From the NCBI GenBank assembly GCA_947500525.1, contig CANMSH010000002.1, positions 682,001 to 746,000 of the forward strand: DNA of 64,000 nt, given 5' to 3'. The DNA is from an uncultured Flavobacteriaceae bacterium (GTDB lineage Bacteria; Bacteroidota; Bacteroidia; Flavobacteriales; Flavobacteriaceae). Made by a program: the position numbers and the translations under genes. The notes below the pieces were generated by a model. That model ran no database searches, had not been told where the DNA came from, and saw only the letters and a program-made list of their open reading frames with translations. Of the stretch, positions 1-64,000 are shown in pieces. Positions within the stretch are counted from its first letter, which is position 1, and each line of letters starts with the position of its first letter.

Positions 1-2169
1 GTCTAAAGCTGATTCTGTCCGTCCTGCTTTTCCGACCACCATTTTAATCTCAGGAATACTGGCTACTGCCATGTCTAATTGTTGCAAGACGCGTTTGTTT
101 TCCTCACCCCCAGCATGTGGCATTGAAGTAGGCATTAATAAGAAAGAACCTTCGTTTAATGATGGCATAAATTCCTTTCCTGTATTTTTTAGAATCATAA
201 ATCCTAAAAGGACTATAAGCGTTGGAATACTTAAAAACAGCATCTTGTGAGCTAATGCCCATTGTAAAATACGTGTATAGTATTTTCTAAAGAGTATAAA
301 TACCCCTAATAGTCCAAAACATATCAGACTTACAAATAGGAGATTCCAAAAGATGGTTTTATCTACTCCTAAAGGTCTCCAATAAGTCGCTAAAAGGAAC
401 ACGATTACTAAAACCGAAACAATAATATTTGCAAGCTTCGCTCTCTTCTCTGAAAGTTGAGCATTCAGCTTTAATAAGGCAATAACTCCGAAGGTAATAA
501 GTATTAATCCAAGCCAATAACCATATACAATAGCAATGATTCCTAATAGGATCAGCATACTATTTATAGCATAGTTTTTAATCTTGCTTATAGATTTCTT
601 CTTAAATAAATAGGCAGCAAATGGCGGTATTAAAAATAGTGCTACTAGCAATGATGCTGTTAAAGCAAAGGTCTTTGTAAAAGCTAATGGTCTAAACAAT
701 TTCCCTTCTGCACCAATCATTGTAAACACAGGAATAAAACTTATAATCGTGGTAAGTACAGCTGTTAAAATAGCACCAGAGACTTCAGCCGTTGCGTTAT
801 AAACTACTGTATTTATTGGTGATTTACCTTCATTTTCATCCAAATGTCTAAGAATATTTTCCGAAAGTATGACCCCAACATCTACCATGGTACCAATAGC
901 AATTGCTATCCCAGATAATGCGACAATATTAGCATCAACATTAAAGATTTTCATGGCAATAAAAACCATTAAAACGGCGATTGGCAATAACCCAGAAATG
1001 AGAATAGAAGCCCGTAGGTTAAACACCATAACGATTATGACTAAAATAGTTATAAGTATTTCTAAGGTTAATGCTTCATTCAGTGTTCCTAAGGTTTCTT
1101 GAATGAGTTCGGTTCGATCATAAAATGGCACAATGGTTACTTGCGATGTTCTACCATCGGGTAATACTTTTGTGGGTAATCCTGCACTTAATTCAACTAT
1201 TTTTTCTTTGACATTGTTAATGACTTCCATCGGATTTGCACCATATCTCGCCACTACAACAGCTCCTACCACTTCAGCACCTTCTTTATCAAGAATGCCA
1301 CGACGTGTTGCAGGACCTAAAGATACCTTACCAATATCTTTAATTCTAAGGGCGGTGTAATCTTCAGAAGAAACAACGGCATTTTCGATATCTGAAATTG
1401 ACTTTACATATCCCAACCCACGAACTAAATATTCAGCTTGATTGATTTCTAATGTCTGTGCACCAATATCTTTATTACTTTCTTTGACTGCTTTTACAAC
1501 TTGATGCAATCCAATATTATATTGTCGCATCAATTCTGGATTTACATCTACTTGGTATTCCTGTACGTAGCCTCCAATAGAAGCGACTTCAGAAACACCA
1601 CTTGCCGATGAAAGTGCATATTTTACATAGTAGTCTTGGATGCTTCGCAATTCTTGTAAATCCCAGCCACCAGTTACATTACCGTTTTCGTCACGACCTT
1701 CTAGTGTATACCAAAAAATTTGACCCAATCCGGTTGCATCGGGACCCAACGTAGGACTAACATCCTCAGGTAGTAAACCACTTGGTAAAGAATTTAGTTT
1801 TTCAAGGATTCGACTACGACTCCAATAAAACTCAATATCTTCTTCAAAGATGATATAGATACTTGAAAAACCAAACATAGAGGAGCTTCGGATAGTTTTC
1901 ACTCCTGGAATTCCTAGCAAGGATGATGTTAGCGGATAGGTGATTTGATCTTCAATATCTTGTGGAGACCGGCCATCCCATTTTGTAAATACAATTTGTT
2001 GATTTTCTCCTATATCTGGAATTGCGTCAACGGCTACAGGATCACTAGGTAAAAAACCAGTATCCCAATTGAATGGGGCATTAACAGTTCCCCATCCTAT
2101 AAATAGCACCAGCATTAATACTGCAACAAGTTTGTTTTCTATTAGAAATTTTATGCTTTTATTTAGCAT
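1..2169 (-). CDS. cusA: CusA/CzcA-family heavy-metal RND efflux permease, 3' end outside window
   Basis: Inner-membrane, proton-driven permease of a tripartite metal efflux pump that works with a membrane-fusion protein and an outer-membrane channel. 723 codons lie in the window from an ATG at 2169; the rest runs off the left edge. Seen: a first membrane segment at residues ~12-28, the family motif GRSPQDIEDQITYPL at 66-80, a long periplasmic porter segment, then the TM2-TM6 block. The TM4 motif GTMVDVGVILSEN has a single acidic residue (Asp430), the arrangement of CusA-type monovalent Cu/Ag pumps, so I favour copper or silver over divalent metals (inference). It lies 108 nt downstream of a Cys-rich HYC_CC_PP gene on the same strand and is probably cotranscribed. 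The gene symbol is family-level only. Antisense reading frames inside it are shadows. Confidence 0.9.
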   Translation of the reverse strand, partial: MLNKSIKFLIENKLVAVLMLVLFIGWGTVNAPFNWDTGFLPSDPVAVDAIPDIGENQQIVFTKWDGRSPQDIEDQITYPLTSSLLGIPGVKTIRSSSMFGFSSIYIIFEEDIEFYWSRSRILEKLNSLPSGLLPEDVSPTLGPDATGLGQIFWYTLEGRDENGNVTGGWDLQELRSIQDYYVKYALSSASGVSEVASIGGYVQEYQVDVNPELMRQYNIGLHQVVKAVKESNKDIGAQTLEINQAEYLVRGLGYVKSISDIENAVVSSEDYTALRIKDIGKVSLGPATRRGILDKEGAEVVGAVVVARYGANPMEVINNVKEKIVELSAGLPTKVLPDGRTSQVTIVPFYDRTELIQETLGTLNEALTLEILITILVIIVMVFNLRASILISGLLPIAVLMVFIAMKIFNVDANIVALSGIAIAIGTMVDVGVILSENILRHLDENEGKSPINTVVYNATAEVSGAILTAVLTTIISFIPVFTMIGAEGKLFRPLAFTKTFALTASLLVALFLIPPFAAYLFKKKSISKIKNYAINSMLILLGIIAIVYGYWLGLILITFGVIALLKLNAQLSEKRAKLANIIVSVLVIVFLLATYWRPLGVDKTIFWNLLFVSLICFGLLGVFILFRKYYTRILQWALAHKMLFLSIPTLIVLLGFMILKNTGKEFMPSLNEGSFLLMPTSMPHAGGEENKRVLQQLDMAVASIPEIKMVVGKAGRTESALD

Positions 2170-2198
2170 TGGTATTGATTATTAAACAGTTAGACATT

Positions 2199-2256
2199 GG
2201 TGTTCAGAAAACACCGAATACAAGAAATTATCCTAATGGATTATATCCACAGGATA
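2199..2256. other. Two small inverted repeats between the HYC_CC_PP gene and the RND permease
   Basis: A 6-bp hairpin (GGTGTT/AACACC, 2199-2215) and a 7-bp hairpin (TTATCCT/AGGATAA, 2228-2256) lie in the 108-nt gap. Neither is followed by a T-run on the minus strand, so they look like RNA-processing or attenuation elements rather than a strong terminator. Function is not known. Confidence 0.3.
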
Positions 2257-2277
2257 ATAAAGTCTATTGTTTAAAAA

Positions 2278-2694
2278 TCAAATTAAATAACTCTCGTCAA
2301 GTTTGAAAATTTGCCTGACAATAAGAGGAGGAGGGTATTCTGAGAACGATGTTGTATTCTCTTCTAATCCTTCAAAAAGATTGACGTAGGTATATACAAA
2401 TGAAGCGGCAAAAAATTGTTGATCTAGTGACAAGGTGTCGAATGTAATCTTTAACTCATCTTGTCCTTCAACTACATCTATAACATCTTCACAACAGGAT
2501 TTTTTCTTTTGATGCGCTTCGCATGATGTTTCTACCATCATTTTTTCCATTTCACATTTTTCAGCTTCAAAAAATACCGAAGTATCTTTTAACTCATCCC
2601 CACAATAGTGTTGATGAATTGTAAAAGAAAATGTAGAAAAAAGCACGATGAGTGCCATTAAAAAAGATCCTATTTTATGAATTATTTGTTTCAT
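2278..2694 (-). CDS. HYC_CC_PP-family small Cys-rich exported protein
   Basis: A 138-residue protein of the Bacteroidota family named after its HYC, CC and PP motifs. Here they are HYCG at residues 29-32, KKSCCED near the middle and YPPPL close to the C-terminus. Residues ~9-26 form a hydrophobic signal or anchor segment, so the Cys/His-rich part should face the periplasm. The family commonly sits beside metal-efflux genes. The downstream CusA-type permease fits a periplasmic metal-binding or sensing helper, but the biochemical function is unknown. The start follows a TAnnTTTG box by only 8 nt. An alternative is a plain structural periplasmic protein. Confidence 0.75.
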   Translation of the reverse strand: MKQIIHKIGSFLMALIVLFSTFSFTIHQHYCGDELKDTSVFFEAEKCEMEKMMVETSCEAHQKKKSCCEDVIDVVEGQDELKITFDTLSLDQQFFAASFVYTYVNLFEGLEENTTSFSEYPPPLIVRQIFKLDESYLI

Positions 2695-2702
2695 TTACAG
2701 AA

Positions 2703-2710
2703 CAAAGTTA
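2703..2710 (-). promoter_or_regulatory. Bacteroidota -7 promoter box for the HYC_CC_PP/CusA operon
   Basis: The minus strand reads TAACTTTG, an exact TAnnTTTG match, ending 8 nt before the start codon at 2694. No clear TTG element lies 19 nt upstream. Confidence 0.55.
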
Positions 2711-2883
2711 CAAAAACCATCTATAACTGGCTTAAAATTTTGTTAAATCAAAATTATATTACAGTCCTATAACGATTATTAAGCAATCATATTTTAAAAA
2801 TCAGAAAATCAATGACTTTTGCTAAGCTATTGAACTTTTAAAGATTTTAATTTACACCTCCATTAGATTATTAAAGTATATTT

Positions 2884-3300
2884 TTAGCTACTGAAGACTT
2901 CATCATCATTTTTGAAATTTTTAAATTCAATTTCATAGCCATTAGGATCCATTACGAAGAAGGATAAGTGCTCACCTAACTTATTCTTTAAGAAAGTAGC
3001 TTCAGCGGTCACTTCCAAATTCATTCCAAACAATTTTGAGTATAATTTCCCCCACAACTCAACATCTACAATAACTCCAAAATGAAAAGAGGGCAATATC
3101 TCATTTTCAAATCGATAGTTTTTATAGTCGAATTTAAAATTACCTGTTTTGGTAAATGTTACTTGGTTGCCATGAAGGTTTATATCAATCCAGTTTTCTG
3201 AATATCGCCCAAGCGTTGCCCCTAAAGTATTAACATAGAACTTTTTTGTATCCTCAATATTAAGACAAGGTAATGATAAGTGAAATGCAAATTTTTTCAT
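2884..3300 (-). CDS. VOC (glyoxalase/dioxygenase fold) family protein
   Basis: A 138-residue single-domain protein with paired beta-alpha-beta-beta-beta modules typical of the vicinal oxygen chelate superfamily. The N-terminal half begins FAFHLSLPCLNIEDTKKFY, with His7 in the usual first metal-ligand position. The C-terminal half has FFVMDPNGYEIEFKNF, the DPxGxxxEF ending with the last Glu ligand. The family includes glyoxalases, extradiol dioxygenases and antibiotic-resistance proteins, and the substrate cannot be told. It is the last gene of the leftward string and is separated from its upstream neighbour by a terminator hairpin, so it may be transcribed on its own. Confidence 0.8.
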   Translation of the reverse strand: MKKFAFHLSLPCLNIEDTKKFYVNTLGATLGRYSENWIDINLHGNQVTFTKTGNFKFDYKNYRFENEILPSFHFGVIVDVELWGKLYSKLFGMNLEVTAEATFLKNKLGEHLSFFVMDPNGYEIEFKNFKNDDEVFSS

Positions 3301-3316
3301 AATTCAGAAATATTAA

Positions 3317-3338
3317 GGGCAGCACTTTAGTGCTGCCC
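3317..3338 (-). terminator. Stem-loop terminator after the small secreted acidic protein gene
   Basis: A perfect 10-bp inverted repeat (GGGCAGCACT/AGTGCTGCCC) with a 2-nt centre lies 9 nt past the stop codon of the upstream leftward gene. On the minus strand it is followed by TTAATATTTC, a moderate U-rich tail. Confidence 0.65.
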
Positions 3339-3346
3339 ATTAGTTC

Positions 3347-3658
3347 TTATTCATTTAGCTTTAAGTCTACAATAGTAAACAGTGTATATTCTTCATCATC
3401 CTCATCTAACTCAGTTTCTGTTGTGTAGGTAACTTCAAAATTTTTACCCTTGAATTTCGCATCCTTAAGGTCATATTTTTTACTTGCTACCGAATTGATT
3501 TGCTGAAATTCATAGAACTCTTTTTCTCCTTCAGCTGAGAAATAATAGATGTCATTTTCATAACCATCAAAAATTGCTGTAATAGTGGTTTTATCTTGAT
3601 TGGCTTCAATACTAACGAATGATATAAATGTCAATAGTGTTATAAATAGTGCTTTCAT
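3347..3658 (-). CDS. Small secreted acidic protein, paralogue of the 3839-4108 product
   Basis: 103 residues of unknown function. Residues 1-19 (MKALFITLLTFISFVSIEA) are a clear signal peptide. The mature part is acidic at its C-terminus (LDEDDEEYT). It aligns by eye with the product of 3839-4108 over nearly the whole mature length: IF..Y...YY.F, F.QIN, a DL pair, F.VTY, and a run of Asp/Glu followed by F.I..L.L. The pair is therefore a duplicated domain with one exported and one cytoplasmic copy. It sits downstream of the polyamine genes, but 180 nt and an inverted repeat separate it from its paralogue. No enzyme motif is visible. Confidence 0.7.
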   Translation of the reverse strand: MKALFITLLTFISFVSIEANQDKTTITAIFDGYENDIYYFSAEGEKEFYEFQQINSVASKKYDLKDAKFKGKNFEVTYTTETELDEDDEEYTLFTIVDLKLNE

Positions 3659-3731
3659 CTTTTTAAATTTTAAATATTAACAAATTTCTTTATTTCCGAA
3701 GTATACATCACCTCAAGTTCGGAGGCTTTTA

Positions 3732-3756
3732 GCGAGTAACGATCGATATTACTCGC
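3732..3756. other. 8-bp inverted repeat between the two paralogous genes
   Basis: GCGAGTAA (3732-3739) and TTACTCGC (3749-3756) form a hairpin over a 9-nt loop containing GATCGAT. There is no T-run, so an operator or RNA structure is as likely as a terminator. Confidence 0.35.
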
Positions 3757-3838
3757 GCGTGATTAAATTACAACATGACTCTCTCCATATAAAATTTACA
3801 AAGTTTGATTAAAATTATTCTCTAAACTGTCATCAGAT

Positions 3839-4108
3839 TCATTTCGAACCTAGCAGTTCAAGCTTTCTAATTCTAAAAATGATAAAATCATCATCATCAG
3901 ATTCATCTAAAAGTTCTTCATAGGTAACATTAAATTTGCTCTCGATATATCTATTACCTCGTAGATCGAATTCTTCTAAAACAGTTTTATTTATTTGCTC
4001 AAAAACGATCAATTCATCAAATTCAAATTTGAATGTATAATACCCATCGTGATATTTTACAAATATTCCTTCCTCAATTTTTGTTTGAAATATATTATAG
4101 TCTGCCAT
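3839..4108 (-). CDS. Small cytoplasmic acidic protein, paralogue of the 3347-3658 product
   Basis: 89 residues with no signal peptide. It shares with the secreted neighbour the pattern IF..Y..YY.F, FEQIN (residues ~36-40), FDLR, FNVTYEE and the acidic DESDDDD run before the final strands. The small all-beta look is inferred from alternating hydrophobic residues. Unknown function; not recognised as a named family. It lies in the same direction as, and 61 nt beyond, the 93-residue protein gene and the polyamine genes, so it may be a distal member of that operon. Confidence 0.65.
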   Translation of the reverse strand: MADYNIFQTKIEEGIFVKYHDGYYTFKFEFDELIVFEQINKTVLEEFDLRGNRYIESKFNVTYEELLDESDDDDFIIFRIRKLELLGSK

Positions 4109-4169
4109 AACTTCTCATTTTAACAGTTCATATTTATGCGTCATATTACTATATGACTATTGCTTGCAA

Positions 4170-4451
4170 TTAATCTTCTATTTCTTCTGTGTCTATATCC
4201 AAATCGTAATTTTCATCTAATTCGTGATCCTCCATAGCTGCGATCAGTTTTTTACTCACTTTTACCAGATATATAGTATCATCGGTGCGTACTTCGACAC
4301 ACTCTATCATCTCATTATATTGATTCTTAAATGAAATAATATCACTCGTATTATAACCGTCGGGATAACCCGTTACTAATAAATTTAATATGTCATCATT
4401 AAGTTTGTGGTAGTCTACAATGACCCTTCTAAAATTTTGATCTTTTTTCAT
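4170..4451 (-). CDS. Small acidic protein encoded directly after the deoxyhypusine-synthase-like gene
   Basis: 93 residues, unknown function. The N-terminal half is basic and mixed; the last 25 residues are strongly acidic (ending DIDTEEIED). There is no signal peptide or membrane segment. Only 1 nt separates its start from the stop of the deoxyhypusine-synthase-like gene, so the two are almost certainly translated from one mRNA. That makes it a plausible accessory protein of polyamine metabolism (inference from position only). Confidence 0.65.
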   Translation of the reverse strand: MKKDQNFRRVIVDYHKLNDDILNLLVTGYPDGYNTSDIISFKNQYNEMIECVEVRTDDTIYLVKVSKKLIAAMEDHELDENYDLDIDTEEIED

Positions 4452-4452
4452 C

Positions 4453-5436
4453 TTACATATGTAATAAATAGGCGAATATTAACGGTGCAACAATGGTTGC
4501 ATCAGACTCTATAATAAATTTAGGAGTATCGATATCTAACTTACCCCATGTGATTTTTTCGTTAGGAACAGCACCAGAATAGGAGCCATAACTAGTCGTA
4601 GAATCACTTATTTGGCAGAAATAACTCCAAAATGGTGTTTCTGGTCTTTCCATATCTTGATACAACATGGGTACTACGCAAATTGGGAAATCTCCAGCAA
4701 TGCCTCCTCCTATTTGGAAAAACCCAATTCCTTGCTTAGAATTTTCGGTATACCAATCCGCCAAGTACGTCATATACTCAATCCCTGACTTCATGGTACT
4801 GGCTTTTAATTCACCTTTCAAAACATAACTTGCGAAGATATTCCCCATTGTACTATCTTCCCAGCCAGGTACAACAATGGGTAGATTTTTCTCCGCAGCG
4901 GCATACATCCAGGAATCTTTGATGTCTATTTCATAATATTCTTCTAAAACACCAGACAGTAATAATTTGTACATATACTCATGTGGGAAATAACGTTCAC
5001 CAGCTTCTTCAGCATCTTTCCAAATTTTATAAATGTGTTTTTGCAAACGTCTAAAAGCCTCCTCTTCTGGTATACATGTATCAGTAACTCTATTTAGTCC
5101 TTTTTCAAGTAGCTCCCATTCATCTGCTGGAGTCAAATCTCTATAGTTTGGTACGCGCTTATAATGTGAATGGGCGACCAAATTCATAATATCTTCTTCT
5201 AAGTTTGCTCCAGTACAAGAAATAATATGCACTTTGTCTTGACGTATTACTTCGGCAAATATTTTACCTAATTCAGCAGTGCTCATAGCTCCTGCCAACG
5301 AAACCAACATTTTAGACCCATTTGCTAATTGCTGCTCATATCCTTTTGAGGCGTCAACGACCGAAGCAGCATTAAAATGCAAATAATGTTTTTCAATAAA
5401 ATTGGAAACAGCTCCCTTTTTAATACTCTCCATCAT
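4453..5436 (-). CDS. Deoxyhypusine synthase-like protein, probable polyamine-modifying enzyme
   Basis: 327 residues matching the deoxyhypusine/homospermidine synthase fold: a Rossmann-type NAD site (HIISCTGANLEEDIMN; GGGIAGDFP) and the active-site block ending ITWGKLD with Lys299, aligned by eye with the catalytic lysine of eukaryotic deoxyhypusine synthase. Bacteria lack eIF5A, the classical substrate, so bacterial members are thought to act on free polyamines, for example making homospermidine. The gene overlaps the agmatinase stop by 17 nt and follows arginine decarboxylase, which supplies agmatine and then putrescine, so a polyamine substrate is the natural reading. The exact product is inferred. 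Confidence 0.85.
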   Translation of the reverse strand: MMESIKKGAVSNFIEKHYLHFNAASVVDASKGYEQQLANGSKMLVSLAGAMSTAELGKIFAEVIRQDKVHIISCTGANLEEDIMNLVAHSHYKRVPNYRDLTPADEWELLEKGLNRVTDTCIPEEEAFRRLQKHIYKIWKDAEEAGERYFPHEYMYKLLLSGVLEEYYEIDIKDSWMYAAAEKNLPIVVPGWEDSTMGNIFASYVLKGELKASTMKSGIEYMTYLADWYTENSKQGIGFFQIGGGIAGDFPICVVPMLYQDMERPETPFWSYFCQISDSTTSYGSYSGAVPNEKITWGKLDIDTPKFIIESDATIVAPLIFAYLLHM

Positions 5437-6358
5437 CTTTAAATTTTGACAATTGATTAAAAGGACTCTCTATAGTATCATCTTGATAATCATCTATTTT
5501 TTCGTTAGAAGAAAATTTATAACTCAACATCTTATAATACAGTTTCGCTGCTAAAAAGTCGGACGATTTTTCTGTAGGGTTTGGACATAACTCTACAATA
5601 TCAAAACCCACCACATTCTTTTCTTCGAATACTTTCTTTAAAAAATCAAGTGTTTCATACCATAATAACCCACCTGGTTCTGGCGTGCCTGTGGATGGCA
5701 TTATTGATGGGTCAAGTGCATCTAAATCAAAGGTGATAAAAACAGTATCTGTCATCTGATCGATAGCATTCTCCATCCAATAGTCATCAGCAACCATATC
5801 GTGTGCATAAAACGTTTTATCATCTTCAGCAATGGTTTTCTCAATAGCATCCATGCTACGAATTCCAACTTGTACTAAGTTTGTTGTTTGACTCGCTTCA
5901 TATGCGGCACAAGCATGATTACATGATGAACCTTCGTATTCCTTTCTTAAATCTGCATGCGCATCAATATGCAATACGGTAAGATTATTGAAGCATTCAT
6001 TAAAGGCTCGAATTGTTCCTATTGAAACTGAATGCTCACCACCAAAAATGGTCACAAACTTGTTCTTTTTAATGTATTTTTTTGTGACTTCATGAACAAC
6101 ATCCACCATGGCTTCTGGAGAGCTATTTTCAGTGACTGCATCTGCCAAATAAACACCTTCCTTATATACTTCTGATGCGGTTTCTATGTCATATAACTCC
6201 ATGTTCTCAGAAGCCTCTAAAAAAGCTTCAGGACCTTTATCTGCACCTTTTTGCCATGTACTTGTACCATCATAAGGAACAGGTATTAATACAATTTTTG
6301 CTTTATCAATACCGGCATACTTTTCTTCTATACCTGCATAGGTTTTCTTTGTATTCAT
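5420..6358 (-). CDS. speB: Agmatinase (ureohydrolase family)
   Basis: Hydrolyses agmatine to putrescine and urea in the cytoplasm. The 312 residues are the usual family length. The binuclear Mn site is complete: GGEHSVS, then HIDAHADLR, and FDLDALDPSIMPSTGTPEPGG-type sequence in the C-terminal third. The upstream gene at 6370 encodes arginine decarboxylase, the enzyme that makes its substrate, only 11 nt away, and the downstream deoxyhypusine-synthase-like gene overlaps by 17 nt. Together they form a compact arginine-to-polyamine operon. Close ureohydrolases (arginase, guanidinobutyrase) are alternatives, but the operon favours agmatinase. Confidence 0.92.
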   Translation of the reverse strand: MNTKKTYAGIEEKYAGIDKAKIVLIPVPYDGTSTWQKGADKGPEAFLEASENMELYDIETASEVYKEGVYLADAVTENSSPEAMVDVVHEVTKKYIKKNKFVTIFGGEHSVSIGTIRAFNECFNNLTVLHIDAHADLRKEYEGSSCNHACAAYEASQTTNLVQVGIRSMDAIEKTIAEDDKTFYAHDMVADDYWMENAIDQMTDTVFITFDLDALDPSIMPSTGTPEPGGLLWYETLDFLKKVFEEKNVVGFDIVELCPNPTEKSSDFLAAKLYYKMLSYKFSSNEKIDDYQDDTIESPFNQLSKFKDDGEY

Positions 6359-6369
6359 TTTATTAATTA

Positions 6370-7815
6370 TTAATGTGTTGTCACTAATTCTTTTTTGTCT
6401 AGTTTGATTATGTCTTTATTTTGGCTGTATCCTAAAATCGATAGTAATTCTTCTGAACTTTGTTGTTCTGCAAACACTGAGGTTACTAAGTTTCCAAAAT
6501 CATCCATATCAATAAGTATATGTTTAGGATTGGGAATTAAACAATGTTGTAAGCCTCCAAAACCACCAATATTTTCTTGATAAGCACCTGTATTAAAAAA
6601 GCCTATATATAAGGGTTTGTCCTTATCATAATTGGGTAAATAAATGGCGTTTGAGTTCTGTTCAGAATTGTAATAATCATCACTGTCACAGGTCAATCCA
6701 CCTAATAAAACGCGTTCATATGTATCTTTCCAACGATTGATTGGTAACATGATGAATCTTTTATTGATTGCCCAAGTATCAGGTAATGTTGTGATAAATG
6801 AAGAATTGATCATATTCCATTTTTCGCGATCATTTTGTTGTTTTTGATACAATACTTCATATATAGCTCCACCACTTTCACCAACTGTAAAACTGCCAAA
6901 TTCAGTAAAAATATGAGGTACAGCAACATTAGCTTCGCTACATACGATGTTGATCTGGTTCACAATTTCATCGATCATGTATTCATAATGGTAGTCAAAA
7001 GCCAAAGAAGTCTTGATTGGAAATCCTCCGCCAATATTTAAGCAGTCGAGGGTTGGACATTCCTTTTTTAATTGTGTATAGACTTTTAAGCATTTGTGTA
7101 ATTCATTCCAATAATAAGCGTTGTCTTTTATGCCCGTATTGATAAAGAAATGGAGCATCTTTAATGCTACTTTGTCATTATTCTTAATTTGATTCTTGTA
7201 AAAGGGAATAATATTTTTATAACCAATTCCTAATCGAGATGTATAAAACTCAAACTTGGGCTCTTCTTCAGAGGCAATTCGGATTCCTATTTTATAATTC
7301 CCTTCGATTTCGGTTGATAGCAAATCAATCTCTTCATAATTATCAATAATAGGAATACAGTTATGATGGCCATGATTAATTAAGCGAGCAATATTTGAAA
7401 CATATTCTGCTCGTTTAAAACCATTACAAATGACATAGGTATTATCATTGATCTTACCATTAGCTTTAAGATTTTCCACAATATTAATATCGAATGTTGA
7501 TGAAGTCTCTATATGGATTTCATTTTTCAGAGCCTCATCTATTACATGCTTAAAGTGAGAGCTTTTGGTACAATAGCAGTAATTATATGATCCTTTGTAA
7601 TTGTATTTTTCAATAGCTTTTTTAAACCAATGCTTAGCTCGCTGAATATTTTCAGATATTTTTGGTAGATAAGTAAATTTTAAGGGAGTCCCATAAGTTT
7701 CTACCAGTTTTGAAAGGTCGAGATCATGAAACTGTAGTTTATCCTCTTTAAGCGTAAACTCAGGTTGAGGAAAATCATATGTTTGATCGATGAGATCAAT
7801 GTATTTTGTTTTCAT
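6370..7815 (-). CDS. speA: Biosynthetic arginine decarboxylase (short Bacteroidota type, PLP fold III)
   Basis: Decarboxylates arginine to agmatine, the first step of putrescine synthesis. 481 residues, shorter than the ~630-residue enterobacterial SpeA. The N-terminal alanine-racemase-type barrel carries the likely Schiff-base Lys84 in CYCTKSSHFKHV. The loop LNIGGGFPIKT binds the PLP phosphate, and GLTCDSDDYYN near the C-terminus provides the catalytic Cys-Asp pair across the dimer. It is first of the speA-speB-deoxyhypusine-synthase-like string. It is preceded by a ~1-kb gene-free region with palindromes 34 and ~130 nt upstream, suggesting its own regulation. Other fold-III decarboxylases are less likely given the agmatinase partner. 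Confidence 0.88.
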   Translation of the reverse strand: MKTKYIDLIDQTYDFPQPEFTLKEDKLQFHDLDLSKLVETYGTPLKFTYLPKISENIQRAKHWFKKAIEKYNYKGSYNYCYCTKSSHFKHVIDEALKNEIHIETSSTFDINIVENLKANGKINDNTYVICNGFKRAEYVSNIARLINHGHHNCIPIIDNYEEIDLLSTEIEGNYKIGIRIASEEEPKFEFYTSRLGIGYKNIIPFYKNQIKNNDKVALKMLHFFINTGIKDNAYYWNELHKCLKVYTQLKKECPTLDCLNIGGGFPIKTSLAFDYHYEYMIDEIVNQINIVCSEANVAVPHIFTEFGSFTVGESGGAIYEVLYQKQQNDREKWNMINSSFITTLPDTWAINKRFIMLPINRWKDTYERVLLGGLTCDSDDYYNSEQNSNAIYLPNYDKDKPLYIGFFNTGAYQENIGGFGGLQHCLIPNPKHILIDMDDFGNLVTSVFAEQQSSEELLSILGYSQNKDIIKLDKKELVTTH

Positions 7816-7848
7816 TATTGCTTATTAAAATAATTAGACTAGAATAGT

Positions 7849-7865
7849 GTACTATTGAATAGTAC
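7849..7865. promoter_or_regulatory. 17-bp perfect palindrome upstream of speA
   Basis: GTACTATT-G-AATAGTAC, with 8-bp arms around one central base, lies 34 nt before the speA start codon. The size and symmetry fit a homodimeric repressor site. No regulator for it is identified in the window. Confidence 0.45.
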
Positions 7866-7920
7866 TTTAATAAATAATCGGGTATGTAAGCAATAAGATT
7901 TAAACTCGTAATTGCTTCTG

Positions 7921-7957
7921 CCTTGTGACGACAAGGGCAAAAGAAACTATAGTTTCT
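7921..7957. promoter_or_regulatory. Hairpin and 16-bp palindrome in the speA upstream region
   Basis: CCTTGT-GACG-ACAAGG (7921-7936) is a 6-bp hairpin. AGAAACTATAGTTTCT (7942-7957) is a perfect 16-bp palindrome right beside it. On the speA strand they would form adjacent structures ~110-140 nt ahead of the start codon, so they could be part of a structured leader or operators. Confidence 0.35.
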
Positions 7958-8528
7958 AGGAAGTTCTTTGAAGAAGTTGGCTCTAAGATTCGGTTACTTA
8001 TCCAATAAGCTGCTTTTTGATGTAACTTCTTAATTATCAAAAGCCCGAAACAACAAACACGTTTCAAAATGTTAAATTAAATACTCGTTAAAAGTATATT
8101 TAGACACTGCTAATGTAAACTATTTTTTAAAATAAAACTTTTTTTTAATATTTTTTTGACAAATATCGAAAATGAAATATGTGACTAATTTTCTATCTAA
8201 AGTAAAATTCACCTTCGTATGTACTACTACCGATATTTTAGCAATAGACTTGGCATTATTCATTTGAATACATAAATACTAATAATGAATGATAAATTTA
8301 GTTAACTATAAATTCTTACGTTCAATCTCTAACTATTCACAAAATTCTGTGGCATTTAAAGGTCACCAAGTATTTCAACCTTTTTTGCCCATTTAAAAAG
8401 AGATATTTAATAATAAATCGTAGTCTGAGATTAAATACAAGGTGTCAGTTGAAGAATTAAATAAGTGACACCGAATTGGTCACCTTTTACTAATAATATT
8501 TAGTTTCATTTGAAACTAAATAAAATGA

Positions 8529-8562
8529 AAAAGCCTACAAATAGTGATATTTGTAGGCTTTT
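8529..8562. terminator. Strong bidirectional rho-independent terminator
   Basis: A perfect 15-bp stem (AAAAGCCTACAAATA pairing with 8548-8562) over a 4-nt loop, with T-runs on either strand. It lies just left of the tRNA-Ser 3' fragment. This is the same arrangement as the intact tRNA-Ser and its terminator at 16.2 kb, so it may be the original terminator of that tRNA gene. Confidence 0.8.
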
Positions 8563-8584
8563 GTTGCTATTTGATAGCATTTTC

Positions 8585-8608
8585 AGCGGAGAAAGAGGGA
8601 TCAGAACC
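8585..8608 (-). repeat. tRNA-Ser 3'-end fragment, candidate attachment site (left)
   Basis: Positions 8585-8601 (AGCGGAGAAAGAGGGAT) are identical to 16209-16225, the 3' acceptor end and part of the T arm of the intact tRNA-Ser. After two mismatches GAACC matches again (8604-8608). The orientation is direct relative to the intact gene. No D-arm, anticodon arm or variable arm follows, so this is not a second tRNA gene. This is the footprint left when an element integrates at a tRNA 3' end. Confidence 0.65.
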
Positions 8609-8809
8609 TTACGTATAATTACTTAGTTATCAAATATTTAAAATTTGTATTCTACCCTACTCACCGAATTAGACACCGAATCTGAAACAGTACTTTTTAT
8701 CCACGTACTTATCGAATTAAAATAGTTAGAATTGACTAGATATAGTATCATAAAACGTTGGTTAAAGGGACTACTAATTTCTTCGAATCTAGGCTGAAGA
8801 AATGTATAT

Positions 8810-9424
8810 TTAAGCGTTTTTCTGATTCAATGAAGAATGATAACTATCAAGACGTTCTAGATATTGAATTGTTTGTTCTCTTTCCTCTTTGTTTAAATCT
8901 CCAAGCACATCTTCCATTGATTGAAAATCTTTCAAAATGGTAAACAAGACCTTTTGTCCATTATCGCTCATTGAAACCAATTTTTCTCTCTTATCTTTTG
9001 GATTCACTCTTTCTTTTAAGAAATCTTGTTTCAGCATTCTTTTAAGCATATCAATTCCCGTGGTAAGTTCGATAAGGTTCTCTTCGATAAGGTATTTCTT
9101 GGTCGCCTCCTTTTTCTCCAAAAGGGTAGTGAGTATAGAAAACTCATCAAAGGAATTTAAACCTACTCCCATCATGATTGGTCGAGAATAAATTTTGGAG
9201 AACTTATATAATCGGAAAATAACTCGCCCAGCCTCTGCGGTTAAATAGGGGTATTCAAAAGTTTTTTCAGGCAATTTAAAGTCTTTCTCAGTGCTTTCTT
9301 TTTTTAATCTTTCGGCTTCTTGTAAAATATACATGGCGAAATTTTCAAGACTATCGCCATGATTCGTCTCTAGAAATAATTCCCATTTATGTATTAAAGG
9401 CTTGTATGATATTTTCTTGGTCAT
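8810..9424 (-). CDS. MarR-family winged-helix transcriptional regulator
   Basis: About 204 residues when read from the ATG at 9424 (MTKKISYKPLI). A longer frame upstream adds a hydrophobic stretch that overlaps the promoter and is unlikely. The central part (SILTTLLEKKEATKKYLIEENLIELTTGIDMLKRMLKQDFL) has the MarR order of helix-turn-helix and recognition helix, followed by a wing (NPKDKREKLVSMSDNGQKVL) with the Asp-x-Arg and Lys pattern. MarR proteins are dimeric repressors released by small ligands. It is divergent from the exporter operon with 99 nt between the start codons, and three repeats lie in that gap, so it very likely controls the operon and itself. Confidence 0.85.
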   Translation of the reverse strand: MTKKISYKPLIHKWELFLETNHGDSLENFAMYILQEAERLKKESTEKDFKLPEKTFEYPYLTAEAGRVIFRLYKFSKIYSRPIMMGVGLNSFDEFSILTTLLEKKEATKKYLIEENLIELTTGIDMLKRMLKQDFLKERVNPKDKREKLVSMSDNGQKVLFTILKDFQSMEDVLGDLNKEEREQTIQYLERLDSYHSSLNQKNA

Positions 9425-9461
9425 TTGAATCTTAAAATATGTTGCGAAAATATAAAAAAAT

Positions 9462-9516
9462 AACGAAAACATTTTTTAATATAACGAAAACATTGTATAT
9501 TTGCAACGAAAACATT
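9462..9516. promoter_or_regulatory. Three direct repeats in the MarR/exporter intergenic region, candidate operators
   Basis: AACGAAAACATT occurs at 9462-9473, 9483-9494 and 9505-9516, that is at 21- and 22-nt spacing, about two helical turns. A weaker relative (TTGCGAAAATAT) begins at 9443. The repeats straddle the exporter -7 box and run up to 8 nt before its start codon, well placed for repression. The direct-repeat layout is unusual for MarR proteins, which usually bind palindromes. Confidence 0.6.
9496..9503 (+). promoter_or_regulatory. -7 promoter box of the exporter operon
   Basis: TATATTTG matches TAnnTTTG exactly and lies between the second and third repeats. The expected transcript start is only ~15 nt before the ATG at 9524, so the leader is very short. 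Confidence 0.6.
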
Positions 9517-9523
9517 GTATTTT

Positions 9524-10228
9524 ATGACGAAATCCTACATAGCAGAAGTTAAAAGTGCCTCAAAGCAATACATGTCAGGAGACAACACAATAACTGCATT
9601 ACATCCTACGTCTATTAAGCTGAAAAAAGGAGAGATGGTTCTGTTGTTGGGGCCTTCGGGCAGCGGAAAAACCACCCTTCTGTCACTTCTTGGTTGTGTA
9701 ATATATCCCTCTGCAGGAGATGTGATTATCAAGAATCAGCACTTGAATAACCTTAAAGATAGGGAGCTTTCTGACTTAAGATTAAGAGAGATAGGTTTCG
9801 TATTTCAAAACTACAATCTCATTGCTCCCTTAACAGCGCTAGAAAACGTACTTATACCACTTCAACTAATGAAAATCTCTAAAGCAAAGGCCCGAGAAAA
9901 GGCAATAGCGGCATTGGATTCGGTAGGTATGTTAGATCGAATGAACAATATTCCAAAAAAGCTTAGCGGAGGACAACAACAACGTGTAGCTATTGCCAGG
10001 TCTTTGGTCAATGACCCTTCATTGATTCTGTGTGATGAACCAACAGCCTCATTAGACCCGAAAAGTGTTTCATACATCATGGAAAGGCTGAAAAGCCTAG
10101 TAACCGATGGGAGGACTGTGGTAATAGTTACCCATGATTTAAGGCTCATACCTTATGCGGATAGAATCTATGAAGTTGACAACGGTCACGTTAAGGAAAC
10201 GAAAAAAGAAGAATTAAAAACACATTAA
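9524..10228 (+). CDS. ABC exporter ATP-binding subunit (MacB/LolD/DevA type)
   Basis: Cytoplasmic ATPase that powers the exporter. 234 residues from the ATG at 9524; a TTG nine bases earlier lies inside the last operator repeat and is less likely. Seen in order: Walker A GPSGSGKTT, Q-loop FVFQNYNLIAPL, signature LSGGQQQRVAIARS, Walker B LILCDEPTASLD, and H-loop VTHD. This belongs to the MacB/LolD class, whose members energise FtsX-fold permeases without themselves spanning the membrane. It is the first gene of the five-gene unit and is followed 11 nt later by the adaptor gene. Confidence 0.93.
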   Translation: MTKSYIAEVKSASKQYMSGDNTITALHPTSIKLKKGEMVLLLGPSGSGKTTLLSLLGCVIYPSAGDVIIKNQHLNNLKDRELSDLRLREIGFVFQNYNLIAPLTALENVLIPLQLMKISKAKAREKAIAALDSVGMLDRMNNIPKKLSGGQQQRVAIARSLVNDPSLILCDEPTASLDPKSVSYIMERLKSLVTDGRTVVIVTHDLRLIPYADRIYEVDNGHVKETKKEELKTH

Positions 10229-10239
10229 AATAACACTAA

Positions 10240-11199
10240 ATGACCAAATCACTTTCAATAATTTCTATTCTATTTTTATTGTATTCCTGTTCTGACGGAA
10301 CCGAGAATAAATCAACTAAAAACGCAGCAGAAACAATCGTTACATCTAACAAAACTATTACTAGTGCCTTTGGGAATGGACGGATAGAATCAGAATTTAA
10401 AGTTATTAAGTTGGCCAGCTCATCAACCGGAATTCTAACGAAAGTTTTGAAAAATGAAAACGAGTCTGTGAAAAAAGGAGATGTTCTAGCCGAACTAGAA
10501 AAGTCGGCAGAGGACGGTGAAGTCCAAAAAGTTTTGGCTCAGATTAAAAAATTCAGAACCCAGAATGAAATTAATAGCGTAGAAATTCGCGAAGGGGAAC
10601 AACGTTTATTCAATTCTTCTAGGGAATTACAGCGGTCTAAAGCACTTGTCGATTTGGGTGCTGAAACCAAACAAGATTATGATGATGCTTCTTTGAATTA
10701 TGAGTTGGAACAATCAAAATTAGATAAGGCAAGTACAAATAGAATAATTACGAATAGTGAAATCGAAGCACTGTATGCAGAACTTAAAATTGCGAAGGCG
10801 CTTCGAAACCGAAAAAATATTACCGCCCCCACTGATGGTAAAGTTTTAGAATGGCAAATTTCACATGGAGAGGGAACACAAATATCAACAACTGTAGCGC
10901 AATTTGCTCCAGAGGGTAAACTAATCGCCGTTTGCGAAATAGATGAATTGTTGGCCGATAAACTTCAAATAGGGCAGAAAGCTATTATCCGTGCACAAGA
11001 CAGAAAAAACACTATTGGTGAAGGTCAAGTATATTTTCTTTCAGATTTTTTGAATAGTAAATCTATTTTCGGCGATTCTTCTTCTGAGGCAATTGACAGA
11101 AGGGTTAGAACGGTAAAAATCAGTTTTGACAAGCAGCCGAATTTACTTATCAACAGTCGTATACAGTGCGAGATAATACTCAATTCAATTAACCCGTAA
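10240..11199 (+). CDS. Periplasmic adaptor (HlyD/DevB-type membrane-fusion) lipoprotein
   Basis: Links the inner-membrane ABC permease to the outer-membrane channel. 319 residues. A lipobox (LLYSC, Cys17) predicts lipid anchoring. Then come a short lipoyl-like half (GILTKVLKNENESVKKGDVLAEL), a coiled-coil hairpin at ~85-190 rich in Lys, Glu and Gln, the second lipoyl half (ITAPTDGKVLEW) and a beta-barrel domain (GQKAIIRAQDRKN). The order is that of classic membrane-fusion proteins of DevBCA/MacAB systems. It lies between the ATPase and permease genes with gaps of 11 and 13 nt, so it is certainly part of one transcription unit. Confidence 0.9.
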   Translation: MTKSLSIISILFLLYSCSDGTENKSTKNAAETIVTSNKTITSAFGNGRIESEFKVIKLASSSTGILTKVLKNENESVKKGDVLAELEKSAEDGEVQKVLAQIKKFRTQNEINSVEIREGEQRLFNSSRELQRSKALVDLGAETKQDYDDASLNYELEQSKLDKASTNRIITNSEIEALYAELKIAKALRNRKNITAPTDGKVLEWQISHGEGTQISTTVAQFAPEGKLIAVCEIDELLADKLQIGQKAIIRAQDRKNTIGEGQVYFLSDFLNSKSIFGDSSSEAIDRRVRTVKISFDKQPNLLINSRIQCEIILNSINP

Positions 11200-11212
11200 T
11201 CAAATTCCACAA

Positions 11213-12346
11213 ATGTCAATATTAAAAACTGCTTTTCAATTTATTCGTTTTGATAAGGCCAAAAGTATCGGTGTTACCATAGGTATCGTCATCAGTACTT
11301 TTTTAATAGGTCAACAATTGGGAATCTTGAACTTTCTCACTGGCCTTATGGTCACAACAGCAACCAATGCAGATGCCCAAATTTGGGTAATCGATAGTAG
11401 CTCTAAAGACATCAATCAACTTGGAAAGTTAGATATCAAAAAGATGAACGAGGTACTAAGTATAACTGGAGTAAAAGAAGCGTATCCTATTGTAATTGCA
11501 GGTGGCAGTGCAACATATAAGAATGGTGCTACCGCAGGTTTGCTGTTGATTGGAAGCGACAGTCCCACGTTCCCTGCCGGACCAAAACCTAAAAACATAA
11601 AGAAAGGGGAAATCTCGGATTTGCAAAAAGACCTTGCCATAAGTTCTGATTTTTTTGATACCGAGACTTTGGGTGGCAGTACTACCCCAGGCACTATGCT
11701 CGAGATTAATGGTAAGCGTGCTGTCATCGAAGTACAAACAAAGGGTGTGCGAGGCTTTGGTGCGCCAATAGCCTATACGACCATTGAAAGAGCGCGATAT
11801 TTTGGAGGCATCCCTTCAACAATAATCAATGCCGTTTTGGTCAACTGCAAAAAAGGTATAGTAGTTGAAGATGTAGTGTCCAATATTAATCGAACGCTTT
11901 CAGGCGTGTGTGCATGGCGAGCGGATGATTTGAAGGACAGCACCATTGCGGTAGTCTTGGGCTCCAGTGGTATTGCGGTAAGTACCGGGTCACTTATCAT
12001 TTTTGCGTTGATTTCCGGATTTTTTATTATCGGTCTAACCTTATATTCAAGTGCACTAGATCGATTAAGAGATTATGGAACCTTAAAAGCAATAGGTGCA
12101 AAAAACGGGTATATTCGAAAATTGATACTGACCCAGGCGCTTCTTTTCGCCTTAGTTGGTTTCGTTCTCGCATATATACTTATAGAACTTTTTAGAATAG
12201 GGGTTGCTAAAACGGGCCTTATTTTTAACCTATCCCCTTTAACTTTATTTGGAATGTTCGTGGTCATCGTCTTGATTTCTGCAGGGAGTTCCGCATTTGC
12301 TCTAAAAAGAATAAAGAGTGTTGAACCAGCTTCCGTTTTCCGATAA
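11213..12346 (+). CDS. ABC transporter permease, FtsX/MacB fold (DevC-like)
   Basis: Inner-membrane subunit of the exporter. 377 residues with the four-helix FtsX layout: TM1 at ~18-38 (SIGVTIGIVISTFLIG), a large periplasmic domain at ~45-255, then three helices at ~265-290, 305-335 and 340-365. The sequence RLRDYGTLKAIGAKNGYI between the second and third helices is the typical coupling segment that contacts the ATPase. The single-FtsX architecture with separate ATPase and adaptor genes resembles DevC of the cyanobacterial glycolipid exporter more than MacB, in which ATPase and permease are fused. The substrate is unknown. Confidence 0.88.
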   Translation: MSILKTAFQFIRFDKAKSIGVTIGIVISTFLIGQQLGILNFLTGLMVTTATNADAQIWVIDSSSKDINQLGKLDIKKMNEVLSITGVKEAYPIVIAGGSATYKNGATAGLLLIGSDSPTFPAGPKPKNIKKGEISDLQKDLAISSDFFDTETLGGSTTPGTMLEINGKRAVIEVQTKGVRGFGAPIAYTTIERARYFGGIPSTIINAVLVNCKKGIVVEDVVSNINRTLSGVCAWRADDLKDSTIAVVLGSSGIAVSTGSLIIFALISGFFIIGLTLYSSALDRLRDYGTLKAIGAKNGYIRKLILTQALLFALVGFVLAYILIELFRIGVAKTGLIFNLSPLTLFGMFVVIVLISAGSSAFALKRIKSVEPASVFR

Positions 12347-12361
12347 ATAAAGAACCGTATC

Positions 12362-13708
12362 ATGAAAAAACTTTTTGTAATCATCCTAATTTTTACCATA
12401 ACCTTTACTCGTGCGCAACAATCCAAGCTTTCATTAAAAGAGTGTATCGCATTGGCCTTAAACGAACAACCTAGATTTCAGACTGAAAAAATAAAATCCG
12501 AAAATAGTGTTTTTGATGTAAAAGTGGCAAAATCTGCTCTTGGTCCACAAGTTGCCTTGACCTACAACTATCAATACAACGCAGTTAGACCCACTTCATT
12601 AGTACCTACAGCTCTTACCAGACCTTCGAATAATACCAGTATGACTGGAGATTTTACTGAACTACAGTTCGGTACAACATGGCAGCAAGATTTTGGTGTT
12701 AGTTTATTTCAACCCTTGTACGACAGACAAATCAATTCAAAAATTACTGAAAGTCGCATTACTGAACAATTGGGTATTTTAGAGAAAGAAGAAGAGAAAG
12801 AAGAGATCATTTATGAGGTTGTAGAAACTTATCTCAAAGTATCACAAAAACAGTTGGAATACCGCGTTGGGATTATTGATACAATTAGAACGCACAAAAC
12901 TGTACAGTTGATACAATTAGGTTACCAGCAAGGTAGAATATTGAAAACAGAACTAAATATGGCATTGATAAACCACAATAATTCCAAGTCCATATTGGCT
13001 AAGGTAACGAATGAATTAGATGCAGAATATGTCAATTTAGGCTTTCTTATCGGTTATGACAAAGTCAAAGAGGTGGATGAAAAATTTTACAAACAGATTG
13101 ATGGACTATTTTCAAATATGGAGGCTATTGGAATAAATGATAGAGAATCAATCACATCAAAAATCTTGAAAACCCGTGATTCATTATTAGCTCAAAAAAT
13201 AATTTCGAACAAAATGTCCAGGTTACCGACCTTAGCCTTTGACGCTTTTTGGGGTGCAAACCAATTCAATCAAAATTTTAGACCTTTTGAAGCAGATACT
13301 TGGTTTGGCAATAGTTTTCTTGGTGTTTCTTTAAAACTTCCCTTATTAAGTGCTAATGGGACAAAGAATAAAATAGCCAAACTAAGAGGGGAGCGAGCTA
13401 TGAAAGCACAGGAATTACTAGAGGATGAAAATCGAAAAATCCAAGAAAAAAAACAGTTGGACATTAGCATACGGACTTTAAAAAGTGAACTTGTATTTCT
13501 AAAAGAAAATATGGCACTACGTAAGTCAAGTCTGGCCATATATCAAGCTCGGTTTTCGAATGCGAAAGCAAATACTTACCAAATTAATGAAGAAGAGTTA
13601 TTGTTACAGAAAAGTTCTGAATTGTTTTACAGCAAACAATCCGAACTATGGTCGGCTGTGCTGAAAATGTATAAAAATCAGGGTAGGTTAATGGAATTTT
13701 TAAATTGA
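12362..13708 (+). CDS. TolC-family outer-membrane channel
   Basis: Outer-membrane exit duct for the exporter. 448 residues with a signal peptide (MKKLFVIILIFTITFTRAQ), the family start SKLSLKECIALALNEQPRF, and two repeats of long amphipathic alpha-helices (~30-240 and ~245-440) separated by short beta-strand segments such as FGVSLFQPLYDRQINSKI. Having its own channel gene means the operon encodes a complete inner-to-outer-membrane conduit. The start is 15 nt after the permease stop. The stop overlaps the region just before the GH3 start, so translation of the two is probably coupled. Confidence 0.92.
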   Translation: MKKLFVIILIFTITFTRAQQSKLSLKECIALALNEQPRFQTEKIKSENSVFDVKVAKSALGPQVALTYNYQYNAVRPTSLVPTALTRPSNNTSMTGDFTELQFGTTWQQDFGVSLFQPLYDRQINSKITESRITEQLGILEKEEEKEEIIYEVVETYLKVSQKQLEYRVGIIDTIRTHKTVQLIQLGYQQGRILKTELNMALINHNNSKSILAKVTNELDAEYVNLGFLIGYDKVKEVDEKFYKQIDGLFSNMEAIGINDRESITSKILKTRDSLLAQKIISNKMSRLPTLAFDAFWGANQFNQNFRPFEADTWFGNSFLGVSLKLPLLSANGTKNKIAKLRGERAMKAQELLEDENRKIQEKKQLDISIRTLKSELVFLKENMALRKSSLAIYQARFSNAKANTYQINEEELLLQKSSELFYSKQSELWSAVLKMYKNQGRLMEFLN

Positions 13709-13713
13709 ACAAC

Positions 13714-15663
13714 ATGAGAATAATAAAGCGCATAGGTAAGTTTTTAGGTTGCTCATTTTTAATCCTGCTATTGGTGGGAGCCCTAGTCCTCGGTTTCTAT
13801 TTTATAAAATGGAACTCTATTTCAAAAAATAATTTAGCGCTTTTAGATAAGCCAGCTAAAGAACTTATCTCAAAAGGGTTTACATATAGGGATTTAAACA
13901 AAAATGGAAAGCTAGATATTTATGAGGACAAAAGGGAACCAGTAGAGAGTCGTATCGATGACCTAATAAGTCAAATGCAGTTGGATGAAAAGGCGGGTTT
14001 GCTCTTCATTACTATGATAGCGATGAACCCAGATGGAGGCATTAGTGATGTGCCTACTTTCAAGGACCCGCTTACTTTCGCTTTTGACGCAAACTCGACT
14101 TATGTAGCCGCAAAAAAAATGAACCACTTTAATATCTTGCAGTCTCCGAGCGACCCTCTGGTACTTATCAAGTGGAATAACAATATTCAAAAACTTGCAG
14201 AACGCACAAGATTGGGCATTCCAGTCACAATAGCCTCGGATCCAAGACATGGAGTCAGAGATAATCCTGGGGCAGGAATAGAGTCCACACTTTTTTCGGA
14301 ATGGCCGTCTTCTCTTGGTCTAGCTGCGACACGGGATTCATCACTAGTCGCCGATTTTGGGCGAATCGTAAATCAGGAATATCGGTCGGTCGGTATCCGT
14401 CTTGCCCTAGGGCCAGTAGCAGATTTAGCTACGGAACCAAGGTGGGGAAGAATAAGTGATACATTTGGTGAAGATGCAACATTGAGCGCTAAAATGACTG
14501 CGGCCTATGTAAATGGCATGCAGGGAGATAGTTTAAATAACAAAAGTGTTGCCTGCATGACAAAACACTTTACGGGGGGTGGGCCACAAAAAGATGGGTG
14601 GGACGCCCACTTCGCCAATGGCAAGGAACAGGTTTATCCTGGAAACAATTTTGAGTACCATTTAATTCCTTTTGAAGCTGCTATGAAATCCAATACCGCT
14701 CAAATAATGACTTATTACGGAATTCCTGTGGGGCAGACTTCGGAAGAAGTAGCATTCGGCTTTAACAAAGACATTATTACCGGGTTACTTCGAACTAAAT
14801 ACGGGTATGATGGTGTAGTCTGTTCCGATTGGGGAATTGTTAGTGACATGTTGGTAAAACCAGCATCTGACTGGGGAATGGAAGGTGCCACTCCAAAAGA
14901 AAAGGTAGCGAAAATATTGGACGCTGGATCCGACATGTTCGGCGGTGAAGCTTTGCCGGAGCTTGTCATCGAACTGGTCAATGAAGGAAAAATAAAAGAA
15001 GAACGTTTAGATATCTCTGTCCGAAGAATCCTAAGGGACAAATTCGATCTAGGTCTTTTTGACGAACCTTATTTATCAGAATCCGATGCTGACATTCTTA
15101 GAAACGAGCTTTTCCTTTCTAAAGGGGCAGAGGCCCAACGGCGCTCATTGACCCTTCTTAAAAATGAAAATAGCACCTTGCCATTGGCAAAATCAAGTAA
15201 AGTCTACTTGCAAGGTTTCAATGAAGAATTGAAACTTAGTGCTGGTACTTTCGTAGACAATCCAGAAGATGCCGATTTCATCATCCTAAAACTGAATACC
15301 CCATTTGAACCAAGTAATGGCTCTATTTTAGAAAGATTCTTCAAACAAGGGAGATTAGATTTTCCTCAGAGAAAAAAGGAAGACTTGCTAAAACTCATCA
15401 AAACCAAGCCAACTATTACAGTTCTAACAATAGACAGACCACCTGTAGCGCCTGATATAAATCGAGCTAGTTCGGCGGTAATAGCGGATTTCTTTTCCTC
15501 TGAAGAAATCATTTTAAAAATGATTTTTGGAGAGTTCAGACCATCAGGTAAGCTTCCTTTAGAGATTCCATCATCTATGCAAGCGGTTGAAGAACAATTG
15601 GAAGACGTCCCTTACGATTCAAAAAATCCTATGTACCCATTTGGCCACGGTTTGAGTTATTAA
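13714..15663 (+). CDS. Glycoside hydrolase family 3 enzyme, membrane-anchored, without C-terminal Fn3 domain
   Basis: Retaining beta-glycosidase (beta-glucosidase or similar). 649 residues from the ATG at 13714, 5 nt after the TolC stop. An N-terminal hydrophobic helix (~12-32) suggests export and anchoring. A short DLNKNGKLDIYED element precedes the catalytic (beta/alpha)8 domain. The substrate-binding Lys284-His285 pair lies in MTKHFTGGG, and the nucleophile Asp372 in VVCSDWGIV. The second domain runs to the very end, YPFGHGLSY, where most relatives continue into a fibronectin-type domain; here it is missing. The position at the end of an export operon suggests it acts on the exported or sensed compound (inference). 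Confidence 0.9.
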   Translation: MRIIKRIGKFLGCSFLILLLVGALVLGFYFIKWNSISKNNLALLDKPAKELISKGFTYRDLNKNGKLDIYEDKREPVESRIDDLISQMQLDEKAGLLFITMIAMNPDGGISDVPTFKDPLTFAFDANSTYVAAKKMNHFNILQSPSDPLVLIKWNNNIQKLAERTRLGIPVTIASDPRHGVRDNPGAGIESTLFSEWPSSLGLAATRDSSLVADFGRIVNQEYRSVGIRLALGPVADLATEPRWGRISDTFGEDATLSAKMTAAYVNGMQGDSLNNKSVACMTKHFTGGGPQKDGWDAHFANGKEQVYPGNNFEYHLIPFEAAMKSNTAQIMTYYGIPVGQTSEEVAFGFNKDIITGLLRTKYGYDGVVCSDWGIVSDMLVKPASDWGMEGATPKEKVAKILDAGSDMFGGEALPELVIELVNEGKIKEERLDISVRRILRDKFDLGLFDEPYLSESDADILRNELFLSKGAEAQRRSLTLLKNENSTLPLAKSSKVYLQGFNEELKLSAGTFVDNPEDADFIILKLNTPFEPSNGSILERFFKQGRLDFPQRKKEDLLKLIKTKPTITVLTIDRPPVAPDINRASSAVIADFFSSEEIILKMIFGEFRPSGKLPLEIPSSMQAVEEQLEDVPYDSKNPMYPFGHGLSY

Positions 15664-15893
15664 AAAAATACAATAACTAATATAGTTTACACAAATTTTC
15701 ATAATTGATAACTTAATAATTGTAGAAAGATTGGTTCCTTGAAACCGCCAATTGAAAGAACGGAATAGGCAAAATTTACGAAGTTCCTAGAAACGATTGT
15801 TGAAATGAACTGATAAAGAAAATTGGTGATTCCCATAAAACGGTCATTTCATAAAACTATATAGATGAAATAAACTTCTAGAGAATTGAAGTC

Positions 15894-15992
15894 TTATTTT
15901 CTGTCTCTTTTAATAGCTTCGTTAATTGGCCTTTCATAAAACTTATTACCAGCTAATTGAATTAAATTAGGGGACCTGTCAAAAAATAAAAA
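15894..15992 (-). pseudogene. Possible C-terminal remnant of a decayed gene
   Basis: The minus strand has an open frame ending at a TAA (15894-15896) that reads like ordinary protein: LIQLAGNKFYERPINEAIK and a basic tail. Upstream it runs into a REP-like palindrome and no start is present. The family is not recognised, and it could be chance. Confidence 0.2.
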
Positions 15993-16001
15993 AAGATAAT
16001 C

Positions 16002-16022
16002 ATCCCGCACTTGATGCGGGAT
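16002..16022. repeat. REP-like palindrome
   Basis: ATCCCGCA (16002-16009) and TGCGGGAT (16015-16022) form an 8-bp G+C-rich hairpin over a 5-nt loop. It is conspicuous in this A+T-rich gap and of a type often dispersed in intergenic DNA. No second copy was noticed in the window. Confidence 0.5.
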
Positions 16023-16162
16023 CCATTTTGCAGGGATTACTCGCTACGCTCATGATCCCTCAATCACACGCTTGTTACAATGAAGCGCGATATCGCTAAC
16101 GCGCCCTCTCCTCTTTTTCTTTTTCCATTCGCTTGTAAAAACCACGTTTTTCAATACTCAGA

Positions 16163-16201
16163 GAAAAGAAAAAGCTCGATTTCTTTTCAGAAATCGAGCT
16201 T
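16163..16201 (-). terminator. Rho-independent terminator of tRNA-Ser
   Basis: An 11-bp stem (AAGCTCGATTT, 16172-16182, pairing with 16191-16201) over an 8-nt loop. On the minus strand it is followed by a TTTTTCTTTTC tail. It starts 10 nt past the tRNA 3' end. Confidence 0.8.
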
Positions 16202-16210
16202 CACTCTAAG

Positions 16211-16295
16211 CGGAGAAAGAGGGATTCGAACCCCCGGACCTGTTACAGTCAACAGTTTTCAAGACTGCCGCATTCGACCACTCTGCCATTTCTCC
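16211..16295 (-). tRNA. tRNA-Ser, anticodon TGA
   Basis: The full cloverleaf is readable on the minus strand: acceptor GGAGAAA/TTTCTCC with G discriminator, a three-pair D stem, anticodon loop CTTGAAA giving anticodon TGA (reads UCA), a long variable arm typical of serine tRNAs, and a T arm with GGTTCGAATCC. CCA is not encoded. The 3' end borders the putative island, and 17 nt of it are repeated at 8585. Confidence 0.95.
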
Positions 16296-16435
16296 TAGGT
16301 CTCATCAGGTATTCCCTGAATGCGGCTGCAAATATAACAACCTTTTTCAATTACAGAAAATAAAAAAACGTTTTTTTTAAGCAGACTTTAATCACAAATA
16401 AACTGTACTTTTATCCGCTTTAGAACCAAATCTTT

Positions 16436-17209
16436 ATGGAATTATCTTATGATCTCATTTTATTAGTCGTTGTTGGCTTCATCGCAGGAGCGATTAATAT
16501 TCTCGCTGGAGGTGGATCTTTGCTCACATTACCTATTCTTATTTTTTTAGGACTTCCACCAAATGTTGCTAACGGAACCAACCGAATTGCTATAATCATA
16601 CAAAATATTTTCGCAGTTAGAGGATTTCAAAGCAAAGGTGTCTCAGCATTTCCATATAGTATTTACCTCGCAGTCTCTGCAACTGTTGGTGCTATTATTG
16701 GTGCCTCTTTAGCAGTTGATATTAAAGGTGAATTGTTCAATAAAATCTTAGCAGGTGTTATGATTCTTATTGTAATTTATATGGTATTTAAACCTAAAAT
16801 TAGTACCGAAGAAATTATGGAAAGAATTACGGGGAAATATTTTTGGCTCGGTATTTTGGCTTTCTTTTTTGTTGGGATTTATGGAGGGTTCATACAAGCA
16901 GGTGTAGGTTTTATTATGCTTCTTTTTCTCTCAATCATAAATAAATATTCCCTAGTTAAAAGTAATGCAATTAAAGTATTTGTAGCGCTTATTTATTCAT
17001 TAGCGGCGGTGGCAATTTTTGCATACAACGGACTCATAAATTGGCAATACGGACTAGTACTCTCCGTAGGTAATGCGACAGGAGGATGGTTTATGAGTCG
17101 ATACTCAGTAAAAAAAGGTGACGGTTTTGTGAGAATCGCCGTGATCGTGATGATTGTGATAATGGCAATAAAATTACTTTTTCCCGATTTATTTTCTTTT
17201 AATTCATAA
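16436..17209 (+). CDS. TSUP (TauE/SafE) family membrane permease
   Basis: 257 residues, mostly hydrophobic, with about eight membrane helices in two halves. Each half begins with the TSUP pattern of small residues: FIAGAINILAGGGSLLTLPIL near the N-terminus and GGFIQAGVGFIMLLFL in the middle. The family exports or imports sulfur compounds and organic anions (sulfite, sulfoacetate and the like), and the substrate cannot be inferred here. It has its own weak promoter (TACTTTTA about 20 nt before the start) and lies 33 nt upstream of aroC. Confidence 0.85.
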   Translation: MELSYDLILLVVVGFIAGAINILAGGGSLLTLPILIFLGLPPNVANGTNRIAIIIQNIFAVRGFQSKGVSAFPYSIYLAVSATVGAIIGASLAVDIKGELFNKILAGVMILIVIYMVFKPKISTEEIMERITGKYFWLGILAFFFVGIYGGFIQAGVGFIMLLFLSIINKYSLVKSNAIKVFVALIYSLAAVAIFAYNGLINWQYGLVLSVGNATGGWFMSRYSVKKGDGFVRIAVIVMIVIMAIKLLFPDLFSFNS

Positions 17210-17230
17210 CACTAGAAATTAAATGTTTGT

Positions 17231-17238
17231 TATTTTTG
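17231..17238 (+). promoter_or_regulatory. -7 promoter box immediately before aroC
   Basis: TATTTTTG fits TAnnTTTG but ends only 4 nt before the aroC ATG. If used, the aroC mRNA would be leaderless or nearly so. Confidence 0.4.
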
Positions 17239-17242
17239 CCTT

Positions 17243-18304
17243 ATGAGTAATACTATCGGAAAACTATTTACACTAACCACTTTTGGAGAGTCTCATGGTA
17301 CCGCAATTGGTGGCATTATTGATGGGTGCCCTGCTGGTTTACAACTAGACATTTCAGCCATTCAAAAAGAGTTAGACAGACGCAAACCTGGGCAATCCAA
17401 AATTGTAACACAGCGCAAAGAACCAGATCAGGTGGAATTCTTATCAGGTATTTTTGAAGGTAAAACAACGGGTACCTCCATTGGTTTTGTGATTAATAAT
17501 ACCAATCAAAAGTCAAAAGATTATTCTGATATTAAAGAAACATTCAGGCCTTCACATGCAGACTATACCTACTCAAAAAAGTATGGTCTACGTGATTATA
17601 GAGGTGGTGGTCGCTCATCTGCTCGTGAAACTGCTAACTGGATTGTTGCTGGATCTATTGCTAAGCAACTTCTTAAAAACATAAAAATCAACGCTTTCAC
17701 GTCTTCTGTAGGTAGTATTACTTTGAATAAAAAATATCAGGAATTAGACCTTTTAAATACCGAAAACAATATGGTTCGGTGTCCTGATAACGCTTCCGCG
17801 GAAGCAATGATTCAACACATTCAAGAAATAAAAAAACAAGGCGATACTATTGGTGGGACGATAACTTGTGTTGCCCAAAATGTGCCCTTAGGACTAGGAG
17901 AGCCTATTTTTGACAAACTTCATGCAAGATTGGGTCACGCTATGCTCGGATTAAATGCAGTAAAAGGGTTTGAATACGGTAGTGGTTTTGAAGGAACAAC
18001 ATTAAAAGGATCTGAACATAATGACGCGTTTAATTCTGACGGAAGTACTCAAACAAATTTATCTGGTGGAATACAGGGCGGTATTTCAAACGGCATGGAT
18101 ATTTATTTTAAAGTTGCTTTTAAACCTGTTGCCACCTTACTTCAAAAATATGACACCATTGATACGCATGGCAATCCTGTTGAAGTACAAGGTAAAGGAA
18201 GACATGATCCTTGTGTAGTACCAAGAGCAGTACCAATTGTAGAAGCATTAACTGCCATGGTCCTGGCTGATTTCTTTCTACTAGACAAATCAAGCAAACT
18301 ATAA
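17243..18304 (+). CDS. aroC: Chorismate synthase
   Basis: Converts 5-enolpyruvylshikimate-3-phosphate to chorismate, the last common step to aromatic amino acids, using reduced FMN. 353 residues, normal length. Family signatures are all present: [20 protein letters not shown] at the N-terminus, the [14 protein letters not shown] block around residue 120 and the [16 protein letters not shown] segment near the C-terminus. It stands alone among shikimate genes here. A TAnnTTTG box nearly abuts the start codon. Confidence 0.97.
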
Positions 18305-18362
18305 GGTTTTATATAATTATTTTGCTACATTTTTAGGCTATCATTGCTTACTTTTTGAGCTA

Positions 18363-19445
18363 ATTTTAAGCATCGAAAAGAAGAAGTACATAAAAGGCAG
18401 AGGAGCACAAATAAATTCGCATAATCGTTTCTTAAAACATCAACATGTTATTGAAGATGAGTTTCTCAACTACTGTCTAAAAGAAGGTGAAAATCCTGAT
18501 AATAACAGAACACAGTACATAGAAATATTTCCTAAAACCATTCTGAATAAGGTAAAAAGCATAGATATAGGAATGCCCTATTCTATGAATCCATATCAAG
18601 GATGCGAACACGGGTGCATTTATTGTTATGCAAGAAACACCCATGAATACTGGGGCTATAGTGCTGGTCTAGATTTTGAACGAAAAATACTCTTTAAAAG
18701 AAATGTTGCTAAATTATTAGAAGATAAACTAAAAAGCAAGAACTGGAAAGCTCAAAATATTATGCTTTCAGGAAATACTGACTGCTATCAGCCAATTGAA
18801 AAGAAATTAGAACTAACACGCGAAATTTTACTTGTTTTATTGAAATATCAACATCCAGTAAGTATCATTACCAAAAATGCACTCATTTTAAGAGATTTGG
18901 ATATTTTAGAAAAATTGGCAAAGTTAAACTTAGTACATGTGAGTATCTCTATAACTTCTTTAGAAGAAGAGACGAGAATAATTTTAGAACCGCGAACGGC
19001 ATCGATACCCAAAAGACTAAAAACGGTTCAAACATTATCTCAGTATGGTATTCCTGTAAATGTAATGATGGCACCTATAATTCCGGCTATTAACAGTCAT
19101 GAAATATTCAATTTAGTAAAGAAAGTAAGTGAATTAGGAGCTGTATCTGCGGCTTACACTATGGTACGATTGAATGGTGCCATTGGAGAAATTTTCACCA
19201 ACTGGGTATTAAAAACCTTGCCAGATAGAGCGTCTAAAATATTGCATCAAATAGAAAATTGTCATCAAGGCCAATTAAACGACTCGAGATTTGGTAAAAG
19301 GATGCGTGGTGATGGAATAATAGCCGATCAAGTCGCTTTACAATTTAGATTGGCAAAGAAAAAATTCTTAGCAAACTCTAGCTTACCTCCTTTAGATTAT
19401 TCCTTATATGACAAGCGTAAAAACCCTCAGTTAAAATTATTTTAA
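18363..19445 (+). CDS. PA0069-family radical SAM protein (start codon uncertain)
   Basis: Iron-sulfur radical SAM protein related to spore photoproduct lyase-like enzymes; the reaction is unknown. The cluster motif is CEHGCIYC (Cys-x3-Cys-x2-Cys), followed by YARNTHEYWG and an ISITSLEEET barrel strand. The first ATG in frame (18573) would lose ~70 residues, including the family's conserved KYIKGRGAQ start and NRFLKHQ segment, which read cleanly upstream. Between the aroC stop and that motif there is no in-frame ATG, GTG or TTG. The coordinates given start at an ATT codon, with ATC at 18372 an alternative. A rare start codon or an upstream lesion is implied. Confidence 0.8.
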   Translation: MLSIEKKKYIKGRGAQINSHNRFLKHQHVIEDEFLNYCLKEGENPDNNRTQYIEIFPKTILNKVKSIDIGMPYSMNPYQGCEHGCIYCYARNTHEYWGYSAGLDFERKILFKRNVAKLLEDKLKSKNWKAQNIMLSGNTDCYQPIEKKLELTREILLVLLKYQHPVSIITKNALILRDLDILEKLAKLNLVHVSISITSLEEETRIILEPRTASIPKRLKTVQTLSQYGIPVNVMMAPIIPAINSHEIFNLVKKVSELGAVSAAYTMVRLNGAIGEIFTNWVLKTLPDRASKILHQIENCHQGQLNDSRFGKRMRGDGIIADQVALQFRLAKKKFLANSSLPPLDYSLYDKRKNPQLKLF

Positions 19446-19589
19446 TACTAAAGGGTAGGAATTTTTCTATCTGAGTTGTTACATCTTTGAGACTAGTCAT
19501 TTCTAGTCATGAAAACATTATAGATATACTAATTTAATATTTAAAACGTTTTCAATTTTACGAGTTGAATATTAACCAATACTTTTTAT

Positions 19590-22500
19590 ATGAAAAAAAG
19601 TTACTTAATATGTGCTCTCATAGGCGCATTTTTTATCAACTCCCCTACACACGCAGACCCGCTAACAGAAAAATTAGAGGTCAAAAAAATTAACAACACC
19701 TCATACGTCAGCAGTGTTTCGAATACCGGATGGTCTTATACATGTCAAGATGGTATAGATGTAGAGCTATTAAGTCAGGGTATCAAAAACAATGTGCCTG
19801 CTTCAATCCCAATTCCAAATTCTGAAAATGTTGAGCGCATTGTTGTAGAAATTGTATATAAAGGTCAAAATCCTGGAAGTACAATTACAATTCAAGATGC
19901 TGACGGCAATTCCTATACTGCAAATAGAGAAGTTCCTGCAGGTGGAAGCTCTAATGTATGGTACTATAGAACAGAACTACCAGCAACCTCATCAATTAAT
20001 TATTCTAATACGAACAAAGCGCACAAGGCGCAATCGATGTTGGCCTATGTTTTTAGAAAGAAAAATAATGGAATTGGTAGCTCAGGAGTATTTACTGCTG
20101 TAGGAGGATATAACAATATCCAAACGATAAAAATACCTATTACTACTGACGTAGGACCAAGAAGTGTTGATGTTGAATTACCAATTTCAGAATTAACACC
20201 AGATGGTCGTTACATACATATAGAAGTTTCAGCTGCCGATGGCAGTTTTGCTGAGTTAACTGAAAGAATATTTGATTTTCCTGATGGGCAATGTTGTATC
20301 AAAATTTTTGAATTGACGTTAGACAACGTCGCTGGAAATGTAGATGAAATTGAGATCAAAATTGATACTAGAAATAATCAAAATGGTTGTCAAAATGGAC
20401 AATCATGGGTAATGGGAGGTGCTGTAAAAACAGACGTGCATTGTTCATGTCTCAATGATGATACACCACCACAGCCTGATGCAGCAAGCTTAACAACCTT
20501 ATTTGGTGAATGTAGCATTGCAGCTCCAAGCGCACCAACAGCAAGCGATAATTGTGATGGTGAAAGCGTAATTACAGGAACAACGACAACAACTTTTCCA
20601 ATCACAACACAGGGTACAACGACTATAACGTGGACTTTTACCGATGCTGCAGGAAATAGTAGTACACAAACACAAAAAATAATTATTGAAGATGTAACGG
20701 CCCCGGTAAAAGATGTTACAAATCTATTAGATCTGAAAGGTGAATGTAGTGTTGCGAATCCAACGGCACCAACCGCCACGGATAACTGTGATGGTTTAAT
20801 TACTGGAACTACAACAACGAATTTTCCTATAACAACAGCTGGAACTACTGTAGTGACATGGACGTTTACAGATGCTGCTGGTAACAGCAGTACTCAGGCA
20901 CAAAATGTGATTATTGACGATGTGACTGCTCCAGAACCTAATAGTACGAATTTACCAAATGTAACTGGTCAATGTAATGTGTCTGTTCCAAACTCACCGA
21001 GAGCGACAGATAATTGTGATGGTGAAATTATTGGCACAACGACTACAGCTTTTCCTATAACAACACCAGGAACAACGGTAGTAACATGGACCTATACTGA
21101 TACACAAGGAAATAGTTCTACGCAAACGCAAAATATAATTATTGAAGATATAACTGCACCTCAACCTAATACTACTAACTTGGCAAATTTAACAGGTGAA
21201 TGTAGTGTAAGTGCTCCAACGGCCCCAACGGCTAGTGATAATTGTGATGGCACAATTACAGGAACTACAACAACTGCTTTCCCTATTACAACACAAGGAA
21301 CAACAGTTGTGACATGGACCTTTACTGATGTAGCGGGCAATACGAGTACACAAACTCAAAATGTAGTTATTAATGATGTTACACCACCAACAGCCACGAT
21401 TACAAACTTGGCAAATTTAACAGGTGAATGCAGTGTAAGTGCTCCAACGACTCCAACGGCTAGTGATAATTGTGATGGTACAATTACAGGTACAACAACT
21501 ACTAATTTTCCAATTACAACAGCAGGAACAACTGTTATAACTTGGACGTATACCGATACAAATGGTAATAGTAGCACACAAACGCAAAATGTAATCATTA
21601 ACGATACGACCGCACCAATTGCTAATGCTACTAGTCTAGCAAATTTAGTAGGTGAATGTAGTCCTCCTGAAACTCCAACGGCGCCAACTGCTACGGATAA
21701 TTGTGATGGTACGATTACAGGAACAACAACTACGGTTTTCCCAATAACAGCAATAGGTACCACAGTTGTTACTTGGACCTTTACGGACGTAGCAGGGAAC
21801 ACAAGTACTCAAACACAAAATGTTATTATAAATGATAGTACTCCACCAGTGGCCGATGCAGGGAGTTTACCTAATTTAACAGCAACTTGTAGTGTTTCTG
21901 CTCCAACGCCACCAACTGCTACTGATAATTGTGGTAGTAGTGGATCGATTATAGGAACCACAACGACTACGTTTCCAATTACAACGCAAGGAACAACAAT
22001 AATTACATGGACATTTACGGATGCCGCGGGAAATAGTAGTACACAAAATCAGACTGTAATTGTGAATGATGTTACACCACCAACGGCTGACAACTTAGAA
22101 GATAGTCTCCTAGTATTTGATTTTAATAATTTACCAGAAGTTACATTTAGTGATGACTGTTCTGATGTTACTATTGAATATACTGAATATGAAGCTATTC
22201 AGTCATGCTGGGCAGATTTTGGACCAGGTAATAGCACTACAAATGTACGTTTTGAAGGAGTTCCTTTCGATGAGAATCATCACTGGGAGTACGGATATGT
22301 AACGAAGCTTTTAAACTTTGCTCCTAAAGTAATTGGTAGAGTAGTAAATAATACTGATCCTACTTCTGGGTGGATTGTAGAAATTTATTTTGAAACCTTA
22401 AAAAGTTACAATTCTTGGATTGCCGCTGGCGGACAAACTGATGACGACAGCTTAAAAGATCAAAGACAATATGCGAATGTTGACTTTACTAAACCCTATA

Positions 22501-22805
22501 GTTTTAGAGGATTCGGAAATTATACAAATTCTACAATTACATTGTTAGAGAACACCGACCCTCATTATATTGAAATTGGTGAAAAAGCAGAATACGGTCT
22601 CAACGGTGCAGGATTTAAAATAGCGTATGAAGGTGTTATAAATGGTGTAGCCATTGGAAGCGGTGGAACTCAAAATATTGAGATGTTTGCAGCCTTAGAT
22701 AGATGTATTGATATAAGAGGTAGACTATTAGTACGGGAATGGATCGTTACTGATGCAGCTGGAAACTCACAAGTATTTATTCAACGTTTAGAATCAGAAG
22801 AGTAA
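19590..22805 (+). CDS. Secreted surface protein with seven HYR-like repeats
   Basis: 1,071 residues with a signal peptide (~1-22) and then a ~260-residue N-terminal region with no named domain seen. Seven repeats of ~75-80 residues (about 290-830) follow, each with a GECS-type Cys, (S/T)DNCDG, (F)PITT.GTT and WT(F/Y)TD..GN(S/T)STQ. They match the hyalin-repeat (HYR) immunoglobulin-like fold and probably form a rod with one disulfide per unit. A ~240-residue C-terminal domain ends in QVFIQRLESEE. No T9SS sorting domain is seen at the C-terminus, unlike the next gene. Likely surface adhesion or a complex with its neighbour (inference). Confidence 0.75.
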   Translation: MKKSYLICALIGAFFINSPTHADPLTEKLEVKKINNTSYVSSVSNTGWSYTCQDGIDVELLSQGIKNNVPASIPIPNSENVERIVVEIVYKGQNPGSTITIQDADGNSYTANREVPAGGSSNVWYYRTELPATSSINYSNTNKAHKAQSMLAYVFRKKNNGIGSSGVFTAVGGYNNIQTIKIPITTDVGPRSVDVELPISELTPDGRYIHIEVSAADGSFAELTERIFDFPDGQCCIKIFELTLDNVAGNVDEIEIKIDTRNNQNGCQNGQSWVMGGAVKTDVHCSCLNDDTPPQPDAASLTTLFGECSIAAPSAPTASDNCDGESVITGTTTTTFPITTQGTTTITWTFTDAAGNSSTQTQKIIIEDVTAPVKDVTNLLDLKGECSVANPTAPTATDNCDGLITGTTTTNFPITTAGTTVVTWTFTDAAGNSSTQAQNVIIDDVTAPEPNSTNLPNVTGQCNVSVPNSPRATDNCDGEIIGTTTTAFPITTPGTTVVTWTYTDTQGNSSTQTQNIIIEDITAPQPNTTNLANLTGECSVSAPTAPTASDNCDGTITGTTTTAFPITTQGTTVVTWTFTDVAGNTSTQTQNVVINDVTPPTATITNLANLTGECSVSAPTTPTASDNCDGTITGTTTTNFPITTAGTTVITWTYTDTNGNSSTQTQNVIINDTTAPIANATSLANLVGECSPPETPTAPTATDNCDGTITGTTTTVFPITAIGTTVVTWTFTDVAGNTSTQTQNVIINDSTPPVADAGSLPNLTATCSVSAPTPPTATDNCGSSGSIIGTTTTTFPITTQGTTIITWTFTDAAGNSSTQNQTVIVNDVTPPTADNLEDSLLVFDFNNLPEVTFSDDCSDVTIEYTEYEAIQSCWADFGPGNSTTNVRFEGVPFDENHHWEYGYVTKLLNFAPKVIGRVVNNTDPTSGWIVEIYFETLKSYNSWIAAGGQTDDDSLKDQRQYANVDFTKPYSFRGFGNYTNSTITLLENTDPHYIEIGEKAEYGLNGAGFKIAYEGVINGVAIGSGGTQNIEMFAALDRCIDIRGRLLVREWIVTDAAGNSQVFIQRLESEE

Positions 22806-22838
22806 CAAAATAGTAGTTTAAATTAAAAATTAGACACA

Positions 22839-23639
22839 ATGAAAAAATTAAATTTAATATATATATTCTGTTGCTTTAGCTTTATTATGCAAGCGCAGAT
22901 TCAAGAAGAAAATTTCAATGCTAGTACACTACCATCAGGATGGTCGATGAATAACAGCACTGAATGTACATGGAAATTTGGATACACTAAAAGTTTACCA
23001 TTTATGAAACCTACTGCGCCAGTAAAATTGTCGAGCGGTAGTGTTATATTTAACGATAACAAATGTGGGGCATTTATAAATAATAGATTGGAATTAGAAG
23101 GACCTGAAGTTGATTTATCAGCCGAAGGAGTTTTCAAAGCGGCGATAGAAATTGTATATAATCATCAAGCCTTTGTTAGTTCTGGTAATTTCATGGTTGA
23201 TGTTTGGGATGGTGATGATTGGCAAAACGTATTAACGGTAACAGATGATAGTCCAGCCAAAGGTAGTACCGATATTGCAACAACCAGTCTTATAGATGTT
23301 TCTGATTATATCAATAGTGCCTTCAAAGTTCGTTTTGTGTATGATGATGAAAATTCAAGAACTTATGGGGTCGCAATCGATAATTATAAGTTAATTAATA
23401 CGGCTCCAGAGGGCGGCTTCGTTTATTACCCAAACCCTGTTAATGATGATTTAAACATACGTGCAAGAGAGAGTATTGCAATCATTAATGTATATAACTC
23501 AATAGGGCAACTTGTAATGAGTAAACGTCCTAGTGAAATAGCAACAAAAATAGAAATGGGTACGTTGGCTAGCGGTATGTATTTAGTACAACTGGAAGCA
23601 GGGACGTTAAAAGAGAACTTTAAAATATTTAAAAAATAA
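22839..23639 (+). CDS. T9SS type A cargo with jelly-roll-like domain
   Basis: 266 residues: signal peptide (~1-19), a beta-rich domain at ~20-185 (WSMNNSTECTWKFGYTKS, VYNHQAFVSSGNFMVDVWDG) resembling carbohydrate-binding or adhesin modules, and a C-terminal type A sorting domain starting YYPNPVNDDLNI and ending ENFKIFKK. Substrates with this ending cross the outer membrane by the type IX system and are anchored or released. It lies 33 nt after the HYR-repeat gene and ends at a strong terminator, so the two form a bicistronic unit. Ligand unknown. Confidence 0.85.
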   Translation: MKKLNLIYIFCCFSFIMQAQIQEENFNASTLPSGWSMNNSTECTWKFGYTKSLPFMKPTAPVKLSSGSVIFNDNKCGAFINNRLELEGPEVDLSAEGVFKAAIEIVYNHQAFVSSGNFMVDVWDGDDWQNVLTVTDDSPAKGSTDIATTSLIDVSDYINSAFKVRFVYDDENSRTYGVAIDNYKLINTAPEGGFVYYPNPVNDDLNIRARESIAIINVYNSIGQLVMSKRPSEIATKIEMGTLASGMYLVQLEAGTLKENFKIFKK

Positions 23640-23661
23640 AAGACTATTTGCCTTGTCTGAA

Positions 23662-23694
23662 AGCGTTTGTTCCTAGTGAGCAAGCGCTTTTTTT
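23662..23694 (+). terminator. Rho-independent terminator after the HYR/T9SS pair
   Basis: An 11-bp stem with two G-U pairs (AGCGTTTGTTC against GAGCAAGCGCT), a 5-nt loop, and a run of seven T. Confidence 0.85.
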
Positions 23695-23777
23695 ATGCGT
23701 TAAAGTTGTTTCTGGGGGTTCTAAAATTGAAGGAATTTAATAAATTGCCAAAAAAACTTTTCATAAACCTAATTCAT

Positions 23778-26700
23778 ATGAAGCTAATAAAACTCATTTT
23801 CATAACGCTTATAATGATATCATTTACTGTTCAAGGTCAGAAAAATGATACCTATTTTGTTTTAAATCCAGTTATAACGCCTGATGCGTCTTCAATCATT
23901 TTTAGTTACGAAGGTGATCTCTGGAAAGTAGCTACCTCTGGTGGAAATGCTACTAGACTGACTGCTATGCAAGGCGAAGAGAACAATCCGAGTATTTCGC
24001 CTGATGGAAAATGGGTTGCATTTTCTAGTAATCAATATGGTAATAATGATGTCTACGTTATGTCATTATCAGGAGGAGTTATAAAACAACTCACTTTTCA
24101 TGATAGTGCTGATATAGTATCATCTTGGAGTTGGGATAGTTCGATTATTTATTTTCAATCAGGTAGAATGAACTCATTCACAACCTACAGCGTTGATAGA
24201 AAAGGAGGAACACCTAAACGATTGTTCGATCATTATTTCAATACTGTTCATAATGTGGTTGAACATCCATCAACTGGTGAAATATTTTTTAACGAATCTT
24301 GGGAAAGTAATTTTTTCGCAAATAGAAAAAGGTATAAAGGCGATTATAATCCTGACATAAAATCGTACAACCTGAAAACAAAGGCTTTTAAAAAACATAC
24401 TACCTATAAAGGGAAAGATTTTGGCGCCACCTTTGACCAAAGTGGAAAGATCTATTTTAAATCAGATGAAGGGAATGGTGAGTATAACCTATACACCATA
24501 CAAAATGGTTCAAAAAAACAACTTACCAAGTTTAATACGTCTATTATGTGGCCTAAAGTTAGTGCTAATGGTGAAAAGATTGTTTATAGAAAAGACTATC
24601 AGTTGTTCGTTTACGATGTGAAGAGCGGTAAGACAAATAAGCCATCTATTTCAATTTTTAAAAATAATACGCTTAATAAAGAACAATCTTATGCTACCAA
24701 AGGAAAGGTTACCTATTTTGATATTTCACCAGATGAAAAAAAAATAGCTTTTGTCTCTCGAGGGAAACTATTTATCTCTGATATCAAAGGTACCTTTATT
24801 AAGGAATTAAGAACCAACCCCAAAGAAGCCGTTCAGGAAGTAAAATGGTTAAAAGATAATACCGCTCTCCTATTTTCGCGATCGGATAAAGGCTATTATA
24901 ATTGGTTCAGCATAAGTGCCAATGGAGCTTCTCCTGAAAAACAACTCACTAAAACCAATAAAAACAATCGACAACTATCTTTAAACCATGACCTCAGCAA
25001 AGGTGTTTATTTAAGAGGTAGAAACGATGTGTGTATGATTGATTTGGGTTCTTTTAAAAGTACCGTAGTCGTTAGCGATGAACTTTGGGGATTTTACAAT
25101 AGCACTCCACATTTTTCCCCTGACAATAAGTACATTCTTTTTGAAGCTTATCGAAATTTCGAAACAGATTTTCTGGTATATAATATAGCTTCTAAGAAAA
25201 CAACTAATTTAACTAAAACAAATGTTTCAGAATCTTCTGCGATATGGTCGCCCGATGGAAAGTATATCTATTTCACTTCTGACAAATTAAACCCTGGCTA
25301 TCCATATGGAACTAAAAATGCACGCATCTACCAAATGGCGTTAGACAAATATGATAAACCGTTTAAATCAGATAAGTACAATGCATTATTTAAAAAAGAG
25401 GCCAAAACAAAAGATACCGATAAAAAAGATGAAGGAAAGACAACCCCAATAACCAATATTAATACAGATGGATTAATGAAACGTCTTTCGAGAATTAGCC
25501 CAAACTTTGGACAACAATTCAATCCATCAATTATAGTAAAAAATAAAAAATCACATATTGTATACACCTCAAATCATGGTGGTGGAGAATTTCAGTTATG
25601 GAAAACAATCTTAACGCCTTTTAAAGACTCCAAAACTGAACGTATTAGTGATAAAACGATAAATGATGGGTATCAACTAGTAACCGCAAAAAAGAATAAC
25701 TATATTTTGATGAATGGGGCGATTCATACATTAGATATTTCATCAAATAAGCTCAAAGAAATTGCTACCAATTTTACATTTAACAAATCCTTATCTAAAG
25801 AGTTTGAGCAGATGTATTATGAAGCTTGGGGAGGAATGGAAGAAAATTTTTATGATGAGAATTTCCATGGTCAAAATTGGCAACAACTTCGTGATAGATA
25901 TTCAAAATACCTTCCTTATGTGAGCAGTAGAGCGAATCTAAGGTTAATCTTTAATGATATGCTTGGAGAGTTGAACACTTCTCATTTTGGATTTAGATCT
26001 AGAGGGAAAGAAGAAAATCTCTATCATGGATCGCGTTCGTTGGCTACAGGTATTTTATTTAAAAATCAACAACCTTTTGAAGTAGAAAGAATTGTAAATG
26101 AAGGACCGTCTGACATGTTAGGTAAAAACATTAAAAAAGGAGATCAATTAATCGCTGTTAATGGAATAAAAGTAAACCCTAATGTAAATAGAGAATTTTA
26201 TTTCTCTAAACCATCGGGTATCGACGAAATGACGCTCACCTTTAAGAGAAATGGTAGTCAGTTCAACGTCAATATACACCCTGCAAGGTCAAATACCATA
26301 CGTACCTTGTTATATGACGAATGGCAGGACACGAACGAATCTTATGTAAATGCTAAATCGAAAAATAGAATTTCTTATGTACATATGAAAAATATGAGTG
26401 GTAATGAGCTCAACAAATTTAAGGAGAAAATGGTGAGTAATGAAGGGGCTAAAGATGCTTTGATATTAGACCTGAGATACAACACCGGAGGAAACGTACA
26501 TGATGATGTGCTTCGTTTTTTAAGTCAAAAAACCTACTTAAGATGGAAATATCGCGAAGGGAAATTGGCAAATCAATCTAATTTTGGTGTATCAGATAAG
26601 CCAATTGTTCTATTAATTAATGAACAGTCCCTTTCAGATGCTGAAATGACGGCGGCCGGATTTAAAGCATTAGGATTAGGCACTATCATTGGAACCGAAA

Positions 26701-26921
26701 CCTACCGCTGGATTATTTTTACCACCGGAAAATCACTTGTCGACGGCTCTTTTTACAGACTACCGTCCTGGGGTTGCTATACCTTAGATGGTAAAGATCT
26801 TGAGATTGAAGGTGTAAAGCCAGATGTATATGTTGGTAAAAGCTTTAAAGACCGTATCGATGGTAATTACCCACAATTAGATGCTGCAATCGAATTAATT
26901 TTGAAAAAATTGAATAAATAA
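23778..26921 (+). CDS. Tricorn-like S41 family peptidase with PD40 beta-propeller
   Basis: 1,047 residues from the ATG at 23778, chosen because MKLIKLIFITLIMISFTVQGQ is a proper signal peptide; a longer frame upstream begins inside the terminator. The N-terminal ~560 residues are a WD40-like (PD40) propeller with repeats such as SPDGKWVAFSSN and SPDGKYIYFTSD. A tricorn-type core (YYEAWGGMEENFYDENFHG), a PDZ domain (~785-870) and the C-terminal S41 protease follow. The nucleophile region is NEQSLSDAE, with Ser953 in the expected place. It is an exported peptide- or protein-degrading enzyme, probably periplasmic. It stands alone between a terminator and the isomerase gene. Confidence 0.9.
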   Translation: MKLIKLIFITLIMISFTVQGQKNDTYFVLNPVITPDASSIIFSYEGDLWKVATSGGNATRLTAMQGEENNPSISPDGKWVAFSSNQYGNNDVYVMSLSGGVIKQLTFHDSADIVSSWSWDSSIIYFQSGRMNSFTTYSVDRKGGTPKRLFDHYFNTVHNVVEHPSTGEIFFNESWESNFFANRKRYKGDYNPDIKSYNLKTKAFKKHTTYKGKDFGATFDQSGKIYFKSDEGNGEYNLYTIQNGSKKQLTKFNTSIMWPKVSANGEKIVYRKDYQLFVYDVKSGKTNKPSISIFKNNTLNKEQSYATKGKVTYFDISPDEKKIAFVSRGKLFISDIKGTFIKELRTNPKEAVQEVKWLKDNTALLFSRSDKGYYNWFSISANGASPEKQLTKTNKNNRQLSLNHDLSKGVYLRGRNDVCMIDLGSFKSTVVVSDELWGFYNSTPHFSPDNKYILFEAYRNFETDFLVYNIASKKTTNLTKTNVSESSAIWSPDGKYIYFTSDKLNPGYPYGTKNARIYQMALDKYDKPFKSDKYNALFKKEAKTKDTDKKDEGKTTPITNINTDGLMKRLSRISPNFGQQFNPSIIVKNKKSHIVYTSNHGGGEFQLWKTILTPFKDSKTERISDKTINDGYQLVTAKKNNYILMNGAIHTLDISSNKLKEIATNFTFNKSLSKEFEQMYYEAWGGMEENFYDENFHGQNWQQLRDRYSKYLPYVSSRANLRLIFNDMLGELNTSHFGFRSRGKEENLYHGSRSLATGILFKNQQPFEVERIVNEGPSDMLGKNIKKGDQLIAVNGIKVNPNVNREFYFSKPSGIDEMTLTFKRNGSQFNVNIHPARSNTIRTLLYDEWQDTNESYVNAKSKNRISYVHMKNMSGNELNKFKEKMVSNEGAKDALILDLRYNTGGNVHDDVLRFLSQKTYLRWKYREGKLANQSNFGVSDKPIVLLINEQSLSDAEMTAAGFKALGLGTIIGTETYRWIIFTTGKSLVDGSFYRLPSWGCYTLDGKDLEIEGVKPDVYVGKSFKDRIDGNYPQLDAAIELILKKLNK

Positions 26922-26952
26922 TGTTTATACCGTGAATTTTAACAAAACCATG

Positions 26953-26960
26953 TATCTTTG
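26953..26960 (+). promoter_or_regulatory. -7 promoter box of the isomerase gene
   Basis: TATCTTTG, an exact TAnnTTTG match, lies 19 nt before the start codon. Confidence 0.6.
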
Positions 26961-26979
26961 CACATCTAAAATTTAAAAA

Positions 26980-27912
26980 ATGACAGACGGATTATACGCA
27001 AAATTTAACACCTCAAAAGGGGCTATCTTAGTGAATTTAGAATTTGAAAAAACACCTGGTACGGTTGGAAACTTTGTGGCTTTAGCGGAAGGAAATTTAG
27101 AGAATTCTGCAAAACCTCAAGGAAAACCATATTATGATGGTTTGAAATTTCATAGAGTGATTGCTGACTTTATGATTCAAGGTGGATGCCCACAAGGTAC
27201 AGGTACTGGAAACCCTGGATATAGTTTTGATGACGAATTTCATCCAGAATTGAAACATGATAAACCAGGTATTTTATCTATGGCCAATTCAGGACCTGCA
27301 ACAAACGGGAGTCAATTTTTCATTACCCATGTAGAAACTCCGTGGTTAGATAATAAACATACTGTTTTTGGAAATGTAGTTGAAGGTCAAGATATTGTCG
27401 ATGCTATTCAGCAAAACGATGAATTGACTTCAATTGAAATTTTAAAAGTTGGAGCTTCTGCCGAAGCTTTCAACCCCATTGAAGCTTTTAGAAAATTTGA
27501 AGGTAGCAGAGCTGAACGAGAGGCTGCAGAAAGAGAAGCTCAAGAAGCCATTCTAAACGAAGCATCTGCTGGTTTTAAAAAAACAGACAGTGGCTTACGT
27601 TATCAAATTATTCAAGAAGGTAATGGCGTACAAGCAACGAAAGGATCGATGGTATCGGTACATTACAAAGGGCAGTTATTAGATGGAACTGTTTTTGATT
27701 CTTCATACAAAAGAAAACAACCTATCGATTTTACAATTGGCGTAGGTCAGGTGATCTCTGGATGGGATGAAGGAATTCAATTGCTGAAAGTTGGTGATAA
27801 AGCCCGTATGGTGATTCCTTCAGACCTAGCATATGGTTCGCGAGGAGCGGGAGGTGTAATTCCACCAAATGCACCGTTAATTTTCGATGTAGAATTAGTA
27901 AATGTAAAATAA
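26980..27912 (+). CDS. Dual-family immunophilin: cyclophilin-FKBP fusion peptidylprolyl isomerase
   Basis: Catalyses proline cis-trans isomerisation with two unrelated domains in one 310-residue chain. Residues ~5-165 are a cyclophilin (FHRVIADFMIQGG, then SMANSGPATNGSQFFIT, then WLDNKHTVFG). A charged helical linker rich in Ala, Glu and Arg (~165-200) joins it to an FKBP domain (~200-310; VHYKGQLLDGTVFDSS, GVIPPNAPLIFDVEL). This order is the CFBP type described from Flavobacterium johnsoniae. There is no signal peptide, so it is cytoplasmic. It has its own promoter and terminator. Confidence 0.95.
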   Translation: MTDGLYAKFNTSKGAILVNLEFEKTPGTVGNFVALAEGNLENSAKPQGKPYYDGLKFHRVIADFMIQGGCPQGTGTGNPGYSFDDEFHPELKHDKPGILSMANSGPATNGSQFFITHVETPWLDNKHTVFGNVVEGQDIVDAIQQNDELTSIEILKVGASAEAFNPIEAFRKFEGSRAEREAAEREAQEAILNEASAGFKKTDSGLRYQIIQEGNGVQATKGSMVSVHYKGQLLDGTVFDSSYKRKQPIDFTIGVGQVISGWDEGIQLLKVGDKARMVIPSDLAYGSRGAGGVIPPNAPLIFDVELVNVK

Positions 27913-27956
27913 TATCCATTCACGCATACCAAAGCGATAAAAATAATCGTTTTAAT

Positions 27957-27985
27957 AATCCCGACTAAAATCTGTCGGGATTTTT
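27957..27985 (+). terminator. Rho-independent terminator after the isomerase
   Basis: A 9-bp stem (AATCCCGAC/GTCGGGATT) over an 8-nt loop, followed by TTTTATTTG. Confidence 0.85.
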
Positions 27986-28030
27986 ATTTGAATGCTTTTT
28001 TTTATTATATTAGTTGAATAATAGGGCTTT

Positions 28031-28588
28031 ATGCAGAGTTTAAAACCATCAAAAGGTAAATTATTAGTAGCCGAACCATCTATTTTAAATGACACTTCAT
28101 TTAATCGATCTATCGTGCTGTTATCCGAGCATAATGAAGATGGAGCCATTGGCTTTATTATTAATAAACCTTCTGAATTTATTATTAGTGATATTATTCC
28201 TGAAATAGAATCAACTCTAAGAATTTATATTGGAGGTCCTGTTGCTACTGAAAATTTATATTTTGTGCATCGGATGCCAGATTTGATTGCCGATAGTATT
28301 GAAATTGGTGATGGCATTTTTTGGGGTGGTAATTTTGACAACGTTCAGCAATTACTAGACAATGATGTTTTGACGAACGACGATATTCGCTTTTTTCTTG
28401 GTTATTCAGGTTGGAGTAAAGATCAATTACAAGATGAATTAAACACAACATCTTGGAAGGTCATTGAAAATAGCCATCAAAACATTTTTGATATTTCACA
28501 TAAGTCTTTTTGGAAAGATGAATTGATGAAATTTGGAGGTGAATACCAAATTTGGGCAAATGCTCCTGAGAACCCAAGCTTAAACTAA
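28031..28588 (+). CDS. YqgE/AlgH family protein
   Basis: 185 residues of the YqgE/AlgH (DUF179) family. Hallmarks: GKLLVAEPSILNDTSFNRSIV at the start, GAIGFIINKPSEF, IYIGGPVATENLYFVHR, and FFLGYSGWSKDQLQDEL. The molecular function is not settled; family members were named after effects on alginate regulation in Pseudomonas, and the fold is a small cytoplasmic alpha/beta protein. The stop codon overlaps that of the convergent aminotransferase gene by 4 nt, a tail-to-tail arrangement with no room for a terminator. Confidence 0.93.
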   Translation: MQSLKPSKGKLLVAEPSILNDTSFNRSIVLLSEHNEDGAIGFIINKPSEFIISDIIPEIESTLRIYIGGPVATENLYFVHRMPDLIADSIEIGDGIFWGGNFDNVQQLLDNDVLTNDDIRFFLGYSGWSKDQLQDELNTTSWKVIENSHQNIFDISHKSFWKDELMKFGGEYQIWANAPENPSLN

Positions 28589-29412
28589 CCCAATAAGGCC
28601 AGGGCCTTAAGTTTCTTACTAATTTCTTGTGAAATCTTTGCTTCATACGTTTTTCGACGGTATTTTGTTACAGGTTGAACGCCCACAATGGCATTAGTAA
28701 TAAAGACTTCATCAACTTTTTGTAATTCAAACGGTGAGATTTCGGTTTCCATGATAGTGAAATTAGGATCCTTTTTTAACACTTCTATAACCTTTTTACG
28801 CATAACACCTTTAATACAGCCCTCTGTTAAGGCGGGCGTTAAAATGGTCGTGTCTTTTACTAAAAAAAGATTGCCATTAATGGCCTCCACCAATTGTTTC
28901 TTTTCATTTAGCAATAATAAATTATCTAAACCATTTTCTTCTTTAAACACACTTGCAACTACGTTTAAAATTCTATTCGTAGACTTTACTGTAGATAATA
29001 GCCCTGAAGAAACATAATGATCTTTATACAAATCGATTTCATATTGATCATGAATAGAAACTTGTAATTCATTTGCCTCTATTAGAAAGTCTGTTTCATT
29101 CGTGGTAGGTGTATACAGACCTCCAGCACGCCTAAAAACCGAAAAGCGCACTCTCGCATTTTTTAGCTCAAGTACTTCTATCAACTTGAGAATTTCTGCT
29201 TCGAAATACTCTAGTGTAAAATGCATGGCTACTTGCATACGTAACATTCGTGATGATGCCATTAGCCTAAAATAATGATCCTCAACAAAAATAACCTTCT
29301 TATGTTCTACCTTTATCGTTTCAAAAATAGCATCTCCATAATTAAATGCCCGATTATCTGATGATATAGACACTTCTTGTTTCGACAAAAGCCTCCCATT
29401 ATAATTTAACAT
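28585..29412 (-). CDS. Class IV aminotransferase (BCAT / aminodeoxychorismate lyase type)
   Basis: PLP enzyme of fold IV, 275 residues. Seen: NGRLLSKQEVSISSDNRAFNYGDAIFETIKV at the N-terminus, the active-site segment LSTVKSTNRILNVVAS carrying the candidate PLP lysine, and the phosphate-binding EGCIKGVMRKKVIEVL plus VDEVFITNAIVGVQPV. These fit branched-chain or D-amino-acid aminotransferases and 4-amino-4-deoxychorismate lyase (PabC) equally well. The EVFITNA..G.QPV ending and small size slightly favour PabC. It has its own promoter and is convergent with the YqgE/AlgH gene. Confidence 0.88.
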   Translation of the reverse strand: MLNYNGRLLSKQEVSISSDNRAFNYGDAIFETIKVEHKKVIFVEDHYFRLMASSRMLRMQVAMHFTLEYFEAEILKLIEVLELKNARVRFSVFRRAGGLYTPTTNETDFLIEANELQVSIHDQYEIDLYKDHYVSSGLLSTVKSTNRILNVVASVFKEENGLDNLLLLNEKKQLVEAINGNLFLVKDTTILTPALTEGCIKGVMRKKVIEVLKKDPNFTIMETEISPFELQKVDEVFITNAIVGVQPVTKYRRKTYEAKISQEISKKLKALALLG

Positions 29413-29429
29413 ATATAGATTTTAGTGTG

Positions 29430-29437
29430 CAAATCTA
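29430..29437 (-). promoter_or_regulatory. -7 promoter box of the aminotransferase gene
   Basis: The minus strand reads TAGATTTG (TAnnTTTG), 17 nt before the start codon at 29412. Confidence 0.6.
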
Positions 29438-29440
29438 AAT

Positions 29441-29466
29441 AAAAAAAGCCTTGATTTCTCAAGGCT
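29441..29466 (-). terminator. Rho-independent terminator after the START-like gene
   Basis: An 8-bp stem (AGCCTTGA/TCAAGGCT) with a 4-nt loop. On the minus strand it is followed by seven T. It directly precedes the aminotransferase promoter. Confidence 0.85.
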
Positions 29467-29488
29467 CTTCTATTAAATAATGGTGCGA

Positions 29489-29869
29489 TTAGGCACCTAT
29501 TGTATGTTTTAATTCACTTATTTGATTTTCCCAAAACATCTTAGACTCTTCTACTTCATCGTCATCCGCAAAGGCCACTACGATAAGAGATACATCTTTC
29601 GTTATAGCATCTACTTCAATCCTAAACTCGAAATAAGTATCATCATCTTCTGTAAGCCACTTATACCGAATACGTTCATTTGTTTTGTAAGAAACTCTTT
29701 TTGCTTCTTCCTCTGAATCATCCCAGATAAATGTAAAAAGATCACTCCTTGAATTTACATTATCAGCGAACCATTCAGCCAACCCATCAGGAGTAGATAA
29801 ATACTGATATAAGAATGCTGGAGATGAGTGAATTGGAAATTCAATCTCAAATTTAATTTTTTCTGACAT
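29489..29869 (-). CDS. START-like (SRPBCC superfamily) protein
   Basis: 126 residues. The pattern is FEIEFPIHSSPAFLYQYLSTPDGLAEWFADNV at the N-terminus, a beta-rich middle (FTFIWDDSEEEAKRV) and a C-terminal helix (EESKMFWENQISELKHTI). This is the helix-grip layout of AHSA1-type START domains, which form a cavity for hydrophobic ligands. It is very acidic. Such stand-alone proteins are widespread in Flavobacteriaceae, and their ligand and role are unknown. Monocistronic, with its own terminator. Confidence 0.85.
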   Translation of the reverse strand: MSEKIKFEIEFPIHSSPAFLYQYLSTPDGLAEWFADNVNSRSDLFTFIWDDSEEEAKRVSYKTNERIRYKWLTEDDDTYFEFRIEVDAITKDVSLIVVAFADDDEVEESKMFWENQISELKHTIGA

Positions 29870-29952
29870 TTAATTTTTTTTTCTCAATGAGTGACAATAT
29901 ATATATTATTTATTTGATAAAAAACTTTTTAGAAAAATTTAAACGATCATGC

Positions 29953-29982
29953 TTGTGTCAACTAAATTTGTTTTTATATTTG
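29953..29982 (+). promoter_or_regulatory. Promoter of tRNA-Met, textbook Bacteroidota type
   Basis: TTG at 29953-29955, exactly 19 nt of spacer, then TATATTTG at 29975-29982. This is a full match to the TTG-N19-TAnnTTTG consensus. It ends 12 nt before the mature tRNA. Confidence 0.8.
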
Positions 29983-29994
29983 CAACCGCGAAAT

Positions 29995-30068
29995 GGCGAG
30001 GTAGCTCAGATGGTTAGAGCGCAGGATTCATAACCCTGAGGTCGGCAGTTCAATTCTGCTCCTCGCTA
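29995..30068 (+). tRNA. tRNA-Met, anticodon CAT
   Basis: A complete cloverleaf: acceptor GGCGAGG/CCTCGCT (one G-U pair), D arm GCTCAGATGGTTAGAGC, anticodon loop with CAT, T arm GGCAG-TTCAATT-CTGCT, discriminator A, CCA not encoded. The acceptor begins with a G-U pair rather than the unpaired first base of initiator tRNAs, so this is an elongator-type gene. Confidence 0.95.
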
Positions 30069-30072
30069 CAAG

Positions 30073-30100
30073 AAAAAGCTCCAAAATTGGAGCTTTTTTT
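30073..30100 (+). terminator. Terminator of tRNA-Met
   Basis: The stem AAAAAGCTCCAA/TTGGAGCTTTTT has a very short loop and a following T-run, directly after the tRNA. Confidence 0.85.
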
Positions 30101-30154
30101 ATTTCAAAAAACGTAGCAACTTTAGTTGCTTAAGTTTGGAGAAATAAAAAAGTG

Positions 30155-30178
30155 GCAACACCCATGTGTTGCTTTTTA
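30155..30178 (+). terminator. Second hairpin with T-run downstream of tRNA-Met
   Basis: GCAACAC/GTGTTGC, a 7-bp stem over a 4-nt loop, followed by TTTTTATT. Possibly a back-up terminator or a relic of a lost gene. Confidence 0.55.
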
Positions 30179-30441
30179 TTGTAAAGCTTCCCCATTCAGA
30201 ATCAGCGAAGCTAATTCTAATTAAAACGTAACAAATTTGTATGATTAAGCTTAGAGAAACTAAGCATCACCAAGGAACGATTTTTCTTTCAAGGCACCCT
30301 ATAAATAATCAGCAAACTAAATTTCTTTAGAATACTATAATGTATTCTCTTGGTTTTATTCAAAATACGAGCAGGAAAAAACAAAACGCTCGTGACGCAA
30401 CCAAAAGGTGAGTTTTCAATCTTCTAAGAAAGCAACCTGTC

Positions 30442-30831
30442 ATGAAAAACATAAGCTATTTCATTTTCATCGTTTTCTTCGGATTTACGGCATGTAACAG
30501 TGATGAATCTATCTCTCAAGAAAGCGAACTTAAAACCTTACAAGAACAGTTTGAAGAAATTACAAACATGGTTGAAGATGCAACTTGTGATGATCCAAAC
30601 AATTGGACTTTTACTGCGTATGGTAGTAAAGCATGTGGTGGACCGCAAGGTTTCATAGCCTATCCTTTAACTATAGATACGATTACATTTCTCGAAAAAA
30701 TAGAAGCTTATAACCTTGCAGAAGAACAATTCAATAGAAAATGGGGTGTCATTTCTGATTGTGCACTAGTTCCGAGCCCAGAAAGCTTGATGTGTGAAAA
30801 TGGCAAGCCCGTTCTCATATATTCATTTTAG
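30442..30831 (+). CDS. Small lipoprotein of unknown function
   Basis: 129 residues with a lipobox (FGFTAC, Cys18) after a short hydrophobic leader, so anchored in the envelope. A helical segment (ELKTLQEQFEEITNMVEDA) is followed by a compact Cys-containing domain: ATCDDPNNWTFTAYG, KACGGPQGFIAYP, then two more Cys near the C-terminus (SDCALVP, LMCENGKP). The four Cys probably pair as two disulfides. I have no named function for it. Monocistronic, ending at a terminator shared with the convergent M15 gene. Confidence 0.8.
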   Translation: MKNISYFIFIVFFGFTACNSDESISQESELKTLQEQFEEITNMVEDATCDDPNNWTFTAYGSKACGGPQGFIAYPLTIDTITFLEKIEAYNLAEEQFNRKWGVISDCALVPSPESLMCENGKPVLIYSF

Positions 30832-30863
30832 TACACTTAACATGTCATTGTTAAAAAAGAAAA

Positions 30864-30887
30864 AACCCAAGTACTACGACTTGGGTT
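30864..30887. terminator. Bidirectional terminator between lipoprotein and M15 peptidase genes
   Basis: A 9-bp stem (AACCCAAGT/ACTTGGGTT) over a 6-nt loop. There are runs of A on the left (T on the minus strand), so it is strongest for the leftward gene. Confidence 0.75.
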
Positions 30888-30910
30888 CTTTACAAGGGAG
30901 AAAGTCAATT

Positions 30911-31654
30911 TTAAAATAGTAGACTTCTATTGATTCCTAATATATTATCTTTTGTATATGTATCTAAAAAGCTCTCCGTAAAGTGATTTTTACCTAATAA
31001 AGGCTGTTTCTTTAAAATGGCTTGTATGTCTCTTTGGCTATATTCTTCTAACATTGGCTTTGCTAATTCAGCAAAGCTATAATGCCAAGGTTCGTATTTA
31101 AATCCTTTTCGACTATGATCGTTGGTATATACTCTATAATACCCATATTTATGGGCGTTGGTATCCATCCATTCTCTAAATGACTTATAAATACCATATC
31201 CATGAAAATTTTTAGTGCTTAATGGGTATTTTGATGTTTTAATACTTCCATCAACAACATCAATCTCTGTACCCCAATGATGTCTAGAACTTCCTGGTAT
31301 AGCTGTATATCTAATATTATATAACACAGCATGTTTTGATGATAAATTTCGAGACCGGTATCTTTTATATTTACGTGTCCAAATTAAGTTTTGATGATTA
31401 AAGCTTCTATAGCTCGACACGACTCTAATGTTCATGCCACTTTTACGAGCCGCATAATTCATCTCTAAATAAGCCTGATGAGCCTTTTTCTGCAATTTAT
31501 ATCCCGTTCCGTAAAGCTTAGGAGCTCCTTTTCCTATCAAATCACTTTCCGAATACATCGAAGTTTTGGTATTTGTAAAAGCCAAATTTGGGCTAGATAT
31601 AATTACAATACCTGCAAAAGCGGAGTTTTTTAAAAAATTTCTTCTTGAATTCAC
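30911..31654 (-). CDS. M15 family peptidase (D-Ala-D-Ala carboxypeptidase type), Tat-type signal
   Basis: 247 residues. The N-terminus NSRRNFLKNSAFAGIVII has the twin-arginine pattern (SRRNFLK), so export folded through TatABC is likely; tatC is in this window at 37.9 kb. The catalytic domain carries the M15B zinc-site signatures SSYRSF, PGSSRHHWGTEIDVVDG and EPWHYSF. It should cleave D-Ala-D-Ala or L,D-peptide bonds in peptidoglycan, in the periplasm. Monocistronic, preceded by a long A+T-rich intergenic region. Confidence 0.9.
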   Translation of the reverse strand: MNSRRNFLKNSAFAGIVIISSPNLAFTNTKTSMYSESDLIGKGAPKLYGTGYKLQKKAHQAYLEMNYAARKSGMNIRVVSSYRSFNHQNLIWTRKYKRYRSRNLSSKHAVLYNIRYTAIPGSSRHHWGTEIDVVDGSIKTSKYPLSTKNFHGYGIYKSFREWMDTNAHKYGYYRVYTNDHSRKGFKYEPWHYSFAELAKPMLEEYSQRDIQAILKKQPLLGKNHFTESFLDTYTKDNILGINRSLLF

Positions 31655-32041
31655 CTGAATTTTATCCTTTTTAGTTAAACATTATCAAAATAATCCACCC
31701 AACTCCTACCCTAAGGTGAATTAAATTCATGGCAATTTTTCTTTAACTAAAATAATTAATATGATGAGGGCTTTTAACAACAGTTCTTGCAGTTATTAAC
31801 ATTTTAATTGTTGATTTACTGTTGATAATTTCGCGAGGTGAAAAATATTAAATTAAAATTTAAATAATTGATTTTAAATCACTTGTGATTAAATTTAAAT
31901 CAAATTACTCTATTTCACTTATTAACAATTATTACTTTCAACCATTTTCATTAACAATTTAAAGCATAAAAAATAAGTCAATGTTACAAAAGGTTTCGCT
32001 CTTAATTAAAACGAAATAAGTGTCACAAAAAGGAATACAAA
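31655..32041. other. A+T-rich intergenic region with imperfect inverted repeat
   Basis: 387 nt without a gene. Near 31868-31905 lies an imperfect palindrome around CACTTGTG (TGATTTTAAATCAC facing GTGATTAAATTTAAATCA). The rest is simple A+T-rich DNA with nothing else recognisable. The upstream region of the M15 gene must be in here. Confidence 0.5.
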
Positions 32042-33211
32042 TTATTGGTTTTTGGTTTGCTTTTTAGTCTTTTTACTGCCTTCATACATTTCGTACTTTA
32101 CAAACCTGCAGTCAAGTTTACCATTATAAACTTGAATCTTTTTAGATGTTCTAAGACCTACACTTTTTAAACCCTGTTGAAAGTCGGAAGTGATTAACCA
32201 AGCATCCGTGTTCGGGTATCCATGTTTCAAGGTATTACCGATTTCTCTATAAAAAATAGGTACATCAATCTCTAATCGTTCGCCGTATGGCGGATTAAAC
32301 AATACAATTGTTTTACCTTCTAATTCCTTCTCTGTATTAAAGAAATTATCATGTTTTATATCTATAAACTCATCTAAATGAGCGTTTTTCACATTATCAA
32401 TAGCCTTTCGAACAGCAGATGGAGCTTTATCAAATCCAATTATTTTTCGAAACGATTCCCTCGTTCGTTTTAAAAGTGATTCTCTAATTCTATCAAATAA
32501 CTCTGCATCAAAATCATTCCATTTTTCAAAACCAAATTCTCTTCTATTAATGTTTGCAGGAATATTATTCGCGATCATGGCCGCTTCGATCAAAATTGTC
32601 CCACTTCCACACATAGGATCGATAAAATGCTGGGTACCATCATACCCGGAGTGTAATACCAATCCGGCTGCCAACACTTCATTAATAGGTGCTATATTAG
32701 TAGCACTTCTATACCCTCTTTTGTGCAAGGAGTCTCCAGAACTATCTAATGAAACGGTGCACAATTGCTTTTGGATGTGAATATTCAACTGCACATCAGG
32801 ATGCTTAATATCAATATTGGGGCGCTTACCGAATTTATCTCTAAAATAATCAACAATGGCATCTTTAGATTTTAGTGCGGTATAATGAGAATGTGTGAAA
32901 TTATCTGAATTTACTACTGCATCAATAGCAAAAGTTCCGTTTTCATTAAAGTAGCGCTCCCATTTTATAAATTGTAATTGCTTATACAATTCATCCTCAG
33001 AATCAACCCTAAATTTTTTAATAGGTTTTAAAATTCTCACAGCCGTTCTAAGGGCTAAGCTAGCTTTATACATAAAACCATTATCTCCTACAAAAGACAC
33101 ATTACGAATTCCTTCGCGTATATCCATTGCTCCGAGTTGCCTTAGTTCTTTCGCTAACAATCCTTCAAAACCATACATGGTTTTAGCAACCATTTTAAAA
33201 TTATCACCCAT
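32042..33211 (-). CDS. THUMP-domain class I SAM-dependent RNA methyltransferase (RlmL/YcbY N-half type)
   Basis: Probable 23S rRNA guanine-N2 methyltransferase. 389 residues from the ATG at 33211 (MGDNFKMVAKT). An ATG 30 nt further up is possible, but it overlaps a TAnnTTTG box (33229-33236). The THUMP domain covers ~40-150, and the SAM-binding motif FIDPMCGSGTILIEAAMIA and the catalytic NPPYGERL of N2-guanine methylases lie in the C-terminal half. It corresponds to the RlmL half of E. coli RlmKL; the RlmK half is absent, as usual in this phylum. The C-terminus is Lys-rich. Confidence 0.88.
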   Translation of the reverse strand: MGDNFKMVAKTMYGFEGLLAKELRQLGAMDIREGIRNVSFVGDNGFMYKASLALRTAVRILKPIKKFRVDSEDELYKQLQFIKWERYFNENGTFAIDAVVNSDNFTHSHYTALKSKDAIVDYFRDKFGKRPNIDIKHPDVQLNIHIQKQLCTVSLDSSGDSLHKRGYRSATNIAPINEVLAAGLVLHSGYDGTQHFIDPMCGSGTILIEAAMIANNIPANINRREFGFEKWNDFDAELFDRIRESLLKRTRESFRKIIGFDKAPSAVRKAIDNVKNAHLDEFIDIKHDNFFNTEKELEGKTIVLFNPPYGERLEIDVPIFYREIGNTLKHGYPNTDAWLITSDFQQGLKSVGLRTSKKIQVYNGKLDCRFVKYEMYEGSKKTKKQTKNQ

Positions 33212-33228
33212 CAAAAAAATATTTGAGA

Positions 33229-33236
33229 CAAAAATA
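33229..33236 (-). promoter_or_regulatory. -7 promoter box of the RlmL-type gene
   Basis: The minus strand reads TATTTTTG, 17 nt before the ATG at 33211. Using it rules out the longer start at 33241. Confidence 0.5.
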
Positions 33237-33267
33237 CCCATTTTTCAAATCCTACAGTTTGATTTCT

Positions 33268-33275
33268 TACTTTTG
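33268..33275 (+). promoter_or_regulatory. -7 promoter box of the methyltransferase/ZIP pair
   Basis: TACTTTTG matches TAnnTTTG and lies 28 nt before the start at 33304, divergent from the RlmL-type promoter. Confidence 0.5.
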
Positions 33276-33303
33276 TTGCCTTATTAATTTTATATTTAAA
33301 AGA

Positions 33304-34020
33304 ATGGATTGGTTTCAACATTGGTTTGATACAACGTATTACCATATTCTCTATCAAGATAGGAATGATGATGAAGCCCAGTTGTTCATGTGTAATCTAA
33401 CATCTTTTCTTGCTCTTAAAAAGAATAGCAAAGTATTAGATTTACCTTGTGGGAAAGGTAGGCACTCTATTTTTTTAAACTCGCTAGGTTTTGACGTTAT
33501 TGGTGCCGACTTATCAAAGAATAGTATTACTCATGCCAAAAAATTTGAAAATGAATCTTTAAGTTTTGAAGTACATGATATGAGAGATTCCTTCAAAACG
33601 AAATTTGATGCAATTCTTAATTTGTTCACTAGTTTTGGTTATTTCGATGAAGATGAAGTAAACATACAAGTTCTACAAAATCTGAAAAACGGACTCTCGA
33701 AAAATGGTGTCTTAGTCATCGATTTTATGAATGTGGCTTTTGTAGAAAAAAAGTTAGTAAGCGAAGAAACAATTACAAAAAATGATATTGATTTTAAAAT
33801 TAAAAGGTCAATAGAAAATGGCTTTATTAAAAAAGATATTCGCTTTACAGCAGACCAGAAAAATCATCATTATAATGAATACGTTCGCTATATTACTTTA
33901 GATACTTTTAAAAGATATATTTCAGCGGCTGGCTTAAAATTAAAACATACTTTTGGGGATTATGATTTGAATCCTTTCGATTTAGAAACTTCAAATCGAT
34001 TAATCTTAATACTTGAATGA
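33304..34020 (+). CDS. Class I SAM-dependent methyltransferase
   Basis: 238 residues from the ATG at 33304 (MDWFQHWFDTTYYH); the longer frame upstream covers the promoter. The SAM-binding motif I is VLDLPCGKGRHSIFL, followed by DVIGADLSKNSITHA (motif II) and DAILNLFTSFGYF (motif IV). The sequence start, DTTYYHILYQDRN, is typical of a Bacteroidota subfamily with unknown substrate. The stop overlaps the ATG of the ZIP gene (ATGA), so the two are translationally coupled. A small-molecule substrate is more likely than nucleic acid, but this is a guess. Confidence 0.85.
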   Translation: MDWFQHWFDTTYYHILYQDRNDDEAQLFMCNLTSFLALKKNSKVLDLPCGKGRHSIFLNSLGFDVIGADLSKNSITHAKKFENESLSFEVHDMRDSFKTKFDAILNLFTSFGYFDEDEVNIQVLQNLKNGLSKNGVLVIDFMNVAFVEKKLVSEETITKNDIDFKIKRSIENGFIKKDIRFTADQKNHHYNEYVRYITLDTFKRYISAAGLKLKHTFGDYDLNPFDLETSNRLILILE

Positions 34021-34706
34021 ATTATATAGCTCTAATAGCATCCGTTTTAGTTGGGTATTTAGTCGTTATTTTGGTCAAGCCAAAAGGAAAATCGACTCAA
34101 TTGCTCCTGTCTTTTAGTGGAGCTTATCTTCTTTCTACGACTGTTTTACACCTGCTACCTGAGGTGTTTGAATCTCATGAAGAAAACATAGGTGCTTATA
34201 TCCTGGTGGGTATTTTATTACAAACAATTCTTGAATATTTTTCGAAGGGTGTTGAACACGGGCATGTGCATATTCATAACAATGTTCATAAAATTCCTTG
34301 GCTTTTATTTATAAGTTTATATATACACGCTTTCGTTGAGGGTATACCTCTAGCAACTATCGAAAATAGTACTCTTTTATGGGCAATTGTTGTTCATAAA
34401 ATTCCTATCAGCATTGTACTCGTGGCTTTTTTGATAAAGTCTGATTTTCTAAAAAAACATGCCATATTACTCATTCTGCTATTTGCCTTAATGAGTCCGC
34501 TAGGCTCTTTTTTGAGTCGTGAAATTGCCTTTTTCAGCAACTATCAACATGCAATTACTGCTATTGTGATTGGCGTATTTTTACATATTGCCACAGCTAT
34601 TTTATTCGAAACAACCGAAAATCATCAATTTAATATAAAGAAGTTTGTGGTAGTATTATTGGGTTTCGGGACTGCAATGTTAAGCACCTACTTTTTAAGC
34701 CACTAA
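34017..34706 (+). CDS. ZIP family metal transporter
   Basis: 229 residues, about eight membrane helices, with the two metal-site helices visible: YIHAFVEGIPLA (TM4, His and Glu ligands) and VVHKIPISIVLVAF (TM5, His). The His-rich loop (EHGHVHIHNNVHK) between the third and fourth helices is the usual cytoplasmic metal-sensing loop. It moves zinc, or iron and manganese, into the cytoplasm. The start overlaps the methyltransferase stop by 4 nt, and the end overlaps the convergent recQ stop by 4 nt. Confidence 0.88.
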   Translation: MNYIALIASVLVGYLVVILVKPKGKSTQLLLSFSGAYLLSTTVLHLLPEVFESHEENIGAYILVGILLQTILEYFSKGVEHGHVHIHNNVHKIPWLLFISLYIHAFVEGIPLATIENSTLLWAIVVHKIPISIVLVAFLIKSDFLKKHAILLILLFALMSPLGSFLSREIAFFSNYQHAITAIVIGVFLHIATAILFETTENHQFNIKKFVVVLLGFGTAMLSTYFLSH

Positions 34707-36895
34707 TTAGCAACATTGCTTAAAAATTTGATACGCATAAGACGTAATTCTTCTTCGTCGTAATCACCGTCAAATTCATCTAGAGCCATTTGAATTTTAT
34801 CACTATCAGCTTCCATAAAGTAGTCGTAAATTTCTTCCTGTTGGTCTTCATCTAATAGGTCATTCAAACTATAGTCAATATTAAGTTTCGTTCCAGAATA
34901 AACAATGCGCTCCATTTCTTTGGTCAATTCATCCATAGACAACCCTTTCGAACTTGCAATATCTATCAAAGGTAATTTCCGATCTGTATTTTGAATAATA
35001 TACAATTTCAAGGCAGAGTTCATACCCGTGCTTTTTACCACGAGATCATCAGGCCGGGTAATATCATTCTCTTCAACGTAAGCAGAAATAATGCTTACAA
35101 ATTCTTTTCCAAATTTCTTTGCTTTACCATCACCCACACCATGAACATTCGATAATTCTTCTATTGTAATAGGATATTTTAACGTCATATCCTCTAATGA
35201 GGGATCTTGAAAGACTGCAAAAGGCGGAACACCTAATTTTTTACCTACTTTTTTGCGCAGGTCTTTTAGCATCATCATCAATTGTTCATCTACAACACCT
35301 CCAGAGCCTTTGCTATTGGTAACAATATTAGTATCATCACCTGCAACATAGATATGATCTTCGGTCATCATAAACGAATGTGGGTTTTGCATGAAATCTT
35401 GCCCCTTCTTCGTAACTTTTAACACACCGTATTGCTCAATTTCTTTGCTAATATAGCCGGCAACTAAAATTTGTCGAATCAATGCCATCCAATGATTTGC
35501 CTCTTTACTTGAACCTGCACCAAAAAATGGTTGAACGTCTGTTTTTCTAGACTTTAACAAGGCATTACTCTTACCGACAATAGTATTTACGACTTCTTTC
35601 GATTTATATTCTTGATTTGTATCTCTTATTACGCTTAATAATAATTTTACATCATCTTGAGCTTCAAACTTCTTTTTAGGATTACGCACATTATCATCCA
35701 TATCTGCACCTTCCCCATTTACTTCATCAAATTCTTCTCCAAAATAATGGAGTAAAAACTTTCGTCTAGACATAGATGTTTCAGCATATGACACTACTTC
35801 TTGTAGTAACGCGTGGCCAATTTCTTGTTCCGCAACAGGCTTTCCAGATAAAAACTTTTCTAACTTCTCTATATCTTTATATGCATAAAAGGCGAGACAA
35901 TAGCCTTCTCCTCCATCACGTCCAGCTCTTCCCGTTTCTTGATAATAACTTTCTAAACTTTTAGGGATGTCATGATGAATTACGAACCGAACATCGGGCT
36001 TATCAATTCCCATTCCAAAAGCGATGGTTGCTACAACAACATCTACATCCTCCATTAAGAACATATCTTGATGCTTGGCGCGTTTTTTTGCATCTAATCC
36101 GGCATGATATGGAACCGCTTTCACACCATTAACTTGTAATATCTGCGCTATTTCCTCAACTTTCTTCCGGCTTAGACAATATATAATTCCAGATTTTCCT
36201 TGATACTGACGAACAAAACGAATGATGTCTTTATCTATCTCTTTTGTTTTCGGACGCACATCATAAAACAGATTGGCTCTGTTAAAAGAGGCCTTAAACG
36301 TTGTGGCTCCGGTCATTCCCAAGTTTTTCAAAATATCTTCTTGAACTTTTGGAGTTGCTGTAGCCGTCAAACCTATAATCGGAACATCGTCTATTTTTTT
36401 AATGATATTTTTTAAATTTCTGTATTCAGGTCGAAAATCGTGACCCCACTCAGAAATACAGTGCGCTTCATCTATGGCTACGAAAGATATTTTTTGATCT
36501 TTTAAAAAATCTACATACTCTTCTTTCGTTAAACTTTCTGGTGCTACATATAGGAGTTTTGTAACTCCCGTTTTTATATCGCTCATTACTTGAGCCACTT
36601 CAGTTTTATTCAAAGAAGAATTTAAAACATGGGCAATTCCGTATTCCGATGAGATACCGCGTATCGCATCTACTTGATTCTTCATTAAGGCAATGAGAGG
36701 TGAAACAACAATTGCTGTTCCTTCTTGAATTAACGCTGGTAGCTGATAACATAATGATTTACCACCACCTGTCGGCATTATAACAAACGTATTTTCTTTA
36801 TTGATTAGACTAGTAATCACTTGTTCCTGCAATCCTTTAAATTGACTGAAACCAAAATACTTTTTTAAAGCACTGTGTAAGTCGTTTTTTGTCAC
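34703..36895 (-). CDS. recQ: ATP-dependent DNA helicase RecQ
   Basis: 3'-to-5' helicase for recombination and fork repair. 730 residues with a GTG start at 36895. Visible: Walker A MPTGGGKSLCYQLP, DEAH-box IDEAHCISEWGHDFRPEYR, motif VI YQETGRAGRDG, a RecQ zinc-binding/winged-helix region (~340-520) and an HRDC domain (~545-620, ITIEELSNVHGVGDGKAKKFG). In the zinc-binding stretch I do not see the usual set of four cysteines (for example SYAETSMSRRKFLLHYFGE has none), so the zinc site may be absent. It is divergent from kdsD. Confidence 0.95.
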   Translation of the reverse strand: MTKNDLHSALKKYFGFSQFKGLQEQVITSLINKENTFVIMPTGGGKSLCYQLPALIQEGTAIVVSPLIALMKNQVDAIRGISSEYGIAHVLNSSLNKTEVAQVMSDIKTGVTKLLYVAPESLTKEEYVDFLKDQKISFVAIDEAHCISEWGHDFRPEYRNLKNIIKKIDDVPIIGLTATATPKVQEDILKNLGMTGATTFKASFNRANLFYDVRPKTKEIDKDIIRFVRQYQGKSGIIYCLSRKKVEEIAQILQVNGVKAVPYHAGLDAKKRAKHQDMFLMEDVDVVVATIAFGMGIDKPDVRFVIHHDIPKSLESYYQETGRAGRDGGEGYCLAFYAYKDIEKLEKFLSGKPVAEQEIGHALLQEVVSYAETSMSRRKFLLHYFGEEFDEVNGEGADMDDNVRNPKKKFEAQDDVKLLLSVIRDTNQEYKSKEVVNTIVGKSNALLKSRKTDVQPFFGAGSSKEANHWMALIRQILVAGYISKEIEQYGVLKVTKKGQDFMQNPHSFMMTEDHIYVAGDDTNIVTNSKGSGGVVDEQLMMMLKDLRKKVGKKLGVPPFAVFQDPSLEDMTLKYPITIEELSNVHGVGDGKAKKFGKEFVSIISAYVEENDITRPDDLVVKSTGMNSALKLYIIQNTDRKLPLIDIASSKGLSMDELTKEMERIVYSGTKLNIDYSLNDLLDEDQQEEIYDYFMEADSDKIQMALDEFDGDYDEEELRLMRIKFLSNVAN

Positions 36896-36925
36896 TCTGA
36901 ATTATTATTATCTGTATATTTTAAA

Positions 36926-36933
36926 TACATTTG
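36926..36933 (+). promoter_or_regulatory. -7 promoter box of the kdsD-tatC-lptB unit
   Basis: TACATTTG, an exact TAnnTTTG match, lies 43 nt before the TTG start of kdsD in the recQ/kdsD divergent gap. Confidence 0.6.
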
Positions 36934-36976
36934 CAATTAAAGATACTACTTATTTTTATTCTGAAAAAATCAAATT

Positions 36977-37942
36977 TTGAAAATCAAAAAAAATATTTTA
37001 GGCATTGCAAAAGAAACTATTTCTACTGAAAGTAAAGCAATTGCGAATTTAATAAATTTTTTGGATACAGACTTTGAAAAAGCTGTGAACTTCATCTTAG
37101 AAGCAAAAGGACGCGTCATTGTTACAGGTATTGGTAAAAGCGCGAATATTGCTACTAAAATTGTCGCTACCTTGAACTCTACAGGAACACCAGCCATATT
37201 TATGCATGCAGCAGACGCCATACATGGTGATTTAGGTATTGTGCAAAAAGATGATGTTGTTATTTGCATTTCTAAAAGTGGTAACACTCCTGAAGTCAAA
37301 GTTTTAGTACCTTTAATTAAGAACTCAAGTAATAAAATTATAGCCATCACAGGTAATACCAATTCTTATTTGGCATCACATGCAGATTTTGTTTTAAACA
37401 CATATGTAGAACAAGAAGCCTGTCCTAACAATTTAGCCCCTACAACAAGTACAACTGCCCAATTGGTCATGGGAGACGCTTTAGCGGTTTCTTTGCTGGA
37501 AATGAGGGCTTTTACAAGTGAAGATTTTGCAAAATACCACCCTGGGGGTACATTAGGCAAACGTTTATACTTGAGAGTTAAAGACCTTGTTGAGAAGAAT
37601 GAAATTCCAAAAGTGAACCCTTCTAGTAATGTTAGAGATGTCATTATTGAAATATCAGAAAAACGTTTGGGAACAACAGCTGTTGTAGAAAATGATGATG
37701 TAGTGGGTATTATTACGGATGGTGATATTAGAAGAATGTTGAAAAACAATCAAAATATTGAAAATTTAACTGCACTTGACATTATGAGCAAGCATCCAAA
37801 AACCATAGAAGTAAGTGCCATGGCTATTGATGCACTTGAAGTAATGGAAACTCATAATATTTCGCAACTATTGGCCGTAGATACTAAAAAATATGTTGGC
37901 GTTGTTCATTTACATGATTTATTAAAAGAAGGAATTATTTAG
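36977..37942 (+). CDS. kdsD: KpsF/GutQ family arabinose-5-phosphate isomerase
   Basis: Interconverts ribulose 5-phosphate and arabinose 5-phosphate, the entry to Kdo synthesis for lipopolysaccharide. 321 residues: a SIS domain (~30-185, GIGKSANIATKIVATLNSTG and SKSGNTPEV) and two CBS domains (~205-321). The start is a TTG; no ATG or GTG lies nearby in frame, and the conserved N-terminus begins right after it. It has its own promoter in the divergent gap with recQ. The following tatC starts 1 nt after the stop. Downstream lptB is also an LPS gene. Confidence 0.93.
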   Translation: MKIKKNILGIAKETISTESKAIANLINFLDTDFEKAVNFILEAKGRVIVTGIGKSANIATKIVATLNSTGTPAIFMHAADAIHGDLGIVQKDDVVICISKSGNTPEVKVLVPLIKNSSNKIIAITGNTNSYLASHADFVLNTYVEQEACPNNLAPTTSTTAQLVMGDALAVSLLEMRAFTSEDFAKYHPGGTLGKRLYLRVKDLVEKNEIPKVNPSSNVRDVIIEISEKRLGTTAVVENDDVVGIITDGDIRRMLKNNQNIENLTALDIMSKHPKTIEVSAMAIDALEVMETHNISQLLAVDTKKYVGVVHLHDLLKEGII

Positions 37943-37943
37943 A

Positions 37944-38759
37944 ATGAGTGCAGAAAAAAATGAAATGTCTTTTTTAGATCATCTCGAAGTATTGAGATGG
38001 ACATTGGTGAGATCGGCTGGAGCTGTATTAGTTGTAAGTCTTTTCGCTTTTGCCATGAAAGATTTTATATTCAATAGTGTGATCTTATCTCCAAAAGATG
38101 CAACTTTTTGGACTTACGAGTTTCTATGTAGTATTTCAAAAAGATTTGGTACCGAAGGTTTATGTATTGATGAAATACCTTTTATAGTTCAAAGTAGAAC
38201 AATGGCAGGGCAATTTTCAGCACATATATGGACTTCCATTACCGCAGGTTTTATCTTAGCATTCCCTTATATTTTATGGGAAATATGGAAATTTATAAAA
38301 CCAGGTCTCTATCCAAAAGAACGTAAAAACGCCAAAAGTTTTATAATTATCTCTTCCTTTCTATTTTTTGTTGGAATTCTATTTGGATATTATGTTATAA
38401 CGCCTTTATCTGTAAATTTCTTGGGAGCTTATCGGGTTGCCGATGAAGTAAAGAATAATATTGATCTTGCATCATATATAGGTTTATTAAGAGCTTCTGT
38501 ACTTTCGGCAGGTTTAATTTTTGAAATGCCCATTATTATCTTCTTTTTAACGAAAATGGGGTTAGTAACCCCAGAGTTTCTTCGGAAATATAGAAAATAT
38601 ACGTTGGTAATAGTCTTGATACTGGCGGCTTTAATAACTCCACCGGATGTAATTAGTCAGGTTATTGTGGCAATACCAATGATGATTCTCTATGAAATAA
38701 GTATTACGATTTCCAAAATTATCATCCGAAAAGAAAAAAAGGAAACTAGTTTAAGATAG
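37944..38759 (+). CDS. tatC: Sec-independent protein translocase TatC
   Basis: Core receptor of the twin-arginine export pathway, recognising RR signal peptides in the inner membrane. 271 residues with six membrane helices and the family opening MSFLDHLEVLRWTLVRSAGA, where the conserved HLxELR-type motif reads HLEVLR. A longer first periplasmic loop (~45-90, with two Cys) is present. FIKPGLYPKERK follows the second helix as usual. It lies directly behind kdsD. A predicted Tat substrate (M15 peptidase) is encoded at 31 kb. Confidence 0.96.
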   Translation: MSAEKNEMSFLDHLEVLRWTLVRSAGAVLVVSLFAFAMKDFIFNSVILSPKDATFWTYEFLCSISKRFGTEGLCIDEIPFIVQSRTMAGQFSAHIWTSITAGFILAFPYILWEIWKFIKPGLYPKERKNAKSFIIISSFLFFVGILFGYYVITPLSVNFLGAYRVADEVKNNIDLASYIGLLRASVLSAGLIFEMPIIIFFLTKMGLVTPEFLRKYRKYTLVIVLILAALITPPDVISQVIVAIPMMILYEISITISKIIIRKEKKETSLR

Positions 38760-38787
38760 CTATAACATCCTATCAATTTACTTTATG

Positions 38788-38795
38788 TATTTTTG
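38788..38795 (+). promoter_or_regulatory. -7 promoter box before the DUF1801/YdeI gene
   Basis: TATTTTTG matches TAnnTTTG, 23 nt before the start codon. It suggests an internal promoter in the kdsD-lptB stretch. Confidence 0.5.
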
Positions 38796-38818
38796 TTAGA
38801 GTATTAAATTAGGCTACT

Positions 38819-39406
38819 ATGAAAATGGCTACCTCGGTTGAGGAATATATCGAAAATCAAGAAGTATATCGTGATGGATTAGAAATATTGCGAGAAATAA
38901 TGCTTTCTACTGAGATGGTTGAAACTGTAAAGTGGGGTATGCCTACATACACTGTAAACAATAAAAACGTAGTGGGTATTAGCGCCTTTAAGAAACATTT
39001 TGGAGTTTGGTTTTTCAACGGGGTTTTCTTAGCTGATCCTCATGAAATATTATATAACGCTCAAGAAGGAAAAACAAAAGGATTACGCCAGTTGCGATAT
39101 ACAAACATTCAACAAATTGATAGAAGTATTGTGTTAAACTATGCATATGAAGCAATTGAGAATCAGCGAAAAGGTTTAGAAGTAAAACCATCTAAAAAGC
39201 CGTTAATTATTCCGAAGGAATTGTCGGCTGTACTGTCAGAAAATGTTAAGTTAGCAGCGTTATTTGAAAGTTTAACGACAGGAAAGAAAAAGGAGTTTGC
39301 AGAATATATAAGTAGTGCAAAAAGAGAAGAAACAAAAGCGAAAAGAATTGAAAAAATCATTCCTATGATTCTGAATAACATCGGTTTGAATGATAAATAC
39401 AGATAA
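38819..39406 (+). CDS. DUF1801 / YdeI-OmpD-associated family protein
   Basis: 195 residues. Residues ~1-110 are a DUF1801 domain ([39 protein letters not shown]), a small SRPBCC-unrelated alpha/beta fold. The C-terminal ~70 residues ([32 protein letters not shown]) are the YdeI/OmpD-associated helical tail. Function unknown; related proteins are linked to stress survival in other bacteria. Its own -7 box precedes it, and lptB begins 5 nt after its stop, so they share a transcript. Confidence 0.85.
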
Positions 39407-39411
39407 AAAGC

Positions 39412-40152
39412 ATGATATTAAGAGCGGAAAATATTCAGAAAATTTATGGTAGCCGAAAAGTTGTAAAAGGCATTTCTTTGCAGGTAGAACAGGGTGAAAT
39501 TATAGGCTTATTGGGGCCCAATGGAGCCGGTAAAACGACCTCTTTCTATATGATTGTAGGTATGGTAAAGCCTAATGAAGGTAATATTTTTCTAGATGAT
39601 GAAGATATTACTCAAGATTCTATGTATAAACGTGCCCAAAAAGGAGTAGGTTATCTTGCTCAGGAAGCATCTGTTTTTAGAAAACTATCCGTAGAAGATA
39701 ATATTCTTTCAGTACTTCAATTTACTGAACTTTCGAAAGCGCAGCAAAAAGAAAAACTAGAATCATTGATCGATGAATTTAGTTTAGGGCATGTTCGTAA
39801 AAATCGTGGTGATTTACTCTCTGGTGGCGAACGCAGAAGAACCGAAATAGCTAGAGCACTTGCTTCAGATCCCAAATTTATCTTGTTGGATGAACCTTTT
39901 GCTGGTGTAGACCCCATTGCTGTAGAGGACATTCAAAGTATCGTAGCGCATTTAAAAGATAGAAATATTGGTATTTTAATTACTGATCACAACGTACAAG
40001 AAACCTTGGCGATAACCGACAAAACTTATTTAATGTTTGAAGGAGGAATTTTGAAAGAAGGAACTCCTCAAGAATTAGCTGAAGACGAAATGGTTCGAAA
40101 AGTATACTTGGGCGAAAGCTTTGAGTTAAAAAAGAATCGATTTTATAAATAG
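39412..40152 (+). CDS. lptB: LPS export ABC transporter ATP-binding protein LptB
   Basis: Cytoplasmic ATPase that drives lipopolysaccharide extraction through LptFG and the Lpt bridge. 246 residues with all motifs: Walker [11 protein letters not shown]-loop [14 protein letters not shown], signature [16 protein letters not shown], Walker [17 protein letters not shown], and H-loop [10 protein letters not shown]. The YLAQE..VFR and DEPFAGVDP wording is diagnostic of LptB among ABC ATPases. Encoded close to kdsD, another LPS gene. Confidence 0.95.
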
Positions 40153-40178
40153 TCAAAACCTAATTATCATACATTTCA

Positions 40179-41807
40179 ATGAAGCGTCTTTTCTATTTAT
40201 TTTTCTCCTTTCTTTTGTTTGTATCCTTTGCGAGTGGTCAAAACATTGAAACTAAAACCCAAAAAGACCAGGTTTCTTCTAGTCTAGAAAGAACTAATTA
40301 TTATTTAGAAACCCTCCAAGTTCATTATAAAAATGGGGCTTATGACCTTCACAAAGTTTATAGTGATTCATTATATGCAATTGCTAGCGAAAATAACCTC
40401 ACAAAAATGCAGGTGTTGGCACTAACCAATCAGGCCGTATTTTTTAAAAATCAAGGGCAACTGCACAAAGCCATAGAAAATTATTATGAAGCACTTGAGA
40501 AATGTAAATTAATTCCTGATGATCACCGCGCTAAATTAATAGTATTGGTCAATATGGGCAATACCTATCACCGAATAGGCTCTTATATGAAATCTAATAA
40601 AACCATGAGAGAGGTTTTATCAACCTCGGATAATTTAGAGAAGCCTGATAAAATAAAAGCCGCAGCCTTGCTCGGTATTTCAAATAATTATGCCGAATTG
40701 AAAGATTATAGCAATTCTTTAGTTTACGCAGATAGTGCTCGTATACTCGGAAAAAAAATGAATAACGAGGGTATAATAATTACTTCTATTAACAGTATTA
40801 GTGAATCTTATCTAGAATTAGGGCAGTATGAAAAAGCCCTCAAAATAATAAGGCCAGCTTTAGAAATTCCTTCGTTGAAAAACCCCACAAAAAAAAGGGC
40901 TGCTGCACTTTTAACTATTGGCATTGCAAATTACCATCTTGAAAATATTGACAAGGCTCTTACCACTCTCAAGGAATGTAAGGAATTATCTCATGATAAA
41001 AAATTACTTGAATTTGAAACACGGTGCTATGAATATTTGGCGAAAATTTATGAGCTAAAAAAAGATTATAAAGCCTCCTATGAGGCTCAAAAAAAATACT
41101 CTAATCTCAAAAACACATTATTAACCCAAACTAACGAGGCAAATAACACCGATCTAAAAAAGGATATAGTCGCCAAAAATGAGAAAATTGCGTTGAATAC
41201 TAAAAAATTAGAAGTCAGCGCTAACAATAGAAATAGAATTATTGTGTCAAGCGGTCTTTTAGTTTTGATTCTAATTACATCACTGTACTTCTATATTAAG
41301 AAGAAAAAACAAATCGAATTAGAGCAACAAAAGCTACAATTACAATATCAAGAATTAAAAGAATCTATTAACAACTTAGATTCAAATTCTATCTCTTCTA
41401 TCTCTATTGAGAAAAGGGAACAAAAAAACAAAGTAAAGTCTTACGAAAATTCTTCTTTGACTATAGAAGATTATGAGAAATACGAAAAGAGTATTCTTGT
41501 ATACATGGAAAAAGAAAAACCTTATCTGAACCCCGATCTCAAGCAAGTTGATTTGGCGAAAAATTTAGGACTAACTAGTCATCACTTTTCTGAGATTTTA
41601 AACTTCTGTTTCAATCAGAATTTTTATAATTTCGTTAATTCGTATAGAGTGCTAGAAGCTCAAAATTTAATAAAAAAAGATAGCCATTCAGATGCAAAGA
41701 TGATCGCCATAGCTTTCGATGCAGGTTTTAAAAGTAAGACTTCATTCAATCGTGTATTTAAAAAGCATACAGGTTTGACTCCTTCCGACTACAAAAAAAG
41801 TATTTAA
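40179..41807 (+). CDS. Membrane-bound TPR-AraC transcriptional regulator
   Basis: 542 residues in the order: signal peptide (~1-20), five to six TPR repeats in the periplasm (~35-320; LVNMGNTYHRIGSYMKSNKT), one membrane helix (~350-372, IVSSGLLVLILITSLYFYI), a coiled coil and a C-terminal AraC-type double helix-turn-helix (~440-542; AIAFDAGFKSKTSFNRVFKKHTGLTPSDY). A sensor outside and a DNA-binding domain inside make it a one-component regulator. It is encoded 111 nt before the large T9SS cargo gene and is a natural candidate for controlling that cluster (inference from position). Confidence 0.88.
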   Translation: MKRLFYLFFSFLLFVSFASGQNIETKTQKDQVSSSLERTNYYLETLQVHYKNGAYDLHKVYSDSLYAIASENNLTKMQVLALTNQAVFFKNQGQLHKAIENYYEALEKCKLIPDDHRAKLIVLVNMGNTYHRIGSYMKSNKTMREVLSTSDNLEKPDKIKAAALLGISNNYAELKDYSNSLVYADSARILGKKMNNEGIIITSINSISESYLELGQYEKALKIIRPALEIPSLKNPTKKRAAALLTIGIANYHLENIDKALTTLKECKELSHDKKLLEFETRCYEYLAKIYELKKDYKASYEAQKKYSNLKNTLLTQTNEANNTDLKKDIVAKNEKIALNTKKLEVSANNRNRIIVSSGLLVLILITSLYFYIKKKKQIELEQQKLQLQYQELKESINNLDSNSISSISIEKREQKNKVKSYENSSLTIEDYEKYEKSILVYMEKEKPYLNPDLKQVDLAKNLGLTSHHFSEILNFCFNQNFYNFVNSYRVLEAQNLIKKDSHSDAKMIAIAFDAGFKSKTSFNRVFKKHTGLTPSDYKKSI

Positions 41808-41830
41808 ATAAAGAAAATTTCAAAAAAGAG

Positions 41831-41852
41831 GTACCACTCGTTCGGTTGGTAC
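41831..41852. other. Inverted repeat upstream of the large T9SS cargo gene
   Basis: GTACCA (41831-41836) and TGGTAC (41847-41852) form arms around a 10-nt centre, 24 nt after the regulator stop and ~67 nt before the cargo start. It could be an operator for the AraC-type regulator or a weak terminator. Confidence 0.3.
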
Positions 41853-41918
41853 GATTACCATAATTTTCTTATTAATTTAACGTTCGATACTGAAATTCAA
41901 CCTAACGTAATTCTTAAT

Positions 41919-44900
41919 ATGACAAGAGAGAAGTTTATCTTTCTGTTACTTTTTGCAGCCATATTTATAAAAGTCTCTGCTCAAACAACCCCAGTACCTG
42001 ACACAAATTTTGAACAGTTTTTAGTAGACCAGGGGCTGGATACAAATGGGTTGACAGGTAATATACTTAATACTGATGCACAGTCTATTACAAATCTAAA
42101 TGTAACCAGAACTGACATTACAGACTTTACAGGTCTTGAAGCCTTTGTAAATCTAGTAACATTAAATGCGGGTACAAATCAATTCTTAACATTACCCCTC
42201 AATGCGTTAGTTCTTTTAGAAGAACTTCGTTTTAGGGATAATCAAGCGTTAGCAAGTCTTGATTTAAGTTCTAACGCAGCTCTTAGAGTGTTCGAAATTA
42301 GAGCTAAGAGTTCTCTTCCTATACCAACAATACCGAGTATAGATTTATCACAAAACACGAATTTAGAAAAAATTAATATCGCAACTTTTGCAAGTATAAC
42401 AACGTTGACACTTCCCGTTACACCTACTTTAGTTGACATTGACTTGGCGTCATTAAGTGTTCCAGTAATTGATTTATCGCTGCTTACGGGTGATATTGAT
42501 TTTAAACTAGTAGGGAGTAAAGTTAATGTCAATATAGTATATCCAAACAAGGTAGAGGCAATGAAACGACTAGAACTTAGTAGTATTGTTTTTCCTATTC
42601 TTGATCTTTCAGAGCTTATTGGGTTAGAAAGACTTAGTCTTTTTGGCTCTAATGTTGAATCGCTTACACTACCAAACACTAACAATTTAACGGTCATCAC
42701 GATATGGAATCATAAAATTAATGCTCCTCTTTCAATGTCGGTAGTTCCTCAATTAGAGGCATTAGATATTAGGAGTAACTTTGGCACTGTCCCTCTCGAT
42801 ATAGATTTGTCTTCTAATCTTGAACTAACTAGCTTAAACTTGACAAATGACTTAATGAATGTTATTGACGTGACACAAAACACCAAGCTAACAACCTTTC
42901 GAGTTTATACTAATAATTTAACAACTTTAGATGTGACTCAAAACCTCGTTTTAGATAGGTTGGAAGCATATCAAAATCAACTACCGTCTATAGATCTATC
43001 ACAAAATACGGTATTGCAATGGTTAAACTTATCAAACAATCAATTACCATCGCTTAACATTACCAATAACATTGATTTACAAAGTGTTAATATTAGCGCT
43101 AATCTTTTTACAGGAACGGGTTTAGATTTAACTCAAAATATAAGTCTAAGAACGTTAAATGCGGCTTTCAATCAAATTGAATCTTTGGATATTACTCAAA
43201 ATGTCGCTTTAGGTAGCTTAACTATTAATGATAATTTATTTACAGGCACCGATATTATTGATCAGTTCTATGAGCACTATCAAAACCGACCTTCTATGCG
43301 AGTGAACCTCAATGTAGAAAATAATATGCTTTCTGGTCGCATACCTGATTTTTTTAGTGTTTTTCCTATAGAGCTACAAACACGACGAAATGGACTTAAA
43401 TTTTCGGGTAATGCTTTTGAATTTGGTGATTTTGAAAATGAGCATTTAGACTATATTTCGTTATTAAGTACAATGACAATAGGCCCATCACCAGATTTTA
43501 TATTTCGTGATTATGCTTATGCCCCTCAAGCTAAAGTAAATGCCATTGAAAATCCAGTTCGAAATGCAGGAGAATCGATTACCTTATTAACTGAAGTAAG
43601 TGGTACCCAAAATCACTACAAATGGTTTAAAGATGGAGTTGAGATACCCGATGCGCCTGATGCACCTGAATTGGTGCTAACCAATCTAAACACTTGCGAT
43701 GCTGGTTTATATCATGCAGAAATTACAAGTGATCTAGTTCCTTTTGAAAATGCTAATCCACCAGGTACAAATGGACGAAATTTGTTATTGGTTCGTAATG
43801 ATATTACCTTAACTGTAAATGCCACTAAAGAATGTGTTGGCTTAGTACAGCCAGCTAATGGAGCCACAAATATTCCGATTAATACAGGTATTGAATGGGT
43901 TGATACTCCAGGTGCATGTGGTTATAAAATTAGTGTTGGAACGACAACTGGGGGTACAGATGTGGTGAATGATGAAGACGTAGGAGAAGTAACTGTGTAT
44001 AACTTTACTTCAAATTTAGCTCCTAATCAGCAATATTTTGTCACGATAGTTCCATACTATGATGATGGTGATTTTACAGGCTGTACCGAACAGTCATTTA
44101 CTACAAATGCCACGGCTGTAGTGCCAAGCTGCACTCAATTGTTATCACCCACTAACGGTGCTATCGATATTAGGAATGACCTACCTGACATCAGTTGGAA
44201 TCCGGCAAACGGCGCCGATGAATATCGAGTTTCTGTTACTGGAAGTTTAAGTACTTCGAACAATATTACAGACCAAATCATTACAGGGAATTCTTATAAC
44301 TTTTCAAACAATTTTGATAATGGAGAAACGGTTACAGTTACAATAATTCCGCGCAATAGTATTGGTGATGCCGTAGGATGTACTTCCGAAAGCTTTACCA
44401 TCGTTTCTGCTACTCCAACTATACCTAACTGTACCAATTTAGATAGCCCTGCAAATAATGCAACTGATATTGCTGTTGATACGAATATCTCTTGGAATGC
44501 CGTAAGCGATGCCACAGGATATAGAATTTCTATCAGCTCTACAAGTGGTAATAACAACATCACCGATTTTGATAACGGAAACAATACCAGTTACAATCCT
44601 CCTATCAATTTTGATAATGATGATCTGGTGAATGTAACCATCACTCCATACAATGGGAACGGATCAGCAACTGGATGTACCGCTGAGAGTTTTACCATCG
44701 TTGCTGCTACTCCAACAATACCTAACTGTACCAATTTAGATAGCCCTGCAAACAGTGCAACTGATATTGCCGTTGATACGAATATCTCCTGGAATACCGT
44801 AAGCGATGCCACAGGGTATAGAATTTCTATCAGCTCTACAAGTGGTAATAACAACATCACCAATTTCGATAACGGAAACAATACGAGTTACAATCCTCCT

Positions 44901-46796
44901 ATCAATTTTGATAATGATGATGTGGTGAATGTAACCATCACTCCATACAATGGGGCCGGATCAGCAACTGGATGTACTGCTGAGAGTTTTACCATCGTTG
45001 CTGCTACTCCAACAATACCTAACTGTACCAATTTAGATAGCCCTGCAAATAATGCAACTGATATTGCCGTTGATACGAATATCTCTTGGAATGCCGTAAG
45101 CGATGCCACAGGATATAGAATTTCTATCAGCTCTACAAGTGGTAATAACAACATCACCGATTTTGATAACGGAAACAATACCAGTTACAATCCTCCTATC
45201 AATTTTGATAATGATGATCTGGTGAATGTAACCATCACTCCATACAATGGGGACGGATCAGCAACTGGATGTACCGCTGAGAGTTTTACCATCGTTGCTG
45301 CTACTCCAACAATACCTAACTGTACCAATTTAGATAGCCCTGCAAACAGTGCAACTGATATTGCCGTTGATACGAATATCTCCTGGAATACCGTAAGCGA
45401 TGCCACAGGATATAGAATTTCTATCAGCTCTACAAGTGGTAATAACAACATCACCGATTTTGATAACGGAAACAATACCAGTTACAATCCTCCTATCAAT
45501 TTTGATAATGATGATGTGGTGAATGTAACCATCACTCCATACAATGGGGCCGGATCAGCAACTGGATGTACTGCTGAGAGTTTCACCATCGTTGCTGCTA
45601 CTCCAACAATACCTAACTGTACCAATTTAGATAGCCCTGCAAACAGTGCAACCGATATTGCTGTTGATACGAATATCTCTTGGAATGCCATAAGCGATGC
45701 TACAGGATATAGAATTTCTATCAGCTCAACAAGTGGTAATAACAACATCACCGATTTTGATAACGGAAACAATACCAGTTACAATCCTCCTATCAATTTT
45801 GATAATGATGATCTGGTGAATGTAACCATCACTCCATACAATGGGGCCGGATCAGCAACTGGATGTACTGCTGAGAGTTTCACCATCGTTGCTGCTACTC
45901 CAACTATACCTAACTGTACCAATTTAGATAGCCCTGCAAACAGTGCAACCGATATTGCTGTTGATACGAATATCTCTTGGAATGCCATAAGCGATGCTAC
46001 AGGATATAGAATTTCTATCAGCTCAACAAGTGGTAATAACAACATCACCGATTTTGATAACGGAAACAATACCAGTTACAATCCTCCTATCAATTTTGAT
46101 AATGATGATCTGGTGAATGTAACCATCACTCCATACAATGTCACTGGAAATGCAACTGGATGTACTGCTGAGAGTTTCACCATCGTTGCCGCTACTCCAA
46201 CTATACCTAACTGTACCAATTTAGATAGCCCTGCAAATAATGCAACTGATATTGCTGTTGATACGAATATCTCTTGGAATACCGTAAGCGATGCTACAGG
46301 ATATAGAATTTCTATCAGCTCTACAAGTGGTAATAACAACATCACCGATTTCGATAACGGAAACAATACCAGTTACAATCCTCCTATCAATTTTGATAAT
46401 GATGATCTGGTGAATGTAACCATCACTCCATACAATGTCACTGGAAATGCAACTGGATGTACTGCTGAGAGTTTTAGAACAGAAGAAGAAATTATACCAG
46501 AAGATGATACTAAATATGGCTTTTCTCCAAATGGAGATGGGATTCGAGATGTTTGGAAAATAATGAATATCGAGAACTACCCGAACAATAGAGTGACGAT
46601 CTATAATCGTTGGGGAAATGTTGTTTTTCAAATATCTGGTTATGATAATGTTTCGAGAGTATTTAATGGAACGGCAAACAAATTAACTGGTTTTGGAGCT
46701 GGTGAACTTCCTTCAGGCACATACTTTTTCAATATCGAAATTCAGGGTAGTCACAATTTAAAAAAACTAAAAGGTTTTATAGCTCTAAAACGATAA
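41919..46796 (+). CDS. Giant T9SS type B cargo: leucine-rich repeats, Ig-like and tandem Fn3-like repeats
   Basis: 1,625 residues. Signal peptide (~1-21). Leucine-rich repeats of the bacterial surface type fill ~30-480 (for example LSNNQLPSLNITNNIDLQ). An Ig-like domain (~555-640, GESITLLTEVSGTQNHYKWF) follows. Then come two divergent and seven nearly identical ~99-residue Fn3-like repeats (835-1519), and finally a type B sorting domain (~1530-1625, FSPNGDGIRDVWKI to FIALKR) with the usual NRWG. Secreted through the type IX system and attached to, or released from, the surface. The PorP/SprF gene follows 7 nt later, a standard partner for type B cargo. Probably adhesion (inference). Confidence 0.92.
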   Translation: MTREKFIFLLLFAAIFIKVSAQTTPVPDTNFEQFLVDQGLDTNGLTGNILNTDAQSITNLNVTRTDITDFTGLEAFVNLVTLNAGTNQFLTLPLNALVLLEELRFRDNQALASLDLSSNAALRVFEIRAKSSLPIPTIPSIDLSQNTNLEKINIATFASITTLTLPVTPTLVDIDLASLSVPVIDLSLLTGDIDFKLVGSKVNVNIVYPNKVEAMKRLELSSIVFPILDLSELIGLERLSLFGSNVESLTLPNTNNLTVITIWNHKINAPLSMSVVPQLEALDIRSNFGTVPLDIDLSSNLELTSLNLTNDLMNVIDVTQNTKLTTFRVYTNNLTTLDVTQNLVLDRLEAYQNQLPSIDLSQNTVLQWLNLSNNQLPSLNITNNIDLQSVNISANLFTGTGLDLTQNISLRTLNAAFNQIESLDITQNVALGSLTINDNLFTGTDIIDQFYEHYQNRPSMRVNLNVENNMLSGRIPDFFSVFPIELQTRRNGLKFSGNAFEFGDFENEHLDYISLLSTMTIGPSPDFIFRDYAYAPQAKVNAIENPVRNAGESITLLTEVSGTQNHYKWFKDGVEIPDAPDAPELVLTNLNTCDAGLYHAEITSDLVPFENANPPGTNGRNLLLVRNDITLTVNATKECVGLVQPANGATNIPINTGIEWVDTPGACGYKISVGTTTGGTDVVNDEDVGEVTVYNFTSNLAPNQQYFVTIVPYYDDGDFTGCTEQSFTTNATAVVPSCTQLLSPTNGAIDIRNDLPDISWNPANGADEYRVSVTGSLSTSNNITDQIITGNSYNFSNNFDNGETVTVTIIPRNSIGDAVGCTSESFTIVSATPTIPNCTNLDSPANNATDIAVDTNISWNAVSDATGYRISISSTSGNNNITDFDNGNNTSYNPPINFDNDDLVNVTITPYNGNGSATGCTAESFTIVAATPTIPNCTNLDSPANSATDIAVDTNISWNTVSDATGYRISISSTSGNNNITNFDNGNNTSYNPPINFDNDDVVNVTITPYNGAGSATGCTAESFTIVAATPTIPNCTNLDSPANNATDIAVDTNISWNAVSDATGYRISISSTSGNNNITDFDNGNNTSYNPPINFDNDDLVNVTITPYNGDGSATGCTAESFTIVAATPTIPNCTNLDSPANSATDIAVDTNISWNTVSDATGYRISISSTSGNNNITDFDNGNNTSYNPPINFDNDDVVNVTITPYNGAGSATGCTAESFTIVAATPTIPNCTNLDSPANSATDIAVDTNISWNAISDATGYRISISSTSGNNNITDFDNGNNTSYNPPINFDNDDLVNVTITPYNGAGSATGCTAESFTIVAATPTIPNCTNLDSPANSATDIAVDTNISWNAISDATGYRISISSTSGNNNITDFDNGNNTSYNPPINFDNDDLVNVTITPYNVTGNATGCTAESFTIVAATPTIPNCTNLDSPANNATDIAVDTNISWNTVSDATGYRISISSTSGNNNITDFDNGNNTSYNPPINFDNDDLVNVTITPYNVTGNATGCTAESFRTEEEIIPEDDTKYGFSPNGDGIRDVWKIMNIENYPNNRVTIYNRWGNVVFQISGYDNVSRVFNGTANKLTGFGAGELPSGTYFFNIEIQGSHNLKKLKGFIALKR
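44421..46476 (+). repeat. Seven tandem 297-nt repeats inside the T9SS cargo gene
   Basis: Copies begin at 44421, 44718, 45015, 45312, 45609, 45906 and 46203, each exactly 297 nt; the last is cut short at ~46476. By eye they differ at only a handful of positions. The clearest variation is at the loop before SATG or NATG: GNG, GAG, GDG, GAG, GAG, VTG, VTG. Each encodes one Fn3-like unit. The array keeps the reading frame, so loss or gain of a copy would change only protein length. Confidence 0.95.
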
Positions 46797-46803
46797 TATA
46801 TTT

Positions 46804-47730
46804 ATGAGAAATTACTCTACACTATTTGTGATATTCATTGTTTTTGTACTATGCAACAATCCCATGTTTTCTCAGCAAACTCCGAGTTTTTCTGAGTATA
46901 ATTTCAATCCATTTATTATCAATTCTGCTTACGCTGGATTTGAAAATTCTACCGAAATCACGATGAGTACAAATGGTCTTATAAATCAATTTGATGGTAG
47001 CCCCAGAAGTCTAGTGTTTTCTGCGAACGCCCCTTTAAATTCTGATAAAATTGGTCTTGGTGGTGGAGTTTTGCGAAATCAAATAGGTGTCACCTCCATA
47101 ACAAGTATCTTTGGGGCCTATTCTTATAAAATACATTTTGATCTTAAAAAAGATCGACCTGCTTGGGAAGTATTTACCGAAAACGTTATTTCTTTTGGAA
47201 TTACCGCAGGTATGCAATTCTATAACGATAATTTATTAGAACTGGATATTGACGATGACGAGATTTTTAATCAAAATGTACAGGCTACCGTACCAACAAT
47301 TGGGGCTGGTTTTTTATGGGAAAAAAAGCAGTTTTATATTGGTCTCTCATCTCCAAATCTATTGGGAAGTCGTCTTGCAAAAAATGACCAAATTCAACTT
47401 AAAAATACGTATTATGCTTACTCAGGATATCGTTTTTTTACCAGCCCTTTTCAAAAGGTCTTGGTAAAACCTAGTATTTTAGTGAAATACGAGCAAGGTG
47501 CACCAATGCAAGTTGATTTCAACACTTCTGTAACATACAAGAACAAACTTGAATTTGGAATTGGTTTTAGAACAACTTCAATATTTAATGCGCTTGTAGG
47601 ATTCTATGCTTTCGAGAATCTAAGATTTATATACAATTATAATCAAGCTGTGGGTAATTCTTTATTAACAAGCACACACGGAATTGTACTCAGCTATCGC
47701 TTTGGGCAAGGATTCAAAAATAACAATTAA
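46804..47730 (+). CDS. PorP/SprF family type IX secretion membrane protein
   Basis: 308 residues, signal peptide (~1-23), then an outer-membrane beta-barrel of the PorP/SprF family. The opening QQTPSFSEYNFNPFIINSAYAG is diagnostic, and the C-terminus ends in strands with GIVLSYRFG. These proteins pair one-to-one with large type B cargo and help secrete or anchor it. It starts 7 nt after the cargo stop, so the two form an operon. Confidence 0.95.
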   Translation: MRNYSTLFVIFIVFVLCNNPMFSQQTPSFSEYNFNPFIINSAYAGFENSTEITMSTNGLINQFDGSPRSLVFSANAPLNSDKIGLGGGVLRNQIGVTSITSIFGAYSYKIHFDLKKDRPAWEVFTENVISFGITAGMQFYNDNLLELDIDDDEIFNQNVQATVPTIGAGFLWEKKQFYIGLSSPNLLGSRLAKNDQIQLKNTYYAYSGYRFFTSPFQKVLVKPSILVKYEQGAPMQVDFNTSVTYKNKLEFGIGFRTTSIFNALVGFYAFENLRFIYNYNQAVGNSLLTSTHGIVLSYRFGQGFKNNN

Positions 47731-47809
47731 TAATTGTCATTCTAATTATTTATTATTTTGTGTTACTTTTTTTCTATTCTGTCGTCTAAAAATAAAAGAA
47801 TCAACCATC

Positions 47810-48529
47810 ATGAAAAACAACACTCCCGCTAAGATTTTTTTATTCTTAGTTTTACTATCTTTTATGGCATGCGGACCCACCACAAACAATCCTGAGTTTC
47901 TTCAAAAAGTAGAAGGTCGCTATTTATTTACGGCTGATGAAATTTTGAAGGTATATTCAAAAGACAATGTTTTATTAATCAAGTGGCGTGGTAACAACGA
48001 AATTCAACCGTCCAAATTAAACGAAGACACTTTTTACGTGAAAGAAATGAACGCTAAAATTCAATTTCTTACCAATCCAGAAGATTCGCATGAATATCTT
48101 GTGTTTTTGCCAAAAAATGAAGGAGATTCTATCGAATATATCCATAAAAAATTAGATACTAGTGACAAAATTCCTAGTGAGTATTTGGCTAACAACGAAT
48201 ATGAGAAAGCATTAGAAGGCTATCTCGCCATTCAGAAGCAAGATTCAATGAGCCCACTAATAAAATTTTGGAATTTTGATAAAGAAGGAAGAAAATATTT
48301 AAAAAATGATAAACGGGAGCATGCAATGAATATATTCAAATTAAATGCCGTATTGCATCCAAAAGAATCAAACGCTTATGTACGTTTGGCAAAAATTTAT
48401 CTCGAGAGTAAGGATACTGTAAATGCTCTGACTAACTACAAAATGGCATTGAAATACAATTCTGGCAGTAGACGCCTTAAAAGAATAATAGAAAAATTAC
48501 AAAGGAAAGAAGCCGAAAATACTAATTAA
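47810..48529 (+). CDS. Lipoprotein with TPR-like C-terminal helices
   Basis: 239 residues from the ATG at 47810, chosen because it opens a lipobox leader (MKNNTPAKIFLFLVLLSFMACG, with the Cys in LSFMACG near residue 21). The longer frame upstream overlaps the PorP/SprF gene. The N-terminal half is beta-rich and unassigned (KVEGRYLFTADEILKVYSK). The C-terminal half carries helix pairs of TPR type (YEKALEGYLAIQKQDSMS; YVRLAKIYLESKDTVNALTNYKMAL). Function unknown. It may serve the T9SS cluster directly upstream (inference). Confidence 0.8.
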   Translation: MKNNTPAKIFLFLVLLSFMACGPTTNNPEFLQKVEGRYLFTADEILKVYSKDNVLLIKWRGNNEIQPSKLNEDTFYVKEMNAKIQFLTNPEDSHEYLVFLPKNEGDSIEYIHKKLDTSDKIPSEYLANNEYEKALEGYLAIQKQDSMSPLIKFWNFDKEGRKYLKNDKREHAMNIFKLNAVLHPKESNAYVRLAKIYLESKDTVNALTNYKMALKYNSGSRRLKRIIEKLQRKEAENTN

Positions 48530-48542
48530 GGCATTATATTTG

Positions 48543-49268
48543 ATGCATAGTTTGATTGAGGTTTCAAATAGAATTATGCACACATCAAATATTAAACATA
48601 AAATCCTTCTATTGTTAATGTTTACTGGAGTATTTTGCACCAGTACTATCTATGGGCAAAATGATACCATAAAAAAGAAATCAAAAAATAAAACACTTTT
48701 AGATACCAGAAAGAAAGCAGATGGTATTTCTATTGCTATCCCAGATAAAATAAATCCGTTATTCGACATCAATAAAAAGAAGGCTCCAGTTTTAAAACCT
48801 TTGAGTTATTATTTAAACTTGGGCAGTAGTTCATCTTCGAAACAACCTAATTTTATGTCTCCTAAGAAAAGAGACGCGGATGTTTATGTACAAAGAAATT
48901 TTAACGGTAAAGATACTAGTAACCCAAAACTATCTAGTGATGCAGCATTGGGTACAATTGAAAGCTCTACGAAGTTTGTGAAAATTGAATTTAGAGATCA
49001 CGGATTGGTTGATGGTGATCGTGTTCGAATTTATCTAAATGAACGCGTGGTTGATGCAAATACAACCTTAAAAGGCTTATCGGCCTTCATTACAATTCCA
49101 CTCGAAAAAGGATATAATAGAATTGATTTTAAAGCTTTAAATCAAGGCCTAGTCGGTCCTAATACAGCTCAATTTTTTGTGTATGATGATAAAGGCGCTT
49201 TGGTCAAAGCACAAGCATGGAATTTGACTGCCGGTAAAGTTGCAACCCTAGGTATTATCCGCTATTAA
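48543..49268 (+). CDS. Secreted protein of unknown function
   Basis: 241 residues from the ATG at 48543; a second ATG at 48576 gives a shorter, more typical signal peptide (HKILLLLMFTGVFCTSTIYGQ). The mature protein is Lys/Ser-rich at first (~35-115), then has an all-beta C-terminal domain (VKIEFRDHGLVDGDRVRIYLNERVV, FITIPLEKGYNRIDFKALNQG) like secreted Flavobacteriaceae proteins of unknown role. It lies 13 nt behind the lipoprotein gene and is probably in the same unit. Confidence 0.75.
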   Translation: MHSLIEVSNRIMHTSNIKHKILLLLMFTGVFCTSTIYGQNDTIKKKSKNKTLLDTRKKADGISIAIPDKINPLFDINKKKAPVLKPLSYYLNLGSSSSSKQPNFMSPKKRDADVYVQRNFNGKDTSNPKLSSDAALGTIESSTKFVKIEFRDHGLVDGDRVRIYLNERVVDANTTLKGLSAFITIPLEKGYNRIDFKALNQGLVGPNTAQFFVYDDKGALVKAQAWNLTAGKVATLGIIRY

Positions 49269-49280
49269 AACTATAATACA

Positions 49281-49826
49281 TTGAATACCCAAGACTTAGA
49301 ACAACTGAAATATCCCATCGGTCAAGCGAACATTTCTGCGTCTATTTCAAATGATCAAATAGATAAATGGATTGCTGTTTTAGAAGAGTTTCCTACAAAA
49401 CTGAAAAATTTAGTATCAAATTTGAACGACGATCAATTAGATACGCCGTATCGTGAAGATGGATGGACGGTGAGACAAGTTGTACATCATTTGGCTGATA
49501 GCCATCATCATAGCTATATTCGCTTTAAATGGACTTTGACGGAAAAGAATCCTAAAATAAAAGCTTATTTCGAGCAAGAATGGGCCGAATTGCACGATAG
49601 TAAATCTGCGCCAATATCATTATCTTTAAATGCATTGGCATCAACTCATGCTAAATTGGTTTATTTTCTTAAAGGTGTTTCTAAAGATGATTTACAGAAT
49701 TATTTTATTCACCCAGAAACGGATACTAAAGTTAAGTTAACGTCAAATATTGGAATTTATGCTTGGCATTCTATGCATCACTATGCACATATTGAAAATT
49801 TAATGATTAGAGAAGGTTGGGTTTAA
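49281..49826 (+). CDS. YfiT/BstA-like DinB-superfamily hydrolase (putative bacillithiol transferase)
   Basis: 181 residues, four-helix DinB fold with the metal ligands in place: VVHHLADSHHHSYIRFKW and WHSMHHYAHIENL. Opening pattern LKYPIGQANI matches the YfiT group. In Bacillus such proteins are named bacillithiol transferases; Bacteroidota homologues may use other thiols. Starts at a TTG (49281); no in-frame ATG is close. It is 12 nt downstream of the secreted protein gene but is probably functionally separate. Confidence 0.85.
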   Translation: MNTQDLEQLKYPIGQANISASISNDQIDKWIAVLEEFPTKLKNLVSNLNDDQLDTPYREDGWTVRQVVHHLADSHHHSYIRFKWTLTEKNPKIKAYFEQEWAELHDSKSAPISLSLNALASTHAKLVYFLKGVSKDDLQNYFIHPETDTKVKLTSNIGIYAWHSMHHYAHIENLMIREGWV

Positions 49827-49842
49827 CTTGTATTTAATTAAA

Positions 49843-50034
49843 CTAAAATAATTTATCATTCAATTGCTTTTTCTCTTCTAACAAGATTTTTCTAGCCTTT
49901 GAAAGTTCAATTTCTTTCTCACTTTTAGTCATAGTAGAATTCTTAATCAAGCTTTGCTTAAACGATTCAAATTGTTCTTTAATTAAACTCCAATAAGCAT
50001 TTGATCCTTTACTATGTATTTCTAAATTTTCCAT
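49843..50034 (-). CDS. Small helical protein encoded after the redoxin gene
   Basis: About 63 residues from the second Met (MENLEIHSKGSNAYWSL), which overlaps the redoxin stop region by 13 nt; a longer frame starts at 50046. Charged and helical throughout (SEKEIELSKARKILLEEKKQLNDKLF), so probably a coiled coil. Not recognised. Real because it is tightly coupled to the redoxin gene and has normal codon composition. Confidence 0.55.
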   Translation of the reverse strand: MENLEIHSKGSNAYWSLIKEQFESFKQSLIKNSTMTKSEKEIELSKARKILLEEKKQLNDKLF

Positions 50035-50579
50035 TTTATATTGCATCCTATACTAGGTTTTTGTTTTTCGCTATTCGTTTTCCCTTCAAGTAAGCAATCT
50101 AAAGCATGTCTCAAATCCTTTCCGGTAACTGGAAGTCCATTACCAGGTCTAGAGTCATCTAATTGTCCGCGATAAATCAATTTTAAATTCTTATCGAATG
50201 CGAAGATATCCGGGGTACAAGCCGCATCATAACTGATGGCAACCTCCTGTGATTCATCATATAAATAAGGAAAAGGGTATGATAATTCTTGAGCCATTTT
50301 ACGCATTAAATAAGGGGCATCATCCGGATAATTTTTCACATCATTTGAAGAAATTGCAATACATTTTACTTTTTTCTTCTCATAATCATTCGCTATAGCG
50401 ACTAACTCCTCATTCACATGTACTACAAAAGGGCAATGATTACATATAAAAAAGATGACAGTAGCCATATCACCACGTAGTTCAAACAAAGAAAGTTCTT
50501 CTCCCGAAACAGTATCGTACAAAGTAAAACCCGGTGCCATTGTGCCTAACGGGATCATATTTGATTCAGTTCTTGCCAT
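50022..50579 (-). CDS. Thioredoxin-fold redoxin with CNHC motif
   Basis: 185 residues of the thioredoxin/AhpC-TSA fold. The redox motif is CNHC inside ICNHCPFVVHVNEELV, characteristic of a group of bacterial redoxins. A further Cys in the AACTPDIFAFDK block follows the cis-proline position, and a GxxLRHALDCLLEG tail closes the protein. Cytoplasmic: no signal peptide. Likely reduces peroxides or disulfides, but the partner is unknown. It overlaps the small helical protein downstream. Confidence 0.88.
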   Translation of the reverse strand: MARTESNMIPLGTMAPGFTLYDTVSGEELSLFELRGDMATVIFFICNHCPFVVHVNEELVAIANDYEKKKVKCIAISSNDVKNYPDDAPYLMRKMAQELSYPFPYLYDESQEVAISYDAACTPDIFAFDKNLKLIYRGQLDDSRPGNGLPVTGKDLRHALDCLLEGKTNSEKQKPSIGCNIKWKI

Positions 50580-50657
50580 TTAACATCTTTCAAAATTCAT
50601 ACATTAAAGATATAAAAAAATTGTATTTTTAAACACAAATTAACCACAATTATCAGG

Positions 50658-51116
50658 ATGAGAACATTACAACAATGGTTCGATGAATACGCCGTTAGTC
50701 ACCAAAATGAAACAAATATTGCCATTCATTATATCTGCGTCCCTGCTATATTTTTTAGTATTGTAGGTATCATAATGTCTATCCCTTCTGCGCCGCTACA
50801 AAATTTATTCAATCTCAATAATCCTTTCGTTGAAAATTGGGCAACCATGCTGTTAGTACTCTATTTATTGTTTTACTTGCGCTTATCATTCTCTATGTTC
50901 TTAAAAATGCTCGTGTTTTCTGTAATTTGTATTGTAGGAAATTATTATTTAGGCCAATACCTTCCTTTATTGTATACATCAATAGCCATTTTCGTTGTTG
51001 CTTGGGTCTGTCAGTTTTATGGCCATAAAATTGAAGGTGCGAAACCTTCTTTTCTAAAAGACATTCAATTTCTGTTAATTGGACCTGCATGGGTCGTAAA
51101 AAAAATGTTTAACTAA
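50658..51116 (+). CDS. Mpo1-like (DUF962) membrane protein
   Basis: 152 residues, with the DUF962/Mpo1 opening LQQWFDEYAVSHQNETNIAIHYI and three to four membrane helices (~28-45, 62-92, 98-118). The invariant H..N...H pattern (SHQNETNIAIH) and FYGHKIEGAKPS near the C-terminus hold the probable iron ligands. Yeast Mpo1 is a dioxygenase that shortens 2-hydroxy fatty acids, so lipid oxidation is suggested. The stop overlaps the csaA start by 1 nt. Confidence 0.9.
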   Translation: MRTLQQWFDEYAVSHQNETNIAIHYICVPAIFFSIVGIIMSIPSAPLQNLFNLNNPFVENWATMLLVLYLLFYLRLSFSMFLKMLVFSVICIVGNYYLGQYLPLLYTSIAIFVVAWVCQFYGHKIEGAKPSFLKDIQFLLIGPAWVVKKMFN

Positions 51117-51454
51117 TGAGCAAATCTATATCCTTTGAAGATTTTACGAAGATAGACATCCGCATAGGTACCATCATTGAAGTGAATGATTTTCCAAAAG
51201 CTAAAAAACCGGCATATCAGTTAAAAATCGATTTTGGAGAATTGGGTATTAAAAATTCTAGTGCCCAAATTACAGATCTCTATTCGAAAAACGATTTACT
51301 ACAAAGACAAGTGACGGCAGTTGTCAATTTTAATTCAAAACAAATAGCTAATTTCATGAGTGAATGCCTGGTTCTTGGTGTGGCTAACACAAAGGGAGAA
51401 ATTGTATTGTTAAAAGCAAGAAAGAAAATAAAAAACGGAGAACAAGTAAGTTAA
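51116..51454 (+). CDS. csaA: tRNA-binding CsaA-like protein
   Basis: 112 residues forming one OB-fold tRNA-binding domain (FTKIDIRIGTIIEVNDFPKA, SSAQITDLY, QVTAVVNFNSKQIANFMSE, VLGV). This is the CsaA arrangement, related to the tRNA-binding end of methionyl- and phenylalanyl-tRNA synthetases. CsaA has been proposed as an export chaperone in Bacillus. It begins on the last base of the upstream stop and is followed 1 nt later by the oxidoreductase gene, so the three genes form one transcript. Confidence 0.92.
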   Translation: MSKSISFEDFTKIDIRIGTIIEVNDFPKAKKPAYQLKIDFGELGIKNSSAQITDLYSKNDLLQRQVTAVVNFNSKQIANFMSECLVLGVANTKGEIVLLKARKKIKNGEQVS

Positions 51455-51455
51455 T

Positions 51456-54377
51456 ATGCAACACCCTGTAACAAAAAAAATTCTACAAGAGCTTTCCAAT
51501 AAGTTGAATGGGGAGCTTTTTTTTGATGACTTACACAAAACGCTATATGCTACCGACGCCTCCGTGTATCGTAAAATCCCTTTAGCGGTTGCACTACCAA
51601 AAAATATACATGATATCAAACAACTCATCGCTTTCGCAAATGCTCATACTATAACATTGATACCAAGAGCAGCAGGAACTTCTTTAGCAGGACAATGTGT
51701 GGGAGAAGGTATTGTTGTTGATGTTTCCAAATATTTCACAAAGATTATTGCATTTGATGAAAAGAACAAAACGGTAACCGTAGAACCGGGAGTTATTAGA
51801 GACGAATTAAATGTTTTTCTAAAACCTTACGGTTTGTTTTTCGGACCCAACACCTCAACGAGTAATCGTTGTATGATAGGTGGTATGGTTGGCAACAACT
51901 CTTCCGGTACTACCTCCATAAAATATGGCGTTACAAGAGATAAAATAATAACATTAGAAGTAATTTTATCTGACGGATCTGAGGCCGTTTTTTCATCGGT
52001 ATCTTCCGAAGAATTCAAGCAAAAAAGGTTGTTGCAAAGCTTAGAAGGACGAATTTATAAAACCATACATACCGAATTATCTAAACCCGAAGTTCAAGAA
52101 GAAATACATAGAGAATTTCCAAAAAAAACAATTCATCGTCGTAATACTGGCTATGCCGTAGACACGCTTTTAGATAGTTCAGTTTTTTCTAATTCTACAG
52201 AAAACTTAAATATTGCTAAATTTTTATGTGGAAGTGAAGGTACATTAGCTTTTACCACAGGAATTACATTACAACTAGAAGACTTACCTCCTACTCACAA
52301 AATAATTGTTGCTTCTCATTTTAACAGTATTCAAGAAAGTCTAGAAGCCGTTTTAGTCGCAATGCGACACAATTTATACACTTGTGAGTTAATGGATAAA
52401 ACTATCTTAGATTGTACCAAAAACAATAGAGAGCAACTTAAGAATCGATTTTTTGTGAATGGTGATCCTGAGGCCATTTTACTGCTAGAAGTGGCTAGTG
52501 ATTCTATTGAAGAAACTACGAAGTTAGCAGATAACTTAATTGAAAATTTACAGCAATTAAATGTTGGATATGCACATCCTAAATTAGTTGGTGATGAAAT
52601 TAATAAAGCCCTCGAATTACGAAAAGCTGGATTAGGATTATTGGGAAATATTGTTGGTGATGCCAAAGCCGTAGCATGTATCGAAGATACGGCAGTAGAT
52701 TTGCAAGATTTACCCAGTTACATTGCCGATTTTACGAAAATGATGGATGATTTTGATCAAAAGGCCGTTTATTATGCGCATGCTGGTGCGGGTGAGCTTC
52801 ATCTTCGTCCTATTCTAAATTTGAAAGATGGTAAGGACGTGCACCTTTTCAGAAAAATCACAACGGAAACAGCGAAATTGGTAAAAAAATACAACGGCTC
52901 ATTTAGTGGAGAACATGGTGATGGTATCGTTAGAGCAGAATTTTTACCTCTCATGATTGGTGAGCATAACTATCAGTTATTAATACGCATTAAAAAAGCA
53001 TTCGATCCTCATGCTATCTTCAATAAAGGTAAAATTGTTGATGCATACCCAATGGATGCTTCGCTACGATATGACATAGACCGCAAAGAACCAGAAGTTG
53101 ACACTTTATTAGATTTTTCTGATTCTTTAGGTATTTTAAGAGCTTCCGAAAAGTGCAATGGTTCTGGAGACTGCAGAAAATTACCAAGCGCAGGCGGTAC
53201 AATGTGTCCAAGTTACAGGGCGACGCGTGATGAAAAAGATACCACAAGGGCAAGAGCCAATACCTTACGTGAATTTTTAACAACATCGGATAAAGAAAAT
53301 AAATTCGATCATGCGGAACTTAAAGAGGTCTTTGATCTTTGCTTAAGTTGCAAAGCTTGCGCAAGCGAATGCCCTAGTAATGTAGATATTGCCAGTTTTA
53401 AGGCAGAATTTTTATATCAATACCAAAAAACAAACCCACCTTCGTTTCGAACTAAAATGTTTGCAAACAATGTGAAATACAACAAATTAGGCAGTCGGTT
53501 TCCTGGAATAACCAATAGTATTTTAAATACTTCCCTATCTAAGCACATATTCGGTATCTCTGCGAATAGAAGTGTTCCTAAACTAGCCTCTCAAACACTA
53601 CGGAAGTGGTTTGAAAAAAATGAAGCACGATTCAAAAGTTCGTCAACTCATAAGCGTAAAATATATTTGTTTGTTGATGAATTTACCAACTACTATGACG
53701 TTAATGTTGGAATTGACACCTTCGAATTACTTCATACATTGGGTTATAGTATAGGCATCGTTGCCCATGAAGAAAGTGGAAGAAGCCATTTATCAAAAGG
53801 ATTTTTAGATGAAGCGAAAGAAATAGCAAACGCTAATATTACTATTTTTAAGGACCTCGTTTCGGAAGAAATTCCTCTCATCGGAATTGAACCGTCAGCA
53901 ATATTATCTTTTAGAGATGAATATGTACGATTGGGAGACGATACAAAAGCTGCGAAAGAACTCTCAAAACACACCTTTACAATTGAAGAATTTATAAAAA
54001 AAGAAGTAGAAAAAGGACATATTAAAAGAGACGCTTTCACTTCACAATCTGCCACAATTAAAATTCATGGTCATTGTCATCAAAAAGCTTTAAGCAGCAT
54101 TGAACCTACTTTTTCTATCCTGAACCTACCAAAAAACTACACCGTAAGCATATTGAATACAGGCTGTTGCGGCATGGCAGGTTCTTTCGGTTATGAAAAA
54201 GAACATTATAAAGTAAGTATGCAGGTTGGTGAAGATACTTTATTCCCTAAAATTCGAAAGTTAAGTTCTAAAACACTTATAGCTGCTCCAGGAACGAGCT
54301 GTCGTCATCAAATATTTGATGGCACTAAGCGCACCGCTGAACATCCGATAAGTATTTTAAGGAAAGCGCTAAAATAA
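51456..54377 (+). CDS. FAD-linked oxidase with Fe-S and CCG domains (D-2-hydroxyacid dehydrogenase type)
   Basis: 973 residues in four parts. FAD-binding PCMH domain (~35-270, PRAAGTSLAGQCVGEG and GGMVGNNSSGTTSIKYG). FAD-linked oxidase C-terminal domain (~270-540, HAGAGELHLRPIL and SGEHGDGIVRAEF). A ferredoxin-type Fe-S domain (~560-650) with two Cys clusters (CNGSGDCRKLPSAGGTMCPS; CLSCKACASECP). Finally CCG-type Cys domains (HGHCHQKA, GCCGMAGSFGY, PGTSCRHQI). It resembles D-lactate or glycolate dehydrogenases that pass electrons to the respiratory chain. Substrate not determined. Confidence 0.9.
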   Translation: MQHPVTKKILQELSNKLNGELFFDDLHKTLYATDASVYRKIPLAVALPKNIHDIKQLIAFANAHTITLIPRAAGTSLAGQCVGEGIVVDVSKYFTKIIAFDEKNKTVTVEPGVIRDELNVFLKPYGLFFGPNTSTSNRCMIGGMVGNNSSGTTSIKYGVTRDKIITLEVILSDGSEAVFSSVSSEEFKQKRLLQSLEGRIYKTIHTELSKPEVQEEIHREFPKKTIHRRNTGYAVDTLLDSSVFSNSTENLNIAKFLCGSEGTLAFTTGITLQLEDLPPTHKIIVASHFNSIQESLEAVLVAMRHNLYTCELMDKTILDCTKNNREQLKNRFFVNGDPEAILLLEVASDSIEETTKLADNLIENLQQLNVGYAHPKLVGDEINKALELRKAGLGLLGNIVGDAKAVACIEDTAVDLQDLPSYIADFTKMMDDFDQKAVYYAHAGAGELHLRPILNLKDGKDVHLFRKITTETAKLVKKYNGSFSGEHGDGIVRAEFLPLMIGEHNYQLLIRIKKAFDPHAIFNKGKIVDAYPMDASLRYDIDRKEPEVDTLLDFSDSLGILRASEKCNGSGDCRKLPSAGGTMCPSYRATRDEKDTTRARANTLREFLTTSDKENKFDHAELKEVFDLCLSCKACASECPSNVDIASFKAEFLYQYQKTNPPSFRTKMFANNVKYNKLGSRFPGITNSILNTSLSKHIFGISANRSVPKLASQTLRKWFEKNEARFKSSSTHKRKIYLFVDEFTNYYDVNVGIDTFELLHTLGYSIGIVAHEESGRSHLSKGFLDEAKEIANANITIFKDLVSEEIPLIGIEPSAILSFRDEYVRLGDDTKAAKELSKHTFTIEEFIKKEVEKGHIKRDAFTSQSATIKIHGHCHQKALSSIEPTFSILNLPKNYTVSILNTGCCGMAGSFGYEKEHYKVSMQVGEDTLFPKIRKLSSKTLIAAPGTSCRHQIFDGTKRTAEHPISILRKALK

Positions 54378-54566
54378 TCTGTTTCGTTTGAATCATTTAG
54401 GAATATTCAGTAAGGCTTAATTTGACTTTTATCTAGATTTTTTTTTGGACCGTGATAAGGCGGAGGTTTCAGACTATTTATAAAACATCCTAAGATTCTC
54501 ATATTTAAATGACCAAAATGTTTCGTACTTTTAAAGTCAACTAATTCTATTCAAATACCAAACCTT

Positions 54567-56009
54567 ATGAAAACAAAACATCTCACGTTGTTATTATGCT
54601 TATTATTCAGTTTTTCTTTAAGCGCTCAAAAGAGAAAGATCTCGAAAAATAAATCAGCGATATTAGCCTCAACAAATAAGCACAAAGACGAATTAATTAA
54701 AATTTCTGATAAAATTTGGGCGAGTGCCGAAACTGCTTTCGAAGAGTATAACTCTTCTGAAATTCTTGCTAGTTATGCCGAAAAGAATGGGTTCACAGTA
54801 GAACGCGGGGTGGCAGGTATGCCCACGGCATTTGTTGCAACTTATGGTTCTGGAAAGCCCGTGATTAGTGTTTTAGGTGAGTTTGATGCTTTGCCTGGTA
54901 TTTCTCAAAAAGCGCAGCCAACGAAAGAAGCGCTGAACGAAGGCGCAGGTGGTCATGGATGCGGTCATAATCTATTTGGAACTGGTAGTCTTGGCGCAGC
55001 TATTGCGATAAAAGAATTAATTGAAAAGGGTAAATTAAAAGGTACCATCAAATTTATGGGAACACCATCTGAAGAAAAATTCTTTGGAAAAATATGGATG
55101 GTTCGCGAAGGTATTTGGGATGATGTAGATGTTAATATCAGTTGGCATCCATCGGCCTCAACAAAAGCAGACGTGCAGAGTTCATTAGCCTTGGTGGATT
55201 TTAAAATTGAATTTTTCGGACAAGCGGCGCACGCCTCTGCAGATCCATGGAATGGCAGAAGTGCTTCAGATGCTCTAGAATTGTATACTCAAGGTATAAA
55301 TTACTATCGTGAGCATGTAAAGCCAACCGTACGTATGCATTATCATATTCAAGATGGTGGACAAGTAGTGAATGTAGTACCTGATTATTCTCGTTTATGG
55401 ATGCGTGTGCGTGATACCAAGCGTGAAGGTATGATGCCTGTGTATGAGCGCGTACAAAAAATGGCAGAAGGAGCTGCAATTTTAGCAAATGTTGACTATA
55501 AAGTTTCTCTTATTTCTGGAATTTATGAGGTCTTAGTAAATCGGGCAGGTGGAGAAATTATGCAAAAGAATTTAGAAATCCTAGGGCCTATAAATTACAC
55601 TCCCGAAGAAATTGCTTTTGGTAAAAAAATACAAGAAGTCACCAATAAAAAACAAGTAGGAATGGATAGTGCTATCAACCCTCTAGAAGCAACCAAAGAA
55701 CATCCTGGTGGTGGCTCTACCGATGTTGGTGATGTGAGTTGGAACGTAGCAAACATCAACTTAATCGTTACTACGGCACCTAAAGATACACCTTGGCACT
55801 CGTGGGCTGTTGTAGCTTGTGGTGGTATGAGTATTGGTCACAAAGGAATGCTATATGCGTCAAATGCTATGGCAATGACAATGGTTGACCTTTTTGAAAA
55901 TCCTAAACTTGTAGCCAAAGTAAAAGCAGAATATAAAGAAAGAAAGGGTGATACCGTATATAAAGCGATAGTACCAGACGGCCCACCTCCTATTCCTGTG
56001 AAAAAATAA
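54567..56009 (+). CDS. Exported M20-family amidohydrolase (AbgB-like)
   Basis: 480 residues, signal peptide (~1-20, LLLCLLFSFSLSAQ). M20 metallopeptidase fold: SVLGEFDALPGISQ (first metal Asp) and GAGGHGCGHNLFG (second-site His), a dimerisation domain with AAHASADPWNGRSASDA, and PGGGSTDVGDVSW with a late ligand region. The closest named relatives are AbgB-type aminobenzoyl-glutamate hydrolases, which cleave an amide bond. Periplasmic or secreted because of the signal peptide. It begins a unit with three small genes. Confidence 0.88.
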   Translation: MKTKHLTLLLCLLFSFSLSAQKRKISKNKSAILASTNKHKDELIKISDKIWASAETAFEEYNSSEILASYAEKNGFTVERGVAGMPTAFVATYGSGKPVISVLGEFDALPGISQKAQPTKEALNEGAGGHGCGHNLFGTGSLGAAIAIKELIEKGKLKGTIKFMGTPSEEKFFGKIWMVREGIWDDVDVNISWHPSASTKADVQSSLALVDFKIEFFGQAAHASADPWNGRSASDALELYTQGINYYREHVKPTVRMHYHIQDGGQVVNVVPDYSRLWMRVRDTKREGMMPVYERVQKMAEGAAILANVDYKVSLISGIYEVLVNRAGGEIMQKNLEILGPINYTPEEIAFGKKIQEVTNKKQVGMDSAINPLEATKEHPGGGSTDVGDVSWNVANINLIVTTAPKDTPWHSWAVVACGGMSIGHKGMLYASNAMAMTMVDLFENPKLVAKVKAEYKERKGDTVYKAIVPDGPPPIPVKK

Positions 56010-56012
56010 GGT

Positions 56013-56372
56013 ATGTTAAAAAAATGGAAATCTCTAGCTTACACTACTAAATTTTCGATTATTGCATTTCTCTTAACAAGTGTATTAGGATTGTTTAGTA
56101 TGGGTTTGTTAGGAATGCTGTTATACTATCTAGTGTCATTTTTATTTTCGGCTTACCCTGGGTTGAATGATTGGAGAGGTGATTGGGTTTGGGGAGCTAC
56201 TATTACAGTTGGTATGTTATGGAGCTTTGGATTTCTTTTTGGAGGTCTTTCGTGGCATTATTTACGTAAATTAATAAATTCTGTTCTTCTATTAAGAATT
56301 TTCTACGGTGGTATTCTTTGGTTATGGGCAGCTGCATTATGGTATATTGTGATTTCGAAGAATTTAAATTAA
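56013..56372 (+). CDS. Small integral membrane protein, unknown
   Basis: 119 residues with three likely membrane helices (~14-45, 68-88 and 97-117). The segment YPGLNDWRGDWVWG between the first two is rich in Trp. It starts 3 nt after the amidohydrolase stop. Not recognised; no motif suggests an enzyme. Confidence 0.7.
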   Translation: MLKKWKSLAYTTKFSIIAFLLTSVLGLFSMGLLGMLLYYLVSFLFSAYPGLNDWRGDWVWGATITVGMLWSFGFLFGGLSWHYLRKLINSVLLLRIFYGGILWLWAAALWYIVISKNLN

Positions 56373-56381
56373 AAAAATATT

Positions 56382-56549
56382 ATGAACAACAATAAGGTAT
56401 TAAGATTCTCTGCAATTGCTCTATTTTTATTAGGTATTGCAATGATTTATATTGGTGGATTTCATGCTCCGAAAGTAATGCTCCCACCTATTATTACGGG
56501 TGTTGGTTTTTTTATTATCGCTTGGGCTCTTAAAGCTTTACGGAACTAA
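56382..56549 (+). CDS. 55-residue membrane protein
   Basis: 55 codons (MNNNKVLRFSAIALFLLGI to ALKALRN), with two hydrophobic stretches around residues 8-25 and 34-50 joined by FHAPKVMLPP. It lies 9 nt after the previous stop and 3 nt before the thioesterase gene, perfectly fitted into the operon, which argues that it is real despite its size. Unknown function. Confidence 0.7.
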   Translation: MNNNKVLRFSAIALFLLGIAMIYIGGFHAPKVMLPPIITGVGFFIIAWALKALRN

Positions 56550-56552
56550 AAT

Positions 56553-56975
56553 ATGTCTACAGCACCAAAAAAAGGATTTGAACCCTTATTTCGTACGAGC
56601 CCGTTTTTAGATTATAATGGACCGTTTTATCAGAAAAAATCTTCGCCTCAACTAATTGTAGGTCTTCGCATACTTGAGAAACATGTTAATGGTAGAGGCT
56701 ATGCACATGCTGGGATTTTGATGACCTTATCAGATATTGCTACTGGATACTGCACTGCTTTCTCAGAACAATCTCCATTAAATATCGTCACAACAAGTTT
56801 ATCTACCAATTTTTTACAGTCGGTGAAATTAGGTGATTGGCTAGAAGCACATGTTAGTATTATCAAAAAAGGAAAACGTTTGGTTAACGCAACATGTCAA
56901 ATTTTAAAAGATGAAGATTTGGTTGTGCAATCAAATGCTTCGTATCGTGTTATTAAGGGTGAATCAACCCCTTAG
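56553..56975 (+). CDS. PaaI-type hotdog-fold thioesterase
   Basis: 140 residues, single hotdog domain. The pattern NGRGYAHAGILMTLSDIATGYC is the catalytic helix region of the PaaI/YdiI group, with VTTSLSTNFLQSVKLGDWLEAH and GKRLVNATCQIL as the beta-sheet core. It hydrolyses an acyl-CoA or similar thioester; the acyl group is not determined. The stop abuts the stop of the convergent DUF6122 gene. Confidence 0.88.
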   Translation: MSTAPKKGFEPLFRTSPFLDYNGPFYQKKSSPQLIVGLRILEKHVNGRGYAHAGILMTLSDIATGYCTAFSEQSPLNIVTTSLSTNFLQSVKLGDWLEAHVSIIKKGKRLVNATCQILKDEDLVVQSNASYRVIKGESTP

Positions 56976-57904
<929 letters not shown>

Positions 57905-57953
57905 TATTTTGTTTAAAATTATAAAAGCGTAAAATTACTTAATACTAAAGTTA

Positions 57954-59564
57954 CTAAGCATTTTTACGTTTTTTATAAGCACTATAACCAAACCACAGTA
58001 CTAAAAAACCTAAGAAATAATAAAGATAAGAAACACGCTCTCCACTTCCTGAAACCGTAGTGAACATGCGGTCCCAACGAATTTTATTGATGCCTTTGGC
58101 ATTCGTTTCCCAACTTAACCAAATAAATACGGGTTTTCCAACAACATGATCAAAAGGTACATATCCCCAATAGCGTGCATCTAAAGAGTTTTGACGGTTA
58201 TCTCCCATCATCCAATAGTAGTCTTGTTTAAAAGTATAGCTATCTACTTGCTTTCCATTAATAAAAATTTCATCTCCGTTAGCAATTAAATCATTTCGTT
58301 CATATTCAGAGATCAAACGTTTATAAAATGGCAACGTCTCCTGAGTTAACTTTACAGTCGCTCCCTTTTTAGGAATATAGAGTGGTCCATAATTGTCATT
58401 ATTCCAACCTAAATTCGCACTTCTAGGAAACACATCTCCAGGCGTACCTTTAGGTTGTAGTTGCTTCGTAACACTTTTTACTGCAGGGTTTTTCGCAATC
58501 CTTGCGGCTTCTTCATCTGTAAGGGTCAAATAATAATTACCATTTTGCATCTGCCCTCCTTCTCTAACACCATACCGATTTACTAGTGAAGCATTATTAA
58601 TAGATTTCCCTTCTGTATCGACAATAAAATTGTATTGTGTTCTCGCTCTTCCTGGTAATTTAGAACGTTTTCCATTTATATAAACATATCCATCAATTAT
58701 TTGCATGGTATCACCAGCTACCGCCACGCATCGCTTCACTAAATTGGTTTTCTTATCAATGGGCTTGTAATAATTTCTGTCAGGATGAAAATCGTTCATA
58801 TCCTTCAAGGTATCGGCCGGTTGATTAAATACAACAATATCATTCCGTTTTATTTTTTGAAAACCGGGTAATCTCATGTACGGTAATTGGAACTTGTTCC
58901 AAAAAGAGGTCTTTTTTTCAGAAACATCATCATCGAAAATATAAGATTTGAATTTGCTCGTTAGTTTTTTATCAGTAAATGGCACAGGTATAGCTGGTAT
59001 TGTATCATGAACCATGGGCGCAGCAACGGTAGTCATAGGTACTCTAGCCCCATAATGAAATTTACTCACCAGTAAAAAATCACCTATATATAAAGATTTT
59101 TCTAAGGAAGAAGATGGAATGGTATATGGTTGCATAAAATAGGTATGCACTAATGTAGCTGCAATTATAGCAAAAGCAATAGAACTTACCCATTCTCCTA
59201 AATTCGATTGAGGTTTAAGACTTCGGTCCTCTATATAAGTAGCATTCGTAGCATAATTTATATAAAAAAGGTAAAACCCAAGAGTGACAATGACTAAGAA
59301 ACTATCCAATCTTTTTGTAAAACCAAAACTTCGAATTGTTTCTATCCAAATGACTGGAAACATCAATAAGTTAATAATTGGTAAAAATAGTAACACAGTC
59401 CACCACTTAGGTCTATTGATAATTTTCATTAATACAATGGCATTGTACACCGGTACAATTGCTTCCCAAGCTTGTCTTCCTGCTTTGACATATAATTTCC
59501 ATGTACCCAAAAAATGAATCACCTGAATGACTAAGAAAACTAATAACCAACCTGTTAATGTCAT
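57954..59564 (-). CDS. lepB: Signal peptidase I, long Bacteroidota form
   Basis: Removes Sec signal peptides on the outer face of the inner membrane. 536 residues, far longer than the ~320 of E. coli. Several membrane helices in the N-terminal ~135 residues precede the catalytic part: the nucleophile Ser in IPSSSLEKSL (box B) and the general-base Lys in VKRCVAVAGD (box D), then GDNRQNSLDARYWG (box E). A C-terminal helix follows (YLYYFLGFLVLWFGY). A long insertion between boxes D and E is the main size difference. Operon member between dapB and WbqC. Confidence 0.94.
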   Translation of the reverse strand: MTLTGWLLVFLVIQVIHFLGTWKLYVKAGRQAWEAIVPVYNAIVLMKIINRPKWWTVLLFLPIINLLMFPVIWIETIRSFGFTKRLDSFLVIVTLGFYLFYINYATNATYIEDRSLKPQSNLGEWVSSIAFAIIAATLVHTYFMQPYTIPSSSLEKSLYIGDFLLVSKFHYGARVPMTTVAAPMVHDTIPAIPVPFTDKKLTSKFKSYIFDDDVSEKKTSFWNKFQLPYMRLPGFQKIKRNDIVVFNQPADTLKDMNDFHPDRNYYKPIDKKTNLVKRCVAVAGDTMQIIDGYVYINGKRSKLPGRARTQYNFIVDTEGKSINNASLVNRYGVREGGQMQNGNYYLTLTDEEAARIAKNPAVKSVTKQLQPKGTPGDVFPRSANLGWNNDNYGPLYIPKKGATVKLTQETLPFYKRLISEYERNDLIANGDEIFINGKQVDSYTFKQDYYWMMGDNRQNSLDARYWGYVPFDHVVGKPVFIWLSWETNAKGINKIRWDRMFTTVSGSGERVSYLYYFLGFLVLWFGYSAYKKRKNA

Positions 59565-59634
59565 ATCTAAACTTTAAAATTTCTTTTTAAATCGTAACTA
59601 GCTCAAGTATTCTTCTAAATCACGACTTCTCTAA

Positions 59635-60336
59635 TTATAACCCGAGTACATCTTTCATGCTGTATACTCCTTTTTTATTCTGTATCCATTCTGCAGCAAT
59701 AATCGCCCCTAGAGCAAATCCATCTCTATTTTTTGCTGTATGTTTTATTTCTATGTCATCAACCATAGAATCATAGGTGATGGTATGCGTTCCTGGTACT
59801 TTATCTATTCGTTTCGCTACAATAGGTATTTCATCTTCATTATTTGTTACATCTAAGGCCCAACTATCTTTTGAAGAGTTATCTATAATTCCCTCTGCCA
59901 AACTAATAGCCGTGCCACTAGGTGCATCTAACTTTTGAGTGTGATGTATTTCTTCTAAATGCACATTATATTCTTTAAAACGAGCCATCATTTTAGCCAA
60001 TTGTGCATTCAATTCAAAAAATAAATTCACACCTAAACTGTAATTAGAGGCGTAAATAAACGCTCCATTTTCTTTGAGGCAATTTTTCTTAGCCTCATCA
60101 AATTTATCTAACCAACCAGTTGTACCTGAAATAATTGGAATGTTTAATTTAAAACATTTATTTATATTATTAAAAGCTTCTGAAGGAATACTAAAGTCAA
60201 TAGCAGCGTCTGCAGCCTCAAGACCTCCTTCTTTCGTTTCCTTATCAATTTTAGCCACGATTTCATGTCCTCTTTCTAAAGCCAATCTTTCTATGGTTTT
60301 ACCCATTTTCCCGTAACCAAACAATGCTATCTTCAT
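59635..60336 (-). CDS. dapB: 4-hydroxy-tetrahydrodipicolinate reductase
   Basis: Reduces 4-hydroxy-tetrahydrodipicolinate with NAD(P)H in the diaminopimelate/lysine pathway, needed for peptidoglycan. 233 residues, slightly shorter than the ~270 of E. coli. Nucleotide-binding LFGYGKMGKTIE at the N-terminus, AADAAIDFSIP, SGTTGW, and the substrate-binding EEIHHTQKLDAPSGTA. It starts 3 nt after the DUF5683 stop. Confidence 0.94.
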   Translation of the reverse strand: MKIALFGYGKMGKTIERLALERGHEIVAKIDKETKEGGLEAADAAIDFSIPSEAFNNINKCFKLNIPIISGTTGWLDKFDEAKKNCLKENGAFIYASNYSLGVNLFFELNAQLAKMMARFKEYNVHLEEIHHTQKLDAPSGTAISLAEGIIDNSSKDSWALDVTNNEDEIPIVAKRIDKVPGTHTITYDSMVDDIEIKHTAKNRDGFALGAIIAAEWIQNKKGVYSMKDVLGL

Positions 60337-60339
60337 CTG

Positions 60340-60933
60340 TTAAAAATTAAAATTTAGTGTAAACCCCATCATAGGTCTATTGGTATAAGTTTCGGTAAAC
60401 ATTGAGGGCCTCAAAGACAAGTTTTTGTCTAAAGCTTTATCTGGTAAATGTGCATCTACATTTGCTTCCAAAATATTCAGGGCATACAAGCCAATAGTAA
60501 TAAAAAGTGATAAATCTCTATTCTTCTTAAGGACTTCTTGTGCTCTTACCAATCCGTCATCGTTTACCAGAGCCACTCCTTCACTATTGGTAAATTCATC
60601 AGGCAATCCGGCTCTTCTTCTTTTAAAGGCCGTGCGATACCGTTTAAATTCCTTATCGTTATCAACATAAAAGTAGACTCCTGTGCCAACTGCCGCCCAT
60701 ACAATAGGAACTTTCCAATATTTCTTATTGTACATTTGTCCTAGACCAGGTAAAACAGCCGAGTAAAAAGCAGCCCTAGAGGGTGATAATGGGTCTATAC
60801 CCTTAAAACTGGTAATTTTTCGTTGTGTTCTAACCGTAGAATCTTTTTCTACTATCAATTCATCTTCTTGCCCACTAACAATTGTAGTAAACATCAAACA
60901 AAACAGCACAATGTACAGCTTCCTTGTATGCAT
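60340..60933 (-). CDS. DUF5683-family exported protein
   Basis: 197 residues: signal peptide (~1-21), then a conserved region DPLSPSRAAFYSAVLPGLGQMYNKKYWKVPI typical of DUF5683, split here by its second hydrophobic stretch (WAAVGTGVYFYVDN). LSLFITIGLYALNILEANVDAHL follows and the end reads MGFTLNFNF, an outer-membrane-like last strand. A small envelope protein of unknown role, conserved at this place in Flavobacteriaceae. It is 2 nt after parB. Confidence 0.88.
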   Translation of the reverse strand: MHTRKLYIVLFCLMFTTIVSGQEDELIVEKDSTVRTQRKITSFKGIDPLSPSRAAFYSAVLPGLGQMYNKKYWKVPIVWAAVGTGVYFYVDNDKEFKRYRTAFKRRRAGLPDEFTNSEGVALVNDDGLVRAQEVLKKNRDLSLFITIGLYALNILEANVDAHLPDKALDKNLSLRPSMFTETYTNRPMMGFTLNFNF

Positions 60934-60935
60934 TA

Positions 60936-61838
60936 TTACTGCAATAGCTTAATGATTCTATTAAAATCTTCTTCTGAATGAAAAGGGATGGTGATTTTAC
61001 CCTTGTCTTTACCTGCCAACTTTATCGCTACTTTATGTCCAAAAAAATCACTTATATCTTTAATTCCATTGCGAACATATGAAGGTACCTCTTCTTTCGC
61101 TTTTATTGAAGTGCCAACCTCCAACGGTTTGTCTTCTCTAAGAGACTTTACCAATTCTTCAGTTTGACGAACAGATAATTTATCGCGAATTATTTTCTCA
61201 TAGATATCTAACTGAATATCTTGATTTTCAATCGTAATCAAAGCTCTTCCATGCCCCATGCTTAAAAAGCCATCGCGCATTCCTGTTTGCACAATAGGGT
61301 CTAGTTTTAACAGGCGTAGATAATTCGTTACGGTTGATCTATTTTTTCCAACACGGGTACTTAATTGTTCTTGTGTAAGTTGTATCTCATCAATTAAACG
61401 TTGATAAGAAAGTGCTACTTCTATTGGGTCTAAATCTTGTCGCTGAATGTTTTCAACCAATGCCATTTCGAGCATTTCTTGATCATTCGCCAATCTTATA
61501 TATGCCGGTATTGTAGTTAAACCAATTAATTTCGACGCTCTAAAACGACGCTCTCCAGAAACCAATTGAAATTTATTAGAGCCTAATTTACGCACTGTAA
61601 TAGGCTGAATAACCCCTAATTCTTGTATTGAACTTGCAAGTTCTCTTAAGGCTTCTTCATTGAAATAAGTTCTTGGTTGAAATGGATTTACTTCAATCTT
61701 ATGAATCTCTACCTCAACAATACTACCAACAACCTTATCGGCATTCTTATCTTGAATAGAGTTGATATCGTCAACAGAATCTTTTAATAAAGCAGATAAT
61801 CCTCTACCTAACGCTTGCTTTTTTACTGCTTTGGCCAT
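60936..61838 (-). CDS. parB: Chromosome partition protein ParB
   Basis: Binds parS and spreads as a CTP-dependent clamp in chromosome segregation. 300 residues: N-terminal ParA-contact region, NPFQPRTYFNEEALREL (start of the ParB/Srx domain), the CTP-site GERRFRASKL, VENIQRQDLDPIEVALSY, the HTH (RVGKNRSTVTNYLRLL) and a C-terminal dimerisation part. The start overlaps the end of parA by 35 nt in another frame. No parS-like palindrome was spotted in the window. Confidence 0.96.
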   Translation of the reverse strand: MAKAVKKQALGRGLSALLKDSVDDINSIQDKNADKVVGSIVEVEIHKIEVNPFQPRTYFNEEALRELASSIQELGVIQPITVRKLGSNKFQLVSGERRFRASKLIGLTTIPAYIRLANDQEMLEMALVENIQRQDLDPIEVALSYQRLIDEIQLTQEQLSTRVGKNRSTVTNYLRLLKLDPIVQTGMRDGFLSMGHGRALITIENQDIQLDIYEKIIRDKLSVRQTEELVKSLREDKPLEVGTSIKAKEEVPSYVRNGIKDISDFFGHKVAIKLAGKDKGKITIPFHSEEDFNRIIKLLQ

Positions 61839-62601
61839 GTGTATTCTTTTTTAGAATTTCGTGCGCTAAATTAATATAATTTACCGCTCCTTTACTTGTT
61901 GCATCATAAGCAATGATACTTTCTCCATAACTCGGTGCTTCACCAAGTCTTATATTTCGCTGTATAATGGTCTTAAAGACCATCGTATTAAAATGCTTCT
62001 TAACTTCTGCTACCACTTGATTTGACAATCTCAAACGTGAATCATACATGGTTAAAAGTAAACCTTCAATGTCTAAATCAGCATTATGCACTTTTTGTAC
62101 ACTTTTAATGGTATTCAATAGCTTACCTAAACCTTCTAGCGCATAATATTCGCATTGAATTGGAATAATTACTGCATTTGCGGCCGTTAGGGCGTTTAGT
62201 GTAATCAATCCTAATGAAGGGGCGCAATCAATAACAATATAATCATAGATATGTTGAATAGGTTCTAGCGCCTTTTTCAACATATACTCTCGTTCATCTT
62301 TATCAACAAGTTCAATTTCTATTGCAACTAAGTCAATGTGGGCGGGAATAATATCCACATTTGGCGAATTCGTTTTAACAATTGCCTCTTTAGCCGTAAT
62401 TGTATGTTCTAAGATTTGATAGGTTCCGTTCGTCACTGACTCTACATCTATACCTAAACCTGAAGTTGCATTAGCCTGAGGATCAGCATCAATAAGCAGT
62501 ACACGCTGTTCGAGCACTCCTAATGCCGCCGCCAAATTCACAGTTGTTGTTGTCTTGCCTACTCCCCCTTTTTGATTAGCTATTGCTATTATTTTTCCCA
62601 T
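61804..62601 (-). CDS. parA: Chromosome partition ATPase ParA (Soj type)
   Basis: 265 residues with the deviant Walker A KGGVGKTTTTVNLA at the very N-terminus, LIDADPQANATSGLG (Walker A' / switch I) and YIVIDCAPSLGLITLNAL (Walker B). The short form without an N-terminal HTH is the chromosomal Soj type. It makes an ATP-dependent gradient that moves ParB-parS complexes. First gene of the operon with parB, DUF5683, dapB, lepB, WbqC and DUF6122. Confidence 0.96.
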   Translation of the reverse strand: MGKIIAIANQKGGVGKTTTTVNLAAALGVLEQRVLLIDADPQANATSGLGIDVESVTNGTYQILEHTITAKEAIVKTNSPNVDIIPAHIDLVAIEIELVDKDEREYMLKKALEPIQHIYDYIVIDCAPSLGLITLNALTAANAVIIPIQCEYYALEGLGKLLNTIKSVQKVHNADLDIEGLLLTMYDSRLRLSNQVVAEVKKHFNTMVFKTIIQRNIRLGEAPSYGESIIAYDATSKGAVNYINLAHEILKKNTHGQSSKKASVR

Positions 62602-62670
62602 TAAAAAAACGAATTTTTCAGGATATAAAAATACGATTATTTAGCAGGAATAAAAATGAAGTTTTGAACA

Positions 62671-62707
62671 AAAAAGAAAGCTGTTAATATCTATGAATTA
62701 ACAGCTT
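62671..62707 (-). terminator. Rho-independent terminator after the M16 peptidase gene
   Basis: An 11-bp perfect stem (AAGCTGTTAAT pairing with 62697-62707) over a 7-nt loop, followed on the minus strand by TCTTTTTTG. A second small hairpin (ACACTA/TAGTGT, 62717-62729) lies right after the stop codon. Confidence 0.85.
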
Positions 62708-62733
62708 CTCGTAAAACACTAGTAGTGTGATTC

Positions 62734-64000
62734 TTACTTTTTATCTTCTGGATTTAAAACCATTAAGATATATCCTTTCGTAAGGTACTTTTTAGCAACA
62801 GCTTGAATATCTTTTCCGTTAATAGCATCAATATCCTTTGTGGCTCTCACCACCTTAAGCTTATCCGTTTTATTGTAATCTGCATTTTTTAACGCATTGA
62901 TCCAATACCTATTCTTCTTAAGATTCTCTTTATACTCTAGTAATTGGGCCTCTTTTATTTTAGCCACATCTTTTTCTTCAGGACCGTTATCAATAATTTG
63001 TTGAAGTTCTTTTAACGCGGCTTCTTTTAATTTCGTAACATTTTCTGGACCACATGGAAACGAAATAGAGAAATTATATGAACCATAAGGAGTCTTACTA
63101 ATACCTCCTCGAGCTCCAGCCCCATAAACACCAGCCTCTTCTTCACGCAATTTTTCAATCAATTTAATAGATAAAATTTCTCCTAAACTTCTAAGCATGT
63201 GGTTTTCTTTACTGCTATATTCAGTCTCTCCGCGATAGCTAATAACTACATTACTCTTAGGTTCTGTTCCTTTCTTTACAATTTTTTCATGAGAACCTGA
63301 GCGCGGTCTAAATGCATGGTCTTTATATGTTTCTCTAGTTTCACTGCTTGGTAAACTTGCAATATATAGTTTCGCATACTCTTTCAGTTTTGCCTCATCT
63401 AAATTACCTACAAAATAGAATTTAAAATCTCCCGCATTTGCAAAACGTTCTTTATATTTTTCATAAGCAAGTCCATAATCTGCATTATCTAAGTCTTCCG
63501 GTGTAGGAAATCCTAAATAGCGTGGGTTTCCTTCATTCATAAACTTACCTGTTTCTATTTGAAAAAAGATATTAGGGTTCGACAATACATTCCCTAAAAA
63601 GGCTTTTTGTTTCGAAACGAATGATTTGAAAGCTTTGTCATCTTTATTTAGCGAAGTAAAATATAAGTGTGTCAACTGAAATAAGGTTTCAAGATCCTTT
63701 GGTGTTGATGAACCACTAAAACCTTCACTGTTTTGACCTATGAACGGGCGTACTCTTGCAATCTTACCCGACATCATTTTTCCCATCTCTATTTTATTCA
63801 TACCGTTTACTCCAGCTTCTGTCAACCCTCCATTAGCAATACCAATTTTTAAAACGTCAGCATCAGAATATAAAGAAGTACCTCCATAACTAAAGGCTTC
63901 CATTAATACTTCATCATCTTTAAAATCTGTCTTCTTGTATACTACTGTTGCTCCATTCACTAAAGTCAAGGTCATTGTACCTAAAGCCTCATTCTTCACT
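62734..64000 (-). CDS. M16 family zinc peptidase, C-terminal part (5' end outside window)
   Basis: The 422 visible codons are the second half of a pitrilysin/insulinase-type peptidase; the N-terminal half with the HxxEH zinc motif lies beyond the right edge. Seen: LTLVNGATVVYKKTDFKDDEV (start of an M16 repeat), FVGNLDEAKLKEYAKLYIASLP, LIEKLREEEAGVYGAGA with the conserved R-Y pair region, and a C-terminal end KGYILMVLNPEDKK. The full protein in this group is ~930 residues, exported. A GTG near the edge looks like an internal codon, not the start. Separated from parA by 132 nt and a terminator. Confidence 0.9.
   Translation of the reverse strand, partial: VKNEALGTMTLTLVNGATVVYKKTDFKDDEVLMEAFSYGGTSLYSDADVLKIGIANGGLTEAGVNGMNKIEMGKMMSGKIARVRPFIGQNSEGFSGSSTPKDLETLFQLTHLYFTSLNKDDKAFKSFVSKQKAFLGNVLSNPNIFFQIETGKFMNEGNPRYLGFPTPEDLDNADYGLAYEKYKERFANAGDFKFYFVGNLDEAKLKEYAKLYIASLPSSETRETYKDHAFRPRSGSHEKIVKKGTEPKSNVVISYRGETEYSSKENHMLRSLGEILSIKLIEKLREEEAGVYGAGARGGISKTPYGSYNFSISFPCGPENVTKLKEAALKELQQIIDNGPEEKDVAKIKEAQLLEYKENLKKNRYWINALKNADYNKTDKLKVVRATKDIDAINGKDIQAVAKKYLTKGYILMVLNPEDKK

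What the first reader, a model, noticed from the sequence alone, without database searches (positions are those of the whole stretch)
8585..16225. Direct repeat of the tRNA-Ser 3' end frames a 7.6-kb island without an integrase
A 17-bp identity with the tRNA-Ser 3' end (8585-8601 = 16209-16225) lies in direct orientation on the far side of the exporter/GH3 block. Both copies are followed on the minus strand by a strong hairpin terminator, as expected if an element inserted at the tRNA and displaced the old 3' end and terminator to the left. The cargo looks richer in G+C than its surroundings. No recombinase is present, so mobility would need help from elsewhere, or the element has decayed.
Basis: partly seen in the sequence, partly recalled or inferred. 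Interest (0 to 1): 0.75.

Follow-up and report, generated by a model that had tools for sequence, protein, structure and literature searches.

The report
Integrase-free island array at tRNA-Ser
The gene block beside this serine tRNA is one of three DNA cassettes stacked there, apparently by site-specific insertion; none carries its own integration enzyme, and a neighbouring cassette is almost identical in another species, so cargo-only DNA seems to move between bacteria with borrowed enzymes.

Summary
The own genome holds four copies of the tRNA-Ser 3'-end 16-mer, same strand, within 39 kb, bounding segments of 17.6, 13.9 and 7.6 kb; the last is the finding. The three left copies continue into a shared 95-115 bp end absent from the tRNA copy, with CTCACC(G/T)AAT 51-52 nt from the core in all 10 genus left ends found. 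The same geometry lies at tRNA 3' ends across Bacteroidota, where 12 of 13 selected regions hold a tyrosine integrase, or pieces of one. Three own cassettes and six in two congeners show none. Cassette 1 differs from a congener's copy at 9 of 17,561 bases although 40 kb of aligned flank is 80% identical. In another congener the tRNA adjoins the 240 bp that lie left of the array: an empty-site-like junction. Best reading: cargo-only, CIME-like cassettes inserted by an integrase supplied in trans. Close precedent: Dehalococcoides ssrA islands. No movement was observed.

The parts
8585..8601 (+). Left core copy: 17-bp identity with the tRNA-Ser 3' end (left boundary of the 7.6-kb cassette)
8584..8698 (+). 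Conserved left end of the cassette: core plus ~100 bp, 81% identical to the left end of the array's first cassette
   Evidence: local 50584-50698, E 4e-24; alignment
8660..8681 (+). Two arm-like motifs, CTCACCGAAT (8660-8669) and CACCGAAT (8674-8681); the first lies 52 nt after the GAAC of the core
8470..8484 (-). Right-arm motif GGTGACCAATTCGGT of the neighbouring cassette 2, 102 nt from its core
8529..8562 (-). Terminator-like hairpin in the right end of cassette 2
8810..9472 (-). 220-aa regulator-like protein; weak match to SarA/Rot, below the Pfam cut-off
9515..10228 (+). ABC transporter ATPase
   Evidence: PF00005
10240..11199 (+). Membrane-fusion protein (HlyD/CusB type)
   Evidence: PF16576
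11213..12346 (+). FtsX-like permease
   Evidence: PF02687
12362..13708 (+). Outer membrane efflux protein
   Evidence: PF02321
13705..15663 (+). Glycoside hydrolase family 3 protein, 652 aa
   Evidence: PF00933, PF01915
16033..16059 (-). Palindrome ending TAATCCC; like palindromes lie downstream of tRNA-Ser in several congeners; possibly the true right border (inference)
16171..16202 (-). Terminator-like hairpin next to the tRNA
16209..16225 (+). Right core copy, the 3' end of the intact tRNA gene
16210..16295 (-). tRNA-Ser (anticodon TGA), insertion target
1..8584 (.). Right part of cassette 2 (C2:676731-690585, begins outside the window): part of an AcrB-family exporter gene, and deoxyhypusine synthase, arginase-family and PLP-decarboxylase genes

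Best explanation
The 7.6-kb block is the tRNA-proximal member of a tandem array of three site-specific cassettes at tRNA-Ser(UGA). Each cassette begins with a copy of the tRNA 3' end and arm-type repeats; the other two also end with an arm motif and a hairpin. Shown: the repeats, the shared ends, their fixed geometry, like ends on integrase-bearing elements at tRNA genes elsewhere in Bacteroidota, no integrase found in the arrays of three species, a near-identical cassette in two species whose flank is about 20% diverged, and an empty-site-like junction. Inferred: a tyrosine integrase of the Arm-DNA-bind_5/SAM_5 kind, supplied in trans by another element (one sits at the same tRNA in a congener) or formerly present, recombines the cassettes into the tRNA 3' end, each newcomer rebuilding the tRNA.
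For: Four exact 16-mers in the own genome, one strand of one contig, none elsewhere with up to 1 mismatch. Left ends 81-86% identical over 95-115 bp. Core-to-arm gap 51-52 nt in all 10 left ends found in four genomes. 63 stretches (64 matches; gap 52 in 42 of 64) in genome contigs, 59 of 63 with Bacteroidota titles. 12 of 13 fetched, selected regions hold an integrase or pieces of one, pointing from the tRNA end toward attL. Right arm GGTGNNNNATTCGGT exact at 91-102 nt in 6 of 14 genus right ends, one mismatch in a 7th. Whole 421-aa integrase 239 bp from tRNA-Ser(UGA) in congener G010. Cassette 1: 9 differences in 17,561 bp between own genome and G004 against 80.45% over 40.4 kb of flank. Different cassette at the same point in G004; empty-site-like junction in G002.
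Against: No excision, circle or transfer was observed; no reads were available. It has no right arm (best 5 of 11 letters wrong at the usual distance). 3 of 13 non-tRNA core copies read in the genus (G004 626004, G016, G015) have no left end. The right end of the proposed driver, G010, does not match the arm pattern. Near-identity between species runs 6 kb into cassette 2 and then falls to about 97%, which needs homologous recombination too. The empty site rests on 263 bp; further left own genome and G002 do not align there. The assembly is about 90% complete, so a resident integrase could be missing.
Confidence: 0.67

Rival explanations
1. The cassettes are relics of old integrase-bearing elements, and today's exchange between species is by homologous recombination (for example natural transformation) in shared end sequences and shared cassettes, without any integrase.
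For: On its right the near-identical block ends inside cassette 2, not at a core. The 240 bp left of the first core (96%) and the right part of cassette 2 (97%) are alike enough to recombine. Cassette 2's right half also occurs in G002 inside a different cassette, so cassettes are mosaics. Of the 9 differences in the 240 bp, 6 lie at its far end and only 3 within 102 bp of the core, so the left border is not sharply placed.
Against: The last difference on the left is 3 bp before the core and the next is 2.3 kb beyond it, as insertion at the core predicts, though this is modest evidence. Right ends of cassettes 1 and 2 keep exact arm motifs.
Confidence: 0.25
2. The own genome's two Arm-DNA-bind_5 integrases at tRNA-Pro move the tRNA-Ser cassettes in trans.
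For: The right end of one of the two own tRNA-Pro elements, and that of a tRNA-Pro element in G004, carry the arm at 100 nt as the Ser cassettes do.
Against: Family members sit next to different genes (Ser, Arg, Pro, Val, Met tRNA, tmRNA), suggesting one target each; the two own ones are 42-44% identical to the tRNA-Ser integrase of G010; G002 has an array but no family member at E 1e-30.
Confidence: 0.12
3. The left copy is a chance or duplicated tRNA fragment and the 7.6 kb is ordinary chromosome.
For: The G+C shift is modest; no relative with the exact 8584-16226 join was found.
Against: Copy number and clustering, shared ends beyond the tRNA sequence, fixed gap, and a different cassette at the same point in G004.
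Confidence: 0.03

Closest known systems
Dehalococcoides ssrA genomic islands (PMC3146451; passages seen)
   Same: Tandem islands bounded by the 3' end of an RNA gene and its 20-bp repeats, conserved sequence beside the repeats; 15 of 31 islands lack the integration module and are suggested to be cis-mobilizable elements.
   Different: Target is tmRNA and the recombinases are serine recombinases; about half of those islands carry the module, against 0 of 9 cassettes found here in three species.
CIMEs, cis-mobilizable elements (described in passages of PMC3146451; other papers only in the listing; the ICESt1 work is recalled)
   Same: Cargo between attachment sites without recombinase or transfer genes; tandem accretion.
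   Different: No related ICE with the same ends was found at this tRNA in the own genome; element 3 has no recognisable right arm; accretion not demonstrated.
Riemerella anatipestifer islands at tRNA genes (PMC6764341, PMC9745183; passages seen)
   Same: A flavobacterium; island beside a tRNA with direct repeats (one is TCCCTCTCTCTCCGCAAAA, close to this core); integrase shown to integrate, and for the 10K island to excise.
   Different: Both carry their own integrase; no tandem integrase-less cassettes in the passages seen.
tRNA elements with Arm-DNA-bind_5/SAM_5 integrases in Pedobacter, Sphingobacterium and others (seen here)
   Same: Left-end geometry, tRNA 3'-end core, right-end hairpin and, in 7 of 11 integrase-bearing ends, arm position.
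   Different: They carry an integrase next to the tRNA; the window array does not.
Tycheposons (recalled; only a search listing seen)
   Same: As recalled: tRNA-targeting cargo elements with tyrosine recombinases in marine bacteria.
   Different: Not compared here; other phyla as recalled.

Membership tests
Cis-mobilizable element (CIME) | Flanked by attachment sites in direct orientation | tested here: met
   Direct 17-bp copies at both borders and a conserved left end
Cis-mobilizable element (CIME) | Functional attL and attR retained | tested here: inconclusive
   Left end intact in sequence; right arm not found for element 3, exact for cassettes 1 and 2; function not testable
Cis-mobilizable element (CIME) | No integrase and no transfer genes | tested here: met
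   Element 3: 6 of 6 main proteins; no integrase in the array regions
Cis-mobilizable element (CIME) | Moves in cis with an adjacent ICE or island | not testable with these tools
   No excision or transfer data
Arm-DNA-bind_5 integrase tRNA elements | Core from a tRNA 3' end and CTCACC(G/T)AAT about 52 nt further | tested here: met
   All 10 genus left ends found, 51-52 nt
Arm-DNA-bind_5 integrase tRNA elements | Integrase gene about 240-250 bp from the tRNA | tested here: not met
   None in the array: a cargo-only relative, not an autonomous member
Arm-DNA-bind_5 integrase tRNA elements | Right arm and hairpin beside the core | tested here: inconclusive
   Element 3 has a hairpin but no arm; 4 of 11 integrase-bearing ends also miss the arm pattern
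Integron cassette | Integron integrase beside the array | tested here: not met
   No Phage_integrase match in the array
Integron cassette | attC recombination sites | not tested
   No attC model was run; the sites seen are tRNA 3'-end cores with arms

The most novel reading that the evidence does not exclude
tRNA-Ser in this flavobacterial group anchors a cassette array that works without any resident integrase: cargo-only units with standard ends and their own terminators are added, exchanged between species and lost at the tRNA by integrases that arrive only transiently with other elements, much as an integron stores cassettes but without its own recombinase.
Probability: 0.35. Interest if true: 0.65.

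Novelty: new variant of a known kind. Interest (0 to 1): 0.55.

Why it matters
If right, whole gene sets (exporters, metal-efflux type systems, polyamine-type and cytochrome c552 genes in the cassettes seen) travel between bacteria as units that island finders keyed to an integrase would miss. The fixed end geometry gives a simple sequence signature for such cargo-only islands across Bacteroidota, and a direct test of trans-mobilisation by a named integrase.

Tried and rejected
Composition as proof of foreign origin: too weak. Integron-type integrases (364-391 aa) as the movers: they lie beside their own repeat arrays on other parts of the genomes; judged unlikely, not tested. Viral collection: 0 matches to the left-end pattern. 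A longer left-end motif with up to 2 mismatches was found in 2 of 149 genomes, the own and G004, so the exact motif is narrow. The first right-arm consensus had the wrong spacer length, corrected. Consensus folding of the right-end alignment gave no structure, with hairpins out of register; folded singly, 16 of 18 have z of -3.0 or lower against mononucleotide shuffles, and 2 (G004 581741 and the G004 tRNA-Pro element) do not. One search printed no alignments and was repeated. Insertion into the TAATCCC palindrome downstream of the tRNA was considered for G004, G016 and the own genome but could not be told from insertion of short terminator units.

Literature: the listings (the last with 0 papers) showed no paper on integrase-less tRNA arrays in Bacteroidota; the library lacks most subscription journals.

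Recheck: on re-reading (clustering of the left-hand differences) I raised the homologous-recombination rival from 0.20 to 0.25 and lowered the best reading from 0.70 to 0.67.
Full report
Observation. The 17-bp repeat is exact at 8585-8601 and 16209-16225 and occurs nowhere else in the window with up to 3 mismatches. The second copy is the 3' end of tRNA-Ser(UGA), 16210-16295, minus strand. Terminator-like hairpins lie beside both. The 7.6 kb is 37.4% G+C against 34.7% for the window.

An array, not one island. The window is C2:682001-746000 of the own genome. That genome holds four copies of the 16-mer core with up to 1 mismatch allowed, all exact, all on the plus strand of C2: 659170, 676731, 690586 (window 8586) and 698210 (the tRNA). 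They bound segments of 17,561, 13,855 and 7,624 bp. The three left copies share a further 95-115 bp at 81-86% identity that the tRNA copy lacks. These left ends hold CTCACC(G/T)AAT; in the 10 left ends found (own 3, G004 4, G002 2, G013 1) the gap from the core's GAAC to CTCACC is 51-52 nt. Three other non-tRNA core copies read (G004 626004, G016, G015) have no such end.

Relatives. The core occurs in 17 of 17 genus genomes. TauE-like and chorismate-synthase genes on one side of the tRNA are shared by many of them, while the other side mostly differs between species: an insertion hot spot (gene names from my reading of the sequences). G004 (contig length equal to public record CANKZQ010000002.1, uncultured Flavobacteriaceae) has left ends at 581741, 587297, 604858 and 618715; G002 (CANLUS010000002.1) at 463807 and 475462. 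Own 658930-690676 aligns with G004 587057-618805 at 99.2%, while 40.4 kb of aligned right flank is 80.45% identical. A 2.65-kb stretch just left of the own array (656239-658866) matches G004 569374-572001 at 81.2%, left of the G004 cassettes: ordinary divergence on that side too. Base by base, cassette 1 has 9 differences in 17,561 bp; the first 5.8 kb of cassette 2 has 3; the remaining 8.1 kb has 220; the 240 bp left of the first core have 9, six at their far end and the nearest 3 bp from the core. In G002 the tRNA core adjoins the ~240 bp that in the own genome lie left of copy 659170 (263 bp, 95.4%), an empty-site-like junction for all three cassettes; further left the two genomes do not align at that place. 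The exact join 8584-16226 was not seen.

No integrase found. None of the Phage_integrase matches in five genomes lies inside the arrays. tblastn with six integrase sequences or pieces found none in the own, G004, G002 or G016 regions, but did in G009 and G010 beside tRNA-Ser. So 0 of 9 cassettes (own 3, G004 4, G002 2; 7 distinct) shows one. Pfam scans covered 49 of 81 open frames of at least 90 aa: 6 of 6 main frames in element 3, 10 of 11 in cassette 2, 13 of 17 in cassette 1, 10 of 14 in two G004 cassettes and 10 of 33 in two G002 cassettes; no recombinase, transposase or transfer family was listed, and several proteins matched nothing.

Same ends elsewhere. The pattern GGGAWYMGAACN{50,54}CTCACCKAAT gave 63 stretches in the collection of 84,980 species genomes, 64 matches, gap 52 in 42 of 64; by titles and my knowledge of the names 59 of 63 are Bacteroidota, mainly Pedobacter and Sphingobacterium, and 8 of those 59 are from G004, G002 and G013. 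No chance control was run in that collection; viral contigs gave 0. Of 27 genomes chosen from these, 26 have Arm-DNA-bind_5 (PF17293) somewhere. I fetched 13 usable regions: 12 chosen because a match lay on the expected side within about 30 kb, plus Pedobacter gandavensis, chosen for its nearby tRNA; a 14th (G156) was dropped because the contig length disagreed. In 12 of 13 an integrase, or pieces of one (two cases), points from the tRNA end toward attL; in five with whole integrase and tRNA the distance is 247-249 bp. Three more of the 27 (Pedobacter planticolens, Sphingobacterium lumbrici, AC_MB531) showed no integrase in the expected orientation in the stretch read. So of 27: 12 with, 4 without in the stretch read, 11 not read. 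P. cryoconitis has two cassettes in tandem with one integrase, and P. gandavensis a 3.3-kb element without one.

Right ends. In the sense of the tRNA, the core is followed by hairpin(s) and then an arm: GGTGNNNNATTCGGT is exact at 91-102 nt in 6 of 14 genus right ends, two pairs of which are shared copies, and has one mismatch in a 7th; one more (G002 tRNA) has it behind the 240-bp block; six have none at the usual place, among them element 3 and two other G004 ends. Of 11 integrase-bearing ends 7 match an arm pattern at 100-104 nt; 4, including G010, do not. Of 18 right ends folded singly, 16 have z of -3.0 or lower although stem sequences differ. So these elements bring their own hairpin, and the one left of 8585 belongs to cassette 2. 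Element 3's right end has a hairpin but no arm (5 of 11 letters wrong at the usual distance, 4 anywhere in 540 nt).

Candidate driver. Congener G010 has a whole 421-aa integrase (SAM_5, Phage_integrase, Arm-DNA-bind_5) 239 bp from tRNA-Ser(UGA). Its end shares GGTGTCACTT...TCAACTGACACC with the right end of own cassette 2 (by eye) but not the arm pattern. In the genus 12 of 17 genomes have relatives of it at E 1e-30; G002, with an array, has none. Of 23 of the 29 loci so found, 19 hold a tRNA or tmRNA gene.

Mechanism. Shown: structure, distribution, near-identity of cassette 1 across species, empty-site-like junction. Inferred: integration by an integrase supplied in trans; stranding of element 3. 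Homologous recombination took part at least on the right side of the near-identical block.

Known and new. Dehalococcoides ssrA islands are the nearest precedent: tandem, 15 of 31 without integration modules (PMC3146451, passages). Riemerella tRNA islands show flavobacterial island integrases at work (PMC6764341, PMC9745183, passages). I rate this a new variant of a known kind.

Noticed in passing
L060 9147-10304, L063 4908-6083 (own genome C3 and C2); L061, L062, L065 in congeners: 364-391-aa tyrosine recombinases, each with a small cysteine-rich gene next to it, beside repeated sites (AACAACG...TATAATTAATTG): they look like chromosomal integrons (my reading; no attC model run).
   Followed up: partly
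G015 (L057), G005 (L055), G004 C2:626004-626179, G016 C1:1125372-1125570, own C2:658930-659170: Short gene-less units of about 128-240 bp with a terminator and a palindrome sit between tRNA-Ser, or a core copy, and a further core copy (G004 and G005 with mismatches; the own block's outer border is decayed). In G015 a 128-bp unit lies between two exact cores, as if terminator-only mini-cassettes inserted.
   Followed up: partly
L047, L048, L049 left of tRNA-Ser (G009, G007, G006): Repeated units ending in GGGATCACGAC...GAGTAATCC downstream of tRNA-Ser in congeners without the array (seen by eye).
   Followed up: no
window 4453-7815: Deoxyhypusine synthase, arginase-family and decarboxylase genes, often thought of as housekeeping, lie inside a cassette; the same segment is 97% identical in G002 within a different cassette.
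   Followed up: no
L106 (Sphingobacterium phlebotomi): Integrase-like match just left of an attL site, which suggests another tandem array whose distal cassette kept its integrase.
   Followed up: no
L144 (Pedobacter cryoconitis): Two-cassette tandem at tRNA-Lys with one integrase; the distal 4.1-kb cassette has ends but no integrase.
   Followed up: partly
L181, L182: Relatives (58-61% identical) of the G010 tRNA-Ser integrase sit beside tmRNA in two congeners.
   Followed up: no
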